From Heliocidaris erythrogramma (Eukaryota; Echinodermata; Echinoidea; Camarodonta; Echinometridae): a DNA stretch of 64,000 bases. The stretch is from the NCBI GenBank assembly GCA_025617745.1, contig CM046853.1, forward strand, positions 51,072,604-51,136,603. The letters run 5' to 3'. A program made the translations under genes and the position numbers. Every line of letters begins with the position of its first letter. The stretch's first letter is position 1. Shown piece by piece: positions 1 to 64,000 of this stretch. The notes under the pieces were generated by a model. That model saw nothing but the letters and a program-made list of their open reading frames with translations. It did not search any database and was not told the origin of the DNA.

Positions 1-2965
1 GTGAAAATGACAGAGGACACAATGCCTTCACACTGGGCGGTGAGGATGGAACTTTTCTATATTTGTCGGTCATTTTTAGTATTAGGTAATTTAATGACGG
101 GGCAGGGACGATTTCTTTATATCGGCCTGACCACTAGAGATACTTCTGTCTACTAATACCAAACTGTGAATCATACTTTATAAGTAGTGATGAGAAATTG
201 TAATAAATGAGTTGTAATCCCCAACGCCGGGAAGAGGCTCTTACCTTCCTGTTTGGTCGCCGATGATATGCGATATCTCCTCAGCCCGAGGGTTCTCCTC
301 GAGTCTTCTCTGAAATTCTGATTTCCTTTATATCAGGCATTAAGCCATTTTAGTTACAATATCTGCGCAATATGCTGTCGCAATCCATTATTACTGTCAA
401 ATAAGTACTGGTGAGATGCATGGAGGGATAGTAAGATTTCACTTACGGACTAAAAACTGTGCTGGACAAATTGGAAAAGTTATAGTGGAAAGTTTGGTTC
501 ACTTCTGACATATATATGAAGCTTTTATGTCAAAATTGTAACACAAATATATTTTCTTGATCAAAGGAAACGTACAGTGAACGAGGTTAGTGTGTGTCGA
601 TCAAATACCACTTTTGACAAATGATTGACTTATCCAGGGCAACAATCAATTAACAGCAACCTTTTCTCACTTCATTATAACACATTTCCATTGACGTGAA
701 CACTCACATGATATGTAAAATATATAATCATCTACTTAACAATTTCTCTACCCACAACATATTCCTTTCACACCTTAACCAACTGTAATTCGAGCAAGAG
801 GTCTTAATCTACTGGAAAGATCCTCTAATATCCCATGAATGTAAGAAGAGTTGAACTAATCGCTCATTCTTGTCGCGTGGTTTTTGAATGAATGTTCATG
901 AACCCCAGAGCGACGTGAATAATTGAAGCAGCACACGAGAAGCGATTCCTCAATGACATCCAAGACTTCTGCGATTATCAATAACAGAGGGGAGGATTAT
1001 TATCATTGTGGGACGATTTTATGGATCAAGAGATGGGTTGAGATGTATTTGAAAACTTTCTTACTCATAGTCCTCAACATTTCTCTTTCGCTTGGGAATA
1101 TTGACGGGCAATAACGGGGAAGGGTGAGAGGTTTTCCTTTTCACCCTAGCAATGTAAGATAATTGGTGAATATGGAAAACACCTATATTTATACAGATTT
1201 CGATGGACCACAGCAGCCGGTGCGTTTTGCTGTACAAGTGCAATATATTGGTTCTAGTCAAATTTCGAATTGACTCTCTGCTATTGTAATCCATTTCTTT
1301 TGCGACCCATTTCTGGCATTGATCTTTGTAACACGGTCGACTTGAAAATGAAGAACAGAAATAGGCCGACCGAGTAAATGTTTGATGAAACCTGTTGAAG
1401 GAACCATACCCTGAATACAACAACCGCCTTTTTCAAATCCCTCGGCAGATCATTCCCCTGATGGTTGTTCCAATCTCGGTCAGGCCAAGTTCTTATTTCA
1501 TGTTTTTCTAGGCAAATAATACAAGTTAGGTAGGATGCAGCCATTGTAATCTTCTTGGGCTCAGTTGTGCTACTTTATTTACAACTGAGGCGTTTCATAA
1601 ACATCGTTACATATTGCATATTAGACGAGAGGAATTTAGGTCGTTATTACAATCTGCGAGATGGCATAACAGCATTGCAAGTTTAGTACATTGTCATTTA
1701 AAAAAAAAATCTCCTATGACTTTATCAACAATTATCAACAACTTTGGTAATACAATCATATATCCATTTATTGAAAATTGATATTTCCAAGTTCTTAAAA
1801 TCCAAAGAGAATATAATGTTTTTACATATTATGCAAGTAAAGTCTGACTGCACATGACATGTTTTCATGTCACTTGGAATGGTTCGTTTGTGTGGTTACC
1901 AACTACTGATTTTCAAATTGAGTTCTCATGGTTATATTAGAATGCTGGTGGAAAGCCACTCAACTGTGTCATCATCAAGTTCTTTTAAAAGCTTTCAGAA
2001 CCACGAGGAAACCTGTAGAGGATGCAACTTGTTATAGTCTATTGTCTGAGTTCGCCGCATTTACAGAAGCGGGATGGCTCAGCTCCTATTTTGGAAAGGT
2101 AGTGCAGGGTCATTCCCTTGAAATTAGACATTGTCAGAGGCAAAGAGGTGAGACTAGATAAATACCTAGTTTTCATTTCCGGACGCCCTTAACATGATAT
2201 ATGAGTACGCATTTATCACATTATGTGACGCACAGAGACTATATAACTTCGCAACCTGCCACCCAATAACATCTTATTATCACAGCGTTGCGTTTGCGAT
2301 ACTATAAATCATAAATAATTAGCCAAATCGCAGTCGACGCATCGGGGTAGATGTTATCACACACCCTTCCTCTGAAATATAAATAGTGACAGTATGTTAC
2401 TGAGCATTAGCAATGCAAAGGCTGGGTTATTCCATCAAATTCAAGTCTATATTGATTGTGATTTGCTTAAAACAGACTGTTCGCCATTGTTGACTAGTTC
2501 CTGGTTGTTCTGGCAGTTGGGCATTTTCAGCTTCAAATGTCCAGGAAACCGGTAAAAGGCTTTCTGTTCTCTTAGGTTCTGTCACATTTTGATTGGAAAG
2601 TTGTGGTCCGTGATTCCTTTTCTTCCTGTCGTTCTTTCGGAAAAAAACACATTAACATTAGGAAAGGTAACTAACGTCCCAGCACATTTACATAAAGAAT
2701 AGAAGTGACATCGGCTAACCAAAGAATAGACGTACCCATAGAGGAGAGAGAATTCAGGAAAGAGAAAGAGAGAGAGTAAGCATGGGTGGTCGATATTTAG
2801 CGGGTGGACTTATCGATCGCGTACATGAGAAATCTTAGGATGTGATGATGTGAAAGTCAGCATCTAGCTGATCTTATGCATTATCCATTACGAAGAGAGT
2901 ATCTTAGTTCGAAGTAACAGGTTGTAGTCATTGATTGTACATGAACAGATGAATAGGCCAGTCCC
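1..2965. other. No gene recognised
   Basis: AT-rich sequence with only short open frames (up to 120 codons), none with recognisable protein features. I see no clear repeat, splice-site pair or RNA gene. The same holds for the equivalent stretch 18478-21437. Confidence 0.6.
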
Positions 2966-3223
2966 GGGGGGGGGGGGGGGGCACTCAGTATATAGTGTGC
3001 GGTGGTTATGTGCCGCCCAGAAGACCCCTATTTTTACACTCAAATTTCCGTTCCAAAGAATACCATTTTTTTATTGTTGAGAACAAGAAGAGAGAAAACC
3101 GTTCCAAAGCACCGCTTTGAGCCCCGTTTGAAAAAATGTTAGTAGGTTCGAAGACCATCCGTTTTCATGATACGCTCTTTGCGAAGCCCCTTTTTTGTCT
3201 TGCGGGCGGCACATACCCACCAC
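2966..3223. mobile_element. Small inverted-repeat element led by a G run (copy 1)
   Basis: A run of 16 G leads into CACTCAGTATATAG, then GGTGGTTATGTGCCGCCC. The right side carries the complement: 3202-3223 read on the minus strand gives GTGGTGGGTATGTGCCGCCC. A second shared stretch (AGAAGACC versus CAAGACAA) follows inward. This is the layout of a non-autonomous MITE of about 230-260 bp. From memory, the G-run plus CACTCA start followed by TATGTGCCGCC is a recurrent repeat in marine invertebrate genomes. No target-site duplication was resolved. Confidence 0.6.
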
Positions 3224-3262
3224 TTTTAAAGGTCTTTTACATCGAGTAAAATTGACCTACCA

Positions 3263-3840
3263 CGCTTTCATAGTGTGATGCGCGCTCCAGTATGATTTTA
3301 GTTGTTAAACAGGTAGCGCGTCCAACAAAACAGATGCGCGTACGCATCCAAATTGGGGTGATTGCCGGGTCATTTGTACCACTACTCATTACGAAATGGT
3401 TTATTCTTGCAAGGACAAGGAATTATAGAACAGGCCTAGGTCTTTGGGGCAAAAAACCGATTCCTATTTCACCTTCTGTACAGAAGTTTTATGAATGACT
3501 TCCTAAACAATAAAGCCAGTCATAATTACAAGTTGTACAAATAAAGGTACCGAGTACAATTGATCTTTATACGCTTTCATAGTGTGCGCACCATGATGCA
3601 CGCACCAAATGTGATTTTAGTTGTTAAACTAGTAGCGTATCCACCAAGACAGATGCGCGTGCGCGAACAAAAATCGGGGTGATGTCAGGGTCATTTGCAC
3701 CATGTAGCCTACTCATTACAAACTGGCTTATTATTGCGAGGCAGGACAAGGAATTATCGAACAGGCCTATGTTTTGGGGGTAAAAGATAATTCCTATTTC
3801 ACCTTATCTAAAGAAATTTTACGAATGACTTCCTAAACAA
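3263..3840. repeat. Diverged tandem duplication, two units, period 309 bp (copy 1)
   Basis: Unit A (3263-3510) and unit B (3572-3840) both start CGCTTTCATAGTGTG and end TGACTTCCTAAACAA. They share ATTTTAGTTGTTAAAC, CAGATGCGCGT, GGTCATTTG, GACAAGGAATTAT and ATTCCTATTTCACCTT in the same order. Scattered differences and small indels mean the duplication is much older than the 8.5-kb one that contains it. No coding frame is shared by the two units. Confidence 0.9.
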
Positions 3841-4165
3841 TTCCTTTCATTGAAATACTGGGGTTCTGCGCAACATGGTCCGGCGTCAATTGCACTGCAG
3901 TCAATTACCTGTACCAGTCCCAACTTTAACTCTGGACCAAACAATATATCCATCCTTAATAGTAACACTAATCCTAACCTAAAACCCATGTCTTTGATGA
4001 AAGAAATCCCTGGGCAATTTTTTTGCCGGAGCAAAATGTCGGATCACCAATGCACGATGTACATTTTCTTTGCGATAATATATTCTGACAACATTACTTT
4101 TCGCGTGGAAATTTTTTCTTCCGTTCAGTCCATGTCATGCATGTTTATTTTCTTAGAGTACACAT

Positions 4166-4194
4166 CAGCAAATAGTTACAGTAACTATTTGCTG
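4166..4194. repeat. 29-bp near-perfect palindrome (copy 1)
   Basis: CAGCAAATAGTTAC on the left is the reverse complement of GTAACTATTTGCTG on the right, with one central base. No loop or flanking element was found. It recurs at 22639-22667. Confidence 0.9.
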
Positions 4195-6234
4195 CTGTCT
4201 CGATCTGTCAGTGGCTTGCTTTCAAGTCGAGACCAATTATCAGTGCGTTTTACCGACTCATTGTATTGCTTTGTATTAGTTTGATATACTAATTTCATAT
4301 TATGAAAGGTAACCCACACGCTTTAGCAAGATATTGATAACCGATTGGATAATTATTTTCAGTCAGGATTGAAGCTAGACAAGGGCAACGTAAGTCGCGG
4401 TTATCTGTCCAGCCGGACAAATTTGTTTCCCTATTGAATTCATTAGTGCCGTTTGGATTTTCTCATTTCTGAGTTATTTTAAAATCATCAAAATAAATGG
4501 AATTTAATTTTGATTGCACGTTCGGAGACAATTTCCCCTCTAAGACTCAGATATCCTATGGGAGAGTGTATCAACGGTAACTCGATATTCAGTGACCGAT
4601 ACATCCTTTAAAAAATTATTCATTTTCTTTCCTCACAAATTAGAAATTTGGGGAATTAAACCAGTGACCCTTTCTGCATTTATCAATTGCATTTTGCATT
4701 ATCTTTAAAGCTCTTCAATAGTTCTCTACAAAATTTAATTGTATTTGGGGAAAGATTTCGGATGGACATCCTGTAACATCCAGGAAGGTATCTATACAGG
4801 CTTTCAAAAACTGGATATTTCGTCACATAAAAATATATCCGATGTCCATGAGAGGTAAGGCTGTTTGATATAATACCGTTGAATGGGATGTTTACCCAAC
4901 TGCTTTAGTTCGCTACCTTGCTAACTTGGAAACCACTCTGGCGTCGTGAGGGTGTCCTAACACCCATACTCCAGGGCTTGATGATTGCCCTGGTATCCGA
5001 GAGAGGGAGAGAAAGTCATCGAGGAAGATCGATGACCCATCAAATTCACTTCGATCGTTGCCATCCTCTTCGCAGTTCACTCCTCTATTCCTCCCTCTGT
5101 CTGCTTTTCCTGTTTTTTGTTCCTCTCTGGACGTCAACGTTTAACTTTGAACTTCGAATTATCATCATCGACATGAACAAACACAGGAGACTGGAGAGCG
5201 ATAGATATATCTAATTTAGGCTGTATTGTTTGTGCGCGTCGGGGCAGTCGGAGCGGCCCTCACCGTGTGGAGTGGTTTGCCAGGTTTGATGTATGGGACT
5301 GGGGTAGGAAAATATTTGGTTTATATTCCGATGACAAATATTTGTTCAAACTTCTTTCGTGCCAGCCAATTGAATACTCTTCGAGACCGATCGATCTACG
5401 AGTGTGTTTTTTTTCAGTGAGTGAAAGTTATATATAAGCGTTTGGTATAATCAAGGAAAAAAAAAACACGACACCGATCATTTTACATTGGTTTCTCATT
5501 GTTATAAGCTTAACATGTGGAGTATTAAAAAAAAATCATATGATTACGTAATTATATTCTGTTATGCAATCACACGCTGAAAAAACATGCGATACTCCAC
5601 ATCTTTCGTTTTATTTTAATTGCAAAGACAGGGAAGTGTTATTATATATTTATACAAATGAACAGGTAATGGAATAAAAGAAACCCAAATTCCAGACTTC
5701 AAATCATGCATTTTTGTTTGAATATACATGTATGTATATGCAACGACGTCAGGTGGCATCATACATCTAAATGGAATAAAGGACTGAGGATATTCATTCA
5801 AAGTTAATAGAAACCCTTCGGCGTAGAAATATGCTTTCACAATGTATGTGAAGCGTATGCATTTTAATGTCACATGAGTTTTCATCTAAATTCCTTATCA
5901 TGGAATGGTACTTATAGACCTATTTACTAATGTATTTCGATTTATGCATGTTTCTCTACAGAACCCCTTAGTTACCAACAACTTACTGTACCCACTATGC
6001 ATAATGGCATCTCTATGGATGGAATATATTTTGCATACATTAGTTGTTGCTATCCCGGCAAACATCTGGCTTTTGAGTCGTCAAGAGAAACTTTGGTTCA
6101 AGAAGTATGCATAAAATCATTAAACAGGTCTTGCGTTATACTCAGGTGTATATCATAACGACTGGATTAATAATCAATAAATACTATAATTTATATATCG
6201 GTGGTCAATGTGGTGGATTTGAGTATAATATCAT
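4195..6234. other. No gene recognised; one short inverted repeat
   Basis: No recognisable coding sequence. An 11-bp perfect inverted repeat (ATGTGGAGTAT at 5515, complement ending at 5603) brackets about 89 bp and could be a tiny MITE or chance. The second copy of this stretch is 22668-24702. Confidence 0.5.
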
Positions 6235-7290
6235 ATTGCGCTTCATAGTCACTTTAATATATTAAATTGAGAAGCACATTTTAACTGTTGTGGGTAGATT
6301 ATTCCACACAAGTCAGTGCCATGGTGTCTTATTGATTTATGCGTTATTAGTAATTTTGGGTTTGTTAGATGAAAATTTCTAAAATACGGGTAGGATATGT
6401 GTGGATTGTACTGTAAAGATTCAATGAATTTTAAAATGAGGAAGGAAGTTGGTTATTTTTATATTTAAACATAAAAACTGAAACTTGAAAAATATTCAAA
6501 TCAGTGACCTTCAATGCTTAAAGCTGAAAAAATAGTGGATAAAAATGGGAAAAGTAAGACGATCCTGTACAAATGCGAAGTGCCGGTAAGGATATATGAT
6601 TGAGTTTGGTAATACCACAGTTAGCCCAAACAATATTACAGTAGGTTATATATAATGTGTTATACAGTAAAAACAAAATCGTTCGTGGCTACATAAATTT
6701 TAACATATAAATGATTCCCACACCTCGAGAAATGGATAGTATAATAATTAATGTGATCGTTCCATGTTAAATTCTCATCAATGATAAATCGTAGGAACTT
6801 TGAACTGTAGTAATGACAATAATAATATAAAACATTTATTAGGCGCTTAATACGGATGTTTCTTAGCGCACCATTTTCTGTCTACAGATTATGACCAGGA
6901 CTAATATTTCATATATAAATCATAAATCTAGGCTTAACTGAAGACAACATACTTATAAATTAATGTCTGGAAATCTAAAAAGTACAAGGAATAGGATGGT
7001 GAGCACCTCCTTTGACCGAACCACATCTGGAAATGTTGTCAATCTTAATTTTAACAGGAATATTATCTGCATTGATATTATTGTGTTTGAAATACATAAA
7101 TTGGGTTTTCTGAGTATTGAGAGAAAGCTTATTGCACTTAAACCATTTCGAAACTTTTAGTAATTCAACATATTGTCGTTGAACATAGATGACGAATTGA
7201 CTCAGTGGTAATATTTGAATTCAAACGCTTTTATAATAAAAGCCCCTTGGGGAATGTAAGCAAATCAGACTTGTCACAACTCATAATTAA
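6235..7290 (-). mobile_element. Decayed LINE fragment, reverse transcriptase C-terminal half (CR1/L2-like), copy 1
   Basis: Read on the minus strand, several frames in order give typical non-LTR reverse transcriptase segments. An IPQG-like motif lies near 7236-7247, then SKWFKCNKLSLNTQKTQF near 7100-7155. After an inserted block come KFLRFIIDENLTWNDHI (about 6749-6800), ITYCNIVWANCG (about 6610-6650), LNIFQVSVFMFKYKNNQLP (about 6440-6500) and WNNLPTTVKM (about 6265-6305). This order matches the end of CR1/L2-group LINE proteins. Several frameshifts and in-frame stops separate the segments, so it is an old, inactive fragment, with no YADD motif or endonuclease domain seen. The family call is from memory of motif style. 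The ends are approximate. Confidence 0.8.
6806..7010 (-). mobile_element. Short (ATT)n-tailed element inserted in the LINE (copy 1)
   Basis: The LINE reading breaks between the IKIDN segment and the KFLRFIIDEN segment. The intervening block of about 205 bp is not LINE-coding. Read on the minus strand, its end is AAGCGCCTAATAAATG followed by an ATATTATTATTG tail, which is the layout of a SINE or 5'-truncated LINE 3' end. CTTTGAAC (6798-6805) and CTTTGACC (7009-7016) flank it as a possible imperfect target duplication. A similar tail lies at 61090-61185 on the other strand. The counterpart in copy 2 is 25274-25478. Confidence 0.5.
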
Positions 7291-8500
7291 GATCTCACCA
7301 CCAGTTTTCCGCATTTTGTTTTCCGTAATGACGGATGATGGGTATTTATCTTCTTCAATAAATATTGATTTGTGTAACTTGTGCTCTAGGATTAGCAACG
7401 TCAGTGTGAATAAATCTTTGAGGTATATATGTTTTCTATTTTCCCCATCTCCCAATGATGAGTTCCATCAACCATCGCCTTTCGTAATGCAGCTCTCGAG
7501 CCTTTTCTAATAAGGCTGTCAAATCGTGTTTCCTTTCCTTGTTCAAGTTACGAGGTGATGTCAGAACTTGAGAACTCGGCGTCTCTGTGCTTCGAGTGGA
7601 GGCATGGCCAGTCGAAATATTGACCAACCTTCACAACCGATTTGGAATCGCAACGATGATCTTCAAATTCTAACATGCAAATATAACCAGTAAAGGTTAA
7701 CTTTGATCATTTTCAATGCATGCCATTTTTCTCTCACGCAGTGAAATGAATCATGCAAACTCATGAAAACTTAGAAAACAGTAGGTCTTGACAAACAGAA
7801 AAACATCATCCTTTTGCATGTGTTTTGCAATAGCATTTCTATTGTAATTGATAAGTACGGTTTGTTGGTTTTGTCAAGTTAAGAATTAATATCAACCCAC
7901 TCAGGGTTGTCATTTGATTTCGTAAAAATGCTGTCTTTTAATAAATAACCCATTCGATTTCAACAGAAAGAAAACAATCCTCAAACCCATGTAAAACATG
8001 GCGACTATTAAATATTTTGAAATTGACTTCCTTTCATTCTCCCTCTCTCTCGCTCACCCCCTCAGCATATTTTGATAAACGTTGCGGAAGACGTGTCGCC
8101 GACCGAAAAGATTGGCAGTATCAGTTTCATCTAGAAGCAGTCTGTATAAGGATATTGACATGCGATGATAATTTAATGAACGTGGCAGTATTGGCAACAT
8201 TAGCAGGTGTTACATTAAGCTCACTTACTACTGTAATACATAGTATTTATGCCTCCTGCTTACAGATGTAAAGTAATACAAGCATACACATCGTTTCTCA
8301 CCCACACTCACATACCAATACGCACGCGCGCCTTGTAGATAATGTAGGTGCGGAATGTGATGCAAACTAAGACGCATTCAGGAAAACCTTTCTTCCAATA
8401 TAAACTGCAAGGTATAAAATAAAAACTGATTTACTTCTTCACTATTAGGAAAATAATTGATCGAACTATAAAGATGACTTAAATTGGTCACTTAAAAATG
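7291..8500. other. No gene recognised
   Basis: AT-rich, with a short CT-rich tract near 8036-8060. No coding, RNA or mobile-element signature is recognised up to the gap. Equivalent to 25759-26968. Confidence 0.5.
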
Positions 8501-9000
8501 NNNNNNNNNNNNNNNNNNNNNNNNNNNNNNNNNNNNNNNNNNNNNNNNNNNNNNNNNNNNNNNNNNNNNNNNNNNNNNNNNNNNNNNNNNNNNNNNNNNN
8601 NNNNNNNNNNNNNNNNNNNNNNNNNNNNNNNNNNNNNNNNNNNNNNNNNNNNNNNNNNNNNNNNNNNNNNNNNNNNNNNNNNNNNNNNNNNNNNNNNNNN
8701 NNNNNNNNNNNNNNNNNNNNNNNNNNNNNNNNNNNNNNNNNNNNNNNNNNNNNNNNNNNNNNNNNNNNNNNNNNNNNNNNNNNNNNNNNNNNNNNNNNNN
8801 NNNNNNNNNNNNNNNNNNNNNNNNNNNNNNNNNNNNNNNNNNNNNNNNNNNNNNNNNNNNNNNNNNNNNNNNNNNNNNNNNNNNNNNNNNNNNNNNNNNN
8901 NNNNNNNNNNNNNNNNNNNNNNNNNNNNNNNNNNNNNNNNNNNNNNNNNNNNNNNNNNNNNNNNNNNNNNNNNNNNNNNNNNNNNNNNNNNNNNNNNNNN
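8501..9000. other. Assembly gap (500 N)
   Basis: Exactly 500 unknown bases, which looks like a scaffolding placeholder rather than a measured length. It separates copy 1 of the duplication from a G/C-run-rich repeat at 9001. That repeat is a plausible cause of the assembly break. Open frames that span it are artefacts. Confidence 0.99.
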
Positions 9001-9600
9001 GCTTTTACAATTGGGGGCCTTCCCCCTGGGCCCCCCTGGGCCCCCTGGGGGCCACATGTACCATTTTAGCAACTTTGGGTCCCTACCCCTAAGGATGATT
9101 CTACCAAGTTTGGTTGAATTCCGATCATGTGTTTTGGAGAAGAAGATCAGAATGTACATTTTGCCTGGCAGCGCCCCCCCCCCTCCAGTATGTTACCCCC
9201 ACAGGGCCCCTATAGGGCCACTCAGAGAAATTTCATGAACAACATTCATTCTTCATCTATAGAGGTATCTCTATACACAATACCAAGTCAGAGCTATGCC
9301 TGGTTCTGGAGAAGAAGATGTTTGAAATTTACATAGCTTTTACAATTGGGGGCCCTCCCCCTGGGCCCCCCTGGGGGCCACATGTACCATTTTAGCAACT
9401 TTGGGTCCCCTACCCCTAAGGATGATTCCTACCAAGTTTGGTTGAATTCCGATCATAGGGTTTTGGAGAAGAAGATGAAAATGTAAAAAGTTAACGGACG
9501 ACGCACGACGCACGACGCACGACGGACGACGCACGACGGACGACGGACAAATTTCCATCGCAATAGCTCACTCGAGCCTTAGGCTCAGGTGAGCTAAAAA
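9001..9600 (-). mobile_element. Palindrome-ended repeat, left part lost in the gap
   Basis: The right terminus is a 33-bp imperfect palindrome (9564-9596) with arms TAGCTCACTCGAGCC and GGCTCAGGTGAGCTA. Next inward is a 7-bp microsatellite (CGACGCA/CGACGGA, about 9494-9547), then repeated modules containing CCAAGTTTGGTTGAATTCCG and TTTTGGAGAAGAAGAT at about 330-bp spacing. The order is the mirror image of 47331-48630, so this is the same element in the opposite orientation, truncated by the gap. Short open frames inside it are low-complexity shadows. Confidence 0.85.
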
Positions 9601-10398
9601 TACAGGATTTTGCTCTTCAGACGTCTTAAAATTTTTTCCCCTATAGTATTTTTCTCAGTTTAAAAGAAATAATTTATGAAAAAAATTGAACGATCAGCAA
9701 AAATATGAACTTTTACTTTTACTTAATTGAGCAAAATATGTATGTATAGTCAACGTGTATAATGTGTATGTATCGTCAATGCAATTGCAATGAATTTTAC
9801 CAATTTTTAATCAACTGGGAGAGTCGTAATTAGGCTTTTATTCATGTCAGGCAGGTCGGTCCTTTTGTCTGAGCTTAAAAATAATGGGAGCCCTACTTCA
9901 ATGACAGCATAACTCTCCCAAATCTATTGTTTCCTCTTTCTTCAAAATTCCGTGCTACCTGGAGAAGAACGAACAATAATTGTCTCGCAGAAGAAAAATC
10001 TAAGCTCAAAAAGCAGCAGAATAAAAATCTTTGATATTAAACAGGAAATGTGAAGGAAAGGCAATGCAGAAGACAAATGTGTAGGAAGTAACCTGGGGAC
10101 AAAAAAGTAGGACAATGACAATATAAGATGATTATAATTGTGGCCGTCTTGATGCTCGATATAGTTTTTTAGAGCACCATGCCCGAGGTTGCACTTCGTC
10201 ACACCTGTTCGACATTACAGACCCAGTTAAAACAAATACAATGACGATAAGCATGTAAATGGCGCCATCGCTTTCACAGGCGTATTCGGGTCTTCGAAAT
10301 CGTGGGGTGCGTCTGCCTCTTCAGCGCCAAAGTTTATGGGAGTACAGAAGGGTATGGAGAAATGACAAGTAGAAGGGGATCCGCCTCATAACGGAGAA
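9601..10398. other. No gene recognised
   Basis: AT-rich sequence without recognisable coding or repeat structure. An 86-codon minus-strand frame (9942-10202) has no recognisable features. Confidence 0.5.
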
Positions 10399-10420
10399 GG
10401 GGGGGGGGGGGGGGGGGGGG
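10399..10420. repeat. Poly(G) tract, 22 bases
   Basis: Uninterrupted G run. Similar runs occur at 2966, 14441, 40737, 47728, 48060, 48393 and 50460, with a C run at 59059. Such tracts are prone to length variation and sequencing error. Confidence 0.95.
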
Positions 10421-10664
10421 AGTGTACCTCGACAGCCCAAGACAGGAAGAACCACTGCATGTTTATTCTAAGTATTGAATGTTATAAGAGTGGGTAAAAA
10501 TAATGATGCGCCAAAGATCCTACGCTCTCTTTTGATCCATATCTGTCTATGAGAAGAATAAGAAGTAATGAAACGTGAGAAACGTGAAAATGTTCTTTTA
10601 AGCCTTGATTAAAATGTTATATTTTGTTTTATCCTGAACCTACAAAAAAAACATTTCATGGACA

Positions 10665-10800
10665 ATAGTAGTTTAAAGTTTGTTTGAAGTTTATTTGTTC
10701 ATTTTTTACATCAAAACAATTTTTACAAAAACGATTTTACAAGCATATTTGTCAATTTCAAAACATACGGGTAAAAAACACAAATCAAGTACAATGTACA
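10665..10800 (-). mobile_element. Possible LINE 3' end (tail only)
   Basis: Read on the minus strand, the block ends AAATGAACAAATAAACTTC followed by AAACAAACTTTAAACTAC, a polyadenylation-like hexamer with a short repetitive tail, as in many 5'-truncated LINE copies. No coding sequence is attached. The rest of 10421-13590 shows no gene. Confidence 0.35.
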
Positions 10801-13590
10801 GTAAATAGGTAGAAAATTTGAGAGATATATGAACGACTGGCAAAACGAAGAAAATTTAAAATGTGGGGAGCCTAAATAAAAAGTAATTTCGCACACAAAG
10901 AGAAAATAGACATTCTTGCCTGAATAAGGCTCAAGTATGAGAAGTTAATCATTTCTCTCAAGTTGCCTTTACATCAGCTGACTCCCTGGTACTATTAAAT
11001 TTAAAGTTGGAAGACGGGCGATTCAATAATTCTGCATCGATCTTTTTAACCCAGTTAAAATGAAAGGAAATATAAATTATGAACCCGATATCATTCCATG
11101 ACATTACTATACAGATAAATGCCTGGTAAATGAGAGATGACTAAAAATATGAAATATGATTTTCATATAGCTTTTCCGTCAAATATTGTAGTTTTATACT
11201 TCCAACTGAGAGCAATTTCATATAATGGTTAGTACTTTGTCAATTTCTGGTCGTTATATTCATCAAAGATTCTACATGATATATGTAGAGCACATATCGG
11301 CCCTGACTGTCAAGTCTAACAAAGATGGTACTTATTCACGCTTTAATCTATATAATAATAATTTGACAACTAGCCTTAGCAAAGAACGACATAAATTCTG
11401 CTTCTATAGACCTCCTTTTAAAATCGCATTTCAATTACTATTACAATGCACCTTTAGTTTCATAATTATCTCGGCTTACTTGCACCAGCTGGCAGGTCTA
11501 TAATTGAATCAGAATCCTCTGAAATCCATGACGAATCCCTGTGACCTGCCACAATCTTAGACATTTGAATTACTAGATGAGAATATACCAAGGAGAACTC
11601 ATGTATACTATTTATATTCCGCCTTCGTTCGGAAGAATATTCAATAATCTGATTCTTCCACACGATATACTTTTGGTTAAAGTCACGTTTTTTGTAAGAC
11701 TGGGTTACAGTACGTGAATATACCGTATGGACAATTGTTACCCAATAAAAAAAATAATATGAATCCTGCTGTAAAGAAATGCATCAATGAAAATATGAGC
11801 ATGACAAAAAAAGGCTAATGGCGGTTTCTTTCACAAATGATTTCTGAACAAACATGCTCTTAAAGAATGGATTTAGCTTTGGCGTTTTCTCGTATGACGT
11901 GTGTAAAGAGATCTATATCACTTTACATCACCGCAAAAGCCGCTTTTTCGCAAGCAAAAGTGGACAGAAGGTTTTTTCACACAGGCCTAGCTCTTGTAAA
12001 GACTTGATTTATTGTTTATTCTTGCACACCACTGTGGGAATGTGTGCCTTGAATTTAAGTGTCGGCCCCGGCACCAAGCCATGGGGTAGCGTTTGATTAA
12101 GAGAAAAAAGAACGGACAAGAAAACAGCCGTGTTAATGTACCCTTGCGGGCACCAATTTTTACACTACCGTGTGATGCCGATGCAGTGGCGTTCACACGG
12201 AGAGAGTTGGAGGAAAAGCGTAGCTCGCTTGATCATCTGAGCGAATTAAACGCCAGTACAGAACATGGAGCGCGCAGGAACGATCCCCCTGTCCTCTTCG
12301 TCAGTGGAAATCGGCTTTTTATGCTCCTAATCTAACCATCCATCATCCGTGATAATGAAAGGCTGGTGCTGGCTGGTCCTTCAGGCAAAAAGGAATTATG
12401 GGAAGGGGTTCAAGTTCGAGAGGAAAGGGGAGAGGAGAGTCTGTTAGTGCAACAGTTTCTTCGGAGGGCACAAACCATGGGCGTGAAGGCGTATAGGCTT
12501 TAAAGACATAGAGTGGGTATGTTCCTGTGTTGATTTACGTCGACAAATGTCCGTAGTTCAACAACTGGGCATTCTTTTTTGTAACTAAGACGAATTTAGT
12601 TGTACCTATTTCAAAGAAGCACATTTATTTGAAAACGACAATAGAGGAAAATATTTTGAAAAAAATGTTTAAACATTTCAAAGGTGCAGATTATATGATA
12701 TTATTGCAAAACTAGGGATGTCAAGTACTGGAAATCCCTTATAGAAATGATGTTTCTCGTATTGAAGTACAATATAAGAAAGATAAATCAACAATCTTAA
12801 TTGAACGTCGTTAATAGATATACATAACATGGAATGAGTCAATACCAAATTATTTATTATTGTACTGTCAATTGAATATTTTTATTCGAGGAATTACATG
12901 GATAATTATGGTATTGATAACGCAAATTACGATAGTGAAAATATGCGAATGAGGCCCCATTATTTGCACGAATATACTTCAATTCACGGAGAGAGTTGAG
13001 AAATACCTATAAATATCACAATGAGTGGAATTATTTTACGGGCTGCCGTAATCTTCCTCTGGATATGATTTTTTTTCTTCAGAATACAGCGATACATAAC
13101 ATTCCGCCCACATTAGACTTTAATTCACTTGTCAGCGAAGAGGAATTAACCAGTAAACGCAGACATGTCTTGCCTATTTTCAGCTTTACAGCAAATGGCA
13201 CCTGATCTTTTTTAGAGGTCTCTCGTGGTCGCTCTCAATCATTACTTCTGCTTCTCCTTTCTCTTCACGTAAAAAAGTAATTATACTGTCTTCTAGCCAT
13301 CGATTGTGTATCAAATAATTCTCGTTCGACCAGTATCGTGTTCTGTTTTCTTTGCCACGTTTATCTCACGATGCACTCCACTCTGTAACGGGCGCTCCAA
13401 AACCACTTATTAGATTAGCTGAGTTGGTGCAATAACCCTACAGAATGCAGTCGTCGGGGATATAACGTTTCGGTTTTTTGACATAAAATTCAATTTTCAA
13501 TCCACTCATTATCAAATGCCATTCATTTTTTGTTACACAACATATACACACATCTCCACAGAAAGAACCCACACACGCATTCACAAAGCA
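10801..13590. other. No gene recognised
   Basis: Several frames of 60-90 codons, none protein-like. No inverted-repeat element or RNA gene was found. Confidence 0.5.
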
Positions 13591-13594
13591 ACCC

Positions 13595-13786
13595 CTACAT
13601 GTATATATATGTATATATACACACACACACATATAAGAAGTGTCGAAAATTCGTGACAAGAACAAGTAAACGATATTTGTTTATTTTTTGTGTCTTCATA
13701 TGCCAACATGTGGATTTTATATCGAATATATTATATATATATACAGCTAGAGTTGGTCGTCATCATATATATATATATATATATAT
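13595..13786. repeat. TA/CA microsatellites
   Basis: A mixed (TA)n and (CA)n tract at about 13595-13635 and two further (TA)n tracts at about 13727-13742 and 13766-13787, separated by non-repetitive DNA. They lie just left of the foldback at 13832. Confidence 0.9.
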
Positions 13787-13831
13787 TCAGCAATGGAAAT
13801 ACCCACATGAGAGTCTACCGGGGTAGCCCCA

Positions 13832-14443
13832 CCCGGGTAGACCAACCCCGGGTCGATTAGGGAACTTAAACATTTTACGTATGTTTCTGGCCATTTAGTC
13901 AACCGAGGGTAAATAACACTTCCAACTATTTATATCACGGGTGTCCCAGATGTTTTAATGTATTGTCAACCCAGAGTAGTATTTGTGGCCATTTAGTCCA
14001 CCCAGGGTAGATAAGAATCCAAACTGTCTATATCACAGGCATCCAAATATACGAGTCTGGGTTGACAAATTAAAACATCTGAGACGCGTGTTATATAAAC
14101 AGTTGGAATTGTTATCTACCCTGGGTTGACTAAATAACCACAAAAACTACTCTGGGTTGACAAACTAAAACGTCTAGGATGCCTGTGATATACTAGTAGA
14201 CAGTAGGAATTGTTATCTACCCTGGGTTGACTAAATGGATATAGGCAGTTGGAATTGTTATCTACCCTGAGTCTAAATGGCCACAAATATTTCTCTGGGT
14301 TGACAATAAATTAAAACACCTGGGACACCTGTGATATAAATACAATGTAGTTGGAAGTGTTATCTACCCGGGTTGACTAAATGACCAGAAACATACGTAA
14401 ATTGTTAAAGTTCCCTCATCGACCTGGGGTTGGTCTACCCGGG
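13832..14443. mobile_element. Modular foldback element
   Basis: The ends are inverted copies: CCCGGGTAGACCAACCCC on the left and, on the minus strand from 14443, CCCGGGTAGACCAACCCC. Similarity continues inward for about 200 bp (GGGAACTT, TTTACGTATGTTTCTGG, CATTTAGTCAACC). The interior is built of modules of about 100 bp, each holding GTTATCTACC, TGGGTTGACTAAATG, CACAAAT, ACTCTGGGTTGACAA, AAAACATCTGGGA and CCTGTGATATA. GTTATCTACC occurs forward at about 14111, 14212, 14257 and 14359, and inverted near 13907 and 14003. This is the architecture of a foldback transposon. No coding capacity and no clear target-site duplication; a G run sits at its right edge. Confidence 0.85.
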
Positions 14444-17229
14444 GGGGGGGGGGGGGGAGGGGGGAGGTGTGTGTACATATTTACATAGAAGTAAAAGTTA
14501 AATTTTTAAAATTTATCCGTCATAGTGATAAAAGTATTATTGAAAAGAAAGAAAAAGAATAAATATTAAAATGTTCAAATGTTTACTTCAAATTTATGTA
14601 CAACTGTAACACAATTACTCGGAAATGCAAAGTGACGCATTGTCCTTTCGTCGCTTGTTACATGGCAAAGGAGCTATTATGACATCAAAAAATATTTTCA
14701 TAGCAAATCTTATCGTTATAACATGTTTTCCTCCCACCAGCATAATAAAACAGTGCTATTAAATGGTACATCACGAGCTATTCAGTATACATATTCATTT
14801 CCCCATCATTCCATACATACATTTATAGACATGTTTGTCTTTTATAGATTGATTTATAACTTGCTTAGCACTGGCTTGAAATGACCCTGAATAAGTTTTT
14901 TTTCACTTGGGATTACTGCACATTATGCGACTAGATTTTTCCAGAAATTTAAATAGCATTAACTCGGAGAATGTAAACAAGTAAAATCCTTTAAAGTTTG
15001 GGGTTTACGATAGTCACAAAGATAGTAAAATGCCAATTACGATATATTGCAGACCTTCTGGTAGGAGAAGAGGTCCGATCGGCTGTGAAACCGTGGTGAC
15101 GTAAGACCAGTCGCAAAGTTGTGGCTGATGTGAGCCCAATTGATTAATCGTTTACTTTCAAACATTCATATTCATCCATTAACGTAGCATCATCAACTTT
15201 GCACGGAATTAATAGAGCTAACTTATGGGGCTCCGGAAACGTTTATAGCTTCTTGTAGGAAAATACTCTCAAATTGTTTTTGATGTTCAGATATATTTGT
15301 ATTAGCCTTCTTTGAAAAGTGATACGGCAATATTAAACTTTTTCTTTTAATGCACTGTGAGAAATATACGTTTCATTTTTTCAAAGATATCTTTAGTACA
15401 GTGCGAGAAAAAAAAATGAATAATAGTCTACTTTAGCGTCATGACTCCAAAAAGGCACAAACAAAGCAAATATAATTTTGTCAAATCACCCACTTACGAA
15501 CATTTTCTTTCCGTACCCAGAGCAAAAATGAATTCAACGACAATCCCTTTAATGTCCACTGTGTGTGTAAATAAGAAATATGTTTACGATGCATTATCAG
15601 TTTTAAACATGGTTGATAGCACAGTCATTTTAACACTAATACCGCATCAGCATATATTTGTATTGAGGAGAGAGATCGATAGGAATTAAACTAGCGGTTT
15701 GAGGTTTTAGAAAGGTGCATAATTTACACTCCGCTTCTCATTTGACATGTATTTCTTTTGCCAATGCATTACGACTGTTTAACTATTTTCCTCCGCAAAC
15801 GAATTTGATAAGTCATATTTGCTGCAAAAGGGACATCAAAAATGCACTTAAAGTGCAGGGAATTAATGTGATTTTGATCGTTGGGTGACGTGCTGAGGGG
15901 AAGACGAAGCGATGTATTTCAATGGCGGGAGTCCTTAACGAGAACGTATGGGTTGTACATGGAGTAAACATTGGGCTGTTCCCTTATCATTTCGGAGAGT
16001 GTTTGCCTCTCTCTCTTCGGGTTAAAGCAGAAAATATTTCTCTCCGGCGTGGGATATTTAATTTTCACTATTCCTAACTCACGTGTTTCAGGTAGTATGG
16101 ATGATGGATTGGACGACGACGCAAGAAGACGGAACTAGATCGATAAACCCCGATTCCGTACCGTACGGTTTTGAGCTTCTTCGCTCCGACGGGAAGTTCT
16201 TCATCAGCACGAGACAATATATTATCAGGATATTATAATATATGAGTTTAAAATACCGCGGTCTCGACTGCAGTGTAAAAAAATAAAAACATCTAAGATG
16301 GCGTAGAACCCCTCCCCCATGCACTCTATTTGGCAATAGACGAGTTAAATCTCCATAAACTCGTTGTCTAGGTAACATGCAATTTTGGAGCCACGAGTGC
16401 TCATGTTGGCCTTGGTGGGACAAATTCAGTTTGATATTGATCTTGTGTTTTGTAGAAATAAGAAGAGAGAAAAACAAGAGGTTAGTCATGTTAAAAGCAC
16501 TTGCACTGATTTAAGTTGTTTTCCAGACTTAGCAAACATGCGGAATGTGTCCTGAAATGGTATAAATATCTTAGCGCATATCATTATGAGATTTCTGGAA
16601 ACTGATTTAAGGCAGTACTAAATCCGATTATTATACACTTACGTATTGTGATTTCTTTTCAGGCCGCCACCGTCGGGCAGTATTGGTCTGGAAAACTCCG
16701 AATCGCAACAAAAATAATTCTAAGAATTCTTGACCTGCTTTAAATTGCTTACATTTTGTCATTATTATCGATATCATTATCTATATACAACTGCATTGAA
16801 AATGTCATTGAAAGCAAAGTAGTGCAAGTACATTTTTTTTCCATTTGTGTTCACTCTTCAATAGTTTGGTTATACATGTCTTCTTTATATTACTTTTCTT
16901 CTCATAGTTTGACCATTGCATTGTATTGCATTAATGTGCCGTGCTAACAAGTTACACTTGTAATGGAAGAGAAAAGCATCTATCCGTCCACGAGATGACA
17001 TTTGAATTATTTCATTCGATTTCCACGAACATGTCTTTGGAGACCTCTGTAAATTCCGGTGAAATATGGACTCCTTGAGATTTAATCATGAAACTTGAAT
17101 CCTTTACAAACCATATTCGACAAAAATTACTAGCTTTACAATAACGGGGAAAGCTTCTGTCACACAATGATGTCTTATACCTACAATTTTATTAATAAGA
17201 TGTATTAAGATGTCATATCCCTTGTAGAT
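14444..17229. other. No gene recognised
   Basis: Contains the tail of the poly(G) tract, then AT-rich DNA. A 133-codon minus-strand frame (16088-16489) and an 82-codon plus frame (15441-15689) lack recognisable domains. A short interrupted inverted repeat lies near 16331-16370 (AGACGAGTT with AACTCGTTGTCT). Confidence 0.5.
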
Positions 17230-17670
17230 ATGTTGTGGTCTAGTGGATAAGTCCCCAGACTGTGTTTGTGGTCTAGTGGATAAGTCCCCAGACTGTTCAA
17301 AGCTCAAAGCTCATATTATTTACACTCATCATTAAAATATAGATAACATCTACCATAATTACATTGACAAATACAATAATAGACATAGAAAGGAACATAC
17401 ATCCAAACAAAACATAATGAGAGCGACGGGAAGAGCTAAAAAGTCTTTATACGAGAGCCCATCCCTGATGTGAACCACAAGGTACGGGGTTCAAATCCCT
17501 GGCCCAGCACTAGTGTCTTTTGGCAGGAATTAATTCCTTGAAATGCTAGAGCACCGTTAGTGCAGCCATACTAAAGCCAGTAACAGAGTGGAATGCCTGA
17601 ATACAACTGTGATGATATTTACCTTTCAGCTCCTATCAAATATTGTGCAGGTCATGTTATTTCATATTGA
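17230..17670 (+). mobile_element. tRNA-derived SINE with duplicated A box
   Basis: The RNA polymerase III A box TGGTCTAGTGG occurs twice in a 33-bp tandem duplication (17236-17246 and 17269-17279). A B box GGTTCAAATCC lies at 17488-17498 inside a T-arm-like context (GGGGTTCAAATCCCTGGCCC). The A-to-B distance is about 210 bp instead of the usual few tens, so roughly 150-180 bp seems to have been inserted into the tRNA-like head. A non-tRNA body follows (TAGAGCACCGTTAGTGCAGC). The 3' end is not well defined. I cannot name the family. It is probably inactive, since the promoter spacing is disrupted. Confidence 0.65.
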
Positions 17671-18477
17671 TTTCACAAATAAAATGAAATAATGATATTA
17701 AAATTTACATAAAAATGACGTCATAGTAACAAAGCGCAAGGGTTCATTCGATCTGAATATTTCGGGTCAAATGAGCACTTAGAACTTTTGACCTTCGTAG
17801 TAGTTAATGAATTGTTTTTCTTACTTATGATCACTTTCATTATTATCATTGATTGATATCGCGCTTTCGAAATTATTTTTCAGCAGATTTATAATGTTGT
17901 ATTCAAATACATATTTGAAGATTTCACTCAAAGTCATTATTAATTATTAATATGTGTGAAAATAATTGGTCCTTATAGATTAGACCCGACGTTTTAATTG
18001 GATTATGAATGATTCCCATCCCAATGTAGATAATAACCTAATCATGTATATTGTACCCGATACCGTCTCACTGAGACGAATATTAAATTATTCGATTATT
18101 TGTTGTACATAGATTGTCCAAGGTTATGCTTCACACCATGACTTGTCAGCAACAAAAAGTGGAAGTAGGCACTCCCGTATTAACTCAATTTGAATCAACC
18201 GTCGGGTCCAAAACTTACCTGAAAATACCCCATTGGACCTATAGATGTATGGCGTCCGTCACTTCGTCTTAAGAGTACTTTCCAGTATCCGTTCTACAAT
18301 TTTACAGCAGGAAGCTCGTACAATTTAAGTGCATATCAAATTCAGCAAAAGCAAGCGATATCTTAAGATGTGTTTCCGTCCTTACATGGATATCTATTGC
18401 CCGGAAAAAAGTAGATCTTGAGTTTGCGAGGAAGTTCATTCTTGCCTTAGCCAAGATTCGTATTAAACCCGACTCCA
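17671..18477. other. No gene recognised; lead-in to duplication copy 2
   Basis: AT-rich sequence running directly into copy 2 of the 8.5-kb duplication. Its counterpart upstream of copy 1 would lie outside the window, so the duplication could start anywhere in or left of this stretch. Confidence 0.5.
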
Positions 18478-21437
18478 GTGAAAATGACAGAGGACACAAT
18501 GCCTTCACACTGGGCGGTGAGGATGGAACTTTTCTATATTTGTCGGTCATTTTTAGTATTAGGTAATTTAATGACGGGGCAGGGACGATTTCTTTATATC
18601 GGCCTGACCACTAGAGATACTTCTGTCTACTAATACCAAACTGTGAATCATACTTTATAAGTAGTGATGAGAAATTGTAATAAATGAGTTGTAATCCCCA
18701 ACGCCGGGAAGAGGCTCTTACCTTCCTGTTTGGTCGCCGATGATATGCGATATCTCCTCAGCCCGAGGGTTCTCCTCGAGTCTTCTCTGAAATTCTGATT
18801 TCCTTTATATCAGGCATTAAGCCATTTTAGTTACAATATCTGCGCAATATGCTGTCGCAATCCATTATTACTGTCAAATAAGTACTGGTGAGATGCATGG
18901 AGGGATAGTAAGATTTCACTTACGGACTAAAAACTGTGCTGGACAAATTGGAAAAGTTATAGTGGAAAGTTTGGTTCACTTCTGACATATATATGAAGCT
19001 TTTATGTCAAAATTGTAACACAAATATATTTTCTTGATCAAAGGAAACGTACAGTGAACGAGGTTAGTGTGTGTCGATCAAATACCACTTTTGACAAATG
19101 ATTGACTTATCCAGGGCAACAATCAATTAACAGCAACCTTTTCTCACTTCATTATAACACATTTCCATTGACGTGAACACTCACATGATATGTAAAATAT
19201 ATAATCATCTACTTAACAATTTCTCTACCCACAACATATTCCTTTCACACCTTAACCAACTGTAATTCGAGCAAGAGGTCTTAATCTACTGGAAAGATCC
19301 TCTAATATCCCATGAATGTAAGAAGAGTTGAACTAATCGCTCATTCTTGTCGCGTGGTTTTTGAATGAATGTTCATGAACCCCAGAGCGACGTGAATAAT
19401 TGAAGCAGCACACGAGAAGCGATTCCTCAATGACATCCAAGACTTCTGCGATTATCAATAACAGAGGGGAGGATTATTATCATTGTGGGACGATTTTATG
19501 GATCAAGAGATGGGTTGAGATGTATTTGAAAACTTTCTTACTCATAGTCCTCAACATTTCTCTTTCGCTTGGGAATATTGACGGGCAATAACGGGGAAGG
19601 GTGAGAGGTTTTCCTTTTCACCCTAGCAATGTAAGATAATTGGTGAATATGGAAAACACCTATATTTATACAGATTTCGATGGACCACAGCAGCCGGTGC
19701 GTTTTGCTGTACAAGTGCAATATATTGGTTCTAGTCAAATTTCGAATTGACTCTCTGCTATTGTAATCCATTTCTTTTGCGACCCATTTCTGGCATTGAT
19801 CTTTGTAACACGGTCGACTTGAAAATGAAGAACAGAAATAGGCCGACCGAGTAAATGTTTGATGAAACCTGTTGAAGGAACCATACCCTGAATACAACAA
19901 CCGCCTTTTTCAAATCCCTCGGCAGATCATTCCCCTGATGGTTGTTCCAATCTCGGTCAGGCCAAGTTCTTATTTCATGTTTTTCTAGGCAAATAATACA
20001 AGTTAGGTAGGATGCAGCCATTGTAATCTTCTTGGGCTCAGTTGTGCTACTTTATTTACAACTGAGGCGTTTCATAAACATCGTTACATATTGCATATTA
20101 GACGAGAGGAATTTAGGTCGTTATTACAATCTGCGAGATGGCATAACAGCATTGCAAGTTTAGTACATTGTCATTTAAAAAAAAAATCTCCTATGACTTT
20201 ATCAACAATTATCAACAACTTTGGTAATACAATCATATATCCATTTATTGAAAATTGATATTTCCAAGTTCTTAAAATCCAAAGAGAATATAATGTTTTT
20301 ACATATTATGCAAGTAAAGTCTGACTGCACATGACATGTTTTCATGTCACTTGGAATGGTTCGTTTGTGTGGTTACCAACTACTGATTTTCAAATTGAGT
20401 TCTCATGGTTATATTAGAATGCTGGTGGAAAGCCACTCAACTGTGTCATCATCAAGTTCTTTTAAAAGCTTTCAGAACCACGAGGAAACCTGTAGAGGAT
20501 GCAACTTGTTATAGTCTATTGTCTGAGTTCGCCGCATTTACAGAAGCGGGATGGCTCAGCTCCTATTTTGGAAAGGTAGTGCAGGGTCATTCCCTTGAAA
20601 TTAGACATTGTCAGAGGCAAAGAGGTGAGACTAGATAAATACCTAGTTTTCATTTCCGGACGCCCTTAACATGATATATGAGTACGCATTTATCACATTA
20701 TGTGACGCACAGAGACTATATAACTTCGCAACCTGCCACCCAATAACATCTTATTATCACAGCGTTGCGTTTGCGATACTATAAATCATAAATAATTAGC
20801 CAAATCGCAGTCGACGCATCGGGGTAGATGTTATCACACACCCTTCCTCTGAAATATAAATAGTGACAGTATGTTACTGAGCATTAGCAATGCAAAGGCT
20901 GGGTTATTCCATCAAATTCAAGTCTATATTGATTGTGATTTGCTTAAAACAGACTGTTCGCCATTGTTGACTAGTTCCTGGTTGTTCTGGCAGTTGGGCA
21001 TTTTCAGCTTCAAATGTCCAGGAAACCGGTAAAAGGCTTTCTGTTCTCTTAGGTTCTGTCACATTTTGATTGGAAAGTTGTGGTCCGTGATTCCTTTTCT
21101 TCCTGTCGTTCTTTCGGAAAAAAACACATTAACATTAGGAAAGGTAACTAACGTCCCAGCACATTTACATAAAGAATAGAAGTGACATCGGCTAACCAAA
21201 GAATAGACGTACCCATAGAGGAGAGAGAATTCAGGAAAGAGAAAGAGAGAGAGTAAGCATGGGTGGTCGATATTTAGCGGGTGGACTTATCGATCGCGTA
21301 CATGAGAAATCTTAGGATGTGATGATGTGAAAGTCAGCATCTAGCTGATCTTATGCATTATCCATTACGAAGAGAGTATCTTAGTTCGAAGTAACAGGTT
21401 GTAGTCATTGATTGTACATGAACAGATGAATAGGCGA

Positions 21438-21696
21438 GGGGGGGGGGGGGGGGGCACTCAGTATATAGTGTGCGGTGGTTATGTGCCGCCCAGAAGACCC
21501 CTATTTTTACACTCAAATTTCCGTTCCAAAGAATACCATTTTTTTATTGTTGAGAACAAGAAGAGAGAAAACCGTTCCAAAGCACCGCTTTGAGCCCCGT
21601 TTGAAAAAATGTTAGTAGGTTCGAAGACCATCCGTTTTCATGATACGCTCTTTGCGAAGCCCCTTTTTTGTCTTGCGGGCGGCACATACCCACCAC
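21438..21696. mobile_element. Small inverted-repeat element led by a G run (copy 2)
   Basis: Counterpart of 2966-3223. The G run has 17 residues here and is preceded by GGCGA rather than by GGCCAGTCCC, so this is one of the few places where the two 8.5-kb copies clearly differ. Otherwise the inverted ends are the same. Confidence 0.6.
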
Positions 21697-21735
21697 TTTT
21701 AAAGGTCTTTTACATCGAGTAAAATTGACCTACCA

Positions 21736-22313
21736 CGCTTTCATAGTGTGATGCGCGCTCCAGTATGATTTTAGTTGTTAAACAGGTAGCGCGTCCAACA
21801 AAACAGATGCGCGTACGCATCCAAATTGGGGTGATTGCCGGGTCATTTGTACCACTACTCATTACGAAATGGTTTATTCTTGCAAGGACAAGGAATTATA
21901 GAACAGGCCTAGGTCTTTGGGGCAAAAAACCGATTCCTATTTCACCTTCTGTACAGAAGTTTTATGAATGACTTCCTAAACAATAAAGCCAGTCATAATT
22001 ACAAGTTGTACAAATAAAGGTACCGAGTACAATTGATCTTTATACGCTTTCATAGTGTGCGCACCATGATGCACGCACCAAATGTGATTTTAGTTGTTAA
22101 ACTAGTAGCGTATCCACCAAGACAGATGCGCGTGCGCGAACAAAAATCGGGGTGATGTCAGGGTCATTTGCACCATGTAGCCTACTCATTACAAACTGGC
22201 TTATTATTGCGAGGCAGGACAAGGAATTATCGAACAGGCCTATGTTTTGGGGGTAAAAGATAATTCCTATTTCACCTTATCTAAAGAAATTTTACGAATG
22301 ACTTCCTAAACAA
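21736..22313. repeat. Diverged tandem duplication, period 309 bp (copy 2)
   Basis: Counterpart of 3263-3840 with units at 21736-21983 and 22045-22313. The divergence between the units is the same in both 8.5-kb copies, so the tandem step came before the large duplication. Confidence 0.9.
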
Positions 22314-22638
22314 TTCCTTTCATTGAAATACTGGGGTTCTGCGCAACATGGTCCGGCGTCAATTGCACTGCAGTCAATTACCTGTACCAGTCCCAACTTT
22401 AACTCTGGACCAAACAATATATCCATCCTTAATAGTAACACTAATCCTAACCTAAAACCCATGTCTTTGATGAAAGAAATCCCTGGGCAATTTTTTTGCC
22501 GGAGCAAAATGTCGGATCACCAATGCACGATGTACATTTTCTTTGCGATAATATATTCTGACAACATTACTTTTCGCGTGGAAATTTTTTCTTCCGTTCA
22601 GTCCATGTCATGCATGTTTATTTTCTTAGAGTACACAT

Positions 22639-22667
22639 CAGCAAATAGTTACAGTAACTATTTGCTG
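22639..22667. repeat. 29-bp near-perfect palindrome (copy 2)
   Basis: Same palindrome as at 4166-4194, carried by the second 8.5-kb copy. Confidence 0.9.
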
Positions 22668-24702
22668 CTGTCTCGATCTGTCAGTGGCTTGCTTTCAAGT
22701 CGAGACCAATTATCAGTGCGTTTTACCGACTCATTGTATTGCTTTGTATTAGTTTGATATACTAATTTCATATTATGAAAGGTAACCCACACGCTTTAGC
22801 AAGATATTGATAACCGATTGGATAATTATTTTCAGTCAGGATTGAAGCTAGACAAGGGCAACGTAAGTCGCGGTTATCTGTCCAGCCGGACAAATTTGTT
22901 TCCCTATTGAATTCATTAGTGCCGTTTGGATTTTCTCATTTCTGAGTTATTTTAAAATCATCAAAATAAATGGAATTTAATTTTGATTGCACGTTCGGAG
23001 ACAATTTCCCCTCTAAGACTCAGATATCCTATGGGAGAGTGTATCAACGGTAACTCGATATTCAGTGACCGATACATCCTTTAAAAAATTATTCATTTTC
23101 TTTCCTCACAAATTAGAAATTTGGGGAATTAAACCAGTGACCCTTTCTGCATTTATCAATTGCATTTTGCATTATCTTTAAAGCTCTTCAATAGTTCTCT
23201 ACAAAATTTAATTGTATTTGGGGAAAGATTTCGGATGGACATCCTGTAACATCCAGGAAGGTATCTATACAGGCTTTCAAAAACTGGATATTTCGTCACA
23301 TAAAAATATATCCGATGTCCATGAGAGGTAAGGCTGTTTGATATAATACCGTTGAATGGGATGTTTACCCAACTGCTTTAGTTCGCTACCTTGCTAACTT
23401 GGAAACCACTCTGGCGTCGTGAGGGTGTCCTAACACCCATACTCCAGGGCTTGATGATTGCCCTGGTATCCGAGAGAGGGAGAGAAAGTCATCGAGGAAG
23501 ATCGATGACCCATCAAATTCACTTCGATCGTTGCCATCCTCTTCGCAGTTCACTCCTCTATTCCTCCCTCTGTCTGCTTTTCCTGTTTTTTGTTCCTCTC
23601 TGGACGTCAACGTTTAACTTTGAACTTCGAATTATCATCATCGACATGAACAAACACAGGAGACTGGAGAGCGATAGATATATCTAATTTAGGCTGTATT
23701 GTTTGTGCGCGTCGGGGCAGTCGGAGCGGCCCTCACCGTGTGGAGTGGTTTGCCAGGTTTGATGTATGGGACTGGGGTAGGAAAATATTTGGTTTATATT
23801 CCGATGACAAATATTTGTTCAAACTTCTTTCGTGCCAGCCAATTGAATACTCTTCGAGACCGATCGATCTACGAGTGTGTTTTTTTTCAGTGAGTGAAAG
23901 TTATATATAAGCGTTTGGTATAATCAAGGAAAAAAAAAACACGACACCGATCATTTTACATTGGTTTCTCATTGTTATAAGCTTAACATGTGGAGTATTA
24001 AAAAAAAATCATATGATTACGTAATTATATTCTGTTATGCAATCACACGCTGAAAAAACATGCGATACTCCACATCTTTCGTTTTATTTTAATTGCAAAG
24101 ACAGGGAAGTGTTATTATATATTTATACAAATGAACAGGTAATGGAATAAAAGAAACCCAAATTCCAGACTTCAAATCATGCATTTTTGTTTGAATATAC
24201 ATGTATGTATATGCAACGACGTCAGGTGGCATCATACATCTAAATGGAATAAAGGACTGAGGATATTCATTCAAAGTTAATAGAAACCCTTCGGCGTAGA
24301 AATATGCTTTCACAATGTATGTGAAGCGTATGCATTTTAATGTCACATGAGTTTTCATTCCTTATCATGGAATGCTACTTATAGACCTATTTACTAATGT
24401 ATTTCGATTTATGCATGTTTCTCTACAGAACCCCTTAGTTACCAACAACTTACTGTACCTACTATGCATAATGGCATCTCTATGGATGGAATATATTTTG
24501 CATACATTAGTTGTTGCTATCCCGGGCAAACATCTGGCTTTTGAGTCGTCAAGAGAAACTTTGGTTCAAGAAGTATGCATAAAATCATTAAACAGGTCTT
24601 GCGTTATACTCAGGTGTATATCATAACGACTGGATTAATAATCAATAAATACTATAATTTATATATCGGTGGTCAATGTGGTGGATTTGAGTATAATATC
24701 AT

Positions 24703-25758
24703 ATTGCGCTTCATAGTCACTTTAATATATTAAATTGAGAAGCACATTTTAACTGTTGTGGGTAGATTATTCCACACAAGTCAGTGCCATGGTGTCTTAT
24801 TGATTTATGCGTTATTAGTAATTTTGGGTTTGTTAGATGAAAATTTCTAAAATACGGGTAGGATATGTGTGGATTGTACTGTAAAGATTCAATGAATTTT
24901 AAAATGAGGAAGGAAGTTGGTTATTTTTATATTTAAACATAAAAACTGAAACTTGAAAAATATTCAAATCAGTGACCTTCAATGCTTAAAGCTGAAAAAA
25001 TAGTGGATAAAAATGGGAAAAGTAAGACGATCCTGTACAAATGCGAAGTGCCGGTAAGGATATATGATTGAGTTTGGTAATACCACAGTTAGCCCAAACA
25101 ATATTACAGTAGGTTATATATAATGTGTTATACAGTAAAAACAAAATCGTTCGTGGCTACATAAATTTTAACATATAAATGATTCCCACACCTCGAGAAA
25201 TGGATAGTATAATAATTAATGTGATCGTTCCATGTTAAATTCTCATCAATGATAAATCGTAGGAACTTTGAACTGTAGTAATGACAATAATAATATAAAA
25301 CATTTATTAGGCGCTTAATACGGATGTTTCTTAGCGCACCATTTTCTGTCTACAGATTATGACCAGGACTAATATTTCATATATAAATCATAAATCTAGG
25401 CTTAACTGAAGACAACATACTTATAAATTAATGTCTGGAAATCTAAAAAGTACAAGGAATAGGATGGTGAGCACCTCCTTTGACCGAACCACATCTGGAA
25501 ATGTTGTCAATCTTAATTTTAACAGGAATATTATCTGCATTGATATTATTGTGTTTGAAATACATAAATTGGGTTTTCTGAGTATTGAGAGAAAGCTTAT
25601 TGCACTTAAACCATTTCGAAACTTTTAGTAATTCAACATATTGTCGTTGAACATAGATGACGAATTGACTCAGTGGTAATATTTGAATTCAAACGCTTTT
25701 ATAATAAAAGCCCCTTGGGGAATGTAAGCAAATCAGACTTGTCACAACTCATAATTAA
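24703..25758 (-). mobile_element. Decayed LINE fragment, reverse transcriptase C-terminal half, copy 2
   Basis: Counterpart of 6235-7290 at offset 18468, with the same motif order on the minus strand and the same interrupting block at about 25274-25478. Because its breaks are the same as in copy 1, it was already decayed before the 8.5-kb block was duplicated. It is a duplicate of the region rather than a separate insertion. Confidence 0.8.
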
Positions 25759-26968
25759 GATCTCACCACCAGTTTTCCGCATTTTGTTTTCCGTAATGAC
25801 GGATGATGGGTATTTATCTTCTTCAATAAATATTGATTTGTGTAACTTGTGCTCTAGGATTAGCAACGTCAGTGTGAATAAATCTTTGAGGTATATATGT
25901 TTTCTATTTTCCCCATCTCCCAATGATGAGTTCCATCAACCATCGCCTTTCGTAATGCAGCTCTCGAGCCTTTTCTAATAAGGCTGTCAAATCGTGTTTC
26001 CTTTCCTTGTTCAAGTTACGAGGTGATGTCAGAACTTGAGAACTCGGCGTCTCTGTGCTTCGAGTGGAGCATGGCCAGTCGAAATATTGACCAACCTTCA
26101 CAACCGATTTGGAATCGCAACGATGATCTTCAAATTCTAACATGCAAATATAACCAGTAAAGGTTAACTTTGATCATTTTCAATGCATGCCATTTTTCTC
26201 TCACGCAGTGAAATGAATCATGCAAACTCATGAAAACTTAGAAAACAGTAGGTCTTGACAAACAGAAAAACATCATCCTTTTGCATGTGTTTTGCAATAG
26301 CATTTCTATTGTAATTGATAAGTACGGTTTGTTGGTTTTGTCAAGTTAAGAATTAATATTCAACCCACTCAGGGTTGTCATTTGATTTCGTAAAAATGCT
26401 GTCTTTTAATAAATAACCCATTCGATTTCAACAGAAAGAAAACAATCCTCAAACCCATGTAAAACATGGCGACTATTAAATATTTTGAAATTGACTTCCC
26501 TTTCATTCTCCCTCTCTCTCGCTCACCCCCTCAGCATATTTTGATAAACGTTGCGGAAGACGTGTCGCCGACCGAAAAGATTGGCAGTATCAGTTTCATC
26601 TAGAAGCAGTCTGTATAAGGATATTGACATGCGATGATAATTTAATGAACGTGGCAGTATTGGCAACATTAGCAGGTGTTACATTAAGCTCACTTACTAC
26701 TGTAATACATAGTATTTATGCCTCCTGCTTACAGATGTAAAGTAATACAAGCATACACATCGTTTCTCACCCACACTCACATACCAATACGCACGCGCGC
26801 CTTGTAGATAATGTAGGTGCGGAATGTGATGCAAACTAAGACGCATTCAGGAAAACCTTTCTTCCAATATAAACTGCAAGGTATAAAATAAAAACTGATT
26901 TACTTCTTCCACTATTAGGAATAATTGATCGAACTATAAAGATGACTTAAATTGGTCACTTAAAAATG

Positions 26969-29900
26969 AACATATCTTTCATCTGGTATTCCAAGTTAAC
27001 TACATTATACCATTTTCACTTCAATAGTATTCTTAAAGGGCTAAAATTGTCTGTCTGTACTAAAAAGAGTAAGTAAGCTATTATAATGTACAAAAATGTA
27101 CTAAATAGCTATTTTTCCTTAAGAGACTTATAGTTAATTGTAACTGTTTATCTTTCAATTCAGGACTGGGAGTTATTGGACTTTCATTTTAGAGAATTAA
27201 ACCTGATTTTTAAAAATCTGTTTGCAAGCTTGGTTAGTATTAGTGCTTATGATAAACGTTCCTTTAAAATGCATTTAATACCTCGCAAGTTATTTAGTTG
27301 TTCGTATGCATTAATCTTGTTCCAATATCTATCATATGAGGCTGACGCCAAGGTTTGGATGTTGATAATAACTGGTAATAACCAAAAAAAAAAATAGAAA
27401 TTAATACGTCTTGGACACTATTCCGTAAGATTTTATATCTTCATAAATTTAAAACTAAAAAAAAAAATAATCCTGTACAGATGAATCCAGCTCCACTTTA
27501 CATAAATGACTAAGATATTATACATCAAATGTGATACCACCCTTAACGAAGGAAATGTATTATTCTGTTTTTCTCCTTTACAGACTTCCCGCCTTAGAAA
27601 GAAAGAAAATGATATACCCCGAAGAAAAGTGACATTTAAAAAAAAGAGGATGTAAGGATATGGTGTGACTAGGGATCGATTACTCTCTGCCATACCGGAA
27701 ATTCATCTCCGTATTATACAGAAATGCTGACGTGTATAAATTTTGAGTCGGGATTGTGGCTTTTTCATTCTTTACATTATGTCGAGGTTACCTCTTTTTA
27801 ATAGTATAATATAGTAACTATAATGCAGCGGTTATAGTGTTGCATCAAAATACCACACCACTATACACTCCTGCGAAAGATACAGTTTAAATGCCTTAAA
27901 TATATGCCTCGGTAATATATCTTATCAAATTCGTGGTGAATAGTTATCAAAATTGGGTAAGAAATAAGCCAAATAAGTTATAAGACTGCCGGGATTTTGT
28001 CGGATACGTATATATACCCTGGCAATGGACACTTTCTTTGACTCATTACTTCTAAGGTGGCACCCTAATAAACCTACCAAACTGAAATATGAATGAGGCA
28101 AGCTAGTTTCACAAGCAGATCCGATGGGTGGTGACACAGACACACGGGGGTCTCGATGTTGATAATTATTTTTATACGACGTGCAAGGTGACCCCAATTT
28201 ACAAACAGATGAGCAGCAGTAAAAAGGGATTTATCGTTATTATCGACAGTAAGTGTACCCGTGCAGTTGAGTCATGGTATCACAATAATCTCCACTCTCA
28301 GCTCTCACTGGCGTCGCTTATAGCAATCAATTAGCCTTTTTATTGCCTTTATATTGCATTCTGTTCTATAAAGTATTTGCGATTTCTTTCCTGCATATCT
28401 ACCTTCAGGAGCCTCAGTAATGGTTTGGAGGTATCAGAGGTTGTGCACTTTTACGATAAATCAGTGAGCCCAACAGGGGCATAACAAGTACCAGTTGCAG
28501 GTTTCAGTGAGTGATTCTTATTATTTGTTGGAAGTGGTGTCCTTTGCGCCACAGCTTCTTGCGGCAACTCGTTTCCAAGGCCCTAATTTCTAGCTAGCTT
28601 AGTTTCAGGATGGATATTCAAGCGACACGTGGTTTATCTTCACATTCATATTATAATCAGTGAGAAGCCCATGACTCCCTTTCGCGTCTCTCTTATGCCA
28701 AATAGCTGTTTGTTGGATGAATGATCGAGGGAATACTGATTCCTATCTCTCTGCTTGATCCTTCACGAGGTCGCTGCACTATTTGAATTAGTTGTTAGGA
28801 AAGAGGAATACCATTTACAAACATAACTCTCTTTCCACATCGTAAATAAGAACACATGGTTTCAGTATTCAATATCAGAAAATGTCATTTATGTACTTGA
28901 TCATGAATGTTTATGAACTGGAGGGGGCAAGCGATGAGTTATTCCATTGCGAAAATGGCCCCAACCAGCAAACCGTAATAAAGTATTTGAAAGGTGTTAT
29001 AAATTTAATGGCTTATACACATACACACACTAATGATAAGTAAATGGTAAAATAAGATACAATCCCATTACAACCAGTAACTTTCACCAGATGGTGCATT
29101 CATCATCAATAACGACTACTAATTCAAGCACAAACAAACACTCACAGGCACACGCAGGCACACGCAGGCACACACACTCACTCGACCACGCGGGCCCACA
29201 AACTATTGTACTAAAAATCAAAAGTACGAGGGGAATCTCAGCGATGATGTACCCGCGAACGTTATTCATTTTTACCACGACTCGGAAATATTTCCCCTGG
29301 TCCTGTCAAAGATGCCATCGCCAAGTAATTATGTGATCAACTGGAACTTATTATTAACAGTAATTTACAGGCTTAGTCGTAGGTCTCCGAGTCATTTAGC
29401 AATGACGTATCGACGTCAGTTTTTCATTACATCCATGCATAGCACATCATGCCATCGCGCCTCATTTCTGGAGGAAAACTCAAAATGCCTGCTCCTGAAG
29501 TATTTCCCTCTAGACCTATCATATTACCTTCCCACACAATAAATCTTTGCATGTATTCTTCCCCAGACGACTCCATTCGAGCGCGTAATTCATCGCAGAG
29601 ATTTAGTTGATCACGTGATATCGCGATGACGAAAAACTCAGCGCCGCGCTGAAGACTTGAAGTCGCACTTATCATAATGGCAAATGTGTATATTCATCCA
29701 CCTACCCCATCAAAGGGCGGGTCTAGGTGAAATTTTGATGAGGGTGAGGGTCGTTTTGAGGGGTAGAAAGTCATGACTTTCATCGGAAGAAACTGGATCT
29801 GGGATCTAATGAATGCATGCAATCTTCATAATGAAAAACGATTTGGAAGACATGAGTGACAGGTGTAAGGAACTGGTAATCAGAACCCATACAACAACAC

Positions 29901-30753
29901 GGCGCAGAGGTTACGTGACATTCATAAAGAATAAGAAATTATCGAAATAAGACGTTATTTCGTATAAAGCGCCCAATAAGTGACGTTATTCGTCATCAGA
30001 CCAGGGCCATATCTTTGAAATAGTTGCAACTGATTCTCCAAACAATCGCAAACTTGTAACATTCCATTAATCTCCAGTAAGGAGTTGCAATTAATATTAA
30101 GCTGCGAGCGATTTGAATAAACCCATATCTATTATAGATGCTTCATAAAAAGGTATGACCAAGGAGTTCTGTGATAACTCCTTGGTATGACGGAGTGTTA
30201 AATCTACACTACATTATTTTTGTCTTTACAACTAAGCCTCTCTAATTGTTGTTGTATTTGCATTCTTATCGGCAGATATTTCTTTTTAAAAAGCAAAACA
30301 AATACACGTTGAAATATTTTCTTTTCATCATGAAAGAATTATATCACACATTCATATGCAAATGTGTGTTTGACATATGAAATTAGAATCTGACCGGCTA
30401 CCCTAGCAAAGCAAAAGACATATATCTACATCGATTACTGTGATGTCATCATAATGCATCGTGGTGATGGATGACAAAGATCTCATTTCATTTATCTCGT
30501 GAGCAACTCAATTTAGGCAAGACTGTAGTAGATTTGTCCTGGGTTTTTTTCCTTCCATTATTATGACTGGTGACAAGCTGCAAATTTCTGCCCTAGGGAA
30601 TTTCGAGCAGTTTTCACTTAGAATCACAAGAAAAGGAAGTATTGAGGTGACGGGAAAATTGTCATTGTATTTTCAAGTATTAAAATAGCAACTGATTTTG
30701 GTCTTAGTATCTCCTTACGGGAAATCCATTAAGCAGCAGTATTTGAATAGTTT
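26969..30753. other. No gene recognised
   Basis: Unique AT-rich DNA. A (CAGGCACACG)n mini-array lies near 29146-29172, and an 11-bp perfect hairpin (ACCAAGGAGTT, 7-base loop) at 30158-30186. Open frames are at most 90 codons and show no family features. Confidence 0.5.
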
Positions 30754-30777
30754 TAGTAGTAGTAGTAGTAGAAGTAA

Positions 30778-30833
<56 letters not shown>

Positions 30834-30838
30834 AAAGT
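30754..30838. repeat. (AGT)n trinucleotide microsatellite
   Basis: About 85 bp of AGT units with a few interruptions. Translation gives poly-serine, but nothing else supports coding. Confidence 0.95.
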
Positions 30839-31158
30839 AGTGGCAGTATAAACAGTAGAACTAGTAAAATTAGTAGTAGTATAAACAGTTGTAGCTCAAC
30901 GTTGTGGCGTGTAGAACGTGGGAAAGACGCATAATGACAAAATTATTCAAAATCAAAATGTTATGTTATAGAAGCAGACTCAAAATATTGCAATGAAAAA
31001 TTGGTTTTCAAATCTTTGAACACTTTTAAGCAAAATAATATAAAAATCTGTATTCAGATATGTCTGATTCTAATTTTAGAAGCACATACAAAACTTGCAA
31101 TTTTCCTCTTTGCATCTTTCCCGCGTCTTTATGCGCCATTGCGTTCCGCTAAGCTACC

Positions 31159-31219
<61 letters not shown>

Positions 31220-31374
31220 GAAAAGTGGTAGTAGTAGTAGTAGTAGTAGTAGTCATTGGCGGATCCAGGTGGGGCACTTCCGACCGTGCCCCCCCCTTTT
31301 TGGGTTTTTTTTTTTGCTTGTCAGAGAATTATTGAGGGAAACTGGACCCCCATAGCCCCACCCACCCACCCATC

Positions 31375-31407
<33 letters not shown>

Positions 31408-31497
31408 TGAGCAAAAAAAAGACGGGTCTAACTTTTCCAATAGTTGACAAACGGGCATTTGTGTGCCCTCCCTTATACTGAATCCTGGATCCGGCCC

Positions 31498-31542
<45 letters not shown>

Positions 31543-31560
31543 CAATAATACTAGTAGTAG
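31159..31560. repeat. (AGT)n microsatellite split by a MITE
   Basis: AGT units fill 31159-31253 and 31498-31550. The two blocks are in the same phase and orientation and are separated only by the small inverted-repeat element at 31254-31497, so they were probably one array. Confidence 0.9.
31254..31497. mobile_element. Small MITE inside the (AGT)n array
   Basis: The left end TTGGCGGATCCAGGTGGGG matches the right end read on the minus strand (GGGCCGGATCCAGGATTC), an inverted repeat of about 13 bp. The interior contains a T run, a (CCAC)n/(CA)n tract near 31358-31408 and no coding sequence. Both flanks are AGT repeat, so a target duplication cannot be told from the array itself. I recall GGCGGATCCAGG-type ends as common in marine invertebrate genomes. 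Confidence 0.65.
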
Positions 31561-33726
31561 TTATTGATAGTAACTTTGATATCATATGAGTTGTGGTAGA
31601 ATCGTAGATTGTTCTGAAATCTAAAATTGAAATGGTGTAAACAAAAGCTTATATACTATGTTCATTCGTCTTCAAATGTCACTTTTCGTTTTCGCTGAGC
31701 TGACAAGTTAAGGTTAGAAAGTAAAAACGGTGTCGGTTCTGGAAAGATTTAATGCTATAGCTAGCTTAAACTGACACTTTGATTTGATTTGTAGGTCTTT
31801 GGTAAATAACAGAAGCTGAAATTTGCACCTTTTTAAAATGCTAACCTGTCTTCCTCATCACTAGAAGTGTGAAAAGCATATTGCGGCAAAAATAACTTCG
31901 CGTAAGTTCACGTTTTTCATAAATGTTATGCTGAAGCATTCAAATTAGATTGCGTAAATTTTGTCGCCGGAACATACGTTGTCTGATTTCGAACGTAAGA
32001 AAGAGAAACATTTGAGAAGAAACTTTCACTTCTTTAATTTCGTAACTTTATGCTCTGATAGTTAATATCCATGACGCCCAGCTATGACCCTCTCGTTCAC
32101 CGTGAGCAAATTTAATCGTTTCTTCACAGTGCCGCCAGTTTATGAGCTAATCTGCCAAAGCTAGCGACTAATTTTCACCACGACTCCTTGGGATTGTTGA
32201 TTTATTCTGATTAGGCTGGACCATTTATTTGCGTATTTCCATATTAACCGCTAAGTGGATTTAAGGAATTCCGGAGAACACAATAACCCCTTTGGTCATT
32301 TTAAACGATCACAGTCAATGAAATTCATCTAACCAAAATTTTGAATAACATGGCTATCTGCGAATGAATCAGATGTTGTAAATCACTCATCAATCTATCA
32401 TAAAATCAGATGAAACACTTTTTCTTAATTATTTGTTTCCTTTGTAAATGACAACTAATCTTTCACAGAAAACGAAAGAACTTAGTTTCATCTTATATAT
32501 TGGGATAAGTGTATCTTTCGGAGGAATTGAACCTAAGAGGATTTTAACAGAGAAACCTCAAAAAGACATTTCCTGAAATTTTCTGAATCTCTTCATAATT
32601 AAATACCCCTGGGACAATTTGAAGCCAGCTGTTCAATCCAAGTATCTCTTTAGAATGTAGATAATACTTCTAAAGTGAATTATGTGATCTAATCTTTATT
32701 CTTTATTTCAAGTCATTCACTCACTTAGCTTCACTTGGGTGTCTATCGATTCAAACACAACGTAACTCGAAAACAACACAGATACACTTAAATACAGTTA
32801 CCGCGATGTAATATTTTATGAGAATAATTATGGACCGGGTTTATAGATTTGAGACCAAGTCAAAGGAGCAATAAACATAATCTTATGATTGAAATATTAA
32901 GCAAATGGACGCCCCTCCCCCCTCCTTCCTTGTCCGAAATGATCGCGCTTACCCCTTTGTAATTATCGCTACGTCATCCTTGTTGTAATGGATGTTCCAG
33001 TTCCAGCAGATTGCACGCGTTATTTCAGGCTGTCATCGCCCGTGTGATGGTGATCATCAACCGTCCTACTGTAGCAGTTTTCGGATCTGTTGATACAAAC
33101 CTGCTAGCTGATTGATGATAATTCGAGTTTATTAGACTGATGACTGAAATTAAAGATACACGCAATCACTACTTAAATAAATGGCATTGTCTATCCAAGG
33201 CTATATTGCCCTATAGACGCTCTCTTTTGCAGGATGGTCCCGTAACAAAAACGGGACAGAACAAATAAATTGAACAAAGCTAGGGACACTGTCTTCCATA
33301 GAATACATTATGGTTTGCTTAAGCAATATCTAGAGGACATAAAGTGATTTTTTATAACTTTTGGATTGATCTCAAGTTTATATCTCTTTTGTTCATTCTT
33401 ATCCGTTAAATTGCTCGATTTCCCTAGTAATCATTATGAATCAGTGAACGACTTGAATATTGCGGTATACTTTCAGATAATTGCTGCCACCTACTTTTTA
33501 ACGTTACACATTTGCAAATCAAATCAAATCTTTAAATAATGTTGATGCTAGAGCCTCCATCATCAAATAGTGATAACCTCTTTGCCTTAGTTATGTGAGC
33601 GATGGCGACTAGAATACCGTTATGCATCATTGACCTTTCCAGGGGGTTCCTAAAATTCACAATGTATTTTGCTTGAAGAATAGAGCAAAAGAAGGAAAGT
33701 AAAGGAAATTAATGGGTGAGAGTGAG

Positions 33727-33757
<31 letters not shown>

Positions 33758-34303
33758 AGGGGGGAATAGAGCAATCGTTTTGATGTGTAAGGGAGCTAAA
33801 ATGAATTAAGCTGACATAATCTGAGTACTGAGCGTCCCCTCAAGTTAATAAAAGAGAGAGAGGAAAAAAAAAAGAAACTATAAAACAACAGGAAAGAAAT
33901 GAAACTGATAAGTATTCCGGGAGGAAATTGATAGGAAAACATTCTGAAAGCAAAAGGTAAGTAACCAAGACACAAGAGTGATATTAATGACATAAAAAGC
34001 ATTTTTTGCCGAAGAACTGGGAAACCTGATAATTTGGCGTGACGGACACTCAGAGGCCCTATTCTGAAAGAGAATCTCTAAACCAAGGACAAAAACTCTC
34101 CTGAGCACCACGGTTTTCTTGTCTTGGAGGCCATATTAAAAATATGTTGTTTTTTTCATGGAGGTTCATATTTCAGTGGGGTCCTAGTCAAGATAATTCG
34201 TTGAATTTCTGTGCACGAAAATGTTCATGAATACTCAACACAACACAAAAATGTCTTCTTTCAAAATTGTCCATGGTGGTGCATTCACATCTTCTTTAGA
34301 TTA
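31561..34303. other. No gene recognised
   Basis: AT-rich sequence with a (GA)n tract at about 33729-33752. No coding, RNA or element signature was seen. Confidence 0.5.
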
Positions 34304-34451
34304 GGGCTCCTTTTCATAAAACTTGTTATGAGCAATAACTGCCACATTTCTATGACAATTTTGCTCTCAGCCAATCAGATGCAAAGATTTCAGTAGCTTA
34401 TAACAGTTGTTGCAACTTGTTATTGATAACAAGGTTTATGAAACGGGGCCC
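34304..34451. mobile_element. 148-bp MITE with inverted ends
   Basis: Left end GGGCTCCTTTTCATAAAAC then TTGTTATGAGCAATAAC. The right end on the minus strand is GGGCCCCGTTTCATAAACC then TTGTTATCAATAAC. Terminal inverted repeats of about 35 bp with a few mismatches enclose a short core. No target duplication is clear. From memory this resembles a family widespread in echinoderm DNA. Confidence 0.75.
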
Positions 34452-34989
34452 AGGAATGTCCGCAATGCCAGACAGGATTTATTATACTAACGCTTAGCAT
34501 GTTTTTGGTAATTTATGATGATAATTATTAATGCTTCGCCCAACATAGTTTATGCTATTATATTTCGTATATTTCCTTTTGCGGTGATTTAAACACTCAA
34601 AAACAAGTTTTTCCCAATACATCATTTCAGATGGCTGGCATATCTTTATCCGACTGATTTCGAAAGGGCGATATGGAAACATGATTGAAAACACAATAAT
34701 TTTGCAAATAGAGCAAACGACATTTTTTTAATAACGTATTGAGAAGAGCAAAGGGATTTGGTATCATATGAAATATCGCTGGACCTGAGTGCACTCGCTG
34801 CAAATACTATGGGAACGATATGTCGGGATATGTTTACGATACTATTGGAGCATGACAGGTCATATAGTTCAATAAAATTCAAAGCCATTTTTGAGTCATA
34901 GGGGACAGACATGAGCAGACAAAGAACAACTTAGAAATATCATTTTAAGTGTGTTTTCAAAGTGGCTTTGTAAAAAAAAGTCTTATTCT

Positions 34990-35130
34990 TTTCTTTCTTT
35001 CTGTTTTTCTTCATTTTTATTATCTATTTATTCATTTATCTACTTACTTATCTATTTATATATTGATACATGGTTTGACAGGACAGCCTGATCAGTTCAA
35101 GATCGTTTAACATTAAGGTCCTGTAAGGCA
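34990..35130 (-). mobile_element. Possible LINE 3' end with ATAG-type tail
   Basis: On the minus strand the block reads CAGGCTGTCCTGTCAAACC, then ATGTATCAATATATAAATAG and a tail of AAGT/AGAT/AAATA units. That order (a 3' UTR followed by a tetranucleotide-like tail) is typical of CR1/L2-group LINE ends. No coding remnant was identified upstream (toward 35330). Confidence 0.4.
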
Positions 35131-38100
35131 TTAAATCGCACAGTAATGAAAACAAACATAAATAATATATACATTGAATGTACTAGATGACCTGATTAAG
35201 AATAATAATCAAATCAAACGAAAATGAGGTAATAATAACATTCCCAAAATATATCAGCAATATGATTTGAAATCACAGAGACCATCTTCCCCTATATGAT
35301 ATCATTAATGAAATAGAAATAAAACTCAGTATAATGGGGAATGCAAGTTAACAAAATAAAACAAGTTCACGGTAAAAGAAGGACAGGAAGTACAGCAATC
35401 TTTAAATTAAAGAAATAAATGTACTATGTCTTTATAAAGAAAACATCGATAACCTCTCCCACAGATTGTCGTGTGCATGGTTCGTGAGTTCATGTTTCTA
35501 GACGTTTGAAGCGGATATTGTCGTTGGGGAATAAAAAAGAAAAGGGAATTGTATCTCAAGCAGGAACATCACGGCTCGGTGACATTTACTCTTAAAAAGG
35601 TTTTGGAGTGAGAAAGTGATGCATGAAAATGTTTGCCAGCAACATGGCGGCCACAACGGACCACAAAACCTCTCGTCCCTAAACCTAATTTATGCGGGAT
35701 GCGCTCTAGTTCGTCTATGAGTTACTCAGGCGTTATCGATGTTTTGCTGCCAGTTTTGAGCCACAGTCAAAAGTCTTGTGTCCAGCCAAGCGACATGCGT
35801 GCTCGCCAACATCAGGCGCCATCAGAGTTCCAACTTCAACGGGCGCCTTTGATAGATGGAAAGAAAAATTCAAAAACCATTCGTAAAGAATAAATGGATT
35901 TATCCTATGTGACTTACTATCTATCCTAGTATGAAAACCGGGAGAGAACATCCAGTAACATTCGGATGTGTATGCTTCATCACTTTTCCACTAAAAACAT
36001 CACATAATGTCGTATTTCGCAAAACTTTTAGATAAATAAACTTTGACATTTCTGATGCTGTTCCTTCTCATTCCCAGGTGCAGTTAAAGTCATACTTTCA
36101 CGTTTGGATTAATAAACATGGCTTTCGTTCAATCTCAGTAAACTAATGGCGGAATTAAAAACGCATCATGTTTATAGAACGACCGCAAGATCGAGCTCTA
36201 TATGCAGGAAATGTGATTTGTTTTCTATTTGTTGGGAAATAAGAAAACTAAGGTTTCACACAAAAGGTACAAAAACACTTGATTGAAATAATGATAACAT
36301 TGAAAGCTGTCATCAGAAATTGCCACGGCGTACAGGAAATGCTTATTTATACAGGAAGTGCTTATTTATCCAAATAATGTGAATCGTTATGATATTGTTG
36401 TAATGAAAGTGACGCTACCATCCCATACCATACCATTTCTTAAAATGCAGATTCAATTATTATACATCTTATTACTCTTTGGAGCCTATAACTCACAAGC
36501 GTAGCTTTTTCCTTAGGCTCCTCCACCTTTCACTTTTATCTTTTTTTAAAATTTAATACTGCATGCAAACGTATGGATATGAGGTACTCACCTTCTTTTA
36601 TTTTCTCTGACAATAGATTTTATATTCGTTTCTACCATTATTCGTGTTTGTGGCATTTATATTGGTTGTAGCATTTATACTGTAAAAACACTGTAAATGT
36701 GAAGTATGAAACAATAAACTGAAACTTAAACATAATGGAGATGACTTTTCTAATGATAATGTCTCTTATCTTTAAAAAATATCTAACCGTTGATTATTTC
36801 AAAGAATTCCTACTTCACGGTTGCGTCCTGATCGTGTCACTGGAAAGATATAGAACGTGTTAAAGACATGTGATTTCTCCTCTTAAAACCACATTACCCA
36901 TGAATGTAGCGATTGTCACGTCCACTTCCCAATTTTTCTGCCTGAGCAACAACTTTTTTCCATTGGGAGCGCAGTGTCTAACGTGACTTCATCCGAACGA
37001 GAAAAGGGTAATTGTTCTCTTCTGGAAAAACAATCTGGTAGCATACATCTTGGAAGGACTCCACTAGAATCTCTTGCACAGTTTTAAGCCAGTATATTTT
37101 GGTTTATCACTTTGCATCTTTTATGTATGTTATATCTCTTGATGACGACAAAAGTAATTTTTTTTTACTACATAACAACGCATTTGGATTTAAAAAAGTC
37201 ACACTTTCAATCGAAGTCCTTCCCATGCTCTTCTAAGAAACAAAAGCTGAGAAACTACCCTGAAACATTCTTTTTTTAGTAAAAGATAAATGCACATGCT
37301 GGTGGGACAAAATACGGACGGTGTTTGTATAAGTAACTATTAAACAACCTGAAACACGATCCGACACTTAAGATAGGAATATCTTTGGGGACAAGAAAAT
37401 AAGATTCCATTTCCCCCTATATCTACTCTATACATAACACAAATAACGTCTACATAGAGGAACGGCCTACATACTCTACTCCAATTTTCATATCGCTTTC
37501 TGGCCAGTGTTGAAATCACAGACGTCCGATTGTGAGTGACGGAGTGTATGATCCGCAGATCGTCATTAAGAGAGTGTTTGAAGCTTATGTAGACAAAGCA
37601 AACATTATTCTAGACGTGAAGGCGCTTCCCCGTATTCGTGACATCAGTGCCACATTGCACCACCATCTATCCAATACACTATCCATTAACGTTATTGAGC
37701 AGATGAAATATGAACTGGGGACATTGTTTGAAAGTCATGCGTAACGCATCGAACTTGTAATAATAATGTTGCAATAAAACAAAGTGGGATTGGATAGTGG
37801 AATCGGGGACATGGGTATGTGTTTTGTGGTCGTGATAGAAGATCATAGTTCTCAAAGTAACCAAGTTTCCTAAGTGATATTCCAAATCCGATTTGTGGTA
37901 TCTGGATCTTTAAAAATTTCAAACTTTGCAACATAATTATACTTATCCAGGCTTGTTCATTATACGAAGGCTAATGAGAGTTCGCATCCCTATAAAGCTA
38001 AGGTATAAATGGAAATCAATTGCTAAGTTTGGTTGTATTCACAGGGCCTGTTCGTATAAAGGTGCGTATAAAGTGTTAACATTAAGAAAACTTCGTATGA

Positions 38101-38158
38101 TATTCTTTATAAAGTGGTGCTTTCCACGTAGCTCATCTTGAAATAATTATTCCCGATA
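35131..38158. other. No gene recognised
   Basis: Near 36650-36728 (plus strand) a stretch ends ACAATAAACTGAAACTTAAAC, resembling a short LINE/SINE 3' tail. A 70-codon frame at 37532-37744 has a fairly protein-like composition but no recognisable family. Otherwise featureless. Confidence 0.45.
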
Positions 38159-38160
38159 TA

Positions 38161-38878
38161 CAGGATGTCCCAGAAAAACAAGGAAACCCAAGTTTATGGG
38201 TAAATTAATCAATAATTCAAAATCACATCTTCATTAGTGTATACATCACTGGAAAGCGCATTTTCTCTTCAGTCATGAAAAACCATTGATCAACAATCAC
38301 GCATGACTGATTTGAGATATGGTGGCACTGTCAGAAACCAAATTGTCCAAAATAAGTGGATGATTTGATTCATTGTGGTTTTGGGATTATCAATTGTTAA
38401 AAATATACATGACTGAAAATCTTATGCGCGACTGAGCAGGCACAATTTGTAATTGGTAAGGCACACTTGTATTTTGTTTAACTGCCTGGGCCGTTTGACT
38501 TCCTTGAACAAGATGCCTATGTACCTGCTCAACCAGGTGTGATCTTCACTCGTGATTATGGTGTCATATCAAAGAAGAGAATGTGGGCTTTTCAATAATG
38601 TGTATTTCTAGTAATTTATAATCCAACTTCTGTCTCTGGAAGATCATAATTAACCCAATGTAGCAGCCATCGACTTCTTTGGACAATTTGGTTTCAGACA
38701 GTGCCACTTCAGACTGTCTCTTCTCATTCATGTGTAATTAGATGATCATGGTTTTGATCTCATATGAAAGTAAAGAAATTGAGCTTTTCAAAGACGTATA
38801 CATTATTGAAGAAATGATTTTGAATTATTGATTACTTTACCCATAAAATTGGGTTTCCCTTTTTTCAGGGACACCCTG
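38161..38878. mobile_element. Tc1/mariner-type MITE with TA target sites and long TIRs
   Basis: The left end is CAGGATGTCCCAGAAAAAC, preceded by TA (38159-38160). The right end on the minus strand is CAGGGTGTCCCTGAAAAAAG, followed on the plus strand by TA (38879-38880). Similarity between the arms continues for about 200 bp (CAATAATTCAAAATCA, GTGGCACTGTC, GAAACCAAATTGTCCAAA). A TA duplication is the hallmark of the Tc1/mariner superfamily. The core of about 300 bp has no transposase frame, so the element is non-autonomous. Arm divergence looks like roughly a quarter of positions, so it is not young. Confidence 0.85.
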
Positions 38879-38880
38879 TA

Positions 38881-40462
38881 CAGTGCTTGTCATAATTTCA
38901 GCACTCAAAAGAGGGCCCCATGGCAAAAGTAGTGCTTATGACTGATTTGTTGATTCTTTTACCTGAATGTTCAGAAAGCAAGTGCAAGATTGCAAGCAAA
39001 CTCCAGGGGACTTACAGATATAACTCCAATCATAGAGACTACTTTTTGATGAGTAAGGTCTTACTTGAGGATCCAGTAGCAAAATGTTTTTGACTCAATA
39101 CCAGATCTCGCCGTTAGATTTGTGTGCTTCCTAAAGAACTTTTGTTAAAATGTGGAACAAAACTTGAATTTGAATTATTGACACAAATCTTCTCCTTTCG
39201 TGTTCGTTAATTCATTCATGAGATGAAACCGCTGATTTCTGTTTTTCGCCCAGTGGCAAACAATTTACCCAAAGATTCCGAGACAAAGATTTAATAAGCA
39301 CGGTACTCTGAAACAAACGAAGCATCACAAAATCGAAGCACGATCCTCGCCGACGATGCGATCGACTTGGCTCATTATAGTCAAGATCTTGAACCCAACG
39401 ACATCTGCTTTAAAGGCAACACTGCGTTTTAATCATGCCTTTATTTTATCTTAACACCTCGAAGCTAATAATCAGCCCATACAGTGGTTTTGATTCTATT
39501 CGATGAATCACACAAGATGAAAAATAGGACAGAATGATTTACATGTATAGTACATTTGTCTTGTATAATAGTTTATATAGAATACCTTAAAGATTACGTG
39601 AAATCTACGAGGGCATGTCAAAGACATTCGTGAAACATAACTTCTTTTTTTTTACAGATTCATATCATTCACAAAAGGCTAAAATGTAACTGTAATAATG
39701 TGTGTCAGATAAAAGTAATGAATAGAGGGAAATCCCTATGGTAGTCATGGTAGTTTCTTAGCTAAAGTGTTAATATTATTATTTCTCTTTTTACTTAAAT
39801 GGTAAAATCTTTAAAAAATAAGTTTCATTTTTACTAATACAAAGAAAATGCCTCTGTAATCCAATTACCAATAGTATAGGTGTAATTTGGAAGCCTCCAG
39901 TCTTGGTAATATAGTTACAACGTTTCTAACGATTGTCTGCAGGAAAAACGAACTTTAACCTTCTGGGATTGGTTTTACGCACCACTTACTCCGGCAGAAA
40001 CAATGAAATTGAGCAAACCACTAACACCCACCTCTAGAATTCATTTAACCTTTAAGAATCAGCAACGAACTAGAGTCTTATAGACCAGTAGAATCCTTCT
40101 CCAAAGCAGGGTCCGCCGTTCCTTCTATTATTGCAACAGAAATCTAATTTTGCCAACATTTTGATTGAAGTTCGTAAAATGGTTTACGCGTGGAAAATAT
40201 TGGATGTGACACACGGGATTATTATATGTATCAACTGTCCCGAAGGATAAACACACAAGAGATGAAACAGAAATGCACTTATTTTTATAGGGCGAGTCGA
40301 CTTCACAAACTTAGGAGAAAGGAAAATCAGTTGTTGCTTTTTCTCTCCAATCCGCTTGAATGGGCAATGCTATTACCAATAAACGAGCCGTGAACGGCGC
40401 GGATTTTCCACTTCTCCCTCGCTTTGCTTGAAAAATCCCTTGTCAATTTGTAATTCTAAAGT
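38881..40462. other. No gene recognised
   Basis: AT-rich, with no supported feature. The longest frame of note (67 codons at 40190-40393) has no recognisable domain. Confidence 0.5.
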
Positions 40463-40494
40463 TAGATAAAGTAACAAGTTTGTTACTTTATCTA
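40463..40494. repeat. 32-bp palindrome
   Basis: TAGATAAAGTAACAA and its exact reverse complement are separated by two bases (GT). It lies 10 bp left of the inverted repeat at 40505. Confidence 0.9.
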
Positions 40495-40504
40495 TTCTTT
40501 TGAT

Positions 40505-41078
40505 TCCAAATACAGATGGATTAAAAGTAGTAATCAGATAACGGAGATTCATTGTTTCAGCAGTGGGGCTGACGTCTCTTGCCTGAATAACAACATTCTA
40601 TCTTTTAGATTTGCAAAAATGACACTTTTCATAGATTTGATGGAAAAATATGAAATAAGATATAACAATTACAAAGACACCTCCTTGTTTCCCGAATATT
40701 GAGGGTTGCCTGATTAACGTTCATTTCGAAATTATTGGGGGGGGGGGGGGGTACACCCCAACCCCCACATATGCGTCCACTTTGATATTTCAAGGATTTC
40801 TTCCTTGTAAATTATAGAATGTTTGAAGGAAAATATTTTGTTGTAGGTGGTGTAGAAATATTGGCTTTTGTTATAATATTGCTACGTTCATTTGTTACAC
40901 GTATGGCTTTTGTTATAATCTTATTTCATATTTTTCCATCAAATCTATGAAAAGTGTCATTTTTGCAAATCTAAAAGATAGAATGTTGATATTCAGGCAA
41001 GAGACGTCAGCCCCACTGCTGAAACAATGAATCTCCGTTATCTGACTACTACATTTAATTCATCTGTATTTGTATCAG
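40505..41078. mobile_element. Young inverted repeat (two arms of about 157 bp)
   Basis: The left arm (40505-40663) and right arm (40921-41078) are reverse complements with only about four or five mismatches. Shared landmarks include CATCTGTATTTG, ATGAATCTCCGTTATCTG, AGAGACGTCAGCCCCACTGC and TTTTTCCATCAAATCTATG. The spacer of about 257 bp carries a 16-base G run (40737) and a duplicated TGGCTTTTGTTATAAT. The right arm ends where LINE coding sequence begins. It could be a foldback MITE inserted next to or into the LINE, or a rearrangement product. No target duplication was found. Confidence 0.75.
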
Positions 41079-41978
41079 GCCCCAAAGATGCCGATAGGTT
41101 ACAAAGAGATCTAGATAGATTATCATCTTGGCAAAATAAGTGGCAGATGGACTGTAATACCCAAAAGTGTTATGTTCTTCGTATCACTCATGCCAGAAAA
41201 ACACACATATATGATTATACCCTGAATAACACTACATTACCAGAAACTAATTCCCATACTTACCTGGGAGTCGACGTAAGAAAAGATCTAACATGGAATA
41301 CTCATATTGATAGAGTTTGCGCAAAGGCAAACAGAACGCTAGGTTTCCTTAGATTTTAGGAATTTACATCCCTGTCCACCTCATGTAAAGGAATTGTCTT
41401 ATAAGACACTTGTGAGACCCATACTGGATTATTGTTCATCCGTATGGGATCCACACACTCAAACGCTTATTAATAAATTAGAAACAATACAGAATAGAGC
41501 TGTTCGTTTCACAACAGGAGACTACAGGTTGAGAAGCAGTGTAACAGAAATGAAAAAGAAACTTAAAATGGAAACCTTACAACAAAGGCGAAAAACAAAC
41601 CGCCTATCAATCTTTCAACAGGCAGTTGTGGGTCACGTACTCGCCGTGCCAGTGCAGTCCATCCTGCGCCCGGTCCAAAGGAATTTGAGAAAGACTTCGG
41701 TAAATAGTTATATTCCAATTGCTACCAACAAAAATTGTTATAAATATTCTTTCATACCCCGTTCAATTACTGACTGGAATAGTCTACCAAATACTGTAAA
41801 AACAATCCTCGACAAACACAAATTCAAGGAATCCGTACAAAACCACCTCTCAAATTTAACCAAACAGTAAGCAAAACCCCTCTCTCGTAGCCTTTATACC
41901 ATCTGCGCACCCTACCACTGCCCGTTTTACCACCTTTAGGGGTGTTGGGCAGTATTACCATCAAAGTCAAAGTCAAAG
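41079..41978 (+). mobile_element. 5'-truncated LINE, reverse transcriptase C-terminus (Jockey/CR1/L2 group)
   Basis: Frame 1 (to 41359) holds SGPKDADRLQRDLDRLSSW, NKWQMDCNTQKCYVL, YLGVDVRKDLTWNTHID and KANRTLGFLR. Frame 2 (from about 41358 to 41870) holds RNLHPCPPHVKELSYKTLV, RPILDYCSSVWDPH, IQNRAVRF, then SFIPRSITDWNSLPNTV. This is the standard thumb and C-terminal region of Jockey-superfamily LINE reverse transcriptases. The two frames are offset by what looks like a TTTT insertion at 41354-41357 between LGFLR and RNLHP. The catalytic palm and endonuclease are missing. The 3' UTR has a hairpin (ACTGCCC with GGGCAGT, about 41919-41955) and ends in a (TCAAAG)n tail. Apart from that frameshift it is well preserved. 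Confidence 0.92.
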
Positions 41979-44225
41979 TATGCAATAGATGCGGCTTCAA
42001 ACATACCCAAGTTTAATTATACATTAAATTATTGAAGATGTGTCCTACTCGGTCTCTGTGTTTGAGATTATGTACAGCCATTATCACTTCTTACTGAATT
42101 TCCGCCAAGCTTATTACCTGGCTTTCCAGAAAAGAAAACGGTACAGGTTGCAAACTGCATTTAATCAGGAAAAGAGAAGTGAATCCAAATAAAGGGGCAG
42201 CTTTTTAAAATTCCTTTCAAATATTGAATTATTTCACTATACTATTTCAACGTGTGATTCATTATAAAACGATCGTTAAAATTTGCCGTGAATTGATATT
42301 ATCACTAATCAAATTTACTTTTTCTTTTTCTTTTTATGCCACTTCTAATGGATATTCATCACCTTCCTTCGTACCTCACCAGGTAAGAATTTTGAATCCG
42401 TAGTGCTAAGCTTTATGTGTTCCTTTATGTTGCATCTATATGAAGTTAGTACTGCAGCAACAGCAAATTGATAAAATAAGGAAATCTAAATGTTATATTT
42501 GTTCAACAAAATCAATGACTGAAAAATGATTCAAGGGTTCCTGGCGACCCCAATTTTATCAAAATTTGAGGATGTTCGTAATAATATGTTTTATTACGAA
42601 AATCTGATTTAAGAGAATTAAAAAAAAAAACAGTATTCAAAGCATACATTGTGTATCAAAGATAATTATTCTCAACTTTATTATTTGTATATAAAGAAAT
42701 CATAACGTCTGTGACCTACCTATAAGTAGCAAATTGCTCAGCCCTGGTCATTGCAGCGAATTAAAGTCATGATTAATATAAATATGATATTTAATCGCTT
42801 TTCTTTATCGTAATTAAAAATCTTTGTTGACACACACATACATACCCTCACACCAACATCCACACCCACACACACGTGCACATCTGATGACACATCATCC
42901 GTGCATTTAGATAACTTCTCTTTTTGTAAGACGGTTTGAAGCACAAGAACCCTGTTCAACTTTGTGTAACAAGCAACATAGGGTCTTTGCCCCAGTCAGT
43001 GATGTGTGTATGAAATCAAACGCCATATTCTTTCTTTTGTGATCTTTGTGAATCTTTGTGAGTTCTTCTGAATTATGAGAGTCCATTCAGCTGTCTGTAT
43101 TATGTTCTGTTGCCTTTGTGTTGTAGTGTTGTTGTGTCTTGCGTTGCTGTTGTATATAATTGTGTCGTGTTTTGTTTTGTGTGTGTCATATTTATAACTT
43201 TTTCGTGAAATCATGACTCTAAGACAGAGGATATGAATGAAACCGATCCCAGCCATCTCCTTTATCCGATCGTAAAATCTTTTCGTTGTACTTTGTCACC
43301 ATCACACCAAATGTGACACGGATGCCATGTCTCTGGACCAACATTTAAATGCCTTGACACGTACTCTTCACGCCACGGTGCTCCTAGTGTCGTCATCGCT
43401 GCTTGCAACTTAACGCGTGAAACACGCTGTCGCTAACTAGCTGAATCAGTGCAGCTGACAGATGAACAAAGTGTTTCACCAGCCCCAGTCCGCTACTTTT
43501 CTCTCCATTGATTACACGTGGAAAGGGTCAGTGTAGCGGATCAAGGGAAGAAACCTCGGGGAAAAACACCATGCTCTGAAACCCGCTCATGACTTTATCC
43601 TCACAAAATAATTCTCGCAGGTATTGTCCGACAACGTCAGTGCAATGACACATGGCGCCAACCATTTGCTATTGATTGAATACGCTATTACGATCACAGT
43701 TGACTTCGTGTATCGATCGCTGGTAAACATTAGGCCATGGTTGAGAAATGTTGAGTTGAGAAAGAACGTGGCTGTTGTCAGATGAAATGTTCATAATATT
43801 TCAGTAGCATCCTGAGCAGGTCTTTCGATTCTACACATCCCATTCAATCCCTCTCTCCACGTCAAACATATCAGTGCTTCAGGTGATAGCCATTCATTTC
43901 TAACATCCCCTTTTCCACTGGGAGGGTTTGTCCACTGTGTATTCTAAGTGGTTTCATCTACTCGAGCAACAAGCCCGAAAGCTATGCAGCAGCAAGATAT
44001 GTCTAATCGCCGTCTTTTTCTGCTACTGTGCCCTTTTGATCACGTTGAAAGATGAATGTGTGTAAACATGGCTTTAATAATATGTGCAGCGACGGAAATG
44101 TGAAGTTTTACATGAAAATTGAAAAAAACTTTTAATAAGCTGGTTGTTACTGGAATGACAATAAATGTTACCCTCAACATCAATATTCTTTGGAAATGAA
44201 TTATAGAAGATTAAAGATTAAGTAG
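41979..44225. other. No gene recognised
   Basis: AT-rich, with a CA-rich tract near 42830-42880 and a GT-rich stretch near 43090-43190. No supported gene or element. Confidence 0.5.
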
Positions 44226-44528
44226 AGTTATGGTCAGAAGAGAAAGTGTCTCAAGGAATTGACCATGTCTACATAAGAATTGTTTTATACTGTGTTGTTT
44301 TGGAATCATCAAAATAGATACGAAATTGACCCATTCTCGCTGAAAAGTACATGTACATACATAATGTGTATATGGGACTACACACACAAGTGGCGTGAAT
44401 GTTCGAATATAAGATCATTTGAATAGCAATCCTTTTCAGGGCATGTTTCTACTGTGATGTTCTTCCAAATTGACATAAAAGGAATGAGAAAGCTCACAAA
44501 TTATCTTTCACCTTTCGCAGAACTCAAG
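44226..44528 (+). repeat. Dispersed repeat, copy A
   Basis: Matches 54545-54910 in the same orientation. Shared landmarks in order are TTTTGGAATCATCAAAAT, TATATGGGACT, CATGAATGTTCG, TTTCTAC, GATGTTCTTCCAAA, TGACATAAAAGGAATGAGAA, AGCTCACAAATTAT and CAGAACTCAAG. It is about 60 bp shorter than the other copy. No terminal repeats, promoter boxes or coding frame were seen, so the family is unknown. Confidence 0.85.
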
Positions 44529-44760
44529 ATTCCCTTTAAACAAGCAATAGCATGAATGAAAACACAAACTTGTATGGAATAACTATTTGCAGGGATTGCT
44601 ATGATAAAAATGTGTTTAGAGCTTCCATTTCTATCACTGGGTGTGTCAAATTAGAAGCAGTAGTAATTTTACCTGTGGGTTTCTCTTAGATGACTATAAT
44701 AATAAAACATTTTGATGAAATTATGCATACATTATACAAGTACATGTACATATCATAAAT

Positions 44761-44964
44761 GGAAAAACTGCGTTGAAGAGAGCCATACTGAAGCTTTTCG
44801 TCTTGCACTCATCGGAGTATATCACAAGAATGAACAGAAAGCGGAAATCGAACAATATACCGGAAACTAAAGGAACAAAGCGCGCCAAGGAACAATTCTT
44901 GCGGTATACTCCGATGAGTGCAAGACGAAAAGCTTCAGTATCTCTCTCTTCAACGCCGTTTTCC
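44761..44964. mobile_element. 204-bp inverted-repeat element
   Basis: Arms of about 70 bp: GGAAAAACTGCGTTGAAGAG on the left, and GGAAAACGGCGTTGAAGAGAG on the minus strand from the right. Both run through ACTGAAGCTTTTCGTC and TTGCACTCATCGGAGTATA with few mismatches. A core of about 60 bp separates them. The two overlapping opposite-strand frames here (44721-44984, 44773-45012) result from the palindrome. No clear target duplication. Confidence 0.85.
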
Positions 44965-46600
44965 GATTCTGTAGTACTAAACATCTTTCAAAAGGAAAAC
45001 TGTAATACATAATAGCTTATAGTTTTGTATGTATTTTGAATATCATCATCCGGTCAGCTATGCCACCCTCCTATGTTTACATACCGTTTTTATAGTTAGT
45101 ACATATTAAGTATTCATAAGCAATAATGAAACCATGGTTTATTTTCATATTTTACAATAATTATGTCAAAAAATTCGAAACATGGATATCTTTTCCCCCG
45201 TTTACTTTGTGATCAATGCCCATTCAGTACTTGGACTGCAAAGACATGGCATGGTAATAAAAAACCCAACAATATAAATACTAATCACAAAGTCAAACAC
45301 TTGTGTCATTATAAACATCAATATGTCATTTCATGAGGTTGAAGTGAATTTCTTATGATATTTCAAACATCCCGTTTTGGATTGAAAATGAGGAAGGGTA
45401 ATGGGGAATAGTTATTCATACATCATGGCCTACTTACAAACATTCAACCTCATAATCTCAGCGAAACGTGCTCACATTTCGTTATCAGAATCTTTCTTCT
45501 TTAACAACAGGGCGGTCTATGGGAGAGGAAATATGAACTGTTGGAGATAAATGTCACGGAATGTTCTCTAAACTTGCAATTTTTCTGCTCAAATATCGCA
45601 GATCCGTGCTCATTAGAAGCGCCACAAAGCATAATGTCACGGCGCAGATTTTCCGGTAAACAGAAAGCGGGGCTGACAGTCGTTTGATCGCGATTTACTT
45701 AAGCGTTGATCGGTAGAGATGAAATAGTAAGAGAAGACGAGTCCCAGTCGGATAGAAAGGATACCAGTCCATCAGCAAGAATCCAAGGTGTTCTAATTGT
45801 ATTTGCACGATGGCAAATATATTCGAGCAAGCTGTAACTCTATAGCTCTTTGTAGACCACCGTAAATTTGCGGAGATACAGCTTGCCTCGCAGTCTGTTC
45901 GGATGAACTTTTGTGCAGACACGGTGGAGGAAAATATTGACTAAATATTAGGACAAGGGAGTGCTACCTTTTGTGGGAAGATGCAGCCTTTTAGTTATAC
46001 CGTGTTTTTCCTCATATCTCCTTTCTTTAGTTATGGATCCTCTTTTGTCCTCTTTGCAGATGGAGGATGAAACAAGAAGTTTTGCTTAAAATACTTGAAA
46101 TTATATCATAGTATGAGAAAGGTGCGGCGGATCAAGGATATCGGGAAACAAACAAATTAAGTTATTTTACGGAATATGAACTATTCTTGTATTTCAACAA
46201 AATTGTTATACCGCCATGGGGAATGCTTTTAAATTAACAACTATTTGTGGAAAGTATTGCAAAGGTATTACAGCACCGTAATTGATATGAAAGCAATTAT
46301 TGTATTTTGATGACGACTTTATTGTTTTTTTTTTTGCCTTTTGATGTAAAATGATTATCACTGATTGAAATACAATTGCAAATTTTATTGTGATTAATTT
46401 CTTATCGAATATTTGGCAAAATGCACTTTATAAAATGTATTGAAATCAGATCCAAGCTATTTACCTTTTTATTGTTCTTAACGATGATCATTTTTATTTT
46501 AACTGTCCTATTTGTTTTTAATCGAAATTTGCCGATAATACGTTTGATTAAAAATTACACTGATATAGGTAGTGACGGCTGTGAAATAAACAGCAAAAAA
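44965..46600. other. No gene recognised
   Basis: AT-rich sequence without supported features. Confidence 0.5.
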
Positions 46601-47329
46601 GTAACTCCCCCTTAATTAAATTGGCGTAACTTCTTAACGAAAAGGGTTGTGAGCAAAATAACTTGGCAAGAGTATTTGTACCCTTATTGACTACCTTCCC
46701 TGTAAAAATGAGATTGATCCATCGAGTCATGCATGAGTGGGCAAACATTAAAGGCAAAAATGTCACTTTTCAAAAATCACAAGGGTCATTTTTTATGCTG
46801 ATATTTACTGTACATTTTAGAATTTCTTGCGTGATTTTTAAAGTGTGCTCACTCAACCACGACACGATGACAACCTCTTATGTTCACACAACATTTGATG
46901 ATACATTTTGGTAAAAATATCTGGAGTTATTTTTTTTTCAATAAGCTGAATGTATTTTGTAATTTCAAATTTAAGAGGGTTGAATTTGTTTTAAATTGTG
47001 CTCACCCAACCATAATAATGAGAACCGTGTCGGGAGAGGTGTGAGGGGGTCAAGCGATGGATAATAAACAACAACAACAACAACACATGAATTTGCACCA
47101 GAAACCGAATTAGCTAAAATTCGTTTCACAGAATACCCAAAATGACCCTTGTGACTTTTGAAAAGTGACAATTTTGCCTTTAATGTTTGCTCATTCATGC
47201 ATGACTCAATGGATCAATCTCATTTTCACAGAAACGTTAGTCAAAAAGTGTAGGAACACTTCTGCCAAGTTATTTTGCTCAAAACATTTTCGTTAAAAAG
47301 TTACGCCATTTTGATTAAGGGGGAGTTAC
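46601..47329. mobile_element. 729-bp element with TIRs of about 200 bp
   Basis: GTAACTCCCCCTTAAT on the left matches GTAACTCCCCCTTAATCAAA read from 47329 on the minus strand. Similarity extends inward about 200 bp (TGGCGTAACTT, GCAAAATAACTTGGCA, AATGAGATTGATCCAT, AAACATTAAAGGCAAAA, GTCACAAGGGTCATTTT). The core has two GTGCTCAC-CAACCA stretches and a (CAA)n tract and lacks a transposase. No target duplication was resolved, partly because the right end directly abuts the next repeat. Confidence 0.85.
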
Positions 47330-47330
47330 A

Positions 47331-48630
47331 TTTTTAGCTCACCTGAGCCTAAGGCTCGAGTGAGCTATTGCGATGGAAATTTGTCCGTCGTCCGTCGTCC
47401 GTCGTGCGTCGTCCGTTAACTTTTTACATTTTCATCTTCTTCTCCAAAACCCATGATCGGAATTCAACCAAACTTGGTAGGAATCATCCTTAGGGGTGGG
47501 GGACCCAAAGTTGCTAAAATGGTACATGTGGCCCCCAGGGGGCCCAGGGGGAGGGCCCCCAATTGTAAAAGCTATGTAAATTTCAAACATCTTCTTCTCC
47601 AGAACCAGGTATAGCTCAGACTTGGTATTGTGTATGGAGATACCTCTATAGATGAAGGATGAATGTTGTTCATGAAATTTCTCTGAGTGGCCCTATAGGG
47701 GCCCTGTGGGGGTAACATACTGGAGGGGGGGGGGGGGCGCTGCCAGGCAAAATGTACATTCTGATCTTCTTCTCCAAAACACATGATCGGAATTCAACCA
47801 AACTTGGTAGGAATCATCCTCAGGGGTAGGGGACCCAAAGTTGCTAAAATGGTACATGTGACCCCCAGGGGGGGGGGGGGCAGGAGGAAGGCCCCCAATT
47901 GTAAAAGCTATGTAAATTTCAAACATCTTCTTCTCCAGAACCAGGCATAGCTCAGACTTGGTATTGTGTATGGAGATACCTCTATAGATGAAGAATGAAT
48001 GTTGTTCATGAAATTTCTCTGAGTGGCCCAATAGGGGCCCTGTGGGGGTAACATACTGGAGGGGGGGGGGGGGGGGGGCGCTGCCAGGCAAAATGTACAT
48101 TCTGATCTTCTCCAAAACACATGATCGGAATTCAACCAAACTTGGTAGGAATCATCCTTAGGGGTAGGGGATGGTACATGTGGCCCCCAGGGGGGCCCAG
48201 GGGGAGGGGCCCAGGGGAGGGCCCCCAAGTGTAAAAGCTATGTAAATTTCAAACATCTTCTTCTCCAGAACCAGGAATAGCTCAGACTTGGTATTGTGTA
48301 TGGAGATACCTCTATAGACGAAAAATTAAAGTTGTTCATGATTTTTTTTCTGGGTGGCCCTATAGGGGGTCTGTGGGGGTAACATACTGAGAGGGGGGGG
48401 GGGGGGGGGGGGAGTTGTCCGCCATCCAGAAACTTTTTACATTTTCAGCTTCTTCTCCAAAACCCATGATTGGAATTTAACCGAACTTGGTAGGAAGCTC
48501 AGACTTGGTATTGTGTATAGAGATACCTCTATAGATGAAAAATGAAAGTTGTTCATGTGCTAGAGAAAACATGCACCAGATGTGATTTGATCCACCTCAG
48601 GTGAGCGTCGTGCCCCCTGGGGCTCTTGTT
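47331..48630 (+). mobile_element. Palindrome-ended modular repeat, nearly complete copy
   Basis: It starts with a 33-bp imperfect palindrome (47335-47367: TAGCTCACCTGAGCC and GGCTCGAGTGAGCTA), then a CGTCGTC-type 7-bp microsatellite. Four modules follow, with TCTCCAAAAC at 47441, 47771, 48109 and 48454. Each full module has two diverged halves, one with CATGATCGGAATTCAACC and one with CCAGAACCAGG and GGAGATACCTCTATAG. G runs recur at the same module positions. The right end is CAGGTGAGCGTCGTGCC then CCCTGGGGCTCTTGTT, with a small GCCCC/GGGGC hairpin. The motif CAGGTGAGC at the right echoes the complement of the left end. No coding capacity. I recall similar termini in mollusc and echinoderm repeats but cannot name the superfamily. 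Confidence 0.88.
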
Positions 48631-50971
48631 GTGCAGTTGTGTGTAGCCGATATAAAATTTATATATTTTCTCTTCTGTTCTTGAGATTTGGTCCAATCTC
48701 AAAGTTTCTATTTTCTTCTCCCTTCTATAGATTGCATGGATAAGAATTTTTGGGTCAGGTGGTTAATACCAAAGTTATCATTGATGTCGTTTTTAAAACA
48801 AGTTTAGGATAATTGGTATACATTAGTACTATTTATATCGATGATTTGAAAAGGTGTGACATTTCCCTTTTCGAAGTGGTCCTGAAATATGACGATTCTT
48901 ATACTGCGGGGCAATGCAAACCATTTAAGTTGAGATCTTTCTGGAGAAGCACCATAAAAAGTTATAAAGTGGTAATCTATATCACACATTTCTATTTTCA
49001 GGACGTGAAGGAGTTTATAAGAGGGTATCAATTAATGGTGAAATGTAAGCTTTTGGGGCAATATAATTTGATTTTTCGATGCCGAATGTAACCCAATCCC
49101 CGGCCGAAAACAGGGAGAGATGGAGTTCAGGTGGGCCGAAATCCAATAATTGCCGGAAAGCGGCCAGCACACGTTTCATAACGATACCCTTGCGGGATCG
49201 ATAGGGGTTACCCAGGACAGTGGGACCCCGGCAAACCTCACAGTCAGTCTCACTTTCAAGCAGAAATCAATTCATATGGCGCTTAGGAGAGATTAAAGTC
49301 ATTTCTCCGCCATAAATCCGCACCATTTCCACCCTGCCATGCCGACATACCATAGCGAGCCACACGGTGAAATCCTGTTTGCGGCTTTTGTTACCCTCGT
49401 TAAGTAGTACGCCCTCCAGCGCAATGGTACAACTGATGCATGAACCTCTCTTTTAGGGGCTTTTAAGTTCGCACCGAAAATGGAAATGAAATTAATACTG
49501 GTGGATCTTTTCCAAACATAACTTTTGTTTTGAGCTTTTAATTTTTGTATGCGCTTAAGGACTTACTAGATAACTCGTTTCTAACAAGGTTTGTCCCTTT
49601 ATAATCGGTTTACACCTAAGTGGAATACGATATTGAAAGCAAACAGTTGACACTAAGATAAACCCGTACTTGCCTAAAGTTAACGATACAAGCTAGAGAA
49701 GACTTAAATTTTGTGAAAACAATCGTTTACTTTATCAATCTAAAATTTTCTGCCCCGTTGCACATCACAACCCACAAATAGCATCATTCCCCAGACACCT
49801 TAATAATGTTCTGTCCATATACAAATCATTATTTAAGGTTATGTTCATTTTTCAATTTCATATATAGCTAAAACATTTGAAAAAAAAAAGCAGAATTAAA
49901 GGGAACAATGTATCAAAATGACACAAGTAAAATAAGACATGTCTGGTTAATCAATAATACCAAACGTATTATTTTGATACATTTACAATTGTCATTACAA
50001 AATAAAATTAGTAAGAAATTATAAGTTTGATGAGGTTACGGATTACATGTCTTTTGGTAGACCTAATTGTAGAATTATTTCTCCCTCTCCTTTTAGTAGA
50101 TGAAATTGTAAGCTAAAAGAATAACTATTTTCTTCCGGACACAAACCCTGATTAAATACATTCGGATTGTAATTCTTGTTATATCTGATAGGGGCATTTT
50201 TATATGAGTAAATCTTTTTAGTCTTTTAATCTCGTAGTTTTTACATCAATTCGAAATTATTTTATGCCCGAACGTAACATTCCATGAGAATTTCTGTGCT
50301 AGTTTAACTTATTCTCTCTGAGATCTCTTGCTCATACACCGTCGATCCCAGCTCTTCATTTGCAAATGGTATTTTTACTGACAGTGGAGAGCAACAGTCC
50401 CAAAGACAGATCTTTTTGTCAGAAATTCTTCTGAAATGCGACCAACTGGAGATGGTCGTGGGGGGGGGGGGGGGGGGGGGGTCCGAAATCATGTTACTGG
50501 ATACGTCCCTGGGAATAGCATAACGTTTGAAACAGACTTTTAAAAAAGTCCAAAACAATCAGCAGGAAAATAAAGTATAGGTCACCGTAAACAGATAAAT
50601 CAAAACAGACATTTATAAATTCATCGAAATACTTAAAGAGGAACTACTTTCATATGACCTTTCGTATCGAGATCAACATGGTGAAGATGGTATGAGAACA
50701 TTTATTTAGTCTATTGTGAATATGATTTATTGGATAAGCTCTTTATTTGGATTAACATTCAGACGAATTAGACTTATCTTTTAAAGTAGAACTTTAATGA
50801 TTGTAAATATTGGCTTAATATTTATTATTGCATAGATGGCATAAATTAAACAAGGTTATCCAAATTCAACGCTTGGAAACATTTGAAGTAATGATTATTA
50901 TCAATTATAAAACGGTAAAATACAGCCCCCGATATGCCAGCTGAAGAGCTCCTCGAACGCTGCTGAGATAT
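48631..50971. other. No gene recognised; G run at 50460-50481
   Basis: A stretch at about 49090-49450 is more GC-rich than its surroundings but carries no recognisable frame. A 22-base G run lies at 50460-50481. Confidence 0.5.
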
Positions 50972-51528
50972 GTGACGACACACCATGGACCAGTCCTGTC
51001 TAAGCAGACGATGTCCCATAACATCTTACACATTTTTCAGAGCCTATTTTGTCATCTCCTCTTCACTTATTTCTCTTCCTTCACTAGCGTCAGTCTTAAT
51101 GTTAGTCTGTTGCCTCACTCTTAACTTCGTGTATGGTATTATTTTGATGAAAAATGCAGCGTTAAAAAAATAAAGGAATCAGTCACTTGTAAACAAAATA
51201 AGACGCCATTGTATTTTCAGCTGCTTGCACCGGGGCATGTTCGGCCTTTCAAGAGGGAACGAATACCATCCTGCTATTATTTGGAGGGCTTTTCAATTTG
51301 AAAGTGGGGTTTATTTCATTGATCATTGACCCTTCTCCTGTGTATTTACAATCAAACGGTTTTAGCTGTCAGAATCAGTTTCACTTTCCCTTTATAATGG
51401 TGTGAAATAAGGTCATGTTTAAATACACCAAACTCTTTATAATTTGATAAATAATTGCATTGCAATTACGTTCATTCATTATAGGACGTCGTCTGCTTAA
51501 GCAGGATCGATCCCGAGTGTGACGACAT
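50972..51528. mobile_element. Inverted-repeat element of about 560 bp
   Basis: The left end reads GACGACACACCATGGACC, then TGTCTAAGCAGACGATGTCC. The right end on the minus strand reads TGTCGTCACACTCGGGATC, then TGCTTAAGCAGACGACGTCC. These are inverted repeats of about 50 bp with roughly 80% identity. The 62-codon frame at 50985-51173 overlaps the left arm and is not convincing. No target duplication was seen. Confidence 0.65.
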
Positions 51529-51779
51529 CAAAACATCGCTATATTTCTGGCGAATCCTCGGATATTCCAGATGCTGAGAAGAGCTTTTATTTGTGTTGTT
51601 TTTATAATCATCAGATACGCAGTTGACATAAAACTTATACGATTGCCATCTGTAAGCTTCCCAGTTTCTAGTGATACATTAATTGCCATATTTGTGATTT
51701 TCTTTGAATAGCTACTTTAAATAAGGGGGCCTTTACAAAATATGCAGAGCACTTTTTTTTTTCATCCAGAACTTCTGTC

Positions 51780-52133
51780 GGGCGGGGTGCTATTGTTTTT
51801 TTCCCACGAACTTTTTGTCCCTGTCCTCCCTGGCGCATGCGCACCTGATCCTTTATAGGGTTTATTCCGTAAGCGATATAATGATGGTTGCTCCCAGCGT
51901 CTTGCTGTGGCGAGATGCGTTAGCCCTCGGACATTTAACCTGAGGTATGTGGGTACGACTCTCAGTTTGGACATTACAAAAATAACGTCTTGTATTTTTA
52001 TTTTTACTAAAAGTAGGATGAAACTTTGAAACCCCATCCAACTCCAAGCATTGTAGGGCTATTTCAAAGTTGCGCATGCGTCAAGGACGATAGTGACAAA
52101 AGTTCGTGGGAAAAAAAAGTTGGCGGGCGGGGT
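51780..52133. mobile_element. Mutator-like MITE with perfect 9-bp target duplication
   Basis: GGGCGGGGT occurs as a direct repeat at 51780-51788 and 52125-52133, exactly flanking a 336-bp element. The ends are inverted: GCTATTGTTTTTTTCCC and, on the minus strand, GCCAACTTTTTTTTCCC. Both continue ACGAACTTTT, then GTC, and reach CGCATGCGCA about 60 bp in. Long inverted repeats plus a 9-bp duplication are characteristic of the Mutator (MULE) superfamily. No transposase frame, so it is non-autonomous. A perfect duplication suggests a fairly recent insertion, although the arms have diverged somewhat. Confidence 0.8.
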
Positions 52134-53603
52134 AGGTTAAATTAGCTACGAAAGAGCTAAAATATTCCTTGACCACTTAAATAAGTGTTGAGCGTTTATC
52201 TACAGAGTATGGTAATGCATAATGAAGATAAATATTCTCGTTACGTATCGTTTGTTCGATTCTTAGGAAAATACATAATATCCTCTCAATCCGAAATCAA
52301 AGAACGAACGTTTTGTTTCTAGACTTTATTCCTTTAACATCAAACTTTTTAAAAAGGATTGTGAGTAACAAATACGATTTTTTTTTTAGTTGCCCTTCGC
52401 GAGGTGGCGTAAGAGGATTAATGGAGCGACAGAGCTGGGATAAGCTGTCCGTCAAAATTCTGACAATCAGAATTCAGCCACAATCAGCTTTCCGGATTCT
52501 TAGGAGCACTTTGTGGATTTATGGAGATATAATTGTGATGATTCTGCTGGGAGTTGGAAGAAACGTGCTTGGAAAACAACAAACGTACCCATCGAATATG
52601 AGAAGGACAAAAAAACTTCCGAAACTTTAATTACACTGTAATGTTGATGACTAAGTCATATATGAAGTAGGAACCCGTATAACTTGCTCAAATAAAGAAA
52701 CAAACTGTTGTAGCCCACAATCATGTTTGTTAAAGATTCTCTGTTAACTGGTACAGGAAAGGTGCACATTATGTCGTCGGTTTTGTCTACGAAACAATAT
52801 GTATACTGTCCTAATATTTCATCCTGCAAAAATGTTGCTTCTCAGACATTCTATGACAAGCCCACTCATGAATATAAAATTACTGAGCTGAGAAAAGCTT
52901 TCAATACTCCAAGGGGTATGTAAAGAACACTGATTTGATGTAGTTCAGAGGATTACGGAGGATTTTCAAATGATAAGGAAAAAACATAAGATTAGTTCTA
53001 CCTATAAGATCTGATAGAAATGAGGATAATAAACGTTCAAATAAGGTTATTCAGTAAAAGAATTTTTCGAATTCAGATGATAATTTAGATGATATCATTT
53101 AAAGTTTCGTCTTTTACAACGAGGCAAGCAAAGTCCTGCCCAGGTTGAAGAAATAATTGTAGCTAGAAACAGTCTTCGATATCTCGATATAATTTTTTGC
53201 GAAATTGAAATAGATTTTCATATGAAGGAACTTTAACCTTTAACCATTAACCATGAGCTCCTAGAATTTTGTCTTTAGTGTGACGTCGACACAAAAATAC
53301 GCCATTCATATGTATTTTTAATGTTGTTACGCTTTCAGTTGAAAATGAAAGCAATTAATTTTGTACAAACCACTGACTAGAAGGGTTTTTCTCAGTGACA
53401 GATTTGAATTGGAAATACCATCCTCTACAGCTTGCACTTTGTTGCATCTAGAACTGCCCCGGTCATTCTGATCCATCAAACGACATACCATTCACATTTA
53501 TTAATGTGATGATAAAGAAAATAATAGATTGACCATTTAATCGTTTACATTACATGTGTCCATGCCCTCTGATGATATCAAAAAGTCTGAAAACACACAC
53601 ATT
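52134..53603. other. No gene recognised
   Basis: Two plus-strand frames (52313-52630, 105 codons; 52723-52923, 66 codons) are not attributable to a family. The second ends in a donor-like GGTATGTAAAG, but I see no partner exon. Confidence 0.45.
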
Positions 53604-54374
53604 ATACGTCTGTATTGCAAGCCTTATTTCTATTTAAAGTGATTTTGTGATATCACAAATTCGAATTTGTGATATCACGAATTCAATTTTTGATATCACA
53701 AATTCCCATTGGTTTATCACATAAACCCAATTTTTGATATCAAGAAATCGAATTTGTGATATCACAAATTGAATAAAAATTCGATTTCTTGATATCAAAA
53801 ATTGGGTTGATGTGATAAACTTATGAGAATTTGTGATTTCAAAAATTCCCATTGGTTTATCACATAAACCCAATTTTTGATATCAAGAAATCGAATTTGT
53901 GATATCACAAATTGAATAAAAATTCGATTTCTTGATATCAAAAATTGGGTTGATGTGATAAACTTATGAGAATTTGTGATTTCAAAAATTCCCATTGGTT
54001 TATCACATAAACCCAATTTTTGATATCCAGAAATCGAATTTGTGATATCACAAATTCACTTTGTGATATCACAAATTCGACTTTGTGATATCACAAATTG
54101 GAATTAGTGATATCACGAAATGGAATTAGTGATATCACAAAATGGAATTCTTGATATCACAAATTTAATTCGTGATATCACAAATTCGAATTTGTGATAT
54201 CACGAAGTGAATTTGTGATATCACGAATTGAATTTGTGATATCACAAATTCCATTTCTTGATATCAAAAATTGGGTTTATGTGATAAACCAATGGGAATT
54301 TGTGATATCACAAATTCGAATTCGTGATATCAAAAAATCACTTCAAATAGTAATAAGGCTTGCCATACGTCCGT
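53604..54374. mobile_element. GATATC-palindrome array element with 10-bp flanking repeats
   Basis: The element (53614-54364, 751 bp) is flanked by ATACGTCTGT (53604) and ATACGTCCGT (54365), a 10-bp direct repeat with one mismatch. Its ends are inverted: GCAAGCCTTATTTCTATTT and, on the minus strand, GCAAGCCTTATTACTATTT, then AAGTGATTTT. The interior is almost wholly a series of about 21-bp units of the form AATTTGTGATATCACAAATT, each itself palindromic. I count about 23 GATATC cores in 700 bp. A larger 143-bp period (starts near 53701, 53844, 53987) combines these with a second unit, CCCATTGGTTTATCACATAA, which also occurs inverted. A duplication of 9-10 bp with inverted ends would fit a Mutator-like non-autonomous element. 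No protein is encoded; translated frames only show the periodicity. Confidence 0.85.
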
Positions 54375-54544
54375 CATGTATCCATGATTGTCAAAAGTCA
54401 TGAAAGTTGGGGATCTTTGACAACGGCAAAAGTTCACGAATATGGCATTGATAGAGACTAACTTTTTTTTTTAAATTAAAGGGCAGTAGATTCGTTCCAT
54501 GGAACCCTTTTCTTGGAATCAAAGTATAGTTTAAAGATATAGTT

Positions 54545-54910
54545 GTGTTCTGGTCATGCGGTTACATTGTGAAAGAAACTGTCTGGAACCAATTAGGAAA
54601 GGTTGATCGTGTCCAAATAAGGATTGGTATATACTGTGAGGTTTTGGAATCATCAAAATGATAAGAAATGAGCGCAAACCCGCTCAAAAACACATGCACC
54701 GCACACAGAAATAGGTATATGGGACTGCACACAGATGTAGCATGAATGTTCGGCCCGAACACTTGAGCTATTTTTCGTCATATTTCAAATAAAAGGGCAT
54801 TTGAAGAGAAATCATTTTCAGGGGACATTTCTACGATGATGTTCTTCCAAACTGACATAAAAGGAATGAGAAAGCTCACAAATTATTTTTCACCTTTCCC
54901 AGAACTCAAG
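54545..54910 (+). repeat. Dispersed repeat, copy B
   Basis: Partner of 44226-44528. The right ends coincide (CAGAACTCAAG) and the left ends are approximate. This copy has extra internal sequence (GCCCGAACACTTGAGC) absent from copy A. Two copies in one 64-kb window suggest a repeat abundant in the genome. Confidence 0.85.
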
Positions 54911-55661
54911 GGAGACATGAGATGATAGGTATATGGATACAGCCAGGCAAGATAGTGTCAAAAGCCACATTAAAATTCACATTTCTGTCTCGGCATCCCC
55001 GATCGGCCATGGGACAAATGCCATAAATCATACTTTATCACCCGAACTTTGAATTTTAGCTTGGTTTAAAAATAAAATGCTAGTATTCATACTATTCCCC
55101 TCAAGAGTTGTCGGTTCTGTATAGCACGCGATTGATACCTGGCTAGTTATTGTCATTCTATATGTTTCGAACGATTTCAGTCAACTTTCTCTGATCTTTA
55201 TGTGTATATATAAGTCATTAATCTTTCTAAGACGTTGAAATGAATATGGAAGACACAGCATACACATATACCAGAATACACGCGCAGGGTTCTCCTTAGC
55301 GCCTGTACTTCTTAACCCTCACGGATCAATAAGAACTGCAGCAAAAATATGAAAATGGCTTTCTCATCCTCTCTTTGAAGAACTATTTCTGCGTGGTAAT
55401 TTATTTATTTCCTAACATGATGATACTATGATCACGTTACTTGATTATGATCATGTTACTTGAAGACAACTGCGACCATTTTTTCCATGCACACGCACGA
55501 CTATTTTAAGGAAAAAAATGCAAAAAATCTAAATGACGATAAAGAAACAGTTAAGCAAATAATATGGAAATAAGGATATAGAGTACTATTCAAAATGTCA
55601 TGGAAAAAAAAACAATAATAAAGGACTTCTATTGAATTCATAATTAAAAACAGATGATGTG
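54911..55661. other. No gene recognised
   Basis: AT-rich sequence without supported features. Confidence 0.5.
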
Positions 55662-55801
55662 TAGTCATGACTATTATCTAATTTTCGACCAATTTATTTA
55701 TGATCGTCTTCGGGATGATCATTTATAATTTGATTTCAGTTATTTTATTCTTTTAGATGATCACAAATAAATTGGTCGAAAATTAGAAGCTCGTGATGAC
55801 T
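55662..55801. mobile_element. Small inverted-repeat element of about 140 bp
   Basis: Arms of about 45 bp. The best-matched part is CTAATTTTCGACCAATTTAT (from 55678), with its reverse complement ending at 55786. Outward, AGTCATGAC and AGTCATCAC continue the match. The core is about 50 bp. It could be a MITE or a stem-loop. No target duplication was found. Confidence 0.75.
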
Positions 55802-57012
55802 CTAATCGGATTTTAATTCTTAGAACTCCGATTTATATCTTTGTATTATGTTACCGTAGATAAGTCAGTTTCGCAACCAAACACATGTCGGAATTTCAAC
55901 CTACATTGTAACTTCTACCTTTATGCACCACCATGACCACTATGAAAAATTGAATTTATGGCTCGAATTCTGACGAGAGAGTGAATTAAAAATACACAAC
56001 CCTTTTAGACACATATCACCACCGAAAATGCAATGTACTTAACGTGTTTGTGTGAATACCGATATAGAAACACCATTTAGCCGTGTCGTGAAGATGACAT
56101 CACGCTTGATACATATATACAGCTCGAGAGCGTCACGAATGAAAGTGGAAATGACTTTATTTTCACGACTGCTGATTGAATTAATCCCTTGGACATCTCC
56201 AAATGTAGACTGAAAAAGGGGAATGACGCAGGGAAAACTTGGGACCAATACTGTAAATCAGAGAGCAACAGTGGGGATTCGATATAGCATGAATCATAGG
56301 GAAAGAAAACAGTTGTAGGACACTGGCAAATTGACGAGGAGAAAGACAGAAGGCGATTTATAAGAGTAAAAGTTAAAAGGTCATTACATTAAAGAAAAAT
56401 GTTAGAATTGGTTACAAAGCCTCAATATAATTTCTTTTCTCAATCATTTCTGTCCATTATAATGAATTTCTTTCTGAATTTCGCTCTTACCTTCTATTAT
56501 TATAGGCTATAATTAGTACAGGTAAGTTAATGATGTAATGCGAGAAAGAACAGTCATGAAAAAGTTTATTTATTTATTTGCAGTTTTATTTATACAGGGT
56601 AACATTGTCAGCTTCAGAACTGCTTTCCTCAACGGCCCTGTCAGCATTTACTATGTACATGACAATTATAATAACGATAATTATGATAACAACAATAGTC
56701 AAGCAGACGTATAATCATTTCAATTTTAACATCAGCATTCAACATAGAAACCATGTTAAATACTTTGCATTCGAAGGTAAAACGGGTGATAAACTTTGAT
56801 ATCAACGTTTTATTGGTGCATATCATTAGAACAGGTTGCATTGTATTACTGTGCAACATCAATGCTGTATCGGCATGTCGAGAATAAGTCAAGCGTAGCA
56901 TCATTTAAATCAAATCGTGTGTGAGAGAAGAAAGGTAGACGTCACAATAGAAGCATAAATGACGTGATGTTAATGAGAAGGGTGAATGGAGATTGTATTT
57001 TATTAAAATATA
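55802..57012. other. No gene; possible LINE 3' tail at 56555-56640 (minus)
   Basis: On the minus strand 56640-56555 reads GACAATGTTACCCTGTATAA, then ATAAAACTGCAAATAAATAA, a 3' UTR plus AAAT-type tail typical of LINE ends. The rest is AT-rich with no supported gene. Confidence 0.4.
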
Positions 57013-57149
57013 CTATTAATACATGGTTGGGAGCGCAATCTGGCAACACAAAGATTTTATCGTGGTGTACTATGTGTTTGACACAACGATAAAAACCTGC
57101 GTGTTGCCAGATCGCACTAACGCACGAACTCACAACCATGTATTAATAG
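57013..57149. mobile_element. 137-bp palindromic element
   Basis: CTATTAATACATGGTTG at the left is exactly inverted at the right (ending 57149). Inward, GCAATCTGGCAACAC and GATTTTATCGT also recur inverted, with a short asymmetry on the right arm. It forms one long imperfect hairpin. Confidence 0.85.
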
Positions 57150-57151
57150 TT

Positions 57152-57508
57152 TTATAAAACGGGTCGGCAATATGATTATGAAGTCTATAACAATGGTTAC
57201 GAAACCCATAGAAACGCCAAGAGTCGCACAGTCATGGAGGCTGCCATTTGCTTTCCTGGATGACATCACAGAAGCGCAGCCAACAAAAGTCATGCGCGTT
57301 TCAGTGCGCACATGTAATCCCTGCGCTAAAATGACAATTAAACTACGCGATTTCATTGCGTTTTAAGTTTGCACGCACCAGAAGTACGCGTACGCGCAGC
57401 TCAGCCGTGTTTTAGAGCCTTTTTGCCGTTTGTTATCACTCTTTTTTGCACGGTCACATGGTGTTATTTGACCAATCAGGATGGCTATATTCTTGAACCC
57501 GTTTTATA
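57152..57508. mobile_element. Element of about 357 bp with TTATAAAACGGGT ends
   Basis: TTATAAAACGGGT starts at 57152 and its complement ends at about 57508, an inverted repeat of about 13 bp. The interior is relatively GC-rich (GCGCGTACGC-like motifs, ATTTGACCAATCAGGATGGC) compared with its surroundings. It begins only 2-3 bp after the palindromic element at 57013-57149. No long coding frame; probably a non-autonomous DNA transposon. Confidence 0.6.
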
Positions 57509-60500
57509 ACATGTTATGTTATGAATAGGCCTACAGTGATAGAAAAGAATGCGGACAACGGATGAGGCAAGAGGGAGAACAACCCGTTGAGGTAAGGCAA
57601 ATTAAGGAAATATATACTTGTACTTGTAAATCTGGACAAAAAAGGGCATAGGATGGAATGAAAGTATGTAAGCTAAGAGAGAGAGAGAGAGAGAGAGAGG
57701 ACATAAACATGATAAACAACAGAAAGAATTGGAGATAGATATATCCAGGGAGAGCAGCAGAAAGTACAGACCGGGGCAGAAATGAAGATAGAAAGAGAGA
57801 GAGAGAGCAAGCATCAAAATAAATATTGCTTGTTTGGAGGAATCCTGATTATAAAAATGGAAATATTTGAACGCTTGTGACCTTATTTCACTCTTTCCAG
57901 CACAATGAAAACGATTGCCTTAATTAAAAAGTCGACGCATCCGCAGAGAGACATGACAGAAAAAATAATAAATACTGCAGAAAAAAAATCTGCAATATTT
58001 TCAAACGATGTAGCGAAAGGACAAACACATCTCTATGTTCACCATCAGGCACCAGCAAACCTGTAAAAGCAATGTACCTGATTGCATGGCTGGGCTGTGG
58101 CAAACCTCTCCTCGACCCACGTCCGACTTTAAGGCAAACTAAATGGTGCGTGAAAGATCAGAAAACGATTAAAAGGTGATGAATGTTGACTGTGAAAGAG
58201 AACGTCGAGCTTGTTACGCCAGGGTGCTCCCACACTGCATAATTCAAATATAAATACAGACTAACCAACCAAAGCATGTAATACATGCAAGTGTAACGCC
58301 AGTGGAACGGCCTAGCCACTGTCAACCATGATACAAACATCCTGGTCGAACTTGAAGTAAATAATCTGGGAGGTCACAAAATGAAGTGTACGTTTATGAG
58401 ATATAACTTTAGAAATGATTCATTTAACATGTTTAAAGAACACAAAATTATCAGACAAGCGTTTTTCAAATATGATTTTTGTACCTTTCTCATTTTAGAA
58501 AAAAAGTGATGAAACTTCATTATAAACATCTTGATAATCTTGGGATGTTTTGAGTGAAGCTCAACTCAGATCAAGCATGCATGCTTGATCTGATTCAGGA
58601 AGTTGTGTGGTCACCCAAAACGGGAAAAGCTTAAATATAAGATCCCTTTTGAATGATTGAATATGCTCCTGGGGAAACTGGTAAGAAAAGTTTCGATCAA
58701 AGTCAACTCCAAAAATCAAGCGCCACTTGTCTATCAACTTATCAGAAGCGCGGGTTTTGGACTTAAAGTTGATTTTTAGAGTTCTGGTCGTTTAATCGTA
58801 AAATTTTAAAGAGCCGTTTTTAAAGAATTATTCAGGCGGATATAAAATTGTCGTCTTTTAACATGTTTAAGTTTGTCCTCTTATAATAGACACAAGATCT
58901 TGGTTATTTTGAATATTTTAGCTATGTTGATTCATATGACAGGTACTGTAGTACTAGCTAATTACCGATAAATCCGGTTTCCGCTTTTCCGGTTTTCTCT
59001 GTAATTCAAAGACAATAAAACAATCAGAGAATCTACTTGTTTTGTAAAGTAGGGACCTCCCCCCCCCCCCCCCCCAATATTACAATAATGGCAAGAAAAC
59101 AGCGATTCGCAGCAACACTCAATTTTGCCAGATAGATGATGGCGCTGTGCATTTCATATTTTCGGCTGCTTTGGGTGATGGAAATGATCACATTCTCACT
59201 CGACAACCACAAGCAAATATAATGGCTGTTTCCATCTTGTTATCAACCATTGGATAGAATTAGCTTCTTCAAATCTGGGCAATTGATGTTGAATGTAGAA
59301 ATGATAAGAAAACAATCGTTTGGAAAATAACATAGGGCCCTTATCCCTGTGTAGACTTTGAATTATGAATATTATCGGTGAGAGGTAAACAGTGCAGTTT
59401 CAGGAATTCGAAAACAAGTAGATTAAATGGTTTTCTTATAGTCAGTTAGTATACTGAATCCTTTTAAATAGGATTTCGATTTGATTCGTAATAAAGTCAG
59501 AATGAGATGACCACGAATTAATTTTGTTATGTTCTAGAGTGCCTAATTAGCAGAAAGTTAAGTCCAGGTCGATTGCATAATATTATTGCTCCATGACTAG
59601 CCCTAAATGGTTGAAATTACGTCACTGACATTGAATTTTTTAATATCGAATTCTAAACATGTGATTCTACTTCTTTACTTCGTCTCCTGTGTGCAGCGAA
59701 ATTATGAAAATCATCATCATTTGCTTACGTTAAACATAGACTAGTCTCTCTGAATATGGGGTAAAGAAACACTAAATGAACAGACTTTTGTGCTCTTCAA
59801 GTAATCGAGCTGAGATCACTTTCATTGAGAGATGGCGCTATACCACTTTACAGTCAGGTAAACACTAAGCTCAGCCTCCCGACTTTATCGTCTTTCTTTC
59901 TTTTGTCTCAGTAGCTCACATTGTTGTATACCTTTATCCATTGCATTCCATCAGAAAACAAAGTACATTAAAAACAAAATTGTGTTCTTATACGTATTAT
60001 GGCAAGCTGTTATAGGAGGTGGATTGAAAGATGGTCGTAAATAGGCCATTACAATCATGTTGGAAATAGAAATAAGTCTAGACCGGCCCGTCTCACCAGC
60101 TCGTGTAGCTCTTATTCCTTCTCACTGTTGATGACCTGACGAAAGTTTGCCTCGCTTCTTATCTTTCAATTATCTTTACTGAGCTGTTCGTACATCATGC
60201 GTGAATGCACCCCCCCAAAAAAAAAAAAAAAAAAAAAAAATCAACAACAAAAAAGAACAAAATTAAACAAAAAAAAAAAAACAAAAAAAAACAAAAAAAA
60301 ACTGTATACAAATCTAAATGTTGATTTCATTTCTTTATATTTGAATATAAATGTCGATAGTTTGCCTGACGTTCGTAATCAATCTCCCTGATACCTTGTC
60401 GAGAGTTTGAAGACGCATATGACTGTATGAAGCTCACATACTGTGCATCACACTCTATATACTTTATGCCACGCATTCCTTGTGTTTTGTTGTGAGTATT

Positions 60501-60604
60501 CATCTTTTAAATAAACGGCATGCTAAAGTCGTCCAATGCCTAATAGATCTGAATGGTCCCTATGTACACTAGTACCGTTTGTTTAAATCTGAATAACTAA
60601 TCAT
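57509..60604. other. No gene; simple repeats and one perfect palindrome
   Basis: (GA)n tracts lie at about 57676-57700 and 57792-57806, a 17-base C run at 59059-59075 and A-rich DNA at about 60216-60300. A perfect 26-bp palindrome is at 58567-58592 (half-site CAGATCAAGCATG). No coding sequence is supported. Confidence 0.6.
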
Positions 60605-60719
60605 ACTTTTCCACAATTAAAGCAGAATGTGAAATATATTTTTAAATGCTCAATAAAGTCAAACTTTTCCACAATTAAAGCAGAATGTGAAATATATTTT
60701 CAAATGCTCAATAAAGTCA
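60605..60719. repeat. Tandem duplication, two units of 58 bp
   Basis: Units starting ACTTTTCCACAATTAAAGC at 60605 and 60663, each ending ATGCTCAATAAAGTCA. They differ at only one or two positions, so this is a recent local duplication. Confidence 0.92.
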
Positions 60720-61089
60720 TTTTCATGTAAATGTGCAATTACATAAATCATCAGATAAATCATTATAGTGTAACTTTAATGCATTTAAATTAGGATAATA
60801 GATTATAATTTGTACATTAAATTGATCGACACAAACATTGCCGCAAATATCGTGCTTAAAAATAATCCCAAATTCAAATTGTCAACTTTCTTATACTAAA
60901 CCTATATTTATTGCCGTTCTTATAAAAGCCAACAGTAAAAATCGCCCTCAACTTTTAATCGCCTTATATAACAAATTTTACTCGACTTAGGAAAGATGAC
61001 AGTAATCTTCCGTTCGTTAGTATAATCATTAAAATTTGTTCCATTTACGTTTTCCTCTGTTTTTGTTTTTGTTTTTGTTTGTTGCTGTT

Positions 61090-61185
61090 TTCTATTGTAT
61101 TTTTTGCACTTAGTGCGCCTCGAGCACTATTGTTCAAGTGGATATGGCGCCTTACAAAATAATCTTATATATTATTATTATTAAT
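61090..61185 (+). mobile_element. Possible SINE/LINE 3' end with (ATT)n tail
   Basis: The sequence TATGGCGCCTTACAAAATAA followed by TATATTATTATTATTAAT has the same layout as the tail of the insertion at 6806-7010 (minus strand). Only the 3' part can be seen, and the 5' limit is uncertain. The rest of 60720-61634 has no gene. Confidence 0.5.
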
Positions 61186-61634
61186 GCATTCCTGTTGCGC
61201 TTTGTGGGGTTAAAAGAAAAACTAAATCCTCTTTGTTCATCGTTATCTCTCTCAACTCTTGGCGAAGTAAATCTCTTCCTTTATAAAATACAATAAAATT
61301 GTACCGGATTTTCTAAATCCCCTTCCTCTGTCCATTAGGCTTCTGATATTCAAAATTAGCATAGTTATGAAAATTGGATCCGTTTATCCCCTTCTTTTAT
61401 TTGATTTGTTGTCTTTTTATGGCTCTTGTATCATTTCTCAGTCTAAGTGCATAACTTTACTTTATTTGATCCAGATTGTTTGTTACAATGGCCCCCGACA
61501 ACGTCATTTTATTTTATCATTCCGTATCTGTCGATATGTGACTAAAATGCTTTAGGAACGGTTGCTCTTTATAATTATGATGCTCACTGCGGTTTCCACT
61601 GACTCTACATATTACTGTTTGATTTAATATGTGC

Positions 61635-61852
61635 AAAAATGTTGGGTAAAAATTTGCCAAGCATGAAGGTAATTATGTGTCCGACCAACCTTTTGAAAAT
61701 TTTATGCTTAACTTGAGTATTGTTTTGCCCACTCACAATCACTTTTTAGTGCAAATTGAACATATTTCTCATGTTGAGCATATGATCTCTAAGATGTTGG
61801 TCGGACACATAATACCCTTATGTTGAGCAATTGTTTTTTACCCCAACATTTT
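61635..61852. mobile_element. 218-bp MITE with long TIRs
   Basis: The left end is AAAAATGTTGGGTAAAAATT and the right end on the minus strand AAAAAATGTTGGGGTAAAAA. Both continue into TTATGTGTCCGACCAAC and TATGCT-AAC, giving arms of about 80-90 bp with small indels around a core of about 50 bp. No coding frame and no clear target duplication. Confidence 0.85.
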
Positions 61853-62914
61853 TTATTTCAGGGTATGTGTATTTTCTTTCTGAATTTTCCTGTATCAGAG
61901 AGTATCAGAAATTAACCTAGAACACACTATGCTTTACATTTGATTTTTGAAGTACATGATTATATGATATACAACTAAACATTAAAATCTAAGCTTGACT
62001 GCCACGTTTCGTATCCTGATGGAAACATATCGAAGGTGAGGAAATATGCTTTTCCTTATTGTGAAAAAATCACATCCTGCTTGATTTCGTTCAAAAACAT
62101 TCTTTCCGTTGTTGTTGCGAGAAACAACAAGGTCCAATTACCCAGACCCTTATCGAATGCAATGAGCTATTTCTGACCCCATCGCGTGCTTAATGACGAG
62201 AGTACATTGAAAACACGCTTTGCGTGAAAGATAATGATCAAAGCTTAGTTGTAGATGATATACAAGGCAGATAGAAATATAATGATGATGTAGCCTACGT
62301 ATACCCTTCTCACGGCAATGGAACATCTGAGCCTAACAAGGTGTGGTTATATACAAAACATATTACTAATACTAATACTAAAAATACTAATACCTAAAAA
62401 CACTCTAATGAGGATAGATGCTAAAATCACTCTTTATGCATACTACAGGCACTATTAAAGTGACTATTTTAGCCGATGAAGCAAAGCAGATTCAATACCA
62501 AAACAAATAGACCTATATATCAATTTTTAATTTTGGAAACACAATTTGTAAATGGATCTTCACAAGGTTGCCAATGCAACGGGAGGAAGGAAATGAATGA
62601 GGTAAATTATTTTCTACTTCACTAAACGGCACACATTTGCTATTGATAACCTAATAATCATTTTTCAAATATCTTTTGATATTGTCTGCATATTTAACCT
62701 CTTCAATTTATAGGCCAATATGAAAACATTCCAGGGAAAACTTGAACGTACATGCATTCAAGCCGGGACATGTCAGAGTGGATTGATGACAAAAATAAAA
62801 GTGAACGGGCGCCATCTCTTGACCCAACCACTATAGTTTGTATTTCCTACTGCACATGTTCACTGAACTCAATCATAACTGCTCTGAAAAGCTATAGTCA
62901 GGTCTGTTAATAAG
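61853..62914. other. No gene recognised
   Basis: AT-rich, with a short (ACTAAT)n-like run near 62363-62392. No supported feature. Confidence 0.5.
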
Positions 62915-64000
62915 ATTTTGGGGGACAGAATTTACAAAAGCGAATTTTTTTTTGCCTGTTAGTCATATGTATTAATAACGTTCATTTTAGGGTGCCACGA
63001 AATCGGTGAATGGCATCCTATTTAAAAATGCTAATTTATGCAAAAAACCCCAACAAATTCAATTATTTCTGGAAATATTAAAAACTAGTTTCTTAATTTT
63101 TCATATCCAGGTGAATGTGATGAAATCATCGAATTAATTTTGCTTTATCTTAGTATTAATTTATATTAACTTATGCATGGCACATATTCTATGATATACT
63201 CACAAACTAAATGTGGAAGCGCTTCATATTCTAGGCTCCTATTTTGTTAGATCGATCAGTTAAATTGAAATGACATTACTAATTCCAATAATTTTGTAAT
63301 GTTTATTGATTTTATTAGAATTGATTCATATTTATGAATAATGCACATTTGAAATGACATATCAAGAAGTGACTATACAAGCACCTCACATTTGTAACAT
63401 GGGTGAATAAGGTCAGGTTAATGAAATGACTATGCAATAGTTGGTGTAATATTGTGAGTATATTCCTTGACTTTTAAAACTATTTTATTATAATTTATGC
63501 ATATAAATGCATTAAAAAAATTGCAATGGCATATTAATAACCGACTATACCAGCACTTCCAATTTGATACTCACTGTTAAACAAGGTCAGGTAAATGAAA
63601 TGACAATGGTAAACTGTAATTTTCAGAGTATATTTCTTGATTTTAATGCAAATATACTGTACGTATTGAAGAGCTGAAGCTCTTAAATACGTACCATATG
63701 AACACTTTGGATACATGTAATTCCATAATTTGCATAAATTTAGATGTGGGTTATTTGATGGCTCCTGTGGATAAAAAATAAATTTGTAGGCACAGCAAAT
63801 ACATATGGAAAGTTTGGTACATTTTCAAGCACTTTGATTTTTACATTGTCTAGGTAGATAATTGGCATATATTAGCAGAATTATGCATGGAGATGTGGTT
63901 TGATTGATTCGATGGGTCCTGTGGGAAAAAAAGATGCAGCTATTGTCCTTACAAGTACATCTGCAAAGTTTGGTGCTTTTGTGAACTCTGTCCCCAAAAC
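62915..64000. mobile_element. Inverted-repeat element running to the window edge
   Basis: TTTTGGGGGACAGAATTTAC with CAAAAGC at the left matches GTTTTGGGGACAGAGTTCAC with AAAAGC read from the last base on the minus strand, an inverted repeat of about 26 bp. Inside are two sets of diverged direct repeats: one with period about 174 bp (AGGTCAGGT followed by AATGAAATGAC at about 63411 and 63585) and one with period about 156 bp (AAGTTTGGT near 63811 and 63967, each preceded by a GGCTCCTGTGG/GGGTCCTGTGG module). It is about 1.09 kb long if it ends at the edge. No coding frame, so it is a non-autonomous modular element. The flank beyond 64000 is not visible. Confidence 0.65.

Follow-up and report, generated by a model that had tools for sequence, protein, structure and literature searches.

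The window analysed here is a stretch of 64 kb (64,000 nucleotides) from the genome of Heliocidaris erythrogramma (contig CM046853.1, positions 51,072,604 to 51,136,603). It contains a non-autonomous transposon of 755 bp, which has no genes of its own and many relatives in the same genome. The features of the element are given below in window coordinates, together with the kind of comparison by which each was placed.

53613..54367, no strand assigned: whole element, TAT...ATA, 755 bp (target-site duplication (TSD) pairs and whole-copy comparison)
53607..53612, plus strand: left TSD, CGTCTG (6-bp rule from 35 end pairs)
54368..54373, plus strand: right TSD, CGTCCG (whole-copy comparison)
53613..53646, plus strand: left terminal inverted repeat, 34 bp, starting with TATTGCAAGCC (inverted-repeat comparison)
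54334..54367, minus strand: right terminal inverted repeat, 34 bp, with the minus-strand start TATGGCAAGCC (inverted-repeat comparison)
53641..54339, no strand assigned: palindrome array with 31 units, each about 22 bp long (23 with GATATC, 2 with GATTTC, 6 variant), set on a lattice of roughly 11 bp (counts, with variant units read from the sequence)
53685..53827, plus strand: 143-bp higher-order repeat, copy 1 (repeat comparison)
53828..53970, plus strand: 143-bp higher-order repeat, copy 2, with 3 differences from copy 1 (repeat comparison)
53971..54056, plus strand: 143-bp higher-order repeat, partial copy 3 of 86 bp, with 1 difference from copy 2 (repeat comparison)
53711..53727, plus strand: variant unit GGTTTATCACATAAACC of the left arm, in the left-arm state TTTATCAC (arm comparison)
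54274..54290, minus strand: variant unit GGTTTATCACATAAACC of the right arm, likewise in the left-arm state (arm comparison)

The outer 34 bp of the element are inverted repeats, which bears out the inverted ends proposed in an initial annotation of this DNA, and the arms inside them are inverted copies as well. The left end of the window copy reads TATTG and the right end ..CCATA. The 10-bp direct repeat that the initial annotation saw on the flanks is present at 9 of its 10 positions, but only six of these bases (CGTCTG / CGTCCG, a 5/6 match) constitute the TSD as judged from other copies; the remaining matches are part of the element end or coincidence. If CGTCCG is the older state, the change within the window TSD is one of CG to TG, and the short copy L042, with the TSD CGTGCG / CGTGTG, also has one C/T difference. 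No open frame of 80 or more amino acids lies within the element, and scans of the window against Rfam and for tRNA gave 0 matches.

The palindrome array overlaps the inner ends of both terminal repeats. The segment 53604-54374 (771 bp) holds 23 exact GATATC where about 0.4 are expected (mean 0.42, maximum 4 in 2000 dinucleotide shuffles of the segment), and other 771-bp windows of the 64 kb, taken in 50-base steps with the surroundings of the element left out, hold at most 3. The density of cores noticed at first sight is thus real, as are the palindromes of about 21 bp described around them, but the latter are imperfect: their mean identity to GAATTTGTGATATCACAAATTC is 88%, and 5 are perfect over 20 bp. 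The centres of 25 units (23 GATATC and 2 GATTTC) are spaced by 21, 22, 33 or 44 bp. The six variant units of type GGTTTATCACATAAACC, read from the sequence in either orientation and partly decayed, fill the lattice positions that fall within spacings of 44 bp. A period of 10.95 bp fits the 25 centres best, with a phase coherence of 0.88 vs 0.19 at 10.5 bp, so that adjacent units stand nearly on one helix face; at a helical pitch of 10.5 bp per turn they would drift slowly around the helix. Positions 7, 8 and 10 from the centre, which were not used in picking the units, are invariant in all 25. The 143-bp higher-order period claimed initially is found in two full copies and an 86-bp third. The junction unit of this block occurs at only four loci, all containing the window copy itself (among 125 loci, L031-L155, many of them overlapping), and the block therefore seems private to the window copy; a relative of the 143-bp sequence with 91% identity over 147 aligned positions is present at L053.

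Several other repeats are seen in the window. An 8.5-kb direct duplication with 99.8% identity (1-8500 and 18478-26968), the first copy of which ends at a 500-N gap (8501-9000), may reflect a recent duplication event or a second haplotype that was not purged from the assembly. The repeat at 13891-14448, with inverted and tandem parts and periods of 101 and 146 bp, is possibly another foldback-like element, and 46592-47339 is a MITE-shaped inverted repeat whose arms, each of about 200 bp and 88% identical, flank some 350 bp. A 330-bp tandem repeat of about 2.9 copies lies at 47425-48405, with inverted relatives beside the N gap (9001-9601). Two frames at 40982-41870 resemble, by eye, the end of a LINE reverse transcriptase, and similar text is found in L153, inside a member of the transposon family; a Pfam search of these frames gave 0 matches for one and only MutS_IV below the cut-off for the other.

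Search of the genome for the terminal sequence, as the initial annotation had suggested, revealed many other copies with the same ends. A 31-base end pattern (up to 3 mismatches) has 209 matches in the host genome with 0 for the backwards control, a 25-base pattern with 1 mismatch has 199 (control 0), and a right-type end pattern has 59 (control 0); as such matches count ends, the copies are fewer. The 31- and 25-base patterns each gave coordinates for about 100 of their matches. With the element as query, the genome (1.06 Gb, 26 contigs) gives at least 132 match rows, 40 of 438 candidates being scored; the rows are partly redundant, since they overlap and one copy may appear on both strands. 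The family is dispersed and is characterized by the termini TATGG..CCATA, a terminal inverted repeat longer than 30 bp, a 6-bp TSD and subterminal arrays in which a 22-bp dyad is repeated. Taken over 76 distinct ends, the consensus starts with TATGGCAAGCC; the shortest complete copy has 143 bp (L089) and the longest about 4.5 kb (L152), and 3 of the 39 array loci have no end recognizable at up to 4 errors. Among individual copies, two elements abut at L040 and share one CGGACG, and on contig 8 (about 45435584-45441409) one element is nested in another with exact TSDs on both. A galactosyltransferase frame and a bile-acid symporter frame adjoin two family copies, and two arrays of a 15-bp tandem repeat, TTTACCTCTGGCATT in both orientations, lie beside a family member at L078:5430-6591.

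The length of the TSD was derived from 35 end pairs, 20 of them from the listed coordinates (71-bp pieces) and 15 within single loci. Immediately outside TAT...ATA, 26 pairs have the same 6 bp on both sides, 7 (the window copy included) match at 5/6 and 2 are worse, namely L092 (3/6) and L078 (1/6, left end damaged); three further whole copies (L152, L154 and L155) have exact TSDs. Mean identity at 6 bp is 0.929; with shuffled partners (500 shuffles) it averages 0.583 and reaches at most 0.657. At 4, 5, 7, 8, 9 and 10 bp identity in the true pairs stays within the shuffled range, the maximum of which it approaches most closely at 4 bp (0.386 vs 0.393) and 8 bp (0.375 vs 0.379). A TSD of 8 or 10 bp, as suggested by the window copy alone, is ruled out by this comparison. 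Alignment of the flanks of other copies, also suggested initially, thus shows that the target-site duplications are real, their length being 6 bp and not 10. Together with the end matches (209 against a control of 0), a 6-bp TSD conserved at 5/6 or better in 33 of the 35 pairs strongly supports the earlier view of a transposed unit. The flanks of 43 ends carry C in 43, G in 40, any base at the two following positions, then C in 37 and G in 37, i.e. the target consensus is CGNNCG; these are the ends with at most 2 end-motif errors (43 of 47, the 4 left out including the left end of the window copy), and some of them are the two ends of one copy.

The layout of the family is best seen in three larger copies (L078, L079 and L080, 2.4-3.4 kb), which consist of a terminal repeat, the palindrome array, a 37-bp tandem array and an interior, followed by the same parts in inverse order. 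They contain 20 exact TGATATCA units each on the left and 10, 13 and 12, respectively, on the right, and the TSDs of L079 and L080 are exact. The same arrays lie just inside both ends of the larger copies in general (2.4-4.5 kb), with a variable number of units. This anatomy agrees with the initial suggestion of a transposon with amplified subterminal sites; that the units serve as sites is what we infer.

The two ends of larger copies differ at two places. A diagnostic site in the end reads TTATT or TTTTT on the left vs ATTTT or ATATT on the right. The variant unit, compared in five copies, has the form TTTATCAC in the three left arms that are intact at this site (the other two being cut or altered there), TTTAGCAC in three right arms and TTAAGCAC in one. 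The window copy has the left state in both arms at both diagnostic sites. Left and right arms are not distinguished by whole-arm scores (240 bp), and the reading of two left arms therefore rests on the end site and the variant unit. As judged from these letters, the window copy is a short form with both ends of left type that lacks the interior found in large copies. When the 35 pairs are sorted by the end site, 8 prove to be of left type at both ends (window, L042, L084, L092, L094, L098, L099 and L104), and all of these are between 150 and 755 bp in length. Among the eight, the TSD is perfect in 2, matches at 5/6 in 5 and at 3/6 in 1, whereas 24 of the other 27 pairs are exact; the two-left-end copies are therefore older, or in part owe their origin to rearrangement following insertion. 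Since six of the eight have such imperfect TSDs, the two-left-end state may have arisen after insertion, and the two copies with exact TSDs look as if they had moved in that state. A short member with two left-type ends is apparently repeated in tandem together with its flank at L036 (contig 12, about 40.569-40.572 Mb), where three right ends with similar flanks are spaced by about 1.3 kb.

A related autonomous element with the same ends, which the initial annotation had proposed to look for, was not found among the copies examined. The longest frames in 7 whole copies are of 51-119 amino acids and include no transposase. Nothing transposase-like was seen in five larger pieces, namely L151 (10 kb, left end not included), L152 (4.5 kb), L154 (3.75 kb), L155 (4 kb with a 500-N gap) and L153, a partial copy with an inserted stretch that looks LINE-like by eye. 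Pfam searches with 7 of the 11 frames of L151 and one frame of L079 gave only a weak DUF1249 match below the cut-off. A search of the genome for the integrase core rve_3 gave at least 81 matches (150 of 1463 candidates scored), of which one lies within 20 kb of any of 125 ends among the matches listed. This one belongs to an LTR-type integrase with H2C2 and CCHC domains. The copy L154 (exact TSD CGCCCG) has a 1.9-kb interior that is absent from L079, L151 and L152 and contains, at L154:2756-3001, the first half of a THAP domain (PF05485, E 5.9e-7). Apart from this piece, Pfam on 7 of the 23 frames of L154 gave DUF190 below the cut-off and no transposase. The THAP piece may be a captured exon or a trace of a partner protein.

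The position of the dyads relative to the ends is regular. The first exact TGATATCA dyad is centred 39.5 positions inside the terminus in 64 of 76 distinct ends, and an exact dyad lies within 90 bp of the terminus in all 76; the ends were drawn from loci found by array or end motif, so that ends without arrays could be missed. Counted from an end, runs comprise 1 to 23 exact units, and in short copies the run crosses the whole copy. Spacings between neighbouring units are within 1 bp of a multiple of 22 in 775 of 784 cases (39 loci; 828 units, 128 distinct), which are not independent because the family copies are related.

It is conceivable, but in our opinion rather doubtful, that the arrays are only passengers, i.e. 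a tandem repeat grown by replication slippage at palindromes in an element of the IS3EU type discussed below, with a role for no more than the first one or two units per end. That long arrays are not required for movement is seen from ends that have just one exact unit and from complete copies as short as 143-305 bp with exact (L084, L104, L108) or 5/6 (L089, L094, L099) TSDs, and stem-loop models for tandem growth in MITEs have been described (PMC8268682). The phase held at multiples of 22 bp, the single distance of the first unit in most ends with an exact unit never farther than 90 bp, and the presence of arrays in both arms of large copies speak against a passenger role. These points are not decisive, since related copies share array features by descent.

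IS3EU elements are described as having TA..TA termini and a TSD of usually 6 bp (PMC10045372), and a fungal set of members as having terminal inverted repeats longer than 30 bp, TAYGG..CCRTA termini and a 6-bp TSD (PMC12730594). The present TSD has this length (26 of 35 pairs exact, 7 at 5/6, 2 worse), and the family consensus has TAYGG..CCRTA termini and an inverted repeat of more than 30 bp, the left end of the window copy being TATTG. The likeness to IS3EU / GingerRoot covers TSD length, termini and terminal inverted repeat (PMC10045372, PMC12730594); the present copies differ in having no transposase frame, and palindrome arrays and a foldback layout are not mentioned in the parts of those papers that describe the group. 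Because no transposase was found, the filing under IS3EU rests on ends and TSD, by which the family is a candidate member. Another superfamily with 6-bp TSDs would be an improbable mover. Such TSDs are published for some hAT families (hAT6) and for Polinton, but among the descriptions compared only IS3EU/GingerRoot joins a 6-bp TSD to TA..TA ends, down to TAYGG..CCRTA. Two oyster satellites, CgiSat35 and CgiSat47, are reported to be similar to IS3EU (PMC8268682).

A single strand of the window element folds into one long, near-complete hairpin of -305 kcal/mol vs a mean of -86 (sd 5.6) for 20 shuffles. It is nevertheless very improbable that the palindromes are kept for extrusion of cruciforms or hairpins as intermediates of transposition or replication, as the hairpin energy is explained by the inverted duplication of the arms and pairing inside the units is not better than chance. 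In the window, 8.96 of 11 positions pair within a unit vs 9.08 with shuffled arms (p 0.78; 25 lattice units, a larger set of 33 units with 8 off-lattice matches having given p 0.047). Over 128 distinct monomers, whose invariant core is a matter of construction as they were picked by TGATATCA, the value is 8.46 vs 8.75, below all 3000 shuffles, because the C six bases from the centre tends to occupy one arm only. Position 5 from the centre is an exception, pairing somewhat more than expected (0.66 vs 0.59). Compensatory upkeep of the palindromes was thus found in neither test. Of the cruciform extrusion mentioned in the initial annotation, the ability of the strand to fold stands, but the arms vary independently or one-sidedly, without compensatory changes, and therefore pairing does not look selected. 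Such variation is more easily reconciled with half-sites for a dimeric protein than with a hairpin under selection, and is partly due to shared descent. The dimeric protein on the dyads would most likely be the transposase.

Long, internally repetitive terminal inverted repeats able to fold back, the mark of Foldback-type elements, are present in the window element and in the larger copies. TSDs are 7-8 bp long in the P superfamily, to which Galileo belongs. Although most foldback elements are placed in Mutator, with P as the exception (PMC4079207), including those most alike in layout (Tm1, PMC3169594, and Tetris, PMC4079207, in Mutator; Galileo, PMC3688188, in P), and although the window copy alone permits a direct repeat of 8 or 10 bp, membership in either superfamily is extremely unlikely, because with the 8- and 10-bp TSD rejected neither the Mutator length (about 8-10 bp) nor that of P is seen, identity at 7, 8, 9 and 10 bp showing no excess over shuffled pairs (at 8 bp the values are close).

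Comparison with the published descriptions of these elements shows likeness in layout and difference in detail. Tm1 of root-knot nematodes (Mutator/Foldback) has terminal inverted repeats with 1-9 motif units, mostly of 14 bp and variable between ends, but a 9-bp TSD, a Mutator-like (Phantom) transposase and a printed motif that is non-palindromic (PMC3169594). Tetris of Drosophila virilis is likewise non-autonomous, with tandem repeats in its terminal inverted repeats and no autonomous partner found; its repeats are of about 220 bp, its TSD is of 8-10 bp and Mutator was suggested for it (PMC4079207). Foldback4 of Drosophila melanogaster comprises non-autonomous copies of 627-2266 bp without frames, the bulk of each being taken up by palindromic ends; its modules, too, are repeated a variable number of times, but they are unrelated to the present ones (PMC2955051). 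A parallel in function is Galileo, which belongs to another superfamily and has long terminal inverted repeats with internal tandem repeats. Some of these hold further transposase sites, as shown by footprint and gel shift, for which a role in specificity was proposed; three sites are identified there and no array of self-complementary dyads is described, and binding shown for Galileo is inferred for the present element (PMC3688188).

Taken together, the family is probably a non-autonomous cut-and-paste transposon of foldback architecture with IS3EU-type ends, the dyads of which are putative protein-dimer sites aiding the transposase. A transposase of the IS3EU/GingerRoot lineage, encoded elsewhere, would bind the ends of the family. 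As the repeats of Galileo hold transposase sites, it is proposed by analogy that each GTGAT|ATCAC dyad may be the site for one protein dimer and that the ladder may assist the assembly of the transposase. The array would then supply many phased secondary sites contributing to transposase specificity and complex assembly, as proposed for the Galileo tandem repeats. Self-complementary, phased sites would allow an array to gain or lose length, or to change sides, with function kept, which would make its growth possible. A more tentative idea, to which we would give only limited credence, is that recognition of the ends depends on a ladder of self-complementary sites spaced by two helical turns, whereby the ends have lost fixed polarity and the arms are interchangeable.

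Open-licence literature, searched by the letters of the unit and by topic, contains in the texts reached no description of the present repeat and none of a foldback IS3EU family with palindromic arrays, Repbase entries lying outside the reach of such a search. Prokaryote, viral and phage sequence collections yielded nothing related (narrow viral scans 0, phages 0). A loose pair pattern gave 12 viral and 18 genome loci with 2-4 GTGATATCAC each and no array; the end-like match at one of these 30 (L024), at up to 4 substitutions, is taken as chance.

A sharp target preference, CGNNCG, is now given for an element with IS3EU-type ends. If true, a polarity-free ladder family would show an origin of repeat-filled foldbacks outside Mutator and P, with an integrase-like transposase and a CGNNCG target. 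The graded copies of one genome, from 143 bp to about 4.5 kb, many with exact TSDs and with 1 to 23 dyads per end, represent a natural series suited to the questions of how many secondary sites are needed, how satellite-like arrays grow in transposons and whether an IS3EU transposase uses the dyads.
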